Below are positions 1 to 37,035 of a stretch of DNA of 37,035 bases, in pieces. Numbering within the stretch: position 1 is the stretch's first letter; the number at the start of each line of letters is the position of its first letter. Below the pieces are notes generated by a model that saw nothing but the letters and a program-made list of their open reading frames with translations, ran no database searches and was not told the DNA's origin. The position numbers and the translations under genes are program-made. This DNA is from a virus, in IMG/VR virus record IMGVR_UViG_3300035182_001720, positions 1 through 37,035 of that record; one strand, given 5' to 3'.

Positions 1-11
1 ATTTTAATACG

Positions 12-2669
12 GTGGAGTCGTTCAAGAACGCAAACGACTCGTTGGATTTCTACTTGAATAATCCGGTCTTTCAGCAGGATTTGAATAACGCCAATCTTGT
101 GGATTCACCCACGGGCACAGGTAAGACTCGCATTAGCATGGTGGCCAACCTTGGCCAGTTCAGTTGGTCGAACGAAGAACTTCCTTTCGCTTCTAGGCGC
201 TTGGCGGTGTTCGTTAGAACTCGATCTCAGACTCAGGCCTTCTTGAAGGAAGCTAAGCGGCTGGATTTGAGTGTTGGTAGCCCAATTTCAGTTGGCTTGG
301 GCTGTCAAGTTCATAATGAGATCAATCAGAAGTTCCTAGACGCTGTTCTTGCTTGGGCTGGATGGATGTCTGGTTCTATCAAGAATACAGTTCCCAAACC
401 ACTTCCTCCAGTTCCATTGGAGTTCTACACAGTTGCCGTTCAATCAGAAGATGACACTCTGAAAGCCTTTGCGGCTATGACTCGATCGCTATTCAAGCTA
501 ACGCACCAGTTTGAAGCGAAGGAATTCCTTAAAGAAGTAACTCCGGATGTCAAGAACTTCTTCCGTGGAATGTCGAAAGAGTCTGCTAGCTACCAGCAGG
601 CTTACAAGTATTTGACGGATACGCCAAACAAGTGTTCTAGATGCTTCTCCAACGTGGCTTTCGTTAAGAAGCAGGCAAGAGATGAGACCGATAACTTTGA
701 CGAAGAAATGAATGATCTCTGCCCGAATAACCTCAGCAGGCAGCACTTCTTCAAGGCGGATCATGGCAAGAATGCTGATGTCAACCAGTTGGCTAGACTC
801 TATCAAGAGACCTATGGTTTCTGTGGTAGAGGAGATAGTATCAAGAACTTGAAGTCGGTGGATGTAATCATTTTCACTTACAACTGGCTCTTAGACTACA
901 GCATTCGAGAAAACCAGACTTGCCGGATCTTGGAAAACAAAGGCCAACTGGACGCTGATACTGCAGTAATTTGCGATGAAGGTCATTTCCTCTTTAGCTA
1001 CAATCAATCTAATCAGTTTGATATTGCTACCACAGTTCAGCACGTTAAGAAACTGATTGGCTGGAAATTGAAGTTCCAGTTTCCTGAATACAAAATTCCT
1101 GGAGCAGGCTCCAAAGTTGAAAATCCCCTTGCAACTTCAGACTTCACCACCTTACAGGCAGGGGATGAAGAGTTCCTGGAGAAGAATATCGGGAGAGTGT
1201 GTCATTCAACGTTGAAAGCACTCAAGGGAATTCTTAAACTACAGACTACTTTTGGCCAGATGCCCAACGTGGACAACAGTCCGAAGATTCTATACACACT
1301 CTTGACCAACAAATCTAGTAGTGGATATCCAAAGGATCTGTTCAATAGTCTTGGAGGCATTAAAGTCTCTGAGGAGGGTTCAGATCTTGAAAAGCTTAAC
1401 TTCATGGTCAAACGCTATATACAAAGATTCTTCGTGTTGAAGGAAGCTTTGGATCAGAAGGCAGCTGAGAGACAAGAAGAGATTGAAGCGATCACTTTGA
1501 AAGCTGGAAAGCCTAGTGGTCGATGGCTGTCCAACGTTTACGAGTCTTGGGTGGGTGGTGGCAAGAAAAATCCTGGAAAGTTTGCCAATTCGTTAATTCA
1601 TATCACCACAGATCCCTTAGTGGAATTGTCAGCAGCGGTAGGCTTCATTCTTAACTTCTTGGTTTTGGTGCAGGAAAACCTATACGCTGAATCGTCTGGT
1701 CAGAGTTCAAAGAGGATTCTCGCCATTACCGGAGGTGGGTCAAATTCCGATATCTATAACTTCAGTGACCTTCTTCACCCTAGATTCTTAGATGAGATTA
1801 GCGAAGATGGGGTTTCGAAGGAATTCAAACCGTTCATGGAAACTTTGCATACAGCACTTTACAAGCCACCCAAGGACATCTTCAAAGAGCCAATGAAGAT
1901 TTCTATGGATTGTAAGGCGTTGGCTTCAACAATGAAAGTGAATAGGCCTCTAATCCAAACGGCTATTCGTGGCTTTGGCTACATTACGATCTTGACTGGA
2001 ACGCCTCCAGACACCAACTTGTGGAGATCTAAATCAGGCTTTAGATATCTTTCGGTTTCGAAGTATGGATTGACCTTCAACCCATTTACTTTCGAGTTCG
2101 TGAACGATTACGAGTTGAAGTATGAGACAAGAAGCGTAGACCTCTACAAGAAGATTGCCAACGATATTATTCTTAGAACCAAAGATTGCATCACGTTGGT
2201 TGGATATCCAAGTGGTTTGATTTTGAAGAATGTGGCGGAGCAGTTCCCGGAAACCTATCGAAATAAGGTAATGATTGAAAATCCTCAGATGAACTTAGAT
2301 GATGTTCAGAAGTATGTGGAAAGTAATACTTCTGGAGCTATTCATGTGGTCTTAGCTGGAAGGCTTGTAGAGGGTGTTGAATTTTCGGACGAGCAGGGTT
2401 CCAGCTTAATCAAAAAGGTCATTATCGTTGGAGTTCCTTTCAACCCACCATCAGAAGAACAAAAACAAATCGATGCGTATTATCAGGACGTGTTTGGTTG
2501 GGATAAGTGGGACACGATGCGAGCTTTTATGTACGGCCCTGTTTATGTAAAGATACGACAAGCCATTGGCAGAAGTGTTAGAAATTTAACAGATAGGGCT
2601 ACCGTGGTATTCTTGGACTCGCGTTTTCAGAATAGCAAAATGTTAAGGCAAGCACTCAAGCTCTTCTAA
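12..2669 (+). CDS. DinG/XPD-like superfamily 2 DNA helicase (5' end may be cut by window)
   Basis: This is an ATP-dependent DNA helicase of the DinG/XPD (Rad3) type, likely 5'-3', for phage replication or repair. In the 885 residues one sees a Walker A motif PTGTGKT at 33-39, a DEGH box at 322-325 (DEAH-like, with Gly in third place), an LTGTPP motif III, and the C-terminal motif VI QAIGRSVR at 850-857. Cysteines at 208, 211, 237 and 271 lie between Walker A and the DEGH box, where XPD/DinG enzymes hold their iron-sulfur cluster, so an Fe-S domain is likely. The start used is GTG at 12, but the frame stays open to base 1 and no ribosome binding site is visible, so the true start may lie upstream. 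It leads the + strand genes and is followed by about 200 bp without a gene. Confidence 0.8.
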   Translation: MESFKNANDSLDFYLNNPVFQQDLNNANLVDSPTGTGKTRISMVANLGQFSWSNEELPFASRRLAVFVRTRSQTQAFLKEAKRLDLSVGSPISVGLGCQVHNEINQKFLDAVLAWAGWMSGSIKNTVPKPLPPVPLEFYTVAVQSEDDTLKAFAAMTRSLFKLTHQFEAKEFLKEVTPDVKNFFRGMSKESASYQQAYKYLTDTPNKCSRCFSNVAFVKKQARDETDNFDEEMNDLCPNNLSRQHFFKADHGKNADVNQLARLYQETYGFCGRGDSIKNLKSVDVIIFTYNWLLDYSIRENQTCRILENKGQLDADTAVICDEGHFLFSYNQSNQFDIATTVQHVKKLIGWKLKFQFPEYKIPGAGSKVENPLATSDFTTLQAGDEEFLEKNIGRVCHSTLKALKGILKLQTTFGQMPNVDNSPKILYTLLTNKSSSGYPKDLFNSLGGIKVSEEGSDLEKLNFMVKRYIQRFFVLKEALDQKAAERQEEIEAITLKAGKPSGRWLSNVYESWVGGGKKNPGKFANSLIHITTDPLVELSAAVGFILNFLVLVQENLYAESSGQSSKRILAITGGGSNSDIYNFSDLLHPRFLDEISEDGVSKEFKPFMETLHTALYKPPKDIFKEPMKISMDCKALASTMKVNRPLIQTAIRGFGYITILTGTPPDTNLWRSKSGFRYLSVSKYGLTFNPFTFEFVNDYELKYETRSVDLYKKIANDIILRTKDCITLVGYPSGLILKNVAEQFPETYRNKVMIENPQMNLDDVQKYVESNTSGAIHVVLAGRLVEGVEFSDEQGSSLIKKVIIVGVPFNPPSEEQKQIDAYYQDVFGWDKWDTMRAFMYGPVYVKIRQAIGRSVRNLTDRATVVFLDSRFQNSKMLRQALKLF

Positions 2670-2866
2670 TTCTTCCAGGAATCCCTACCATACCATTTCA
2701 TTGTTCTTCGGCCCTCTTGGATCCCGCGAAACTTTTCGAGTTGCTTCCGTTGGATTAAACATTCTATAAAAAGGTTGTTCTTGCCAGTACAAGCCCCCGT
2801 AACCGTTGGGAGAGTTCCTTTGGACCTATTGACCCAGTACACCTTATAATTGGTTGTGGAGGATTT
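2670..2866. other. Intergenic region, no gene seen
   Basis: About 200 bp between the helicase and the next + strand gene. No tRNA or convincing terminator is visible. A TATAAT at 2845-2850 lies about 17 nt before the start of the next gene and could be a -10 box. The TTGACC at 2829-2834 is only 10 nt away from it, too close for a standard -35. A GGAGG ribosome binding site sits just before the ATG at 2867. Confidence 0.4.
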
Positions 2867-3340
2867 ATGGTGAAGTTTATTCTGAAGAAAGCTTCTGATG
2901 AAGGTCGAGAGTTGATTGGCGAAGATCTCTCCAATCTAATTGGTGCTGCTAACATCTTAGATTCTTTGGATTTAAGTTTGGAAAAGAATAGTCATGTGCT
3001 TGTTCTTGTATTTCCAATCGAAGGCAACGAAGCACTTCTCGAAGCCAAGTGGAACGATGAACTCAACGATGAAGATGGAGATGAGGTTGCAGCAGCGGTA
3101 AGTTTCCAAGAACGCTTCGGCTTGGCTAAAGAACGGGTAAAATTCATTGTGGCAGAAATTCCTTGCTACGTGCAGTCTATTGCCGAGCTTGGAAGGCCGT
3201 CTTATCAGTTCAACGCTGGCGAAGACTTCGGCTTTTCTGCTACAGCTGATAATCTCAGTGTTAGGAAGAATTCCTTCTTCTATAGCAGTGACCCGCTCAA
3301 GCTGGTAAATCTGATGAGCGTTTACATTTTCCGAGACTAA
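2867..3340 (+). CDS. Hypothetical acidic protein, 157 aa
   Basis: I do not recognise this family. The 157-residue protein starts at ATG after a strong GGAGG site. It has an acidic stretch around residues 65-75 (rich in Asp/Glu) and alternating hydrophobic beta-like segments (for example HVLVLVFPI). No signal peptide or membrane segment is visible, so it is probably a soluble cytoplasmic protein. It is the first gene of the + strand run leading to the radical SAM and folE genes, 27 bp before the radical SAM gene, so co-transcription is likely. Codon use looks like its neighbours. Confidence 0.7.
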   Translation: MVKFILKKASDEGRELIGEDLSNLIGAANILDSLDLSLEKNSHVLVLVFPIEGNEALLEAKWNDELNDEDGDEVAAAVSFQERFGLAKERVKFIVAEIPCYVQSIAELGRPSYQFNAGEDFGFSATADNLSVRKNSFFYSSDPLKLVNLMSVYIFRD

Positions 3341-3367
3341 GACTTGGCTGAATAGCTAGGAGTATGG

Positions 3368-4342
3368 ATGCTATTCAACGAAGTAAAAGAGAAGCTGCTG
3401 AATACCAAGATTGTGTTGGGCCAGTTGGATCCAAACGGGGTTTGCAACGCTGGCTGTTGGTATTGTCCAGTTCGCTATGAGAAGAATCCCAAAGAATACG
3501 CAGTAACGATGCCTTTGGATCTTCTAGAGCGTGTTCTCCAACAAGTAAGGAATTCCAAATTCGTGGCAGAAAGAATGGATTTCTTCTACACAGCTCACTA
3601 CAATGAGATTCTTCTTTACAAACACTTCGAAGAAATGCTTGGATTGTTTAGAAAGTATGGATTCAAGACGATGGTTCTTTCCAACGGTACACCGCTTGGC
3701 AAGGATAAGATAGATTTGATTGAGCAGAATCGTGATGTCATTCTCGGTGTTTGCCTAAACATTCCAGCTTCCAACGCTACAGATTGGGCCAATTTTTCGG
3801 GCTTCTCTCCTCAAGCATTTGATATCGTAGTAAGAAATGTAGACTACGCTTTTCAAAAACTTGGAGCTGGCGTAAGTATCCAAGTAAATGGCCTTCAAGG
3901 AAATTACAACATTGGACAGTCTCTTGGAAAATCCTTGGTTGCTGGTCGCTTAGAAAATGTTATTGAGCAGGTGAATGGATGGAAAGAATTGATTCCTGGT
4001 ATCAACGCGTATCCTCTTGTTGGTTTGAGTGATAGGGCTGGCTTGCTTAGTGAACTGGATGTTTTAACTCAGAATACTCCTCCATTAGCCTCAGATGAAG
4101 AAGTTCATGGATGCAGCCACTTTATGAATGGTGGAGATAGAATTTCTGGGACTATACATATCAACGCTAGAGGAGATTTGTTTCTTTGCTGCGCAGACTT
4201 TGCCATGGATCATCAGTTCGGCAATCTAGCTGATTCAGAACTAGATGATCTGTGGGCTAGTGACGATCACGTGAACATGATTCTAAATGCTTTCAAAACC
4301 ATCTGCTCAACATGCTCTAGCAGAATAACTCGGAAGAAGTAG
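3368..4342 (+). CDS. Radical SAM protein with SPASM-like C-terminal cysteines
   Basis: This 324-residue protein carries the radical SAM 4Fe-4S motif CxxxCxxC at C26, C30 and C33 (VCNAGCWYC), so it should cleave S-adenosylmethionine to make a 5'-deoxyadenosyl radical. The C-terminal quarter holds further cysteines (GCSHF, FLCCADF, ICSTCSS) in an arrangement like SPASM or twitch auxiliary cluster domains. An AGGAG site lies 5 nt before the ATG at 3368. An overlapping ATG at 3364 is in another frame. The substrate is unknown. Because folE and a dpdA-like gene lie 0.5-3 kb downstream on the same strand, a role in making or further modifying a 7-deazaguanine base is possible, but it is longer than QueE proteins and has extra cysteines, so peptide or other small-molecule modification is equally open. 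Confidence 0.8.
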   Translation: MLFNEVKEKLLNTKIVLGQLDPNGVCNAGCWYCPVRYEKNPKEYAVTMPLDLLERVLQQVRNSKFVAERMDFFYTAHYNEILLYKHFEEMLGLFRKYGFKTMVLSNGTPLGKDKIDLIEQNRDVILGVCLNIPASNATDWANFSGFSPQAFDIVVRNVDYAFQKLGAGVSIQVNGLQGNYNIGQSLGKSLVAGRLENVIEQVNGWKELIPGINAYPLVGLSDRAGLLSELDVLTQNTPPLASDEEVHGCSHFMNGGDRISGTIHINARGDLFLCCADFAMDHQFGNLADSELDDLWASDDHVNMILNAFKTICSTCSSRITRKK

Positions 4343-4374
4343 CATTTTCGCTGGTTAAGTAGTTGAGGGTGCCT

Positions 4375-4608
4375 GTGAAACAGTTTGACGACGTTGGAAA
4401 TGTCCAGAGACTGCCAGAAGATAAACTGCATGAACTTCTAGAAAAGCACTACGATTACACTCGACCAGATATCCGATGCTTTTGTATGAACTGCGAGAGT
4501 GGAAGATTCTGGTGGAAGAATCAGTACAAAATGCCTTTTCCTCAGAGGCCCGATTGGGCTTTCAAATCGCAGAAATTTCGAGAAGCCAACATTGAAGTTC
4601 GCACTTAG
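4375..4608 (+). CDS. Small hypothetical protein with CxCxxC, 77 aa
   Basis: Unrecognised small protein with a CFCMNC cysteine cluster near residue 36 that could bind a metal, followed by an aromatic, basic C-terminal half. I chose the GTG at 4375 because GAGG lies 6 nt before it. In-frame TTG at 4363 and GTG at 4369 have no well-placed ribosome binding site. A GGTTAAGT element starts 22 nt before this start. It sits between the radical SAM gene and folE in the same direction. Confidence 0.55.
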   Translation: MKQFDDVGNVQRLPEDKLHELLEKHYDYTRPDIRCFCMNCESGRFWWKNQYKMPFPQRPDWAFKSQKFREANIEVRT

Positions 4609-4654
4609 AACAAAGTAACTTTTCCAAAGGTTAGCGTCTTTGAAGGACACTAAA

Positions 4655-4855
4655 ATGGATACAGTTTCCGAAGTAACAGTTGTTTTCGTTGGGCCGAATG
4701 ATTTAGGAATTAAATATCATTGGGCTTTTCCTGGGCTCCCTTCCGTTGGAACTTGGGTTAACTTAAATGACGAAGAATACCAAGTGGTCAAGCATCACTG
4801 GAAGAGTCCAACCTATCCTGCCCAGAAGTGGCAGGTTACAATCACTTTGGAGTAG
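4655..4855 (+). CDS. Small hypothetical protein, 66 aa
   Basis: Unrecognised 66-residue protein of beta-rich character (SEVTVVFVG at the N-terminus, WQVTITLE at the C-terminus), perhaps a small SH3- or OB-like fold (inference). The ATG at 4655 is preferred over an in-frame TTG at 4640 because GAAGGA lies 7-8 nt before it. Its TAG stop ends 4 nt before the folE ATG at 4860, and the folE ribosome binding site lies inside its last codons, so the two are probably translated together. Confidence 0.55.
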   Translation: MDTVSEVTVVFVGPNDLGIKYHWAFPGLPSVGTWVNLNDEEYQVVKHHWKSPTYPAQKWQVTITLE

Positions 4856-4859
4856 TGCG

Positions 4860-5537
4860 ATGAATGTAAAGACCGGCAATGACCAATGTGTTCACTCTCT
4901 GATGGATCTTGATGGTAAAGATCTACAGAAGATGATCTTCTTAGAGAAGTTGAACACTAAGGAAGGTCGAGAGGCCATGAAAGGCATCAAGACCTTGCTG
5001 AAGTTCATTGGAGAGGATCCTGAGCGTGAGGGTCTTCTGGACACTCCCAAGCGAGTTGTAAAGGCCATGCTGGAATTGACTCATGGGTTGCATGAGGATC
5101 CGGTTATGGTCCTGGGGACCACATTCAAAGAGGGAATTGACTACGACGAGGTTGTGTTAGTTCGGGACATCGCGTTTACTTCTATTTGCGAACACCACCT
5201 CCTGCCCTTCTCAGGCTTTGCGAGCGTTGGTTATCTCCCGAATCCGAAGCTTGGTGTTGTTGGCCTGTCAAAGTTGGCTCGGCTGGTAGAAATCTTTGCT
5301 CGTCGGCCTCAGGTTCAAGAGCGTCTAACAGTTCAGATCGCCAATGTGATTGAAGAGCACTTGAAGCCTCGTGGTATCATTGTTCGAATTGCCAGTAAGC
5401 ATAGTTGCATGAGCTGCAGAGGAATCAAGAAAGAGGCTGCGGACATGGTTACACAAGTGCTAAGAGGAACATTCAAGAATAAGCCTGCTGCTCGCCAGGA
5501 AGTTTCGGACTTGTTGAGCATTCCTAGATTCCGGTAG
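4860..5537 (+). CDS. folE: GTP cyclohydrolase I
   Basis: Converts GTP to 7,8-dihydroneopterin triphosphate, the first step both of folate synthesis and of the 7-deazaguanine (preQ0) pathway. The 225 residues show the family core: DPEREGL and TPKRV near residues 53-66, the zinc-binding C110-E-H-H113 segment, and the HSCMSCRG segment with H181 and C183. The Cys110/His113 spacing matches the E. coli enzyme, and C183 corresponds to its third zinc ligand. GGAG lies 7 nt before the ATG at 4860. In-frame codons upstream overlap the previous gene and were rejected. In this phage, with a dpdA-like gene one gene away, the product most likely feeds synthesis of a modified deazaguanine base. QueD and QueC are not visible in this window. 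Confidence 0.93.
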   Translation: MNVKTGNDQCVHSLMDLDGKDLQKMIFLEKLNTKEGREAMKGIKTLLKFIGEDPEREGLLDTPKRVVKAMLELTHGLHEDPVMVLGTTFKEGIDYDEVVLVRDIAFTSICEHHLLPFSGFASVGYLPNPKLGVVGLSKLARLVEIFARRPQVQERLTVQIANVIEEHLKPRGIIVRIASKHSCMSCRGIKKEAADMVTQVLRGTFKNKPAARQEVSDLLSIPRFR

Positions 5538-5547
5538 GAGTTAGAAC

Positions 5548-6285
5548 TTGCCACGTAGTATTGGGCAAGCCGGTTTCTTGGAAAGGGCTCATAAAGCTCA
5601 TGGAAATCGATATGATTACTCCAAAGCGGTTTATTCTGGAGCTCAAAAGAAGCTAATAATAATTTGCAGAATTCATGGCGAGTTTTCTCAGACTCCAAAC
5701 AATCACTATTGTACGGATTGTCCTAAGTGTGCTTTAGAAACTAGTCATAGAGCCAAAGCACTAACACAAGAAGAATTCTTGCTTAGGGCTAAAGAAATTC
5801 ATGGTGATTTGTTTGATTATTCACTAACTGTATATGCTTTTTCACAAAACAGAAGAGTTAAAATCATCTGTTCCAAACATGGCATTTTTGAGCAATCTCC
5901 TAAAGCTCACCTACAACAAAAGCAAGGCTGTCCTAAGTGTGCAGCTAGCAAAGGTGAGAAGGCGATAGAGAATTTCTTGATTTCTAAGAACATTCCATTT
6001 GAAACTCAGAAAACATTTGAAAAGTGTAAAGATAAGCGAAAACTTCGATTTGACTTCTGGTTACCTAATTTTAACACGTTGATAGAATTTGACGGCAAGC
6101 AGCATTTTAAACCTGTGGAGTTTTCTAACTGTAGAATTCGAAGCAAACACCATTTCGAAGATACGATTCGAAAAGATGAAATCAAATCACGTTTTTGTTT
6201 GGAATCAAAAATTAAGCTAATTCGAATTGCTTACTTTGAAGATCCAACAAATAAACTTCTGTTAGAGCTGTTGGGAGGCACTTAG
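5548..6285 (+). CDS. Free-standing homing-type endonuclease: duplicated DUF723-like zinc repeats plus Vsr-like nuclease
   Basis: The 245-residue protein has two copies of a module (about residues 10-62 and 76-132), each reading F-L-x-R-A-x-x-x-H-G, then D-Y, then an I-C-x-x-H-G-x-F segment and a final CPKCA. This matches the DUF723-type DNA-binding repeats of phage endonucleases. The C-terminus (about 135-240) has the very-short-patch/restriction-like nuclease pattern: E137, D169 (FDFWLP), E180/D182 (IEFDG) and Q185-H186, followed by K and R residues. It should cut a DNA site and promote its own spread. It sits between folE and the dpdA-like gene and is visibly more AT-rich, suggesting insertion. 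The TTG start at 5548 is supported by AGGAG 7 nt upstream. Its stop touches the next ATG. Confidence 0.78.
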   Translation: MPRSIGQAGFLERAHKAHGNRYDYSKAVYSGAQKKLIIICRIHGEFSQTPNNHYCTDCPKCALETSHRAKALTQEEFLLRAKEIHGDLFDYSLTVYAFSQNRRVKIICSKHGIFEQSPKAHLQQKQGCPKCAASKGEKAIENFLISKNIPFETQKTFEKCKDKRKLRFDFWLPNFNTLIEFDGKQHFKPVEFSNCRIRSKHHFEDTIRKDEIKSRFCLESKIKLIRIAYFEDPTNKLLLELLGGT

Positions 6286-7947
6286 ATGTTTTCATGGATT
6301 CCTAGCGGTGCATTGAAAGAGTATTTGACTTTCAACATTTGGATTAAGCCAAAAGCTCAAGCCAAGCAGTTTGAGATGCTCTCGTTTAGCTCTGAGAAAG
6401 TGGATGAACCCAATCCAACTCGTCCAGGGGCAATGCAGAAAACAACAATCATTCATGCTCCCCATGCTGACATCATTTTTGACAATCAGCGGCGGACTGC
6501 TACTGATAGATCAGCTGATGGCTATCACTTAGTGAAAGTTGGACCTTACGAAGAGGGCAGCATCCTTCAAGGCAAGTTAGAGTGGGTTATGGCGTCAGCC
6601 CATTATCTTAATCCGGAGCAGGGTAACTTTGCAAACAAAGCTGGTTTGAAGATGATCGCAGATTCAGGTGGTGCGCAGATGAAGAAGCGCACTGCTAACT
6701 TCGTTGATCCTCATCATGTCATTGAAACTTACAACGCTTGTGCAGATTACGGAATGTCATTGGACGTTCCTCCCAGGTTTGATGTAGACGGTCAGAACAA
6801 GAAAGCTTTGGAAATCCTAGCGCTTGTTCAGAAAAAGAACAACGAGATCTTTAAAGCTAAACGGCGTCCTGATCTTGGTCTTCTTAATGTTGTTCATGGT
6901 GTCACTAGCAATGATATTCGTCGTTGGGCTGAAATCGTAAACGATCCTACCCACTTCCAAGGTTGGGCGGTCGGATCAGATTCTTCAACGAATCCAGAAT
7001 CAGTTTATAAGGCTGCTTCCATCCTTTATCGTGAGTTTGGAATCAAAGAGAACCAACAGTGGCTACACTTGTTTGGCGTGTCCGGTCCTAGAAGTATCCC
7101 AGTGATGGCTTGGTTGGGGCGTTATATTCCCTGCTTGACTTCAGACTCCAGTTCGTATCTTGAAGGTGCTCGTCGTCGGACCTACTTTACCACTTTCGGT
7201 GGAGCAGTTCGTTCGATTGGGACAAGTGCAGACCTGCGGACAAAGAACTTTGGCGATTCCCCTTGGAACAACGAATCCCTCCTCCCTTGCTCTTGTGAAT
7301 TCTGCACGCTGATGAAATACTTCGGGACGATTGGAATGTCTCGAGAAGCACCACAGAGTTACCCAGCTATCATTGGGCACGATCTCTTGGCTTTGCGGCA
7401 TGCAGCTAATGAATGGAATGCTTTGGCCGCTACTTTGGATCTCAAGCAATACACCAAGCTGGTTTCAAAGAATGTCAGTCCTGAAAGTGCCCTCTACTGT
7501 GAGTATGTGGAATCTCTGGTTCAAGATGGTGTGGACTATGCAGATAAGCACTACAGCCGGTTCCTGAATGCTTCCGGTGCTCTTCACGGAGATGCGGTGA
7601 TGTCCAGGACCAACAAGCAGATGACTCGCATTCCATTGTTCGCAATCAATACAGCGGAGAAGAAGGAAGAGGGCTTGATCGGTGGATTGAGCGTTGAAGG
7701 ATCAAACCTTGAACTAATTCCCAACTACCTAGACGATACAGAGCTTCATGACATTCTGGTTCAGTTTGGCTTTGACATGGTGATTGAGGATAGACTAAAG
7801 GCAGCAAGAGCCAAGTTCACCCCACTCCCACAAGGAACTGAAGCAGAGTTTGAAGCTGAAGTTGATGCAGAGCCTCCAACAACTGTAGTAGAAACACCTG
7901 TTCAGGCTGTGGACCCCGCTCCGATTGCGCCCACTTCAGAAGTGTAA
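6286..7947 (+). CDS. dpdA: DpdA-like DNA guanine transglycosylase
   Basis: Member of the tRNA-guanine transglycosylase superfamily. Phage DpdA proteins exchange guanine in DNA for a 7-deazaguanine base, which shields phage DNA from restriction enzymes. In the 553 residues one sees the DSGG motif at 126-129 (active-site Asp126), a second candidate catalytic Asp at 287 in an SDSSS context, and the family zinc motif CxCxxC at C335, C337, C340 with a following His (H365 or H372). The last 45 residues are an acidic, Pro/Thr-rich tail. GGAGG lies 7 nt before the ATG and the upstream stop abuts it. A tRNA-modifying TGT is the alternative, but the phage setting, the length and the linked folE favour DNA. 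Confidence 0.82.
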   Translation: MFSWIPSGALKEYLTFNIWIKPKAQAKQFEMLSFSSEKVDEPNPTRPGAMQKTTIIHAPHADIIFDNQRRTATDRSADGYHLVKVGPYEEGSILQGKLEWVMASAHYLNPEQGNFANKAGLKMIADSGGAQMKKRTANFVDPHHVIETYNACADYGMSLDVPPRFDVDGQNKKALEILALVQKKNNEIFKAKRRPDLGLLNVVHGVTSNDIRRWAEIVNDPTHFQGWAVGSDSSTNPESVYKAASILYREFGIKENQQWLHLFGVSGPRSIPVMAWLGRYIPCLTSDSSSYLEGARRRTYFTTFGGAVRSIGTSADLRTKNFGDSPWNNESLLPCSCEFCTLMKYFGTIGMSREAPQSYPAIIGHDLLALRHAANEWNALAATLDLKQYTKLVSKNVSPESALYCEYVESLVQDGVDYADKHYSRFLNASGALHGDAVMSRTNKQMTRIPLFAINTAEKKEEGLIGGLSVEGSNLELIPNYLDDTELHDILVQFGFDMVIEDRLKAARAKFTPLPQGTEAEFEAEVDAEPPTTVVETPVQAVDPAPIAPTSEV

Positions 7948-7959
7948 GGTTAGCACCAC

Positions 7960-8601
7960 ATGGCGATCAATGATGCAAAGGCGGCGAAATCGCCCTATGA
8001 GAAGTTCCTTCTAAGCCACAGGATTCCAAGACAGTTTTGGAAGTATGGTGTGGCTAGTCTGGAATTCGTTCCATACACTATCGGTCGCAAGATTGATGGG
8101 CACAAAAAGCTGAAAGAGATTTTAGCAGTTTCTGCAGAAGATCAGCAGTCGTATTGGCAAGGGCTGACGGATTACGTTGGCAAGTGGCAACCCGATAGCG
8201 CTGATTCTCCTGCAGAACAGTTTGTGGTGTTTTGTTGCGAAGATGAAAAGACTGCTCAGCATTGCCTTTTTACCCTCGCTCACTACATGCTGCAAGGTTT
8301 GTATCGTCGGACATCTAGGTATCGGCTAGTGACTCAGAGAAATTACGAGCTCTGGAAATTGTTGCAGTCTGAAGAAGCTCTAGATCTGCCCAATGTAGTA
8401 TTGATTCCCTCCATCATGTCTGAGATTACGAACGCTCAGTATGCTACGCTAAGGGAAATGTTTACTCTTTCGTTTAGAATCTTTGCAGCCACTTCATTGA
8501 GTCCTCAGGAATTCTTCGAGCGGTTTAACTACTTACCGACGATGATGTTCTACGTGGAGTCAATTAAAACCTCTTTTGATGTTCAAAAGACGTTTGGCTA
8601 G
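7960..8601 (+). CDS. Hypothetical protein, possible degenerate DnaC-like helicase loader
   Basis: 213 residues, not firmly recognised. The layout resembles DnaC-type AAA+ helicase loaders: a basic N-terminus with an RIPRQFW segment (about 21-27), a FVVFCC hydrophobic strand where a P-loop would follow (about 85-97), a DLPNVVLIPS strand at a Walker B-like position, and RIFAATSLSP like the sensor-1 strand of loaders. But the Walker A Gly-Lys-Thr is absent (EDEKTAQ in its place), so ATP binding would be lost. It is the nearest + strand gene before the DnaB-like helicase, separated only by the minus-strand GIY-YIG cassette. The ATG is preceded by AAGG and GGTTAG. The 3' end overlaps the convergent GIY-YIG gene by 42 bp. 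The loader call is inference. Confidence 0.5.
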   Translation: MAINDAKAAKSPYEKFLLSHRIPRQFWKYGVASLEFVPYTIGRKIDGHKKLKEILAVSAEDQQSYWQGLTDYVGKWQPDSADSPAEQFVVFCCEDEKTAQHCLFTLAHYMLQGLYRRTSRYRLVTQRNYELWKLLQSEEALDLPNVVLIPSIMSEITNAQYATLREMFTLSFRIFAATSLSPQEFFERFNYLPTMMFYVESIKTSFDVQKTFG

Positions 8602-9252
8602 ACTCAATTTTTCTCTAGTTTCTTGAGAAACTATTTTTCCTCTTTGGGAGTCTCCAATTTTTCGTTTATGCTCTTCAGAGTATTTACGACCCTTTAAGGC
8701 ATTAGCTTGTTTTTCTCTAGATTCTCGGGATTGGTTTTTACTGGCTATGCTAATCTTTTTCCTTGTTTCTTCAGAAATAGTCTTTTTTCGGCATTTTTCT
8801 CTAGTTTCTTCAGAAACAACTTTATTTCTATGCTTTTCTCTAGTTTCTTCAGAAACAACTCTATTCTTTGCTGCTAAACTCATTTTAAGCTTAGTTTCCT
8901 CCGACTTTGGCTTTCTTAATCTAGCTTTTGTCTCTTCTGAATGTCTTCTAATAGCTTTACCATTCTCAAATGTAATTAGTGTACTATCGTATCCAGAATG
9001 GTACGAGTTTAGCTTAGCTTGCCAAAAAGACTCTAGCTCGACTAATCTAGATTCTTCACACTCTTGAAGGATGTTCCATTCCCAGACATCGGGGCCATAC
9101 TTGTTCCAAGCCCGCTGCAGCTTAATTGAGTGGTGGTTTAAATGCCTCAAATTTTTATTATGTTGCTTCCAACGATTTCTAATGTCGATAGAACTTCCAA
9201 CATAACACTTATCTGTAACCGTGTTCAAAATCTGATAAATGCCACAGGTCAT
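8560..9252 (-). CDS. GIY-YIG homing endonuclease with NUMOD-like repeats (copy 1)
   Basis: 230-residue free-standing GIY-YIG endonuclease. The N-terminal catalytic domain shows CGIYQI (3-8), CYVGSS (16-21), and a basic helix with Arg. The long core segment HHSIKLQRAWNKYGPDVW followed by EWNILQECEES is shared almost word for word with two paralogues at 15467 and 23703. The C-terminal half is a run of short basic repeats built on SEETREK and SEEHKRK, typical of NUMOD3-type DNA-binding modules. It lies antisense between the loader-like gene and dnaB, and its 3' end overlaps the former by 42 bp. Its ATG overlaps the stop of a 53-codon HTH gene (ATGA), so its translation is probably coupled to that gene. 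Confidence 0.9.
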   Translation of the reverse strand: MTCGIYQILNTVTDKCYVGSSIDIRNRWKQHNKNLRHLNHHSIKLQRAWNKYGPDVWEWNILQECEESRLVELESFWQAKLNSYHSGYDSTLITFENGKAIRRHSEETKARLRKPKSEETKLKMSLAAKNRVVSEETREKHRNKVVSEETREKCRKKTISEETRKKISIASKNQSRESREKQANALKGRKYSEEHKRKIGDSQRGKIVSQETREKLSLAKRLLNIKRGFN

Positions 9253-9410
9253 TTCTTCTCCAAAGCTTTCTTTACTTCTTTTAGATCATATCTACGATGA
9301 CCACCAAGAGTTCTTTCAGATTTAGGAATGAGGCCTTTCTTTTCCCAAAGCCTGATGGATTGGGTACTAACGTTAAGAAGATTTGCAATTTCTTGAATGG
9401 ATACTCTCAT
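9249..9410 (-). CDS. MerR/excisionase-type helix-turn-helix protein, 53 aa
   Basis: A small gene read from the minus strand: ATG at 9410, TGA at 9249-9251. The protein begins MRVSIQEIANLLNVST and continues QSIRLWEKKGLIPK, then ends with GGHRRYDLKEV and KKALEKK. This is the classic MerR-type winged-helix start: an HTH (residues 4-21), then the wing with G-L-I-P and the GGHRRY motif, as in MerR regulators and the N-terminal domain of IS607-type serine recombinases. There is no effector or recombinase domain. Its stop overlaps the start of the GIY-YIG gene by 4 bases (ATGA), so the two form one unit. It may regulate the endonuclease or guide it to DNA (inference). No clear ribosome binding site is seen, and an in-frame TAA just upstream fixes the start. 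Confidence 0.82.
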   Translation of the reverse strand: MRVSIQEIANLLNVSTQSIRLWEKKGLIPKSERTLGGHRRYDLKEVKKALEKK

Positions 9411-9487
9411 ATTTTAAGTTTATTAGATTTCTTAGGATTGGTTACTAAATCATACCTAAATTTCTTTGTTAAAACTTAGAGGTTAAA
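9411..9487. promoter_or_regulatory. Divergent intergenic region between HTH/GIY-YIG unit and dnaB-like gene
   Basis: 77 bp, very AT-rich. It must hold the promoter of the minus-strand HTH gene and may serve the + strand helicase gene. A short dyad is visible: TTAGG at about 9431 and CCTAA at about 9457, separated by about 20 bp, which could be an operator for the HTH protein. TATGAT on the minus strand (at about 9455) is a possible -10 box. GAGG lies 5 nt before the dnaB-like ATG. Confidence 0.35.
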
Positions 9488-10933
9488 ATGGCATATGAGT
9501 TTCTAGAAAAAGAGAAACTTGTCCTGAACGCCCTACTTCAAGGCGATGAGACGGTTAGAGCATTCATTCTGAAGAATTATATTCCAGAGCATTTCGTTCA
9601 GTGTCATGAACTGTTTGGCTTCGTTAGAGAACGGTTGGGCATGGGCGATTTCAGTAGTATCGCTTTGGATTCGATGGAAAACAATACGATTTTCGGAATG
9701 CCCCTCAGAGGTATTATTGGAAGCCTTCGTTTCGTTCCAGTCATTTGCGATCCTGCTCAGATTGATACGATTGCAAAAGATTTGGTAGAGAACTACAACC
9801 AGGAGCTTTTGCTGGAAGTGCTTCGGCCTTATGTTGAAAAGCTTCAGGATCAAGAAGCTGGGGCGGAAGATACGCTCAGGCAGTTGCAGTTGGCTTTAGA
9901 GACTGCAGCAGTAAAGATTTCAAGCACAACTACAACTCCAGTAGGCTTGGGAAAAGATTCGGATCTTGAATATACGATTGAACGAACAATAAGCGCTAAC
10001 AACAATGTATTCCTGAGAACTGGCATCACGACTTTCGATAAGACGGTGGGTGGCATTTCTCGTGGTGACTTGGTGATTTTGGCAGCTCCATCATCGCACG
10101 GCAAGACTTTGATGCTGCTGACTTTGACGCTGAATATGTTGTTCGATACGCCTCAAGAGAACTCGGCATTGTTCATCACGATGGAAGTGGGCGAAGAAAC
10201 GATCATGCATCGGTTGGTGGCAAGCAGAGAGAAGATTCCTCTCAAGCAAGTTCGTGAAATCGTGATGCCAAATAGCATGTTGACTGAGTATCTTCCCGAA
10301 GATCGACATGCTATGAAACTTAGCGAAGTGGAACAGACTCGAGAAAAAGTTCGTCAAGCTCTTGGTGGCTTGAACACATCGCTCAAAGCTAGAAACAAGA
10401 AGCTGACAATCAAAACTTTTGGTGTATTTACTCCTGAAGATCTTCTTAGAGAGCTGGCCCTTTTTCCTTACGATATCGTTGTAATCGATTACTTGAACCT
10501 GATGACAACTTCCGGTAGCGCTGGTGAAGCGGACTGGCTGCGGTTGTCTTCGTTGGCTCGCGATCTCAAAAATATTGCAACGACTCGAAAGTTGTCTTGC
10601 GTAACTGCTCAGCAGTTGGATGAACGGACACTTCAGATTCGGTATTCGAAGGCTGTTAAAGAGCATTGCGACATCTTGATGCAGTGGGAACTCCCACCAG
10701 ACCTTAGAGACGCTGGCGGTGGCACAACAGAAATGAAGGTCATGAAGGGCCGTAACATTGGAACTTTCTCGTTCCCGATGACTTTTGATCTAACAACGCA
10801 GAGAGCATTTGAGCCTGATGGTAGCGAGGACTTTACCGGCACACCCTTGAACCAACCAGATTTTACTTACAATTTTGGTGGAGACTCCGGAATGGGCCTC
10901 AATGCTATCAACCCCGGCCAACTATTGGAATAG
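9488..10933 (+). CDS. DnaB-like replicative helicase
   Basis: 481-residue RecA-fold hexameric helicase that should unwind DNA 5'-3' at the replication fork. The N-terminal about 150 residues are a helical domain. The C-terminal ATPase domain starts at about 170 with GISRGDLVILAAPSSHGKT: Walker A at 200-207, with K206 and T207. FVVI-like Walker B is DIVVIDYLNL with D334. A LFITMEVGEET segment matches the DnaB motif 1a. The family signature of an aspartate-rich linker is not obvious, so it is a divergent phage form. GAGG lies before the ATG at 9488. The loader-like gene upstream and the HTH/GIY-YIG cassette between them suggest that the cassette was inserted into a helicase locus. Confidence 0.85.
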   Translation: MAYEFLEKEKLVLNALLQGDETVRAFILKNYIPEHFVQCHELFGFVRERLGMGDFSSIALDSMENNTIFGMPLRGIIGSLRFVPVICDPAQIDTIAKDLVENYNQELLLEVLRPYVEKLQDQEAGAEDTLRQLQLALETAAVKISSTTTTPVGLGKDSDLEYTIERTISANNNVFLRTGITTFDKTVGGISRGDLVILAAPSSHGKTLMLLTLTLNMLFDTPQENSALFITMEVGEETIMHRLVASREKIPLKQVREIVMPNSMLTEYLPEDRHAMKLSEVEQTREKVRQALGGLNTSLKARNKKLTIKTFGVFTPEDLLRELALFPYDIVVIDYLNLMTTSGSAGEADWLRLSSLARDLKNIATTRKLSCVTAQQLDERTLQIRYSKAVKEHCDILMQWELPPDLRDAGGGTTEMKVMKGRNIGTFSFPMTFDLTTQRAFEPDGSEDFTGTPLNQPDFTYNFGGDSGMGLNAINPGQLLE

Positions 10934-11000
10934 AAGCTGTATCTTCTGCTTTAGATATGCTTTACTTAGCCAAGCAGAGTGGACGAAACTGCTGGATGGG
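10934..11000. other. Convergent gap between dnaB-like and HNH genes
   Basis: 67 bp between convergent genes. Only a weak hairpin, AGAAG...CTTCT just after the dnaB-like stop, is seen, with no clear T-run. Termination may be inefficient or factor-dependent. Confidence 0.3.
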
Positions 11001-11399
11001 CTAAGCCTTTGGAGGGAGCATTTCGCGCTCTCTAGAAGATTCAGATCTCGCCTGAATTTCTGTGATCCTCTTTGGATTGGCTAGCGCTTCAGCTGCATCG
11101 GCTCTAACATTCGGATTGTAGTGATGGAAATCATTACCATGACCAATCTTTAAGTGACACTCATTTGGCCCCATGCAAAGTGTAATCAAATTTGTCATGT
11201 CCAGTTCTAACGCTGGGTCTTTGTAGAAGGGCTTGCAGTGGTGCACTTGTAAATGGTCTGTTGAAGCACAAGCTGCACAAGTTGGGAATAGTTTCAAGTG
11301 TTCTCTTCTTACTCCTGGCCATAAAGAACTTCTTTTGACTACCTTAGTTACGTGTTCTCTGACCAGTGACCGAGCAACACTAAACATGTGGTTGAGCAT
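11001..11399 (-). CDS. HNH endonuclease
   Basis: 132-residue HNH nuclease. The motif is complete: zinc cysteines CAAC at 41-44, the first histidines HLQVHH (53-54), N70 in LDMTNLITLC, then C75 and C81-H82, and H87 in a GHGN segment. The basic N-terminus (REHVTKVVKRSSLWPGVRR) probably binds DNA. I chose the ATG at 11399 because GGAGG lies 5 nt upstream. An in-frame ATG at 11411 overlaps that site. It is the last gene of the minus-strand block, downstream of the flap exonuclease and separated from it by a tandem repeat. Likely a free-standing homing or mobile nuclease. Confidence 0.85.
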   Translation of the reverse strand: MLNHMFSVARSLVREHVTKVVKRSSLWPGVRREHLKLFPTCAACASTDHLQVHHCKPFYKDPALELDMTNLITLCMGPNECHLKIGHGNDFHHYNPNVRADAAEALANPKRITEIQARSESSREREMLPPKA

Positions 11400-11425
11400 T
11401 GCATCCTCCATACTCTATTATATAA

Positions 11426-11525
11426 GGGGTAAATCGGAGGCCCTATAACCTAGGACCTCAAAGAGTCTACAAACGGGGGTAAATCGGAGGCCCTATAACC
11501 TAGGACCCCTGAGAGTCTACAAACG
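11426..11525. repeat. Two tandem copies of a 50-bp repeat
   Basis: Copies at 11426-11475 and 11476-11525 differ at only 3 of 50 positions. Each begins GGGGTAAATCGGAGG and ends GAGTCTACAAACG. Inside the first copy is an inverted repeat GAGG-C-CCTA ... TAGG-A-CCTC with a 5-base loop. The second copy has lost one pair of it. Two copies are too few, and without spacers, for a CRISPR array. The region lies in the minus-strand leader of the HNH gene, after the exonuclease gene. It may be an RNA-structure, protein-binding or replication element. Confidence 0.85.
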
Positions 11526-11531
11526 GTTGTA

Positions 11532-11547
11532 GGGGCGTTTCCGCCCC
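11532..11547 (-). terminator. GC-rich hairpin with GNRA-type loop
   Basis: Perfect 6-bp stem GGGGCG/CGCCCC. Read on the minus strand the loop is GAAA, a stable GNRA tetraloop. It lies 32 nt after the exonuclease stop on that strand. No T-run follows, so it may be an RNA-stabilising 3' hairpin or a pause site rather than a standard terminator. Confidence 0.5.
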
Positions 11548-11578
11548 ATGAAAAGCCAATCTAAGCCCCCAGTAGGAA

Positions 11579-12559
11579 CTAGTTCTTGTAAACTTCTTCC
11601 CAGGTAAGATTGTTGTTCAGCATGCCGTGTCTATGAAGAAGATGAACAGTTGCGTCTTGAGCTGGAATCATCGCTTGATAGAGTTCGTAAGCATTGAAGT
11701 TGCGAACCATGAACGCATCTAAGATATTCTGAAGATACTGAGAATCTAAACGGAAGTAAGCAAACCGAGGAACTAGGTGAGTTCGAATCTTTACGATCTG
11801 ATAATTGATTTTAGCCTGAGGAATGAATTCAATCATCGGCTTCTTCCACTTTTCGTTTGGAGGAAGCATGTGGACCCGGTCAATTGTATCTTGAAGAGTC
11901 TCACTGTCGTTGATGATCCCCTTCACTAACTTGGATGGAAGTCTCGGAATCTTGGGAATGTTATCCGATTTGTCACCCAACCAAGACTTGCAGAGTGGAA
12001 TCTTGATAGCCGGAGTCCCAAAGGTATCTTCCACCATTGCATCAGTAACATCTCTGTAGCCAGAATCTCCAGGAATCCAAAGCTTAATCCCGCTCTGATG
12101 GAGCTGCCAAAGATCTCTATCTGAACTAATAATGTGAACATCCACGCCTTTCGCTTTCAACTGGACCGCGATGGACGCGATAGTGTCGTCAGCTTCTTGA
12201 TCGTGGATGTAAGAAACTACAGTGGGAAGAGTCTGAACTAAACTGTTTCTAAGAGACTTCCGAGTGTCACTCTTCACTTTAGCATCTGGATCGGCTTCTC
12301 TAGCGGCTGTCCGATTCCCTTTGTATTCGGGATAGAGGGTAGCCTTGTCAATCGGATAGCCATCCAAGACGAAAATAGGATTAGTGAAATCCCGATAAAC
12401 TTTTTGAATGCTCTGATACAACATTACAAGCGGGCCAGCGGATGGCACGCCTGTAAATTTCGAGATGCTTTCAGCTTGAGGGGACCAGAAAGATCGGTAA
12501 ACCAACCAGGACGCGTCGATTAAAGTGACTCGTTCTACAGCAAACAGTGGAATCGCCAT
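11579..12559 (-). CDS. 5'-3' exonuclease / flap endonuclease
   Basis: 326-residue member of the FEN/T5 exonuclease/T4 RNase H family, which removes RNA primers and 5' flaps during replication. Metal-binding acidic motifs are visible: LIDAS with D15, EADD at 122-125, SSDRD with D147 and D149, and GDKSDN with D196 and D199. The basic PEYKGNR segment (78-83) matches the family's arch region. GAGG lies 5 nt before the ATG at 12559. A GGTTAACGT element starts 23 nt before the start, possibly giving it its own promoter within the minus-strand run. The C-terminal about 80 residues are less typical and may carry phage-specific contacts. Confidence 0.9.
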   Translation of the reverse strand: MAIPLFAVERVTLIDASWLVYRSFWSPQAESISKFTGVPSAGPLVMLYQSIQKVYRDFTNPIFVLDGYPIDKATLYPEYKGNRTAAREADPDAKVKSDTRKSLRNSLVQTLPTVVSYIHDQEADDTIASIAVQLKAKGVDVHIISSDRDLWQLHQSGIKLWIPGDSGYRDVTDAMVEDTFGTPAIKIPLCKSWLGDKSDNIPKIPRLPSKLVKGIINDSETLQDTIDRVHMLPPNEKWKKPMIEFIPQAKINYQIVKIRTHLVPRFAYFRLDSQYLQNILDAFMVRNFNAYELYQAMIPAQDATVHLLHRHGMLNNNLTWEEVYKN

Positions 12560-12573
12560 TCATACCTCATACC

Positions 12574-12582
12574 ACGTTAACC
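12574..12582 (-). promoter_or_regulatory. GGTTAnnnT element before exonuclease gene
   Basis: GGTTAACGT on the minus strand, 23 nt before the ATG. It matches the element seen before at least eight + strand genes in this window and contains a TAnnnT -10-like core (TAACGT). No -35 box is evident. Confidence 0.35.
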
Positions 12583-12607
12583 AGTATCCAGTGTTTCTGG
12601 GTGCTAG

Positions 12608-13387
12608 TTAGGCGTATTCTTCTTCTTCATCCACTTCTTCGAATTCTTCGTCACTGTTGGTGATTGGATCCATACCCTCCGGACCAGGGAGGGCCCCACG
12701 ACTAATCGTGGCCTTCTTGCCCTTCTGGTAGCCATCCCTCAACGCGTTGTCGTCACTGGCCGTAGAAGAATGGGTTTTGGTCTCGCCAACCGTCTCGTTA
12801 ATCAGCTTGTCGATCTCATTCTTTCGTTCCACAGTCATCAGCTGGAAGTTCTTCACAGCAGCCTGACACTTCTGGTGTGCCTCTAGAAGGGCGATCTCGT
12901 TGGCCTTGTCTAACCGCTGACCGATAGCCACCTTGAAGCCGTGGATGAACGACTGGCGGTAAGCCTTTCCATTGGAACCCTTCGGAACCTTGATCTTGGA
13001 GAGCTCACGATCCAACTGAACCGTGAGGCTATTGAAGAGGTTCACCACATACTCTATGTCGCCAGGAAGACCGTAGAGGTATACGGTCGCGTTCATATAT
13101 TCTTCCTTCGAGTAGACGAGGTCGCAACGATTGCACCGAGCGATCCGATTGAAAAGAGACACTCGAGCCGCGAGGTAGTTCGCCTTAATTGAGGTCTTGA
13201 TCATCGTTGCCTTTGACCGCTCCGTGGAGGGCTTGCTGGCTTCAATATCGGACTCGGTGATGGCGTAAGCCTGCATCAATTCCTGAGCCTTCTGGAAGAA
13301 AGCCTCTGCTTCCGCCTTAGTGCAGGCAGGATCTTCAGCCTGAGCAAGGCAAGCACGAACGCGATTCTTGATAGAGTCTGAGGCCAT
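12608..13387 (-). CDS. DUF2786-containing protein
   Basis: 259-residue protein. Its first 45 residues (SIKNRVRACLAQAED, then EAEAFFQKAQELMQAYAI) match the DUF2786 helical domain found in many phages and bacteria, of unknown function. The middle holds a CNRC pair (near residues 86-89) and a predicted alpha/beta region. The C-terminus ends in an acidic tail of alternating Glu and Asp. Such proteins often occur near replication genes, as here between the exonuclease and the split UvrD genes. It lies in the minus-strand run driven by the promoter at 14329-14356. Confidence 0.75.
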   Translation of the reverse strand: MASDSIKNRVRACLAQAEDPACTKAEAEAFFQKAQELMQAYAITESDIEASKPSTERSKATMIKTSIKANYLAARVSLFNRIARCNRCDLVYSKEEYMNATVYLYGLPGDIEYVVNLFNSLTVQLDRELSKIKVPKGSNGKAYRQSFIHGFKVAIGQRLDKANEIALLEAHQKCQAAVKNFQLMTVERKNEIDKLINETVGETKTHSSTASDDNALRDGYQKGKKATISRGALPGPEGMDPITNSDEEFEEVDEEEEYA

Positions 13388-13397
13388 GATAGGCTCC

Positions 13398-13637
13398 TTA
13401 GCGCCAAGCGTTGCGAAGAACTTGCTGACCCATGTGCGTGAGTCGATAAGTGGATGGGGGTTTGACCATCTTCCAGGGCTGACGCATTTGCTGCGCGTAG
13501 TCCACTCGGCCAGCCTGCTCCACTACCAGTCCATTGTCGATTAGATACTTCAAATCTTTTGCATTCAAGTTATCGTCCGAAGTCTTGTTGGTGATGACTC
13601 GAAGCAACTTGATCTGACTGGTGCTGATAGGATCCAT
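13398..13637 (-). CDS. Small winged-helix-like hypothetical protein, 79 aa
   Basis: 79 residues with a pattern like a short winged helix: ISTSQIKLLRVI at the start, NLNAKDLKYLIDNGLV as a possible recognition unit, and STYRLTHMGQQVL as the beta-wing and last helix. This last part (xYxLTxxGxxxL) is common in winged-helix regulators. The function is inferred only from this pattern. AAGG lies 8 nt before the ATG. It sits 10 bp upstream of the DUF2786 gene and 47 bp downstream of the second UvrD gene, and is probably co-transcribed with both. Confidence 0.6.
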   Translation of the reverse strand: MDPISTSQIKLLRVITNKTSDDNLNAKDLKYLIDNGLVVEQAGRVDYAQQMRQPWKMVKPPSTYRLTHMGQQVLRNAWR

Positions 13638-13684
13638 TACTTACCTTCTTTCTTTTGATAGTTGCGGTTGAAAGTTCCGTGCAG

Positions 13685-14308
13685 TTACTGCTCCACTCTG
13701 ATAAGCTCGCCCATCGAGCGGGTCACCGCCACGTACATCAGGTTTCGTTCCTGGTCCATCTGCCAAGCGGTCCGGGCCCACTTCGAGGGGCAGAGGTCTG
13801 GGCGCAACCAGTAGACTCGCTGCCATTCGCGGCCCTTGCTGCGGTGGATGGTGCAAAGGGTAAGGCACTTGGCCTTTTCGCCATCAGGTGTGTCAGAAAA
13901 GAGCCCCTTGATCCAGTTGACCAGATCCTCGACCTTCGTTTTGCCGGCCTCGATCAGCATCTCGATGATGCAGATGATCGTCTCTGCTTTGTCTTCGACC
14001 GCTGCGGCCTGGGCTTCCTTGCCCTTCGCCTGCCACTTCTGGGTCTCACGCTCCTTCCAGCCTTCCACCCGATCAGCCAGGGTAGTGAGGTTGGTCACCT
14101 TCCACTTACGAGCCAGCTGAATCAGGCCGTTGCCAATGTCCCGACCTTCGACCTTGCAAGCAATACCCTTCCGGAGAAGACTGTAGGCGGTCTGCACCAG
14201 AGGCTTCATATTCCGACACAAGATGGCGTCATCCGCCGTGAAGTTCTCGTCCCAGAACGAAGGGGTTTCTTCCACTTCTTCCACCTGATTCATCGTCTGC
14301 TCGCCCAT
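13685..14308 (-). CDS. UvrD/PcrA-like helicase, C-terminal half as a separate gene
   Basis: 207 residues carrying only the second half of a superfamily 1A helicase: DDAILCRNM (about 26-34), then motif V TIHRSKGREW (153-162) and motif VI ERNLMYVAVTR (187-197), with the arginine that contacts ATP. It lacks Walker A and B, which are in the preceding gene on the same strand (14401-15405). It has its own promoter (14329-14356), a GGAGG site 6 nt before the ATG and a new N-terminal extension, so it is not a simple broken gene. The two products probably assemble into one helicase. The region is GC-rich. Confidence 0.82.
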   Translation of the reverse strand: MGEQTMNQVEEVEETPSFWDENFTADDAILCRNMKPLVQTAYSLLRKGIACKVEGRDIGNGLIQLARKWKVTNLTTLADRVEGWKERETQKWQAKGKEAQAAAVEDKAETIICIIEMLIEAGKTKVEDLVNWIKGLFSDTPDGEKAKCLTLCTIHRSKGREWQRVYWLRPDLCPSKWARTAWQMDQERNLMYVAVTRSMGELIRVEQ

Positions 14309-14328
14309 ATCGTTCCTCCAATACCTTC

Positions 14329-14356
14329 ATTATATGTATAGCCCTAAAATTATCAA
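14329..14356 (-). promoter_or_regulatory. Sigma70-type promoter A
   Basis: Minus strand: -35 TTGATA (14351-14356), 16-nt spacer, -10 TATAAT (14329-14334). It lies in the gap between the two UvrD halves and precedes the C-terminal half gene by about 20 nt. It shares CTATTGATAATTT with promoter B. Confidence 0.75.
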
Positions 14357-14400
14357 TAGGGGTTTGCCTAACTCTCGAGTGATTGATTTCATCGTGACTC

Positions 14401-15405
14401 TTACTTCTGAGTCTTGGACTTGGAGCTGAGGCTCACGGTCCGGACAACACCTTCCGGGTTGCTCTCGTGGGCCTGAATGTCGGGTACCCAGGTCTGAGCC
14501 AGCCGAACCACCGCCTTGGGGCACCGATAGGTGAGGTTTAGAGGAAGTTCGATACTGCCTAAAGCTGCCTTGATCTGGTCCATGGAGTCGTTGTCCGCAC
14601 CCGTGAAGCCATAAATGGCCTGATTGGGGTCGCCAACCACCACCATGCGAGCTCCAGGTTTGAGCATCTTCATTGCCAGGGCGCGACGGGCGGGATTGGT
14701 GTCCTGGGCCTCGTCGATCATCACCCAATCGTACTGGTGGCAACGAACCTTGTGGATCAACGGGGCCGTGATCATGTCATCAAAGTCGATCATCTCGTAG
14801 TCGAGGGCCACACCCTTCTTGTAGACTGCGATGCAGAGCTTGACGATGTGCTCCATGTCCACGCTGTCTTCATCTTCCAGGCTTTCTTCCAGCCCGAAGT
14901 GGTCGATCATCGCATACCACTGACTCTGATCGTCGATGCTGTTCAGGAAACCGAAAGCCCGCTGCTTCGCGAGGCTGACTGCCTTCTTCACGAAGCTCGC
15001 GTACCGGACGCACATGTCCGCCTTTTCGGTCATCATAGCGAATCGATCGCCAACCGCGAGGTTCCGGCAATCGATTTCGAGCTGCTTCAGGATCCGCTGG
15101 GTCTTGTCGAAAGTCACCTTGGCGTTGGGAGCCATCTTCCTCCAGGCCGAGTTCCCGGCGCTATGGAGGGTGGAGGCCTTGGCAGTGCTACCAGCCGCAG
15201 CCAACTTGGCGACGATCTCGCCCGCGATCGACTTGTTGAACGCGCCAAGGAAAACTTCCTGACCTGGGCGGTTCTCGCCAATCCAACGAACGAGCGCGAG
15301 GAGTGTGAAGGTCTTCCCGCAACCAGCGCGAGCCACTAGATTCAAGGAGCCTTTACCAGCCTCAGCCCAGTTTAAAACTGCCTGTTGTTGTGTACTAAGA
15401 GCCAT
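14401..15405 (-). CDS. UvrD/PcrA-like helicase, N-terminal half as a separate gene
   Basis: 334 residues with the first half of a superfamily 1A DNA helicase: Walker A ARAGCGKT (25-32, K31), DEAQDTN (231-237, Walker B), motif III GDPNQAIYGFTGAD (about 258-271) and motif IV LTYRCP (291-296). The protein then ends after about 40 residues with a Ser/Lys-rich tail, and motifs V and VI are in the next gene. The ATG at 15405 is chosen because a GGGGGA site lies just before it and promoter B is immediately upstream. A longer TTG start at 15453 would lie in the -35 box. Role: unwinding of DNA together with the product of 13685-14308 (inference). Confidence 0.85.
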   Translation of the reverse strand: MALSTQQQAVLNWAEAGKGSLNLVARAGCGKTFTLLALVRWIGENRPGQEVFLGAFNKSIAGEIVAKLAAAGSTAKASTLHSAGNSAWRKMAPNAKVTFDKTQRILKQLEIDCRNLAVGDRFAMMTEKADMCVRYASFVKKAVSLAKQRAFGFLNSIDDQSQWYAMIDHFGLEESLEDEDSVDMEHIVKLCIAVYKKGVALDYEMIDFDDMITAPLIHKVRCHQYDWVMIDEAQDTNPARRALAMKMLKPGARMVVVGDPNQAIYGFTGADNDSMDQIKAALGSIELPLNLTYRCPKAVVRLAQTWVPDIQAHESNPEGVVRTVSLSSKSKTQK

Positions 15406-15425
15406 GATATTCCCCCTACAATAAC

Positions 15426-15453
15426 AGTATAGGGCTTCTTGGGAAATTATCAA
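15426..15453 (-). promoter_or_regulatory. Sigma70-type promoter B
   Basis: Minus strand: -35 TTGATA (15448-15453), 16-nt spacer, -10 TATACT (15426-15431). It drives the N-terminal UvrD gene, with a leader of only about 15 nt. The divergent GIY-YIG gene starts 14 nt upstream of the -35. Confidence 0.78.
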
Positions 15454-15466
15454 TAGGGATTTTGAA

Positions 15467-16165
15467 ATGACTTGCGGAATATATCAGATTTTCAATAGAG
15501 TTACTGGAAAGAGCTACGTAGGCAAATCTATAAATATAGAGGGCAAACGTTGGAAAACGCATAGAGAGCTATTGCATACAAAAAAGCATCATTCTATCAA
15601 ACTCCAACGGGCTTGGAATAAGTATGGTCCAGATGTGTGGGAATGGAATATTCTCCAAGAATGTGAAGAAAGCAAGTTAGATTGGCTAGAAGTTTTCTGG
15701 CAAGGAAAATTAGATTCATATCATAAAGGATATGACAGCACTCTTCTAGCTCTAGAAAATGATAAAGTAATTAAAAAGTTGTCCATTGAACAGAAGAGGC
15801 AGATTGGAAATCGTAATGCTGGAAGAAAGTGGTCTGAGCAAGAAAGATTAAACCGTAGTGGGCGCAAAACATCTTTAGAAACTAAAGCCAAACTAAGCTC
15901 AGCGCTTAGAGGAAGAGTATTTTCAGAAGAGCATAAACAGAAACTTAGAGGAAGGGCATTTTCAGAAGAGCATAAACAGAAACTTAGAGGAAGAGTATTT
16001 TCAAAAGAGCATAAACAGAAACTTAGTGAGGCCACTAAAGGAAGAAAACTATCGGAAGAGCATAAGAGAAAACTTGGTGAAGCTCGAAAAGGGAAAGTTT
16101 TGTCTGAAGAACAGAAGCAAAGAATTAAAGATGGTTTAGCTGCAAAGAAATTTTGTAAGTCCTAG
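15467..16165 (+). CDS. GIY-YIG homing endonuclease with tandem C-terminal repeats (copy 2)
   Basis: 232-residue paralogue of the enzymes at 8560 and 23703. It shows CGIYQIFN (3-10), the SYVGKS segment (18-23), and the same RAWNKYGPDVWEWNILQE core. The C-terminal half contains tandem 13-residue units GRVFSEEHKQKLR (three close copies encoded by a 39-bp direct repeat at 15911-16027) and a further degenerate GRKLSEEHKRKL, likely NUMOD3-type DNA-binding units. It stands alone on the + strand inside the GC-rich minus-strand block and is clearly AT-richer, so it is an insertion. Its end overlaps the convergent 84-aa gene by 4 bp. Confidence 0.9.
   Translation: MTCGIYQIFNRVTGKSYVGKSINIEGKRWKTHRELLHTKKHHSIKLQRAWNKYGPDVWEWNILQECEESKLDWLEVFWQGKLDSYHKGYDSTLLALENDKVIKKLSIEQKRQIGNRNAGRKWSEQERLNRSGRKTSLETKAKLSSALRGRVFSEEHKQKLRGRAFSEEHKQKLRGRVFSKEHKQKLSEATKGRKLSEEHKRKLGEARKGKVLSEEQKQRIKDGLAAKKFCKS
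15911..16027 (+). repeat. Three tandem 39-bp repeats inside GIY-YIG gene
   Basis: Units at 15911-15949, 15950-15988 and 15989-16027 each encode one 13-residue GR[VA]FS[EK]EHKQKL[RS] module. They are nearly identical at the DNA level, which implies recent duplication. Confidence 0.85.
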
Positions 16166-16416
16166 TGTATATCGAATTCTTGGAAGTGGTGGAATTTCTC
16201 AGCGAATAACCTCTGCCCAAGATTGTCCATGAATTCTTTTGCTAGCTTGGCTTCGCAGGCTCGTCGAAGATTGGTCTTGTAAGAAGTAAGCCAAGTTTCG
16301 TAAGAGCAGGCTCCTCTTGGATCGCCACCTTCCGTTCTCTTAAAGATGGTGTGTGGCTTCTCCTGAATCCCGAGGAAATTTTGCATGTCTCTGATTTCAG
16401 AAATTTCAGAATTCAT
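16162..16416 (-). CDS. Hypothetical protein, 84 aa
   Basis: Unrecognised, 84 residues, with acidic and basic helices (LRRACEAKLAKEFMDNL) and a C-terminal His/Phe-rich end. Its ATG overlaps the upstream TAA by one base (TAATG), so it is coupled to the 69-aa gene before it. Last gene of the minus-strand run that begins at promoter C (18.9 kb). The stop overlaps the convergent GIY-YIG gene by 4 bp. Confidence 0.6.
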   Translation of the reverse strand: MNSEISEIRDMQNFLGIQEKPHTIFKRTEGGDPRGACSYETWLTSYKTNLRRACEAKLAKEFMDNLGQRLFAEKFHHFQEFDIH

Positions 16417-16625
16417 TAAGTCCTCCCCATGTGCTCGATCGTTTGCTGATCGTCTTCAGTGCTCGTGACCTTGAGAGAAACACTTTCTCCATAGCACCTA
16501 GGATCGTTACAGCGGAAAGTTCCAGCGGAAATAACTTCGTGACCAATCAACTGCTTCATGGTTGAGTGGGCAATGTGATTTCCAAAGATAACGATTCCCA
16601 CGTTTTTGAAATTGATGTACTTCAC
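16416..16625 (-). CDS. Hypothetical protein, 69 aa
   Basis: Unrecognised 69-residue protein with a GTG start. GGGGTG lies 4 nt before it. It contains CNDPRCYG, a possible metal-binding pair, and a hydrophobic N-terminal strand IVIFG. It is coupled by a TAATG overlap to the following 84-aa gene. Confidence 0.55.
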   Translation of the reverse strand: MKYINFKNVGIVIFGNHIAHSTMKQLIGHEVISAGTFRCNDPRCYGESVSLKVTSTEDDQQTIEHMGRT

Positions 16626-16656
16626 TTTTCACCCCGTTCACGGGTTCCCAGCTTAA

Positions 16657-17562
16657 TCACTTGACCTCCACAGGCTTGTTGGCCTTGAGGATGATACCCT
16701 CGTTCTTGGCCCACTGGTCTAGCTGCTCAACCGTATACCAGCCAGCGTCGTAAATGTGCTGGTCGCAAGGATTTAACCAGAAGATCACGGGATAGGCAGT
16801 CTTGATTTCGCCATTCTTCGTGCTCTTGATCTCGGTTGACCACTTGGGATCGAGGCAGTAGAAATGCTTCTTGGCCTGTTCCAGCCGCTTGGCAATTCCA
16901 GTCTTTTCCGCCGCATCCTTCAACTTGTAAATGTTTTCGTAGCCCGCCTTGAACTGATCCTTCGTTTCCTGAGAGATCATCGATTCGATACCAATCACGA
17001 GACCCGACACAGGCTTGAAGGGGTTGTTCGTGCTACTGATGTGGAGGACGGCATCACCACGAAGCATCGCGTCCTTGAGGAGCTTCAGAAATTCGATCAT
17101 CTCAGGTTCCCGAGTCACGATCCCGAATGAGCTCTCGTCCCAGGCCGAATGAGTCTGACGGGGTTGCCACTCCTGAAGGAGATCCTTCTTGGTCAGCTTC
17201 TTGGGAATACCAAGCTCGTAAGAGGAAGCAGCCCAAGCCTTAGCGATGGGATCACCAATCTTGAGCTTGTAGCGCTTGAGATCCTTTTCGTTGAAGTTCC
17301 AGTTGCGGAATCGAAGATCGTCCACACCAAGAGCGACCAAACCCTTTTCCTCATACCAGATTACATCTTTTGGCTTGATGCGAATTCGGCTGAAGTCGCA
17401 AACTCGCTTGTTGTCCGCCTCTTCGGTACTCATGCCCCCGCAGCGGCGACGCAGGGTCGAGACACCATGCTCATGCTCCGAACACCAGTTGTGCTCCAGG
17501 AGAATCGACGTTGGCTTCTGTCCCTCTTCCCCGATCAGCTGCGTGCTTGCGCTTGTCCGCAT
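16657..17562 (-). CDS. Hypothetical protein, 301 aa
   Basis: I do not recognise this protein. The N-terminal about 60 residues contain Cys/His (NWCSEHEHG, RRRCGG, RVCDF) that could bind zinc. The middle and C-terminal parts are rich in Lys, Trp and aromatic residues, with an LHISSTNNPFKPVSGL segment and VIFWLNPCDQHIYDAGW near the end. No signal or membrane segment is seen. I chose the ATG at 17562 because GGAG lies 8 nt upstream. A TTG at 17580 is in frame but overlaps the previous stop. It lies in the run from promoter C, after the small membrane protein. Confidence 0.65.
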   Translation of the reverse strand: MRTSASTQLIGEEGQKPTSILLEHNWCSEHEHGVSTLRRRCGGMSTEEADNKRVCDFSRIRIKPKDVIWYEEKGLVALGVDDLRFRNWNFNEKDLKRYKLKIGDPIAKAWAASSYELGIPKKLTKKDLLQEWQPRQTHSAWDESSFGIVTREPEMIEFLKLLKDAMLRGDAVLHISSTNNPFKPVSGLVIGIESMISQETKDQFKAGYENIYKLKDAAEKTGIAKRLEQAKKHFYCLDPKWSTEIKSTKNGEIKTAYPVIFWLNPCDQHIYDAGWYTVEQLDQWAKNEGIILKANKPVEVK

Positions 17563-17576
17563 CTCTTTTTCTCCAA

Positions 17577-17795
17577 TCAATAATGCCGTCGCCAGCTCCG
17601 TCCACGACGGCCAAACTTTTCGTAAAGCTTGGCTCCAACGATAATGACAGCAGCCAGGATTGCAAAGCCAACGATGAAGTCACCCGCCATCGTGGGAGTA
17701 AAGTAGCCTTCCGACCACCAGAATTCGTCAGCCTGCTGCTCTCGCTGACTCCGGTAAACGATCACTTTCTGAGGTTCTTTCGCTTGCAGGATCAT
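17577..17795 (-). CDS. Small membrane protein, 72 aa
   Basis: 72 residues with one clear transmembrane helix (DFIVGFAILAAVIIVGA, about 39-55) followed by a strongly basic tail (KFGRRGRSWRRHY), which by the positive-inside rule would place the C-terminus in the cytoplasm. The N-terminal 37 residues are polar. Its ATG overlaps the TGA of the J-domain gene by 4 bases (ATGA), so the two are translated together. A J-domain protein paired with a membrane anchor suggests that a chaperone activity is directed to the membrane (inference). Confidence 0.75.
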   Translation of the reverse strand: MILQAKEPQKVIVYRSQREQQADEFWWSEGYFTPTMAGDFIVGFAILAAVIIVGAKLYEKFGRRGRSWRRHY

Positions 17796-18163
17796 CGTCC
17801 AAACTCCCTTTCGAGGATTGTGTAGGCAGCGATCAGACGCTTGAAGGCCTCTTCTGCTGCTTTTCGTTCCATTCCGTGAATGTTGCACCGATCGGGATGA
17901 ACTTCCATCGCCTTGGTTCGGTAAGCCTTCTTGATCTCGTCCCAGGTGGCATTGGGACCGACGCCCAGAATGAACCGGGGAGACTGATCGTCGCCATGAA
18001 GAATTTCTTCTGCTTCTTTGAATCCCATCCGCTGATGGAACGCACCCGCCCACTGATCTTCTGAACCGTAACCCTCGACCCTTGGATCGTAGGTTTTGTA
18101 TTTGGCGAAGATGTCGCCAAATTTCTTGGGCGGCTTGGGAGTGGTGCTTCGAGCTCGTGCCAT
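17792..18163 (-). CDS. DnaJ-like J-domain protein
   Basis: 123 residues. The C-terminal half (about 63-120) is a J-domain: ILGVGPNATWDEIKKAYR leads into the diagnostic HPD triad at H89-P90-D91, and EEAFKRLIAAYTIL forms the last helix. J-domains stimulate the ATPase of host DnaK (Hsp70), so the phage could steer the host chaperone to its own targets. The N-terminal 60 residues are basic at first and contain no known domain, with no G/F or zinc region. The ATG overlaps the previous TAA (TAATG), and its TGA overlaps the next ATG. Confidence 0.85.
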   Translation of the reverse strand: MARARSTTPKPPKKFGDIFAKYKTYDPRVEGYGSEDQWAGAFHQRMGFKEAEEILHGDDQSPRFILGVGPNATWDEIKKAYRTKAMEVHPDRCNIHGMERKAAEEAFKRLIAAYTILEREFGR

Positions 18164-18651
18164 TAGATCACCTCACCATAGACGGCATGGATGTAACTAT
18201 GAGCACGCTTGGAATCTTCCATGTAGAACAGGGTCGTATCTGACTGAATTTCAGGGTAGTTATTGACGAACCACTGACCGAAACGCTGACCAGAAATCTT
18301 TCCATCAACAGCGACTGCCCAACGGTGGTAGGCTTCATCGATCTGCCAGATGGGATACTTCTTGATCCCAAACTTCTCGTGCCATTGACGGATGGTGTCC
18401 ATGACGACAGGATCGTTGGGACTGAGGTTGCTCATTGCCTTTCGGAAGTACCTGCTGACGATCTCGGCTGACCAACGAAGGGCCTTCTCGGGATTCTCAC
18501 CACCATCGGAAGCCACGACCTGATCGAAACTGCAGCGGTAGAGGCTTCCCTGAATGCCGTGATCGTTGTCTACGCTCTCCTGAATTGCGAGGCAGATGGC
18601 GCGGGTTTCAACCGGTCCGGCGTTCTGGGTCAGCTTCGAAAGGATGGTCAT
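18163..18651 (-). CDS. Hypothetical protein, 162 aa
   Basis: Unrecognised soluble protein of 162 residues, mostly helical by its pattern, with several Trp (RQWHEKFG, YHRWAVAV, QWFVNNYP). GGAG lies 6 nt before the ATG. It is the second gene of the promoter C run, 11 nt of leader after the SWIM gene stop plus its ribosome binding site, and is coupled by TAATG to the J-domain gene. Confidence 0.65.
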   Translation of the reverse strand: MTILSKLTQNAGPVETRAICLAIQESVDNDHGIQGSLYRCSFDQVVASDGGENPEKALRWSAEIVSRYFRKAMSNLSPNDPVVMDTIRQWHEKFGIKKYPIWQIDEAYHRWAVAVDGKISGQRFGQWFVNNYPEIQSDTTLFYMEDSKRAHSYIHAVYGEVI

Positions 18652-18676
18652 TTTGATCTCCAGGTTAACCTGCTGG

Positions 18677-18919
18677 TTAGCGCATGCTCACTTCGAAGGG
18701 GCGGTAGTTGCCGGGGAGGCCGATGCTGGTCAGGTGCTTGCAGTTCTTGTGCCGGATCCAGCCCGGGCAGCTGCAACCCCAGAACCTGCTGGTCTTGTGC
18801 TGGGCGACCGTGTAGACTCGGTTCGAAGAGCTGCTCTTGATCTCGAAGCGGTTCGTCCACTGACCGTTGTCAGGAAGTGCGACTGAACCTTGAGGACGGG
18901 TGACGATTGCGTTTGCCAT
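18677..18919 (-). CDS. SWIM zinc-finger protein, 80 aa
   Basis: 80 residues with a SWIM-type zinc finger CxC...CxH: C49 and C51 in WGCSCPGW, then C60 and H62 in NCKHL. SWIM fingers bind DNA or protein. The segment before it (FEIKSSSSNRVYTV) matches the beta-hairpin that precedes SWIM fingers. I chose the ATG at 18919 because promoter C and a GGAGG site lie just upstream. A longer frame extends through the promoter and is not coding. First gene of the run that continues to 16162. Confidence 0.78.
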   Translation of the reverse strand: MANAIVTRPQGSVALPDNGQWTNRFEIKSSSSNRVYTVAQHKTSRFWGCSCPGWIRHKNCKHLTSIGLPGNYRPFEVSMR

Positions 18920-18938
18920 GATTTTCCTCCAACAATAT

Positions 18939-18966
18939 AGTATACGGTTGCCCCTAGAAATATCAA
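18939..18966 (-). promoter_or_regulatory. Sigma70-type promoter C
   Basis: Minus strand: -35 TTGATA (18961-18966), 16-nt spacer, -10 TATACT (18939-18944). It heads the SWIM/J-domain run. GGAGG follows within about 20 nt. Confidence 0.78.
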
Positions 18967-18994
18967 GAGGGTTTTCAAAGTTTCTCAAATTCTT

Positions 18995-19240
18995 TTACAG
19001 AGCGAAAAGATCTCCAAGTTCTTCAAGCGTAATGTTGGTCCACGCAGCTTCACCCATCTGTTGGCGCATGATTGAAGGAACTGCGAGATCCTGATACTGA
19101 ATGGATTCTATTGTTTCCTTCTCAATGAAAACTCCGGGTTCTGGACTGAGCCCCCTATCCGAGAAAGTCATGTATCGAAGTGGTAAAAAATGCTCTGTTC
19201 CAACTAAACGAAGGCGGTAGATGTAAGCCGGAGGTATCAA
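18995..19240 (-). CDS. Hypothetical protein, 81 aa
   Basis: Unrecognised 81-residue protein. Start TTG at 19240, with GGAG 8 nt upstream, overlapping the previous TGA by 4 bases (TTGA), which supports coupled translation. A shorter form from an internal ATG (MTFSDRG) is possible but would remove the beta-like segment YIYRLRLVG. C-terminal half is acidic. Last gene of the promoter D run. Confidence 0.55.
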   Translation of the reverse strand: MIPPAYIYRLRLVGTEHFLPLRYMTFSDRGLSPEPGVFIEKETIESIQYQDLAVPSIMRQQMGEAAWTNITLEELGDLFAL

Positions 19241-19947
19241 GAATAAGTCTCCACAATGGATCGAACATTGACTTCTGTTCCCGCCCGCATCCGCCCGTGC
19301 TCCTCGGTATCGGCGTCCTTGACAACCTCTTTGAGAGCATCTAGGAACATATTCTTCAGGTCCGAATCTCGAACAGGATTCTTACCACGAACCTCGGCAA
19401 GCATATGATTCTTCCAGAAGTTATAGCTCTTACGAAGGGCAGCTTCGAACTCTTCAGAAGCCATGTTCGTAGCTGTACCACCGTCAGCCTTGAAGTGATT
19501 GGCCATCAGCGTACTAGGGGTCATTGGCTCGGCCTCGTCCGTTGTATGGGCAAGCACCGCGATGATTTCCCAGTCAGCTTCAGAGGATCGATCGTTATCT
19601 TCGGCCAGAACTTCGTAGCTGTAAAGGACGACACTCACGCTCTTTGCCAGAGGGAGCTCATCAACCAGAACGTAAGTTCGCTTTCTGGGAGTCTCACCTT
19701 CGACTCGACTCTCGTAAGTGGAAACGATCTCCATATCGGGAGTGATCTCGACCACCGAAGTACGAATCTGCTTGACCTCGATGGGCACCAGAATCACACC
19801 ATCCCGGTATCCCGGCTTGGCGAATTCGAAGTTCCGCATGACGGCCTCGATGAGAGTCTTGTCATCGTAGCTCTCGTAGAAGCCCTCAGGCTTGCGGGAG
19901 CCCTTGAAGAAGTTGCTAATTGCGATATCGCAAAATTCGAGGTTCAT
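19237..19947 (-). CDS. Conserved hypothetical protein, DUF3228-like
   Basis: 236 residues. The pattern GYRDGVILVPIEV, then VVEITPDMEI, LYSYEVLAED, ADWEIIAV and EAEPMTPSTLMANH resembles what I recall of the DUF3228 family, of unknown function. I cannot confirm this without a search. Single domain with a C-terminal helical region, no signal peptide. Its ATG overlaps the TGA of a 33-codon gene by 4 bases (ATGA), and its own stop overlaps the next gene. Confidence 0.65.
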   Translation of the reverse strand: MNLEFCDIAISNFFKGSRKPEGFYESYDDKTLIEAVMRNFEFAKPGYRDGVILVPIEVKQIRTSVVEITPDMEIVSTYESRVEGETPRKRTYVLVDELPLAKSVSVVLYSYEVLAEDNDRSSEADWEIIAVLAHTTDEAEPMTPSTLMANHFKADGGTATNMASEEFEAALRKSYNFWKNHMLAEVRGKNPVRDSDLKNMFLDALKEVVKDADTEEHGRMRAGTEVNVRSIVETYS

Positions 19948-20045
19948 CGGACATTCGCCTTTTGGAAGTAGTCAAATCGCCAGCAGGCCGTTGTGAGTTG
20001 TGAGTTCGAGTCCGGGAGTTCGGGCCGTAGTTGTTGTTCGCTCAT
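19944..20045 (-). CDS. Short coupled gene, 33 aa
   Basis: Minus strand ATG at 20045, TGA at 19944-19946. The product is 33 residues, beginning MSEQQLRPELPDSN and ending FDYFQKANVR, with no known motif. It follows promoter D and a GGAGG site, and its stop overlaps the next ATG (ATGA). It may be a real small protein or a leader whose translation opens the next start. The hairpin described at 20046-20092 covers its ribosome binding site. Confidence 0.65.
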   Translation of the reverse strand: MSEQQLRPELPDSNSQLTTACWRFDYFQKANVR

Positions 20046-20092
20046 GATAATTCCTCCACAGCTACCAATTTAGGCATTGTGGAGGAATTATC
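20046..20092 (-). promoter_or_regulatory. Perfect 15-bp inverted repeat covering a ribosome binding site
   Basis: Arms 20046-20060 and 20078-20092 are exact reverse complements with a 17-nt loop. Read on the minus strand the downstream arm holds GGAGG and ends next to the ATG of the 33-aa gene, and the upstream arm starts inside the -35 box of promoter D. RNA arriving from upstream would fold and hide the site. RNA started at promoter D would lack the first arm and be free. Confidence 0.8.
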
Positions 20093-20094
20093 AA
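20067..20094 (-). promoter_or_regulatory. Sigma70-type promoter D
   Basis: Minus strand: -35 TTGATA (20089-20094), 16-nt spacer, -10 TAAATT (20067-20072). The -10 is weaker than in the four sister promoters. The TTGATAATTCC context matches promoter E. Confidence 0.65.
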
Positions 20095-20109
20095 GATGGG
20101 TTTCTAGAT

Positions 20110-20661
20110 TTATTGCTGAGTCACGCTCTTTCGCTTATCCAGCTCGATATCCAGTTGTTTGAGAGAATCGTGAAGCAGAGGCTGATCCTTCAAGTAGCTT
20201 CGCACCATCTGCTTGGTGGTCTCTTCGCTGATCCTGGCCAGAGCGAAAACGTTGCCCGTCTGCTGATCCCTCCAGTAGTGGGGAACCTGAATTCCCTTCA
20301 ACTGAACGCTAACCAGATTCCGAATGACCTGGAGGGATTCCTGATTGGCGGCGGCGTTGACCTTCTTGCCATTGCCCGTCACGTTGTTCGCGGTAGCCTC
20401 GGCGAACATCGCTTCCACGTTGGCCTGAACCTTGACGGCAAGGGCGGCAAAGGCACGATTAGAGGCCTGAGTTCGCTGGAAGGAAATGTCACCCAGCGGA
20501 TTGGGAGCAGCAACACCAACAGCCGTGATGAAGCCAGCCTGCTCGGAATTGTCAACCCACTCCGGCTGGGTTGGATTCTTCGTCGTCGTGGCCAAGGTCT
20601 TCGGCTTGCCGCAGCCAATGAAGGTGGCGATGAGGATGAGGGAAAGTAGTGCGCTGCGCAT
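20110..20661 (-). CDS. LPP20-like lipoprotein
   Basis: 183 residues. The N-terminus is a lipoprotein signal: MRSALLSLILIATFIGC with a lipobox ending at C17, followed by GKPK. So it is probably exported and lipidated, then anchored in a membrane. The mature part resembles LPP20 lipoproteins: PEWV, GFITAVGVA, and a helix of alternating Ala (FQRTQASNRAFAALAVKVQ). It lies directly after a second LPP20-like gene that has no signal peptide. A lipoprotein in a phage early-type block could alter the host envelope or block superinfection (inference). Confidence 0.7.
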   Translation of the reverse strand: MRSALLSLILIATFIGCGKPKTLATTTKNPTQPEWVDNSEQAGFITAVGVAAPNPLGDISFQRTQASNRAFAALAVKVQANVEAMFAEATANNVTGNGKKVNAAANQESLQVIRNLVSVQLKGIQVPHYWRDQQTGNVFALARISEETTKQMVRSYLKDQPLLHDSLKQLDIELDKRKSVTQQ

Positions 20662-20670
20662 GGTAACCTC

Positions 20671-21270
20671 CTAGGGTAAGCGCGAGATTTGAGAGGAGTG
20701 CCTCTCTACCGTTACTGAAGGTCTTGAAACTGGTGCAGTCTGTCGTTTTAGCTCGTGGTATTCAATCTCATAAAGGTAGACTGAAACTCCCAAGTTACGG
20801 GCTTTGTTTAGCATGGAGGCCACACTAGAAGCCTTATCTTCGAAAGCTCTAGAACCCGGTCGCAGGTATCTCATCTCCTCTAAAGTGAAACTGAGATGAT
20901 TGAAGAAATACGTTTGAAGAACAATTCTGTCCAGCTGAATTAAGCAGTAAGTGGTGCCACCCAGAACTTCCATCTTCTTAACTGAAATGCCTGGGATGTC
21001 TGATAGGTAGGATGAAATCTCTACTTCGCTATCAGTTTTTGTTTCATCTTTGTACTTACCGAAGAATGTAGATCGATGCTCAGTACTTCTAGATTCTGTT
21101 TGTACTGAATCTACCGTTACGAAAATGCGAGAAGATAGATCCTGAAGGGCCTTCAATTTGGCCTTATCAATAGCCTCGGGGCCTTTTCCACTCGATACTC
21201 CCACACCATAATAATAGAGGGGAGTATTCTGTGGAGGCTCTGAAACCCAAGCTGGAAGATCCATCAACAT
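20671..21270 (-). CDS. LPP20-like protein without signal peptide
   Basis: 199 residues. The N-terminus PAWVSEPP, YYYGVGVSSGKG and AKLKALQDLSSRIFVTV follow the LPP20-like pattern (W-V, G-V-G, a regular amphipathic helix) seen in the next gene. There is no hydrophobic leader, so it may stay in the cytoplasm, or be part of a two-protein unit with the lipoprotein. The C-terminal region (about 135-199) is a different, helical and Ser-rich tail. Its ATG overlaps the TAA of the zinc-ribbon gene by one base (TAATG). The family call rests on pattern only. Confidence 0.6.
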   Translation of the reverse strand: MLMDLPAWVSEPPQNTPLYYYGVGVSSGKGPEAIDKAKLKALQDLSSRIFVTVDSVQTESRSTEHRSTFFGKYKDETKTDSEVEISSYLSDIPGISVKKMEVLGGTTYCLIQLDRIVLQTYFFNHLSFTLEEMRYLRPGSRAFEDKASSVASMLNKARNLGVSVYLYEIEYHELKRQTAPVSRPSVTVERHSSQISRLP

Positions 21271-21443
21271 TATCGCACCCAGATCCTTGCACCCTTAATG
21301 TTCTTCTTGCAAGAGGGGCAGTTGAAATCCACCGTATCTTCTTCCATTTCGTTGGTTCCGATTTCCAGGACGGTTAGAGTGGCAAGCAGGAATTCTTCAG
21401 TGCACTTGTGGCAAGTAACAAAAGCGGCCCTCTTGATGTTCAC
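21270..21443 (-). CDS. Small zinc-ribbon protein, 57 aa
   Basis: Minus strand GTG at 21443, TAA at 21270-21272. The 57-residue product has two CxxC pairs, C11-x-x-C14 (VTCHKCTEEF) and C42-x-x-C45 (FNCPSCKKN), with an acidic spacer, typical of a zinc ribbon that binds nucleic acid or RNA polymerase. AGGAGG lies just before the GTG, promoter E is upstream, and its stop overlaps the next ATG (TAATG). It is the first gene of the LPP20-like unit. Confidence 0.75.
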   Translation of the reverse strand: MNIKRAAFVTCHKCTEEFLLATLTVLEIGTNEMEEDTVDFNCPSCKKNIKGARIWVR

Positions 21444-21456
21444 TTGACCCTCCTAA

Positions 21457-21484
21457 ACACAGTATATGGATGCAGGGGGAATTA
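21457..21484 (-). promoter_or_regulatory. Sigma70-type promoter E
   Basis: Minus strand: -35 TTGATA, 16-nt spacer, -10 TATACT, ending about 14 nt before the GTG of the zinc-ribbon gene. Same TTGATAATTCC context as promoter D. Coordinates may be off by one or two bases. Confidence 0.75.
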
Positions 21485-21585
21485 TCAAGGGGGGATATTA
21501 GAAATTTCAAATTCTGTTGATTTCCAGAAAAACAGTGTTATAGATTCAGGCAGTTTACTGGTTACCAAATCTTGGAGGAATACAG

Positions 21586-22806
21586 ATGGCCAATCCAATC
21601 CAATTCAAACTTCGTTACAAGTCGTTAGCGCCCTATCAGGACATGGTGCAGGCGATTGCAAAAATTCCAAACGACGAGGGATCCACCTTTGATTTGATGG
21701 TAACGCCAGTGAAGGCAGATGGAAAGCCCGACACTTTGGTGTTGGAGATCTCCAGAGAGAAGTCTTACGGAATCGTTCAGATTACGGATGGCGTCGAGAT
21801 CATCGCAGGAGAGGGAACCCCCTTTCTGCTAGCTTCTACCTATTTCGATTCTCTCCCTGCTGTGGAAAGTGACGAGAAGATCACCTTTACGGTAGATGAT
21901 CGAGTCTACGTTGCATATCCCGAGATCAAGGATATGATGGAAGAGCTCAAGTTCGACTTTGAGTATAGCGACAATCTGGCGCTGTTTACTCGGAAGGAAA
22001 CAGTTCAGCCCGCATACACGATCAATCAGCCGACTCTGAAGCTCCTTGGAACTTATCTCCTGGCTGCAGCTTCTTACGCAGACAAGAAAAAGTCGGATAG
22101 CGTCACTTCGCTGGTGAAGGTAACGATTACGCCTGCCACCAAGATCATGACAGTAGAATCCACGAACACTACGGATGCGTTCTTCGCTGAGATTCCCCTG
22201 ACGGTGAACTTCGCTCCCAACACGCCAGTGTTCGAAGGGCTCCTGCATCCGACGCATTGGTCTTCGGTCCTATTTATTGGTGAGAAGACCGGAACCGATG
22301 TCTTCATTGGCATGGACCAGTCTCAGATCTCGATCGTGTCGAACAACATGGTCTTGACCCTGTCGCTGATGAACCTCAGTGGCTTTCCTGAAATTGGAAC
22401 GGCCATCCGTGGCTGGATTCAGAACGGCCCCGATGCGTTTAACGCAATCATCGATCCTCTCAGGCTCCAGGAACGACTCAAGTATATTGAATCGATTGGT
22501 CTTGCAGCCAGGTCTTACGAGCCTCTTTTCATCATGAACAACACCAACGGGCAGACTTTGATCCGCTTGAAGGGCTATCAGAGCAACGGTAGCTCGAAGC
22601 TGACGGACAAGGCCGCTTTGAACATCACATGGTCGGCCAATTCCCACGATATTCGCCTCCCCGCCCGCCTCTTGGTTCAGGCTTTGAGTATCGCTCAGCA
22701 GCTTGGATTGACTGAGTTCTATGACCTTCAGGGTCTGACCTCGATCTTCCTTTCGAATCCTGAGAAGACTTGCTTCATCCTTCTGGCTCAGGAAGCCTCA
22801 GAGTAA
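21586..22806 (+). CDS. Sliding-clamp-like protein (DnaN-type, tentative)
   Basis: 406 residues. Overall length and pattern fit a bacterial-type beta clamp of three similar domains: repeated beta strands, a hydrophobic LSLMNLSGFPEIGTAIRG segment like the FPDY/FPE region in DnaN, and an ARLLVQALSIAQQLG helix followed by FILLAQE at the C-terminus where DnaN ends in a similar strand. I cannot point to a single diagnostic motif, so this is inference. If right, the clamp would tether the phage polymerase to DNA. A delta-like clamp loader subunit is encoded at 33679. GGAGG lies 7 nt before the ATG, and TGGTTACC starts 27 nt before it. A terminator follows. Confidence 0.45.
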   Translation: MANPIQFKLRYKSLAPYQDMVQAIAKIPNDEGSTFDLMVTPVKADGKPDTLVLEISREKSYGIVQITDGVEIIAGEGTPFLLASTYFDSLPAVESDEKITFTVDDRVYVAYPEIKDMMEELKFDFEYSDNLALFTRKETVQPAYTINQPTLKLLGTYLLAAASYADKKKSDSVTSLVKVTITPATKIMTVESTNTTDAFFAEIPLTVNFAPNTPVFEGLLHPTHWSSVLFIGEKTGTDVFIGMDQSQISIVSNNMVLTLSLMNLSGFPEIGTAIRGWIQNGPDAFNAIIDPLRLQERLKYIESIGLAARSYEPLFIMNNTNGQTLIRLKGYQSNGSSKLTDKAALNITWSANSHDIRLPARLLVQALSIAQQLGLTEFYDLQGLTSIFLSNPEKTCFILLAQEASE

Positions 22807-22837
22807 AATCAGGAATACCTAGAAACTTGAATGGAGG

Positions 22838-22862
22838 CGGGCCGATTTTAGGCCCGTTCTTC
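22838..22862 (+). terminator. Rho-independent-type terminator after clamp-like gene
   Basis: Perfect 6-bp stem CGGGCC/GGCCCG with a 7-nt A/T-rich loop, followed by TTCTTCT. A second small hairpin GAAGA/TCTTC lies just after. It ends the clamp-like transcript. Confidence 0.7.
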
Positions 22863-22887
22863 TGTAAAGAAGATTTTCTTCGGTTTG

Positions 22888-22896
22888 GGTTACAAT
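22888..22896 (+). promoter_or_regulatory. GGTTAnnnT element (TACAAT core)
   Basis: GGTTACAAT directly after a terminator and 29 nt before the next ATG. It fits a -10 box with a short leader. The surrounding TTGGGTTACAATAG is nearly repeated at 25567. Confidence 0.5.
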
Positions 22897-22916
22897 AGTA
22901 AGTGGAGATACTTCCA

Positions 22917-23696
22917 ATGGCCAAGACCAAGCAGATCAAAAATCATTTTCATTTGGCAGTCTATCAGCAGGCAGAGTATGCTGATGAAGCACAGAATGTG
23001 CAGACCAGACTGCCTTATTTGAATCTAAAGATGCCTTTCACTGATGCAGACATTCTTGCTAACATGAATGTGTTGTACTACGTGAATCTGGCGTCTCCTC
23101 ACCTTCCAGAAGCAGATTTCAGCATCGCATGTTGGTATACAGATAGCGCTATTGCACATGTTGAGGGGGCATTTGTCGGCTTCCGAAAGCTGAATACCGC
23201 TACCAAGATGCGTCAGATCAAAGTTATCCGCGGAACACTTTCTAAGGTGTCTGAAGAGCGTATGTTCCCTGAAGGCTCCGGGATTCCAATCAACGCCCCT
23301 TTAGACATCAGAGAGCTGAGCTATCTTTACGCTGATAGAAAAGTTGGCTCATTCATGCTTCATTCCTACTTGGTTGCAATTGAGCCCGTCTTCAATGCAG
23401 ATTGGAGTAAGCTTACTGAAGGTAAGAAGAAGTCAGTTCTCAAAACCTTGGATGAATTTGCCTCTAAGACTTTCCCGGAAGTTGTAGATTCAGTCATCAT
23501 CGACACTCCAATGGCGATAAACCCAATAGCACTTCTAGTTTACGCAGACTCCTATCTGGATATCGAAGCTTACATGGGAGCCCTGGTAAACTCAGCGATT
23601 GCTCCTTATGTGGATTCCGTGTCCGATTTAGTTATCTGCAATCATACTGAACTGCAGAACCTAGAGAATCCAAAGTTGCAGGTTCGCAGAAGCTAA
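22917..23696 (+). CDS. Hypothetical protein, 259 aa
   Basis: Not recognised. A soluble-looking mixed alpha/beta protein with no signal peptide, no clear motif and no membrane segment. It contains aromatic beta segments (FSIACWYTDSAIAHVEGAFVG) and a conserved-looking VIIDTPMAINPIAL. I chose the ATG at 22917 since GGAG lies 9 nt before it. An in-frame GTG at 22902 is part of that site. It has its own terminator and promoter-like element upstream, and is followed 6 bp later by a GIY-YIG gene. Confidence 0.65.
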   Translation: MAKTKQIKNHFHLAVYQQAEYADEAQNVQTRLPYLNLKMPFTDADILANMNVLYYVNLASPHLPEADFSIACWYTDSAIAHVEGAFVGFRKLNTATKMRQIKVIRGTLSKVSEERMFPEGSGIPINAPLDIRELSYLYADRKVGSFMLHSYLVAIEPVFNADWSKLTEGKKKSVLKTLDEFASKTFPEVVDSVIIDTPMAINPIALLVYADSYLDIEAYMGALVNSAIAPYVDSVSDLVICNHTELQNLENPKLQVRRS

Positions 23697-23702
23697 GCTC
23701 TT

Positions 23703-24248
23703 ATGGCTTGCGGAATTTATCAAATTCTGAATATAGCTACTGGAAAGTGCTATGTTGGGAAATCTAGAAATTTGGATTCACGTCGCTATGATCATTTTCA
23801 TGATTTAAAATCGAATAACCACCATTCCATTAAGCTACAACGAGCTTGGAATAAGTATGGTCCTGATGTTTGGGAATGGAATATCCTCCAAGAATGTGAA
23901 GAAAGCCAACTTACATGGTTGGAAGCTTTTTGGATGGCTAAACTTAATTCTGTGAATAATGGATACAATGTAGAACGACTAGTTTTGGAAGATGGGGTTA
24001 TTCGTAGAAGAACTCTAAGAACAGCTCCAGTTTCTTCAGAAACTCGAAAAAAACTAAGTGCTGCTGGCAAAGGCCGAGACATAACTTGGGGTGACAAGAT
24101 TAGCGCCGCTAAACAAGGCAAGCCCCAATCAGATGAGCATAAGAAGAAAACTGGAGATATTCACCGGGGAATGAAGTTTTCTGTAGAAGCTCGAGCTAGA
24201 ATGAGTGAGGCTCAGAAACTTCGTAGAGAAAGAAGTAAGGTTCTCTAA
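23703..24248 (+). CDS. GIY-YIG homing endonuclease (copy 3, short)
   Basis: 181-residue paralogue of the enzymes at 8560 and 15467. CGIYQILN (3-10), CYVGKS (18-23) and the shared RAWNKYGPDVWEWNILQE core are all present. The C-terminal repeat region is shorter (SSETRKKLS, SDEHKKKTG), with fewer DNA-binding modules. It sits between the 259-aa gene and the glycosyltransferase gene without disturbing either, as expected of a free-standing homing gene. No clear GGAGG precedes its ATG. Confidence 0.9.
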   Translation: MACGIYQILNIATGKCYVGKSRNLDSRRYDHFHDLKSNNHHSIKLQRAWNKYGPDVWEWNILQECEESQLTWLEAFWMAKLNSVNNGYNVERLVLEDGVIRRRTLRTAPVSSETRKKLSAAGKGRDITWGDKISAAKQGKPQSDEHKKKTGDIHRGMKFSVEARARMSEAQKLRRERSKVL

Positions 24249-25556
24249 ATGGAAACGATTTTCGTTACGATAGCGTCCTACCGAGATTGTGAACTTCGAT
24301 TAACGCTTAAAGACGCGTTTGCCAAAGCAAAGCATCCAGAACGCTTAACATTTGGCATTTGTTGGCAGCGGGACGAAGACGAATACTTGGGCACTTTTGT
24401 AACTCACCCTCAGATTAGATTGACTTCTTTTCCACATAAAGAATCGAAGGGTGCTTGCTGGGCTCGCAAGAAGACCCAGGATCTTTATAATGGTGAAGAT
24501 TTCTGGTTACAGATTGATTCCCATACCAGATTTATTCAGGATTGGGATGAAGTACTGATCGAGGAATTTCGTAAGTGTGAAGATCCAAAAGCCCTCTTGT
24601 CTACGTATCCTAAGGGCTACAAGATTGACTTCTTCTCCGGTGAAGTTACTCTGGAAGAAGACAATAACACACTGAAATTGACTTGCACCAAGATTCATCC
24701 AGATTATTTCATTCTTCAGACTTCTGCCCATGTTTCTAATTTGAAGAAGCCTGGGAAAAGCAGATTTATTGCGGGTGGCTTAATCTTTGGTACTGGATCG
24801 TTGATAGTTGATGTGCCTTACGATCCAAATTACTATTTCCTTGGAGAAGAGATAAGCTATGCTATCCGAGCCTATACGCATGGCTATAATCTCTACTACC
24901 CGTCCAGAAATATAGTCTTTCATCATTATCGTGGTGTTGGAGATTCCGGTCCACAGGGTCAGGCTTGGAAAGATCAGAAAGAATGGGGAAAGCAGCACGA
25001 AATTTCTCAGCAGCGATTCAAGGCTCTTGTGGTCGATAGAGATTTTAGCAGTCTTGGAATCTATGGGCCTGGAAGCGTTAGAACAATTGAAGATTATGAA
25101 GCGTATTCTGGGCTCAATTTTAGAACTCGTGATGTTCATCCAGATGCCATCAGTGGCAAGGATCCTGATCCAATAACGGTTAAAGATCCAAATTGGGTGA
25201 ATTATATACAAGCTCTACAATTGAATCTAGAAGATGTTAAAAATTTCTTTGAACCAGAGGAAATTGTATTCTGGTGCACAGCAATCTTTGATGAAAACGG
25301 TCGCCAGATTTTACGACACGACATTAAAGAATCCACAGTTTTAACTGGTGATTGTAAAAGTATTTGGATTCAATACTTTTCTCATAGGCGTGCTGTAGAG
25401 CTTATGGTTTGGCCTTACTACAAGAAGGGTGGGTTCAGAAAGAAGGTTTGGACGAAGATTCCTGAGTCCTGGTGGCGTCAAAGAATACCAGCAGGAGATT
25501 TAGAGGGAGCGTATGACGGTGATGACTCGATGGGGTACTGGCATAAAACTATGTAA
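24249..25556 (+). CDS. GnT1-like (GlcNAc-type) glycosyltransferase
   Basis: 435 residues. The N-terminal about 290 residues match the GlcNAc-transferase family that includes Skp1 GnT1 (Pfam PF11397 type): IFVTIASYRDCELRLTL at the start, FGICWQRDED, then KGACWARKKTQDLY, QIDSHTRF with D90-S91-H92 (DxH form of the metal-binding DxD), AGGLIFGTGS and LGEEISYAIRAYTHG (E200-E201). It should transfer a sugar from a nucleotide donor to a protein hydroxyl, in the cytoplasm. The C-terminal about 130 residues are an extra domain I do not recognise. The next genes encode two Ser/Thr-rich repeat proteins, the obvious candidate substrates (inference). Confidence 0.82.
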   Translation: METIFVTIASYRDCELRLTLKDAFAKAKHPERLTFGICWQRDEDEYLGTFVTHPQIRLTSFPHKESKGACWARKKTQDLYNGEDFWLQIDSHTRFIQDWDEVLIEEFRKCEDPKALLSTYPKGYKIDFFSGEVTLEEDNNTLKLTCTKIHPDYFILQTSAHVSNLKKPGKSRFIAGGLIFGTGSLIVDVPYDPNYYFLGEEISYAIRAYTHGYNLYYPSRNIVFHHYRGVGDSGPQGQAWKDQKEWGKQHEISQQRFKALVVDRDFSSLGIYGPGSVRTIEDYEAYSGLNFRTRDVHPDAISGKDPDPITVKDPNWVNYIQALQLNLEDVKNFFEPEEIVFWCTAIFDENGRQILRHDIKESTVLTGDCKSIWIQYFSHRRAVELMVWPYYKKGGFRKKVWTKIPESWWRQRIPAGDLEGAYDGDDSMGYWHKTM

Positions 25557-25568
25557 TTTGATTTGTTG

Positions 25569-25577
25569 GGTTAGAAT
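25569..25577 (+). promoter_or_regulatory. GGTTAnnnT element (TAGAAT core)
   Basis: GGTTAGAAT, 27 nt before the ATG of the first mucin-like gene, in the context TTGGGTTAGAATAGG. A GAGG ribosome binding site follows. Confidence 0.5.
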
Positions 25578-25595
25578 AGGTAGTGTGAGGTTAAC

Positions 25596-26948
25596 ATGTA
25601 TCATCTAAACGCTGGAGAATTCGTTGTTCAAGCGCCTCAGGCGGCGATTGACCTCCACGAGTTCAGTGTATACCCACAGTTTATTCTGTCTCTCCAGTAC
25701 TTGGCACTTGATGTTTCTACCAATCCAGTGACGGTACAGCTGCTAGATTCGAATACTGGAAATACTGTGGCCTCATTTAATTTCCCAGCCACCGTAGCTG
25801 AAACTTCATTGGTGGTTAGGCACATCAAAGTATCGTTGGTATCCGAAGTTCCTAAGCGCCTGCAGTTGAAGATTATTGCTCCAAGTGATGCTGGAGTTGA
25901 TATTAACGCAGTTTCATTTGTTCCTGGCGACGTGATTCCTGAGTTCATTCCAGAGTATTTAGTTTCTGATTCAGAACTTCGTAACTCTTTTGCATTCCAG
26001 GAAGCGAGACTGGCGGCATTTAATGCCAGCTACAACCCTAGTAATGCTGAAGTTGTTTTAGATTCTAATCCCTACATTCTAAGCGGCGGCATTGCTACTT
26101 ACGATCCCGCTACCAATAGTTTTGTTTTCAACATTCCTGGAATTTATGAAATTTCAGCAGTAATCGATGGTCTTAATGTACCACCAACTACAACTGGAAC
26201 GCCAGTACCACCAACTACGACTGGAACGGGCACACCCCCTCCAGTGGGTTCCATTTATTTTGATGTTGCTAATGGAACAAGTCTTAACTTCACAGTTGGT
26301 ACACCTGTAAATAGAACTTTCAAGGCACTGGGTGGCATAGCTCCTTATGCTTCTGCTACTGCTCCAAATCCCATCGGCGGCCCAGAAACTTTGGCTTCAG
26401 TAGGATTGACACTTAGCTTCTCAGGTGATACATTTACCCTAAGTGGAACGCCAACTGCTACATTTGGAACTGGATCTTGGAATACCTCTTGGTCAACTAA
26501 CGTAAGCACATCGGTGTCTAAAAATACTTCTTGGTCCACTAGTAAATCGACATCAGTAGCTACTAGCACATCTTGGTCAACTAGCATATCGACTACAACA
26601 TCTTGGAATACCACTAGATCGACTACAACATCTTGGAACACGACAAATGGTTCTTCATGGCAAACCAGCCATAGCACCAATCAGTCGACAACAACCACTT
26701 GGAATACAAGTCGGTCGACAACAACCACTTGGAATACTTCAGGATCAACTACTACATCTTGGAGTACCCAAGCCAGCACAACAACTTCTTGGTCTACTAG
26801 CGGTAATACTTCAATTTCTAAAACGACCACTTGGACTACCAACAAATCTACTACAACTAGTTGGACTACATCTTACTCCACAACGACGACTTGGTCAACT
26901 TCTGGAACGACAACCTGGAATACTACCTGGACTACAACCAACCCATAA
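25596..26948 (+). CDS. Mucin-like virion or tail protein with Ser/Thr/Trp repeats
   Basis: 450 residues. The first about 200 form beta-rich structure of unknown type. Then a short Pro/Thr hinge (VPPTTTGTPVPPTTTGTG) leads to a domain with an Ig-like putative pattern (FTLSGTPTATF, as in He_PIG repeats). From S294 to the C-terminus the chain is a low-complexity array of about 16 copies of [ST]-W-[NST]-T at a spacing of about ten residues, for example STTTSWNT. It contains hardly any charged residue. Such a stretch resembles a mucin and would be a good O-glycosylation substrate. The glycosyltransferase gene lies just upstream. Probably an adhesion or tail-fibre protein (inference). Confidence 0.75.
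   Translation: MYHLNAGEFVVQAPQAAIDLHEFSVYPQFILSLQYLALDVSTNPVTVQLLDSNTGNTVASFNFPATVAETSLVVRHIKVSLVSEVPKRLQLKIIAPSDAGVDINAVSFVPGDVIPEFIPEYLVSDSELRNSFAFQEARLAAFNASYNPSNAEVVLDSNPYILSGGIATYDPATNSFVFNIPGIYEISAVIDGLNVPPTTTGTPVPPTTTGTGTPPPVGSIYFDVANGTSLNFTVGTPVNRTFKALGGIAPYASATAPNPIGGPETLASVGLTLSFSGDTFTLSGTPTATFGTGSWNTSWSTNVSTSVSKNTSWSTSKSTSVATSTSWSTSISTTTSWNTTRSTTTSWNTTNGSSWQTSHSTNQSTTTTWNTSRSTTTTWNTSGSTTTSWSTQASTTTSWSTSGNTSISKTTTWTTNKSTTTSWTTSYSTTTTWSTSGTTTWNTTWTTTNP
26475..26945 (+). repeat. Degenerate 30-bp coding repeat array (Ser/Thr/Trp units)
   Basis: About 16 units around TCTTGGAATAC or ACTTGGAATAC, spaced mostly 30 bp apart. Sequence drift between units is mild. A related array is at 27440-27895. 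Confidence 0.8.
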
Positions 26949-27040
26949 AGGAGCATTAGATGTCCAAAACGGTAAAGGTGAAGTAATTGGATTTGTGAAT
27001 TACATGCAGTTTGGTGGATCTAAGATAACGCGAGGGATTT
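26949..27040 (+). other. Spacer with orphan start site
   Basis: 92 bp between the two mucin-like genes. AAAGGAG lies 6 nt before an ATG at 26960, yet that frame holds only 8 codons. Another frame here is open for about 45 codons and reads like protein, but has no ordinary start. A lost start or a shifted frame is possible. Confidence 0.4.
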
Positions 27041-27994
27041 ATGCCAGTAGGGACAGGGGATTATACAGTAGATGGATTTTATGCTAGTCTGCTTGGTAGT
27101 ATCAAGGTAGTTAACGGACAGACTCAGCAGCTCCATGCTAAAAACTTCTATGGTTGGGCGTCCCCAAGTGAGTATGAGATAAGGAACTTTTACGGCTCTG
27201 GCACTATCCAAGATAATGGGGTTGAAGTAGGTAATTACTCTATCCAGGGTGGAACTTATAGTCAGGAGGTTAGCTTCGCAACGCCAACATATACACCAAC
27301 GGGTGTTGGTGTTCATAATATTAGTTTGGATTGGACTTCACAAGCAGATTTTTATGATCCAACTCAGCAGCAACCTTCTTATCATGATAGTGGATCGGGA
27401 TCTTTATCCACCACTTACGAGCTAATCACCAATCAAAGAAGCACAACAATTTCAACATCAATTACTACCTCTTGGAATACTAGTGTAAGCACAACGACAT
27501 CTTGGAATACTACAGTACCTTTTACAACTTCTTGGAATACTCAGGCCAGTACAACTACCACTTGGAATACGACGTGGGCCACTCAGATTAGTACAACTAC
27601 AACATGGGCCACTTCGGTTACAACAACTACAAATTGGAACACTTCAGTCAGCACTACAACGAGTTGGAGCACTTCGGGTTCTACAACTACAACTTGGACA
27701 ACGTCGTATCCAACCTCAGTTTCAACTTCTTGGGCGACTTCAGTAACTACCACGACTACCTGGGCGACTTCAGCTTCAACTTCAACTTCTTGGACTACAA
27801 CAGTTGCTGGCTCAACAACCTGGACCACCTCTTGGAATACGACAGTTAGCACCAACTCCACCTGGACTACTTCATGGACTACAACGATTACAACTTCTGG
27901 TGGAGTTATAAAGCAGCTTGGCTTGGCGGTAACTGATTCAGTTGGCACACCAATGAGCGAAGTTTATCAATACCCAATCGTGATTGTTAACTAG
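27041..27994 (+). CDS. Second mucin-like Ser/Thr/Trp repeat protein
   Basis: 317 residues. The first about 135 are a beta-rich domain with many Tyr, Gly and Asn (YTVDGFYASLLGS, YEIRNFYGSG), unrelated by eye to the start of the previous protein. Residues 138-285 are again an array of about 16 [ST]-W-[NAST]-T units, such as STTTSWNT and STTTTWAT. The last 30 residues (GLAVTDSVGTPMSEV) form a capping piece. GAGGG lies 4 nt before the ATG. An in-frame TAA lies 12 nt upstream, which fixes the start. The 3' end overlaps the convergent hemerythrin-like gene by 8 bp. Confidence 0.75.
   Translation: MPVGTGDYTVDGFYASLLGSIKVVNGQTQQLHAKNFYGWASPSEYEIRNFYGSGTIQDNGVEVGNYSIQGGTYSQEVSFATPTYTPTGVGVHNISLDWTSQADFYDPTQQQPSYHDSGSGSLSTTYELITNQRSTTISTSITTSWNTSVSTTTSWNTTVPFTTSWNTQASTTTTWNTTWATQISTTTTWATSVTTTTNWNTSVSTTTSWSTSGSTTTTWTTSYPTSVSTSWATSVTTTTTWATSASTSTSWTTTVAGSTTWTTSWNTTVSTNSTWTTSWTTTITTSGGVIKQLGLAVTDSVGTPMSEVYQYPIVIVN
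27440..27895 (+). repeat. Second degenerate Ser/Thr/Trp coding repeat array
   Basis: About 16 units with TCTTGGAATAC or ACTTGGGC cores at roughly 30-bp spacing, mirroring the array at 26475. Confidence 0.78.
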
Positions 27995-28370
27995 GCTTCA
28001 AAGCCTGAGCTAGCTTTCCATCCAAGATCGTAAAATCTCGAAGCAGTAGAGTTTGAATCGAATCATTCCATAAGACTTGGAATCGTTTCAATTCAAACTC
28101 TAGCTGTTGTCGGTTGGAATCCAGCTCTAACATGAATCTCTGATGTTCCAGTGTATGTTCTGGGTCATTCAAGTTGTTTTCATTCATCAAGTTTTGTTCT
28201 AGAGCATTGTGAACTTCAAGTGTTTTCAAAAGTAAATCAAGATACTTGATGATGGCTTTATCTTCAGAACGATTGTTGATTAGCTTATTTAGTTCTGATA
28301 TGATAGATAGAATTTCTTCATGGCCTTTATCGATTTCTGCAATGCCCAGTGGAACGTAGCTATCTCTCAA
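27987..28370 (-). CDS. Hemerythrin-like protein with one replaced ligand
   Basis: 127 residues with the hemerythrin four-helix pattern: GIAEIDKGHEEI with H17, then H54-x3-E58 (EVHNALE), H72-x3-H76 (EHTLEH) and a last D117. The spacing (54/58, 72/76, 112/117) closely follows the di-iron ligands of hemerythrins (54/58, 73/77, 101/106 in the classical numbering), but the sixth ligand, normally His, is Asp112. Hemerythrins bind oxygen or sense redox state through a di-iron centre. The TTG start at 28370 follows GGAGG and lies after the terminator of the tail-fibre gene. The same frame further upstream belongs to that gene's shadow. Confidence 0.75.
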   Translation of the reverse strand: MRDSYVPLGIAEIDKGHEEILSIISELNKLINNRSEDKAIIKYLDLLLKTLEVHNALEQNLMNENNLNDPEHTLEHQRFMLELDSNRQQLEFELKRFQVLWNDSIQTLLLRDFTILDGKLAQALKPS

Positions 28371-28382
28371 GTTCCCTCCAGT

Positions 28383-28418
28383 AAAAAGCCCTCTCAAGTT
28401 TAGCGCTTGAGAGGGCTT
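28383..28418 (-). terminator. Strong rho-independent terminator of tail-fibre gene
   Basis: Perfect 13-bp stem AAGCCCTCTCAAG/CTTGAGAGGGCTT with a 7-nt loop, followed by a run of T on the minus strand. It lies 20 nt after the tail-fibre stop, and the hemerythrin-like gene begins just beyond it. Confidence 0.93.
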
Positions 28419-28440
28419 ACTTCTAACTGCTAAGCTAGGA

Positions 28441-30024
28441 TTAGAAGGCCATCCAAGCTGTTCCGCTGTAAACCAAAGTCCAAGCCTGATACTGAGCAGT
28501 AAGGGTGATGCTGGACAAGCCATCAATGTTCTTACCGTTGCCACTAACCGTAATTGCATTGGCTGTGGAGTCGATCTTCTTGAAGCTGTGCTTTTCACCC
28601 GTTACAGGACTAGCGGGAAGGGTGAATGCGAATGGTGCTGTGGTCGCATCACCAAGCAGGAAGTTGTCGGTTCCTACAACGCTGTATGCTGAGCTCTTGG
28701 TAGCGATCGCTTCTACTGGAGCAGCAACTGCAGCTTCTACGAACGCTGTGGTCGCAACCTGAGTGGTATTTGTTCCAAACGCTGCAGTGGGAGCTGTAGG
28801 AGTTCCCGTCAGGGCAGGAGAAGCCAAAGGAGCTGCGCCTGAAACATCAGCCACTACCAAAGCCAACAGGGTCTTGATCTGAGCCACTGTGAGGTCAGTA
28901 GCATTGGCGGTTGAACCTGTGTTGTTGCCCTTGATGGTGTTTGCAGGCATCTGAGCCAAGACTGTGTTTGTTACGGAATTCGCAACGTAAGCCGCAGTCA
29001 AGGTCGTTGTACCTGAACCGGAAAGGACGCCGGCCAAGGTGATTGTCTGGTTAGAAGTCAGATAAGACTGAGCCTTGACGAAAGCTGTTGTCGCAATAGT
29101 TGTGCTATTATCTGAAGTCGACGCAGTGGGAGCTGTAGGAGTTCCCGTCAGGGCAGGAGAAGCCAAAGGAGCTGCGCCTGAAACATCGGCTACTGTTAAT
29201 GTTACCGCTCCAACCCGTCCAGCTACTGAAACCACGTCGGAAGTGCCACCCTGAACCTGATCCCACACGGTGCCATCGAACAGGATCAAATCGCCAACGG
29301 TCCAATTTGCATTGCCGTCAATCGAAGTTGTTCCAGCCGTGGAAACCTTATAGAAGTAGCCCTTCGTGCCCACACCTGAAGCCAGAGCAGGAACGTTTGT
29401 TGCTGCGTTCCAGGTCCCCTGATACTGAAGGGAGCCTGTGATGGCGGCTGGCAACTGAGCGAGGGGAACCTTTCCACCAGCATCCAAAGTAGCCACACCA
29501 TTGTTGGCGCCGAGGAGTGAACTGTTGACGGCATCTGTGATTCCATAGCCAGTCAACGTTGTCGGCTTGTCAGTCACGTTGCTAAATGCAGGTGTAATCG
29601 TTACCGCTGAACCAGTAGCAGTAATACGACCCTTTGCATCCACTGTGAAGGGCATCACAGCCGTTGCTGAATTGTTATAGGTTCCAGCCGTAACACCGCT
29701 GGCTCCTAATGTCACTGTAATGTCAGTTGTACCGGAACCTGATGCATCTCCAGAAAGGGTGATTGTCTGGTTAGCGGTCAAGTAGGCAACTGTGCTACCA
29801 GAAGTAACACGACCTTTGGCGTCTACTGTCACGTTGTTGTAAGAACCAGCCGTAACGCCCGAATTCGACAACACCATTGAGGACTGTGTGCCTGTTACAT
29901 CTCCCGCAAAGGTCTGGGCCTTTACGAAAGCCGTGGTAGCCAGCTGGGTGCTATTGTCAGTAGTAGCGGCTGTCGGCCCCGTTGGAATGCCAGTAAATGC
30001 TGGGGAGTTAAGAAGATGGGACAT
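28441..30024 (-). CDS. Tail-fibre-like structural protein
   Basis: 527 residues, rich in Ala, Thr, Gly, Ser and Val, without Cys. It contains repeats typical of phage tail fibres and collars: SPAFTGIPTGPTA near the start and two copies of ASPALTGTPTAPTA, each followed by a T-x-x-A-T-T-A-F-V motif (TTAFVKAQ and TTAFVEAA). It also has VDAKGRV/VDAKGRI units and GYGITDAV, as in fibre shafts. The C-terminus (YSGTAWMAF) resembles a trimer-forming tip. It would bind the host surface. AAGGAG lies 7 nt before the ATG. The 65-bp exact repeat inside it is described separately. Confidence 0.88.
   Translation of the reverse strand: MSHLLNSPAFTGIPTGPTAATTDNSTQLATTAFVKAQTFAGDVTGTQSSMVLSNSGVTAGSYNNVTVDAKGRVTSGSTVAYLTANQTITLSGDASGSGTTDITVTLGASGVTAGTYNNSATAVMPFTVDAKGRITATGSAVTITPAFSNVTDKPTTLTGYGITDAVNSSLLGANNGVATLDAGGKVPLAQLPAAITGSLQYQGTWNAATNVPALASGVGTKGYFYKVSTAGTTSIDGNANWTVGDLILFDGTVWDQVQGGTSDVVSVAGRVGAVTLTVADVSGAAPLASPALTGTPTAPTASTSDNSTTIATTAFVKAQSYLTSNQTITLAGVLSGSGTTTLTAAYVANSVTNTVLAQMPANTIKGNNTGSTANATDLTVAQIKTLLALVVADVSGAAPLASPALTGTPTAPTAAFGTNTTQVATTAFVEAAVAAPVEAIATKSSAYSVVGTDNFLLGDATTAPFAFTLPASPVTGEKHSFKKIDSTANAITVSGNGKNIDGLSSITLTAQYQAWTLVYSGTAWMAF
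28784..28848 (-). repeat. 65-bp perfect direct repeat in tail-fibre gene (copy 1)
   Basis: Identical to 29123-29187, 339 bp away (113 codons, so in frame). It encodes the VADVSGAAPLASPALTGTPT segment and the start of the next. Confidence 0.9.
29123..29187 (-). repeat. 65-bp perfect direct repeat in tail-fibre gene (copy 2)
   Basis: Second copy of the 65-bp repeat at 28784-28848. Recombination between the copies would remove 113 codons and keep the frame. Confidence 0.9.
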
Positions 30025-30045
30025 TGAGTTTCTCCTTGTGTGGTT

Positions 30046-30774
30046 TTAGAAAACGTACCAGTTGTTTGAAGTAAAAATAAGACTTACAGCATTTGGTGCA
30101 TGCAAGTCAAACTGTGCTGCGAGTTCTACTGTGTTTGTTCCAGCAGGTTTTATAGTCACCAGTCCTGGGCCCATGTTTCTAATTCTATAAACTGTATTGT
30201 CTTCGCCAAGGGGCAAGAAGATATCAGCAGGGTTTGCTGAATTTACAATTACGACACTCTGATTCCCAGTTAAAACTGTGGTGGAATTGACAATCTCGAC
30301 CTGTTGTTTGGTGCCGCCTGTGATAAATAATCCAGGAGCCACTACGGTTCCTGTGAAAATTGGATTGGCTGGGTTCACAGGAGCGAATCCTAACGCAGTT
30401 GTTATGTCCACTGCATTCAAAGACCCGCTGTTAATGGCGATAATCGACCAACCGTTAACTTTGTTGCACTTTAAGCAAATAGCTTCGTAGGGTTGATCTA
30501 AAATCAGGCTGGGTTTTCCTGCAATTGTCTCACCTTCGTGAGGAAGAATGGTAATCGTAACCAAAGTAGATAGTAGACCGTGATCGTCCACCACCCAAAC
30601 AATCTCATCACCATCTGTAACATTTGTGGACGGCGGTAATTGTGCCTTCCGACTATGAGTAAGCTCATCCCAAACAACTAGAACATCTTGAGTCCGAATA
30701 TTGTAATCGGTATCGTGTACAGACACTCTAGCCAACTGTAGTCCAAAAACCTCAGTTGGGCTTGGGTTTTTCAT
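30046..30774 (-). CDS. Tail-fibre-like protein, 242 aa
   Basis: 242 residues, likely a virion attachment protein. After a unique N-terminal half (about 1-120) comes a tail-fibre-type segment: ALGFAPVNPANPIFTGTVVAPGLFITGG (given here as positions about 128-155), then strands typical of fibre tips ending in SNNWYVF. The similar PxFTG motif in the next gene points to a common assembly. I chose the ATG at 30774, with GGAG just upstream. In-frame TTG/GTG codons further upstream lie within a hairpin. The gene has TACAAT 20 nt upstream. Confidence 0.7.
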   Translation of the reverse strand: MKNPSPTEVFGLQLARVSVHDTDYNIRTQDVLVVWDELTHSRKAQLPPSTNVTDGDEIVWVVDDHGLLSTLVTITILPHEGETIAGKPSLILDQPYEAICLKCNKVNGWSIIAINSGSLNAVDITTALGFAPVNPANPIFTGTVVAPGLFITGGTKQQVEIVNSTTVLTGNQSVVIVNSANPADIFLPLGEDNTVYRIRNMGPGLVTIKPAGTNTVELAAQFDLHAPNAVSLIFTSNNWYVF

Positions 30775-30793
30775 ACGGCTCCATTCACCTCTA

Positions 30794-30799
30794 ATTGTA
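30794..30799 (-). promoter_or_regulatory. -10-like TACAAT before tail-fibre-like gene
   Basis: TACAAT on the minus strand, about 20 nt before the ATG at 30774 and just after a hairpin. No -35 is obvious. Similar in place and sequence to the elements at 22891 and 32863. Confidence 0.4.
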
Positions 30800-30806
30800 T
30801 ATGGAA

Positions 30807-30832
30807 AGTCCCACACCAAATGATGTGGGACT
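30807..30832 (-). terminator. Hairpin after the coiled-coil-like gene
   Basis: Perfect 9-bp stem AGTCCCACA/TGTGGGACT with an 8-nt loop and only two T afterwards on the minus strand. It lies 18 nt after the stop at 30850 and may be a weak terminator. Confidence 0.6.
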
Positions 30833-30849
30833 CTCTAAAAATCGGAGGT

Positions 30850-31377
30850 TTAAGCGTTGATGTGTCTAAGTCCAGCTAAGAATTGGATATTCTTCTGCTG
30901 CGCTGAGAAATTGTAAGAAGCCTGCTGTAAATTCTCGTGAACAATTACTAATTTCTTTGTAGCCAAAACGATCTGATCTCTGAGATCTGATATGTCTTTG
31001 AAGAGTCTTTCAATGTGCGCCAAACGTTGTTCATTGGATCGCATGCTTTCGATTACTGGCTGAGTCATGCAGATGTTGTAGGCCAGTGACCAATATCTCT
31101 TGACGTGATACTCATAAGTTTTGAGGATGGAATCGTATCTTGCGCAGTCATCACGCTTTCTTTGTAATTCTGCTAGCCAAGCATTTGCCTCTTTCACTGC
31201 CACCTCGTTAAGGTCTAGAGTGGGCAAAGACATTCCGGCTAGCAAGTTGTTAGTTCCCTGGACCACGTTTGGCAGCTGCTCTATAATCTGCTTTATCGTT
31301 GGATCTTCAGCGTAGATGGTTTTCAACGAAACGATGTCTTCGTTGGCAGCTAAGAGATTAAGAGCTTCTTGAGACAT
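30850..31377 (-). CDS. Hypothetical helical protein, 175 aa
   Basis: Unrecognised 175-residue protein. Long helical stretches with heptad-like spacing (WLAELQRKRDDCARYDSILKTYEY, given as about residues 68-92, and RLFKDISDLRDQIVLATKKLV, about 123-143) suggest a coiled coil. No signal peptide. It follows the Nudix gene by 2 bp on the minus strand and precedes the tail-fibre-like genes, so it could be a structural or assembly protein (inference). Confidence 0.65.
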   Translation of the reverse strand: MSQEALNLLAANEDIVSLKTIYAEDPTIKQIIEQLPNVVQGTNNLLAGMSLPTLDLNEVAVKEANAWLAELQRKRDDCARYDSILKTYEYHVKRYWSLAYNICMTQPVIESMRSNEQRLAHIERLFKDISDLRDQIVLATKKLVIVHENLQQASYNFSAQQKNIQFLAGLRHINA

Positions 31378-31379
31378 TG

Positions 31380-32018
31380 CTATTTCTCGGGGTCAAAGTT
31401 CTCGGGTCGATAAGTGATTGTAGTGGAGATTCTTGGCTGGTCATCATCCAGAGCCAATCCAACTAACCAGTGAAGATTAGATACACCTAGGTCACTTAGC
31501 ATGTCAAACGATACTTCTGAAACTACTACCGTTTCATCAGTTTTGGTTTTAACGGAATCCACGTAAGCGTTGTTAAAGCACCGGAAGTAAGTGACCTGCC
31601 AACCAGCTCCCTTCATTTGAGCAAACTGTTGCCAATCTTCAGGAGTTGTTTTAACTCCAGCTTCTTCTTCGAATTCCCGAATAATAGCTGTTAATGGAGT
31701 CTCACCTTTCTCCAGCTTTCCGCCAACGCCATTAAGTAGACCTTTCTGCCAATCTGGTCGCTCTTTCTTGATAAGAACAACTCTAGTAAGGTCTTCTGAA
31801 AAACAAAGGCCGACCACCATTTTCTTGATTGGCATTTTCACTTTCACTTCCTGAATTGGCTTAGTTTCTAGGCTAGGTTTGGCCATGGTTTGCTCGATAG
31901 GTTTGGGAGTAGGAGGTTTCCCACTTAGCGGCAGGGCTAGTACAATTGCCAAGCTCAAAAAGATTGCTCCACCTAGAGCAATGGGGATCGTGTTTTTACC
32001 GTAAGTGTAGACTCTCAT
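31380..32018 (-). CDS. Membrane-anchored Nudix hydrolase
   Basis: 212 residues. An N-terminal transmembrane helix (about 12-32: IALGGAIFLSLAIVLAL) is followed by a Pro/Lys-rich linker (33-65) and a Nudix domain (about 67-190). The Nudix box is complete: G-x5-E-x7-R-E-F-E-E-E-A-G-V, starting at GGKLEKGET. Nudix enzymes cleave nucleoside diphosphates linked to another group, such as NAD, sugar nucleotides or modified dNTPs. A signal-anchor form is unusual, because Nudix enzymes are normally soluble. With basic residues before the helix, the domain would face the periplasm. It is divergent from the secreted protein gene at 32060. Confidence 0.85.
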   Translation of the reverse strand: MRVYTYGKNTIPIALGGAIFLSLAIVLALPLSGKPPTPKPIEQTMAKPSLETKPIQEVKVKMPIKKMVVGLCFSEDLTRVVLIKKERPDWQKGLLNGVGGKLEKGETPLTAIIREFEEEAGVKTTPEDWQQFAQMKGAGWQVTYFRCFNNAYVDSVKTKTDETVVVSEVSFDMLSDLGVSNLHWLVGLALDDDQPRISTTITYRPENFDPEK

Positions 32019-32037
32019 ACATGAATAACCGGTAGTA

Positions 32038-32042
32038 GGTTA
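32038..32042 (+). promoter_or_regulatory. GGTTA element in divergent Nudix/secreted gene region
   Basis: GGTTAGTTT starts at 32038, 22 nt before the ATG at 32060. The 41-bp space between the divergent genes must serve both. Confidence 0.35.
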
Positions 32043-32059
32043 GTTTCCGGGGGTAAATC

Positions 32060-32842
32060 ATGCTAAAAACAATACTTTTTCTAGCACTGGCGTTACCTCT
32101 TTTAGCGCAAGAAACCCAAATGGCTCCTCCATCTGGAAACTGGTCGGACGGTCCAGCCACTGCAACTGTTGATGTTAATCGAGTATACACAAACATCAAC
32201 AATTCCACAAATAGTGATAAAGCATTTCAGTCTCAGTATACTTCAACAGTTTTTAATCTGTTTCTTTATCAGCGTCAGCTAATGAATGTTAAGACTTTTC
32301 CAAAGCTATTCACCAATGTTCAGATCGGATTTGAAACGATGCCTCAAACGGGTGGCACTACGATGGCTCCTCCCGCAGGTTTTGATCCAAAGGGAGTCAC
32401 CACTGCTCAAAGAATCTACGGAACAGTGACAATCGGATTAGCAACCAACCTCGAGAAAGTAAACCATTCAATTCGCGACACTGGACCTTTCTTGGATCTT
32501 AGGCTTTTCGATTACATCCGAAACAACAATGTTGGAGGCAATGACAGAAGTGGATCTTTCCGACTTGGTTGGGCCTGGATTGTTCCAGTTGATGAAGGCA
32601 AAAAGAATATAATCGAAATGGAGTTGGCCGCAGCACATGATAAGTTTTTCGATGAATCAAACCGCTTCCAAGGCAAAATTCGCTATAATCTCTATCCCGC
32701 TAGTGGGGATGCCAATTCAGTTTTTGTTGAATTCAGCTACAATCGCTCGATGCGAAACAATGGACCCTTGGAACTAAAAGGAATAGCAGGTGTTCGGTTA
32801 AACTTACAGAAGGTTGTCGTTGGCCTGTTGGGCATAGATTAG
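32060..32842 (+). CDS. Secreted or outer-membrane-type hypothetical protein
   Basis: 260 residues. The N-terminus is a Sec signal peptide (MLKTILFLALALPLLAQ, with cleavage likely after LLA). The mature part is rich in alternating strands ending in amphipathic stretches (RIYGTVTIGLATNLEKV, FRLGWAWIVPV, VFVEFSYNRSM, GVRLNLQKVVVGLL), which suggests a small beta-barrel or a secreted beta protein. I recognise no family. GGGGG lies 6 nt before the ATG. Divergent from the membrane Nudix gene, so both may act at the envelope (inference). Confidence 0.7.
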   Translation: MLKTILFLALALPLLAQETQMAPPSGNWSDGPATATVDVNRVYTNINNSTNSDKAFQSQYTSTVFNLFLYQRQLMNVKTFPKLFTNVQIGFETMPQTGGTTMAPPAGFDPKGVTTAQRIYGTVTIGLATNLEKVNHSIRDTGPFLDLRLFDYIRNNNVGGNDRSGSFRLGWAWIVPVDEGKKNIIEMELAAAHDKFFDESNRFQGKIRYNLYPASGDANSVFVEFSYNRSMRNNGPLELKGIAGVRLNLQKVVVGLLGID

Positions 32843-32862
32843 TGATTTTGGAAATTTCATTT

Positions 32863-32868
32863 TACAAT
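32863..32868 (+). promoter_or_regulatory. -10-like TACAAT
   Basis: TACAAT followed by CAGTAAGTAGAGG, 25 nt before the ATG at 32888. It resembles TACAATAGTAAGTGG at 22891 closely, including the GTAAGT part. Confidence 0.45.
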
Positions 32869-32887
32869 CAGTAAGTAGAGGGATCCT

Positions 32888-33277
32888 ATGGAACTCAGAA
32901 TTCGCGTTAACCTCGCCTCCCACATAGTGCCAGATATCATCAAGGCTTTCAAAGGTGAATTCGGGGCTAACATTTCTGATGAGAAAACCAAAGTAGACAT
33001 TCTTTACAAGGACTATCGCTATAAGAATATCCACGTAAGGGGTCCGATTCAAATGCGGTTGTACACGTTCTACTTTGGCTCCGACACAGATTTCGTAACA
33101 ATTATCCACCTCAAGGGCAAGAATCGGCTCTTCTACTACAGCACTCTCTGGGGTATTTCAGATGAGCTCGAAGGGAAGATTTCCAAGTGGATGGCGAGTA
33201 AAGGAGTAGCTTCTTCGGCCAATTTCAAAGTACAGGCTGGCAAAGATGCTTTTGAGGCTCAAATCTGGAAGGTCTGA
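32888..33277 (+). CDS. Hypothetical protein, 129 aa
   Basis: Unrecognised 129-residue soluble protein with beta-strand pattern (MELRIRVNLASHIV, TKVDILYKDYRY, MRLYTFYFG, FVTIIHL) and a helical C-terminus. AGAGGGATCCT precedes the ATG, so AGGG about 6 nt before it is the ribosome binding site. A promoter-like TACAAT is 20 nt upstream. No relation to its neighbours is evident. Confidence 0.65.
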   Translation: MELRIRVNLASHIVPDIIKAFKGEFGANISDEKTKVDILYKDYRYKNIHVRGPIQMRLYTFYFGSDTDFVTIIHLKGKNRLFYYSTLWGISDELEGKISKWMASKGVASSANFKVQAGKDAFEAQIWKV

Positions 33278-33381
33278 GTCTTTCCAAAAACTGCCGCCGT
33301 ATCTGGCTGGAGTTCCTGTTCTTGAAGGTGGTTCAGTTATGTTCTGAATCATGCTGGTTAGAGTAACAGGAGGTTCGTCCA
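33278..33381. other. Intergenic region
   Basis: 104 bp without a gene. A GGTTAGAGT element begins at 33356, 26 nt before the next ATG, followed by AGGAGG. A weak hairpin TTCAG/CTGAA is seen around 33332-33348. Confidence 0.35.
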
Positions 33382-33672
33382 ATGGCGTCAATGGATGTTG
33401 GTGATTACGTATTTTCCAATGATATTCGGAATCCTGCTCTGGAAGATATCCATCAGGTGACTGATTGGGAGACTGGCTTTCGAAGAGTTTATCTAAAGAA
33501 CCTCTTGACTGGCCAGCGTATCAAAACCGACCCTCGTTGCTATAAGCGCTGGACCAAAGCTGAACTACCTAGAACTCGTGTAGAAGTGGACGCAGCAGAA
33601 GCTGCTCTGGTTGAAAAGCGCCGGCTTCGAGAAGAAAAGAAGAGTCGGAAACTTCAAACTTCTGCTAGTTAA
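33382..33672 (+). CDS. Hypothetical basic protein, 96 aa
   Basis: Unrecognised 96-residue protein. N-terminal half is beta-like (GDYVFSNDIRN, TGFRRVYLKNLLTG). The C-terminal third is a charged helix with a basic run (LVEKRRLREEKKSRKL), as in small nucleic acid-binding proteins. AGGAGG lies before the ATG. Its stop is 6 nt before the next gene, so the two are probably co-translated. Confidence 0.65.
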   Translation: MASMDVGDYVFSNDIRNPALEDIHQVTDWETGFRRVYLKNLLTGQRIKTDPRCYKRWTKAELPRTRVEVDAAEAALVEKRRLREEKKSRKLQTSAS

Positions 33673-33678
33673 AATGTC

Positions 33679-34572
33679 ATGCGTATAAACGAGTTCGCAA
33701 CGTATTATCAATCTGGACTGAAGAAATTTTGTATTCAGTTTGAGAATTCGTATGCTCGGGATTTGCTTTACAGCTGGCTGAAACATAATGGCTTTTCAAT
33801 AACAGAAACTACAGCAGAGGACTGTCAGTCTCTTTGCTTCAAGGCTAGCCTCTTTGAGAAGCCAGCTTACGTTATTGCACACAATCCGACATTCTGGAAG
33901 AGTTTGGATGGGAAGAATCTACAGGCCCTGGTTATTAGCGTGGCAGCAGACGCTAGAACCAAGACTGCGGAGCTTTTCCAATCCCCTCCAGAACACGAAA
34001 TCTTGAGAAGCTTAGAGCAGGATCTTCAAGCTAAAGGTTGTCGTTTTACTCCCGATGGCTGGAAAGCCTTAGTAGAGAAATTTAGGGGGGATGATAAGAA
34101 GCTTAAAGATCCAAAGGGGATTTTTCATGCTGGCTACTCTTTGGGCCTTCAAACGGACATCATCGACGCTAAAGCTGTAAACACTTTCTATGGCTGGAAA
34201 ATTCAATTTTGGGATCTATTCAATGCTGTTCTAGAAAAGAATAAGGGCAAGTGTATGATGGCTGTTCACTTTCTACTAAGAGAGTCTTCTCCAGTAGAAA
34301 TCGTGGGCGGTATTCAAAAGATGCTTACAGACGTATTGGATGCTAAAGACTCTTCCAAGTCTGGAATGTCCACTTCAGCATTTGCTAGTAAGAGGGGATT
34401 TTCTTCAGATTTCAGAGCTCAGAAGCTGTATGAACAAGCCAATAAGCTTTCCGATAAAGATGCTCAAGTGTTAGTTCACATTCTGAACATTCTTGAAATA
34501 CAACTGAAATCTAAATCGATATTCACAGCAGAAGAAATCTTAAAGACATCTTTGCTTGGCTATGTCTCCTGA
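33679..34572 (+). CDS. Clamp loader delta-like (HolA-type) protein, tentative
   Basis: 297 residues. The pattern fits the DNA polymerase III delta subunit: an alpha/beta N-terminal part with a strand like QALVISVAADART, then LEQDLQAKGCRFTPDGWKAL in the lid-like region, and a C-terminal helical collar domain FWDLFNAVLEKNKGKCM, HFLLRESSP, QKLYEQANKLSDKDAQVL and LNILEIQLKSKS, like the HolA collar. No P-loop, as expected for delta. It would open the sliding clamp. This matches the clamp-like gene at 21586. Both calls rest on pattern only. ATG at 33679, stop 29 bp before the SbcC-like gene. Confidence 0.5.
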   Translation: MRINEFATYYQSGLKKFCIQFENSYARDLLYSWLKHNGFSITETTAEDCQSLCFKASLFEKPAYVIAHNPTFWKSLDGKNLQALVISVAADARTKTAELFQSPPEHEILRSLEQDLQAKGCRFTPDGWKALVEKFRGDDKKLKDPKGIFHAGYSLGLQTDIIDAKAVNTFYGWKIQFWDLFNAVLEKNKGKCMMAVHFLLRESSPVEIVGGIQKMLTDVLDAKDSSKSGMSTSAFASKRGFSSDFRAQKLYEQANKLSDKDAQVLVHILNILEIQLKSKSIFTAEEILKTSLLGYVS

Positions 34573-34579
34573 ACTCTTC

Positions 34580-34588
34580 GGTTAGTGT
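34580..34588 (+). promoter_or_regulatory. GGTTAnnnT element before SbcC-like gene
   Basis: GGTTAGTGT, 22 nt before the ATG at 34602, with GGAG 5 nt before the start. Confidence 0.35.
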
Positions 34589-34601
34589 TGTTGGAGTTCA
34601 A

Positions 34602-37035
34602 ATGATCTATTTGAAAAACATTGAAGCTGAAGGGGCCTTTTCTTTTGGTCCAATTGATGTGCCTTTAGCGAATCAAGGGTTGGTCCTTCTTACTGGCGCC
34701 AACTTGGATGACTTCGAAGGTAGCGTTGGCGGTGGAGCTTCAGCTTCAAGTGCTAATGGAGCTGGGAAGAGTGCTCTTCTGGACATCCTGACCCATAACA
34801 TCTTCGCTAACACGGGAAGAGGTGTTCGCAAGAACAGCATCATCAATACAGCAAGCTCTCGTGGATACTATTCCAAGCTGGCATTTAGCGTTGGAGCAGA
34901 TGAATACACTTTCTTGCAGAGTCGAAACCACGAAGAGTTTGGCACTTCCAATGTTTTGAAGAAGGGTGGCAAAGACTTAGCCATCAAAGGCTTGGAGGAG
35001 ACTCAAGAAGAGGTTTCTAGGATAATTGGATTAACTTTGGATGATTGGACTGCGACTACTTACCTGTCGCAGGGAGCCAAGCATCTATTCGTTCGCTCAG
35101 ATGGAAATGATGCCAAAAAGAGAATGCTGGCAAGAATCTTCAGTTTGGATTATAAGATCCAGTTGGAGAAATCCAAAGCAGCACTAGAGCAGACTCGGAC
35201 AGCATTGATTCAGTTAAAGAGTTCAATTAGCGCCACTAAGTCTCAGTTGCAGATTCAGCTTCAAGAATTGCCTTTTGCAGCCGAAGAGGATTACAACGCC
35301 AAGCTGTTAGAATTGAATGGCTTGATGAATGAAGCGAGAGAGAAGGTTCGCCTTCTAGAACTCGATCTCCAAGCTTATCATAACGCGAAAGTGGCTTCTT
35401 CAACAAAAGCAAACTACGCTAGCCATCTTCAAGAAATGTTTACGAATCTGGGTATTTGGCAAGGAGCCCTTCCTACACTGGCAGAGTTTGAAGCCTTTAT
35501 ATTGACCCACCAGACATCCTTGGACCAGGTAAACGAGCAGCTACGGAATGTGGTCCAATACATAGACGTGTTAGCTAAACGGGATCGGGCCCAAGAGGGA
35601 TTTGCTCCTTGGCGTGAGTCGAAGGAGTTCCAGGCTATTGGCAGTCTGAATGATCTCGAAGTTAGGCTCGCTACAGTTCAAGCAGAAGTGATTAGACTCC
35701 AGACGCTTTATAACTCTGGAAAGTGTTTCATTGAACTGGAAAGTTTGGCTCATGCAGCTGGCATCGATGCAGATGCATTGAAGCAAAGACAGAGAGATTT
35801 AGAAGCAAAGATTCAGACAGCTAAGGATGAAGTAGCATCTTTGAATAATATCGCGATTGCTGAAGATGGAAATTGGAAGAAAGTGGAAGCAGGAACCTGC
35901 TACGCTTGTCAACGACCTTACCCTCCTGAACTTCTGGCAGAAGCAAAGGCCAAGAATGAAAAAGCACAGCAAGACTTGAAGGACGCTAAGCAACGTCTTA
36001 CCGATATTGAAAAAGAAGTAAAGGACGAAATAGCAGCTCAGATTACGCCTTTCTTAAACGATTGGAGCTCGTATAATCTTCTGTGGACTCGGATTCATGA
36101 GCAAGATCGTCACTTTACCTCGGCTACCTATTCCACCAAGTTGAAAGAGCTTGGTGAGGAAGCTGTAAACTTGAAGGCGTTCATTACGAATGTGAAAGCC
36201 TGCAAAGCCGCTTATGAAGCAGTCATGGCGGTTGGCGAGATTACAGGGGATACAAATCAGTATATACACTACAAAGGCGATCTGGAAAATTCAAAGACGC
36301 AGTTTACGACCTTCTTGGCTAGCCTCCGAACGATTCGGACAACGCTTAAGAGCTACGAGGATCTGGTTGTTCCAGCAGCAAAAGCAGTTGATGAAGTGAT
36401 GGCAAAAGCACAGCTTAACAATCTTCGAACGGATGTAGAGAACCTCAATAGCGATATCGCAGTTTGGGAAAGAGATCTTCAGTTATTCAACGACTATACT
36501 GCTCAGCTTGCTAAGATCATGGCAAAAGAATCTGAAATTGATATACTGGAAACCAACGAGCAGATTTACAATGCTCTGTCCTACGCATTTGGACCGAAGG
36601 GCTTGATTGTTTCTAGACTCGAGATCATTTGCAAGTATCTCACAGAGCGGGTCAACTACTTTATTTCCAGAATTCTTCGAGAAAACATTACTGTCCAGTT
36701 TATGATGGATAGTGATAGCTTGGATCTGATCATTACGGTCAACGGCAAAGAGCGGGGCATTGGAAATCTTAGTGGTGGCGAGGCAGCGAAAGTTGGATTG
36801 GCCTGTATGTTTGGCCTCAGATCGCTTCTGCCTGAGCGCTACCAAACGAACATCTTGGTTCTAGATGAAGCTGATACTTTCTTGGATGAGAGAGTCAGAT
36901 ACGAACTAGTGGAAATCCTACAGTATCTTTTGAATTCAACAAATCTTGATTCGATTTTTGTTATTACTCACTCCACCACCGTTCAAGAGATGCAAGTTTG
37001 GAATACAAGAATCCATTGCATCAAAGAGAAGGGTA
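34602..37035 (+). CDS. SbcC/Rad50-like SMC-type ATPase (3' end cut by window)
   Basis: At least 811 residues, open to the window edge. It is the ATPase half of a recombination nuclease such as T4 gp46/47 or SbcCD, which processes DNA ends. Walker A is NGAGKS at about 52-57 (K56). A long coiled coil runs on both sides of a zinc hook CYAC (C433 and C436). The ABC signature LSGGE is at 723-727, and Walker B VLDEAD at about 753-758. The protein appears nearly complete at the end, at THSTTV and a few following residues. The nuclease partner gene (SbcD/gp47 type) is not in this window and may lie beyond it. GGAG lies 5 nt before the ATG. Confidence 0.92.
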   Translation, partial: MIYLKNIEAEGAFSFGPIDVPLANQGLVLLTGANLDDFEGSVGGGASASSANGAGKSALLDILTHNIFANTGRGVRKNSIINTASSRGYYSKLAFSVGADEYTFLQSRNHEEFGTSNVLKKGGKDLAIKGLEETQEEVSRIIGLTLDDWTATTYLSQGAKHLFVRSDGNDAKKRMLARIFSLDYKIQLEKSKAALEQTRTALIQLKSSISATKSQLQIQLQELPFAAEEDYNAKLLELNGLMNEAREKVRLLELDLQAYHNAKVASSTKANYASHLQEMFTNLGIWQGALPTLAEFEAFILTHQTSLDQVNEQLRNVVQYIDVLAKRDRAQEGFAPWRESKEFQAIGSLNDLEVRLATVQAEVIRLQTLYNSGKCFIELESLAHAAGIDADALKQRQRDLEAKIQTAKDEVASLNNIAIAEDGNWKKVEAGTCYACQRPYPPELLAEAKAKNEKAQQDLKDAKQRLTDIEKEVKDEIAAQITPFLNDWSSYNLLWTRIHEQDRHFTSATYSTKLKELGEEAVNLKAFITNVKACKAAYEAVMAVGEITGDTNQYIHYKGDLENSKTQFTTFLASLRTIRTTLKSYEDLVVPAAKAVDEVMAKAQLNNLRTDVENLNSDIAVWERDLQLFNDYTAQLAKIMAKESEIDILETNEQIYNALSYAFGPKGLIVSRLEIICKYLTERVNYFISRILRENITVQFMMDSDSLDLIITVNGKERGIGNLSGGEAAKVGLACMFGLRSLLPERYQTNILVLDEADTFLDERVRYELVEILQYLLNSTNLDSIFVITHSTTVQEMQVWNTRIHCIKEKG

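Follow-up and report, generated by a model that had tools for sequence, protein, structure and literature searches.

Gene order at the locus

The window analysed here is a viral DNA fragment of 37,035 nt (IMG/VR record IMGVR_UViG_3300035182_001720, positions 1–37,035; a 37 kb fragment only), and the locus of interest occupies positions 24,249–27,994. When phage records were searched by DNA similarity with the whole window, no match was found. The features of the locus and its immediate neighbours are listed in window coordinates.

23,703–24,248, + strand: GIY-YIG homing endonuclease, directly before the glycosyltransferase gene (PF01541, E 4e-9; phrog_314, E 7e-29)
24,249–25,556, + strand: PF11397/GT60-like glycosyltransferase, 435 aa, a predicted protein O-HexNAc transferase (from PF11397, phrog_24687 and fold)
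24,516–24,524, + strand: DSH (DxH) metal-binding motif, glycosyltransferase residues 90–92
24,843–24,851, + strand: GEE motif (xED-type), glycosyltransferase residues 199–201
24,921–24,923, + strand: His225 of the glycosyltransferase, candidate C-His metal ligand
25,596–26,948, + strand: Ser/Thr/Trp repeat protein 1 (450 aa), made up of an unassigned N-terminal part, a Thr/Pro linker, a putative Ig-like stretch and the repeat at the C-terminus
26,181–26,249, + strand: Thr/Pro-rich linker of repeat protein 1, PPTTTGTPVPPTTTGTGTPPPVG (23 residues)
26,247–26,474, + strand: putative Ig-like stretch of repeat protein 1 (resembles GLTLS...GTPT; read by eye, no Pfam support)
26,460–26,945, + strand: repeat region of protein 1, 16 [ST]Wx[ST] motifs
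27,041–27,994, + strand: Ser/Thr/Trp repeat protein 2, 317 aa, repeat central
27,455–27,892, + strand: repeat region of protein 2, 15 [ST]Wx[ST] motifs, uncharged
28,441–30,024, − strand: tail fibre-like protein, encoded convergently to the repeat genes; matches PHROG tail fiber families (best E 5e-27)

As the first-pass annotation had described, the glycosyltransferase gene lies directly before the two repeat genes; the three are contiguous and run in the same direction, with gaps of 39 and 92 bp, and plausible Shine-Dalgarno sites precede both repeat genes. Upstream, the stop of the homing endonuclease gene abuts the glycosyltransferase start, and this endonuclease is probably a mobile passenger. 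Downstream, the tail fibre-like gene marks a structural neighbourhood. The fragment also encodes FolE, a radical SAM enzyme and a TGT-like protein (a 7-deazaguanine-type modification set), 16–20 kb from the glycosyltransferase gene.

Family and fold of the glycosyltransferase

Against Pfam, the glycosyltransferase matched PF11397, 'Glycosyltransferase (GlcNAc)', at E 1.6e-68 and 232 bits (cut-off 21), over profile positions 1–43 and 96–350 of 352; against PHROG, it matched phrog_24687 at E 6e-69. The earlier call of a GlcNAc-type enzyme with a DSH metal motif is thus confirmed. The DSH motif, the GEE motif and His225 are invariant in 28 phage PF11397 proteins (D90-S91-H92, E200-E201 and H225). 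Identity to the phage relatives found is at most 39%. Judged from sequence rather than superposition, these motifs appear equivalent to the DxH, xED-like and C-His residues of GT27. GT27 and GT60 have DxH in place of DxD and share a clade with GT7, and the role of the C-His has been described for GT27 (PMC7185993).

An AlphaFold2 model of the enzyme (pLDDT 79.6) has a GT-A fold close to that of polypeptide GalNAc-transferases, which initiate O-glycosylation of mucins: the best 50 listed Foldseek matches in the PDB were all of this type (E 6e-13 to 1e-9). Structure prediction and HMM search, both proposed as checks by the first-pass annotation, agree with its assignment. The resemblance to GT27 extends to the DSH motif and a conserved distal His. 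Unlike GT27 enzymes, however, the protein has no lectin domain recognised by Pfam, is only about 15% identical to the best fold matches over the alignment, and found no PDB chain when its sequence, single or as a profile, was searched against solved structures (chance matches only). The protein belongs with PF11397 and is GT27-like in fold and motifs.

We take PF11397 to be linked to CAZy family GT60. In Dictyostelium and Trypanosoma cruzi, characterised GT60 enzymes initiate O-glycosylation of the mucin type by placing alpha-GlcNAc on Thr/Ser (PMC8724618, PMC3188802, PMC3769586). Characterised eukaryotic PF11397 members are polypeptide alpha-GlcNAc transferases, in keeping with the earlier statement that related GnT1 enzymes modify protein hydroxyls, and by analogy with this family the enzyme of the window is predicted to transfer alpha-GlcNAc to Ser/Thr or hydroxyproline of protein. 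With the GT60 enzymes (Dictyostelium DdGnt2, Trypanosoma cruzi TcOGNT-2 and Skp1 GnT1) it shares PF11397 and the DxH metal motif, and Ser/Thr-rich acceptor-like proteins are encoded near the PF11397 gene in many genomes. By contrast, it is a phage gene product with no targeting segment apparent, and would act, if active at all, in the bacterial cytoplasm.

Two other kinds of substrate have to be weighed. Given the 7-deazaguanine-type set in the same fragment and the frequent action of phage glycosyltransferases on DNA, the enzyme might glycosylate modified DNA. We consider this very unlikely, as the set is distant from the gene, no more than 6/50 PF11397 contigs carry FolE, polypeptide transferases are the closest in fold and the family adjoins Ser/Thr-rich structural-type genes. 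Phage-encoded glycosyltransferases also commonly modify host surface glycans, but a role in altering those glycans (for receptor change or superinfection exclusion) is about as improbable for an enzyme whose nearest folds are polypeptide transferases and in which inspection by eye shows neither a membrane segment nor a lipid-carrier-type domain. PMC12619734 notes host-glycan modification by phage enzymes and cites hypermodification of DNA by virus glycosyltransferases.

Tryptophan-repeat proteins of the window and of other phages

The repeats lie in the C-terminal 162 residues of protein 1 and in residues 139–284 of protein 2, and so at the end of one protein and in the centre of the other, as first noted. 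They are almost without charge, again as claimed: the first is 66% Ser+Thr and 10% Trp, with six K/R and no D/E, and the second is 66% Ser+Thr and 11% Trp, with no D/E/K/R. The estimate of about 16 [ST]-W-x-T copies per protein held (16 and 15), but the ten-residue spacing was only partly borne out, with 16/29 gaps between successive motifs exactly 10 and the rest 4, 8, 12, 14 or 20. All of these gaps are even (none is 5 or 15), as are 30/30 Trp–Trp gaps. In the DNA, a pattern of four TGGNNNAC units spaced 30 bases apart occurred 5 times in the window and 0 times in 100 dinucleotide shuffles. Third codon positions of the repeat are variable (about 1.8 bits) while the encoded Thr and Trp are kept, indicating that what is maintained is the pattern in the protein and not that in the DNA.

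The description 'mucin-like' fits these proteins in part. Both have the long Ser/Thr-rich tandem repeat of mucin-like (PTS) proteins, but their repeats are not proline-rich (Pro 0.6% and 1.4% of the two regions), and the Thr/Pro-rich part of protein 1 is limited to its 23-residue linker. In addition, the strictly even Trp spacing points to an extended, register-constrained chain and not to a random mucin coil. Neither protein matched Pfam or PHROG, and tblastn with the N-terminal part of protein 1 found no relatives in phages or IMG/VR.

Both proteins fall within a Trp-repeat ([ST]WxT, even-register) family that we define by even Trp–Trp gaps, a modal spacing of 10 and Ser/Thr above 40%. A pattern scan of viral sequences gave 119 matches, of which about 23 were genuine members; in Trp-repeat proteins of other phages 723/739 Trp–Trp gaps were even, versus 96/207 for the remaining proteins of those loci. 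The first 116 pattern matches in cellular genomes, obtained with a stricter five-unit pattern than the viral scan, included 0 proteins of this type. On these sequence patterns, the proteins form a separate and apparently phage-restricted family, a class of interest aside from glycosylation and one for which no Pfam family was found.

On several T4-like contigs, a Trp-repeat gene is followed directly by a phrog_26179 gene, with a terminase nearby, and in Caulobacter phage Cr30 a phrog_26179 homologue is found ahead of neck proteins; this structural (neck/terminase) location was seen in those contigs, the window showing only the adjoining tail fibre gene. Together with the even register, the location would suit unglycosylated beta-structured fibres or adhesins, whose Trp/Thr ladders on one strand face would make contact with surface glycans or assemble into a fibre by stacking, the glycosyltransferase being unrelated. 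Trp-repeat proteins indeed occur without PF11397 (0/23 contigs with the enzyme). On the other hand, some of their loci encode other modification enzymes: GT2/GT92, a DegT aminotransferase and an epimerase (L068), GT29 (L037) and methyltransferases (L072, L078). Such sugar enzymes are occasional, GT2_4 being present in 1/17 Trp-repeat contigs, and tblastn found no isolate relative of the L037-type protein. A beta fold and glycosylation are also compatible, and the AlphaFold2 model of repeat protein 1 was uninformative (pLDDT 35) and was discarded. We regard unglycosylated fibres as a serious but somewhat unlikely explanation.

Pairing of PF11397 enzymes with repeat proteins and a proposed role

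The first-pass annotation had made its reading depend on linkage of the two gene types in related phages. This was not found in either direction: just as the Trp-repeat contigs lack PF11397, 0/62 PF11397 contigs or genomes had a Trp repeat, and a recurring pair was not supported, although absence from contigs is weak evidence because they are fragmentary. Linkage was seen instead with TP-type mucin-like proteins. Among 80 deduplicated PF11397 loci of other phages, 22 had a Ser/Thr-rich gene immediately upstream (10.6 expected; 0/5000 permutations) and 30 had one among the two nearest upstream genes (15.3 expected; 0/5000 permutations), with Ser/Thr thresholds that were set after the data were seen, 0.40 and 0.35 both yielding the enrichment. 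These genes mostly encode TPTVTPT 'mucin-like' repeats. There was no excess downstream, the side on which the Ser/Thr-rich genes of the window lie. Of the contigs with TP-repeat matches, 13/50 and 9/28 carried PF11397, versus 2/22 unrelated contigs, a small comparison (p about 0.09; p 0.0009 only with Trp-repeat contigs pooled in). A split by TP density did not separate the enzyme carriers (13/50 versus 9/28, as many enzymes below the threshold as above) and so was not used as evidence. A GT7 galactosyltransferase gene adjoins the PF11397 gene in the closest relative (L003), GT7 exceeded the cut-off in 7/50 PF11397 contigs versus 0/50 comparators, and the two domains are fused in L375, as judged from sequence motifs.

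Only 3 phage isolate records matched the glycosyltransferase by tblastn; 3/3 have TPxTPxTP repeats, versus 0/7 comparator phages. One of them, Xanthomonas phage XacN1, has a PF11397 relative (ORF334, 29% identity) and more than 12 TP-repeat genes of the TPTVTPT type, some adjoining tail-sheath genes. Glycoproteins were reported in XacN1 by proteomic analysis, in a text that names neither the proteins nor the responsible glycosyltransferase (PMC5852040). Unlike the window, XacN1 has TP rather than Trp repeats, an enzyme gene apart from the repeat genes and a second glycosyltransferase (ORF328).

Phage virion glycosylation is itself already known, and the earlier view that no such phage system had been described was therefore too broad. 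According to PMC12363180 and PMC11256854, which cite Freeman 2023, mycobacteriophages (Che8, Corndog, Myrna) glycosylate virion proteins via phage-encoded glycosyltransferases, the acceptors there being, unlike those considered here, capsid and tail-tube proteins; none of the three gave a tblastn match to the window enzyme at E 1e-3. What stands of that view is that a mucin-type version with PF11397 enzymes was not found in the literature searched. The repeated pairing of PF11397 with mucin-like repeats in related phages suggests that some phages probably cover their particles with mucin-type sugars. The idea that a phage glycosylates its own Ser/Thr proteins thus gains from these loci and from the XacN1 glycoproteins, but not from linkage with Trp repeats.

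The enzyme may be a protein O-glycosyltransferase whose main targets are other virion proteins (such as the tail fibre, or mucin-like proteins encoded outside the 37 kb), its adjacency to the Trp-repeat genes being incidental. The lack of a recurring pair, the TP-type partners of the relatives, the fragmentary record and the adjoining tail fibre gene are all consistent with this. We nonetheless think it fairly unlikely, since three contiguous genes run in the same direction with short gaps and, of the fragment's ORFs that were read, the two downstream encode the proteins richest in Ser/Thr.

From the computed enzyme family, fold resemblance, motifs, gene order, repeat pattern, PF11397–Ser/Thr-rich linkage and GT7 co-occurrence and fusion, we lean slightly towards a phage enzyme that adds O-HexNAc to repeat proteins of the virion, both Trp-repeat proteins probably among them. 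As a soluble polypeptide O-N-acetylhexosaminyltransferase of PF11397 (GT60-like) type working in the cytoplasm, it would probably draw on host cytoplasmic UDP-GlcNAc during infection and add the first HexNAc to Ser/Thr residues of the phage's own fibre-like, Ser/Thr-rich virion proteins while these are still unassembled. Within this genome, the two adjacent Trp-repeat proteins would be the likeliest acceptors; their chain, with Trp and Thr in even register, would expose hydroxyl groups at regular positions along an extended strand. In relatives, further phage glycosyltransferases such as GT7 may lengthen the sugar. Adhesion, shielding or protease resistance would be plausible purposes.

A broader proposal, which we hold tentatively and at a little below even probability, is that many large environmental phages carry their own mucin-type system: a GT60/GT27-like initiator, with or without a GT7 extender (once as a fused multi-glycosyltransferase), and mucin-like virion arrays, with Trp repeats as a second acceptor class beside TPTVTPT. 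If so, a form of protein O-glycosylation familiar in animals and protists, the mucin type, would extend to bacterial viruses, enzyme and acceptor being co-encoded and the reaction taking place in the bacterial cytoplasm. A phage sugar coat could then help particles to adhere to mucus, to gels or to glycans of the host and shield them from proteases and antibodies, the origin of GT60/GT27 enzymes would become testable, and compact enzymes would be at hand for mucin-type glycoprotein production in bacteria.

Candidate acceptor peptides for the glycosyltransferase are STTTSWNTSVSTTTSWNTS and TPTVTPTNTVTPT.

Gene order and repeat pattern in the window

The 37,035 bases of the window constitute the entire IMG/VR record, which is most likely a piece of a larger phage genome. 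As the first-pass annotation had proposed, a glycosyltransferase gene lies directly before two repeat protein genes.

Features of the glycosyltransferase locus
23703-24248 (+): GIY-YIG homing endonuclease, its end abutting the glycosyltransferase start
24249-25556 (+): PF11397 glycosyltransferase, 435 aa, family match E 1.6e-68
25596-26948 (+): repeat protein 1, 450 aa, starting 39 bases past the glycosyltransferase; 16 [ST]Wx[ST] motifs in the C-terminal 162 residues
27041-27994 (+): repeat protein 2, 317 aa, starting 92 bases past repeat protein 1; 15 motifs, central
Downstream of the repeat genes, convergent orientation: tail fibre-like gene

Purine-rich sites precede the ATG of both repeat protein genes. 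The repeat regions of both proteins are 66% Ser+Thr and ~10% Trp; of charged residues, described earlier as almost absent, protein 2 has none there and protein 1 has six Lys/Arg. The expected copy number of about 16 [ST]-W-x-T units each was upheld, whereas the ten-residue spacing was exact in only 16/29 motif gaps (the remainder being 4, 8, 12, 14 or 20). The repeat is non-random and more than a plain ten-residue tandem: runs of four TGGNNNAC units set 30 bases apart occurred five times in the window and never in 100 shuffles, and Trp-Trp gaps were even in 30/30 cases across the two regions. The same held for 723/739 gaps in the Trp-repeat proteins of other phages, versus 96/207 in other proteins of the same loci. 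Such an even register would arise if the chain formed an extended strand carrying every Trp on one side; AlphaFold2 gave no usable model of repeat protein 1 (pLDDT 35). Third codon positions were diverse while Trp and Thr were retained, so it is the protein pattern on which selection acts.

Elsewhere in the window, GIY-YIG endonuclease-like genes at 8560-9252 (-), 15467-16165 (+) and 23703-24248 (+) share a near-identical N-terminal stretch (HHSIKLQRAWNKYGPDVWEWNILQECEES) with diverged C-termini, and two LPP20-like lipoprotein genes lie in tandem at 20110-21270 (-).

Predicted activity of the enzyme

HMM search and structure prediction bore out the identification of a GlcNAc-type glycosyltransferase with a DSH metal motif. 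D90-S91-H92, G199-E200-E201 and H225 were invariant across 28 phage PF11397 proteins, and an AlphaFold2 model that drew on 28 sequences from phages was confident in the N-terminal catalytic part. In a PDB fold search with this model, 50/50 among the matches listed were polypeptide GalNAc-transferases; a sequence-only search of solved chains gave no match. In GT27 and GT60, which share a clade with GT7, DxH replaces DxD, and in GT27 the C-His binds metal (PMC7185993). Characterised GT60 enzymes of Dictyostelium and Trypanosoma cruzi initiate mucin-type O-glycosylation via alpha-GlcNAc (PMC8724618, PMC3188802, PMC3769586). Taken together, these matches make protein Ser/Thr transfer the expected activity, with a donor sugar that we can only infer.

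On balance we lean slightly towards a system in which the phage enzyme would act in the host cytoplasm ahead of virion assembly, transferring HexNAc onto Ser/Thr of the phage's own repeat proteins. Competing readings overlap one another. DNA as the substrate is improbable: the window holds a probable 7-deazaguanine DNA modification set (3368-7947: a radical SAM/SPASM enzyme, GTP cyclohydrolase I (FolE) and a divergent TGT/ArcTGT-like protein), but the glycosyltransferase lies at a distance from it, and FolE occurred in only 6/50 PF11397 contigs. Modification of the host surface is slightly less probable still. The SPASM enzyme also weakly matched peptide-modifying maturases.

Recurrence of the pairing in other phages

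The linkage anticipated between enzyme and repeat genes was found only in a wider form. PF11397 was present in 0/23 contigs with genuine Trp-repeat proteins, and three WxT units at ten-residue spacing in 0/62 PF11397 contigs or genomes; the exact pair does not recur, whereas a pairing with Ser/Thr-rich repeat genes does. A profile-type search gave at least 588 phage PF11397 relatives, of which 80 loci were retained, many with TPTVTPT- or TPSITPS-type genes near the glycosyltransferase. When its position was shuffled inside each locus, near-duplicates having been removed, the immediate upstream gene was Ser/Thr-rich in 22/80 loci versus 10.6 expected, and a Ser/Thr-rich gene lay within two genes upstream in 30/80 versus 15.3 (each 0/5000 permutations, with thresholds chosen after a first look at the data, mechanical gene calls and fragmentary contigs). 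No downstream excess was seen in the same test, and the enrichment pointed the same way when the threshold was made stricter. Because shuffling was confined to each locus, it partially controls for the enzyme merely sitting in a tail module. It is somewhat unlikely that the Trp-repeat proteins are beta fibres carrying no glycans, with the glycosyltransferase only incidentally next to them. In the TP-repeat proteins of 65 IMG/VR loci (within L224-L343), Pro-Pro gaps were even in 1680/1746, a two-residue alternation in common with the Trp class.

Among 50,697 phage records, only XacN1, RAS14 and CM1 matched the enzyme. All three carry TPxTPxTP repeats, versus 0/7 comparator phages (several jumbo); RAS14 and CM1 are closely related, so these represent about two independent cases. 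XacN1, a Xanthomonas phage, has over a dozen TP-repeat genes: ORF369-372 adjoin genes for the tail sheath and the sheath stabiliser, and ORF350 lies near a head completion gene. Proteomic analysis of XacN1 is reported to have found glycoproteins, unnamed and with no tie to repeat proteins in that text (PMC5852040). For the window enzyme, action on virion proteins other than its neighbouring repeat proteins is a reading we consider unlikely. A carbamoyltransferase directly after the XacN1 PF11397 gene (ORF333; L013 9412-11709) could decorate the same glycan.

No described phage counterpart of the pairing was known to the first-pass annotation. In mycobacteriophages, phage-encoded glycosyltransferases are established as glycosylating the virion (PMC12363180, PMC11256854), which means that the broad concept has precedents. 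In the open-access literature we found no description of phages that combine a PF11397 enzyme with mucin-like acceptors.

Accompanying enzymes and the Trp-repeat family

Immediately downstream of the gene for the window enzyme's nearest relative among the matches listed (contig L003, 39% identity) lies one for a GT7 galactosyltransferase. GT7 exceeded the cut-off in 7/50 PF11397 contigs versus 0/50 comparators (Fisher p 0.012). A single 799-aa ORF (L375 593-2989) begins with PF11397 sequence, followed by a WGWGxEDND-type GT7 motif stretch and a third glycosyltransferase-like segment (both by eye), and loci L005 and L004 have additional epimerase, methyltransferase and GT25 genes. These gene contents fit a glycan that is assembled step by step, starting from a sugar already linked to protein.

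Trp-repeat proteins reach 1,700 residues; among the first 116 pattern matches listed from bacterial and archaeal genomes, none was of this type. In several T4-like contigs the gene lies directly upstream of a phrog_26179 gene, with terminase nearby; the homologue of the phrog_26179 gene in Caulobacter phage Cr30 precedes two neck proteins. Some Trp-repeat loci encode other enzymes of modification (DUF4422, DegT aminotransferase, epimerase and GT2/GT92 in L068; GT29 in L037; methyltransferases in L072 and L078), and GT2_4 was present in only 1/17 Trp-repeat contigs. Judging from gene content, Trp-repeat proteins may be modified by enzymes that differ from phage to phage. Methyltransferase-like genes lie between two Trp-repeat genes in L029, L038 and L078, and beside one in L072 and L128. 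Two Trp-repeat proteins (L051 3020-6652, L069 5042-6748) have, by eye, an apparent Hint/intein-like end (CVVEGTEVNIST... LTHN), suggesting self-processing.
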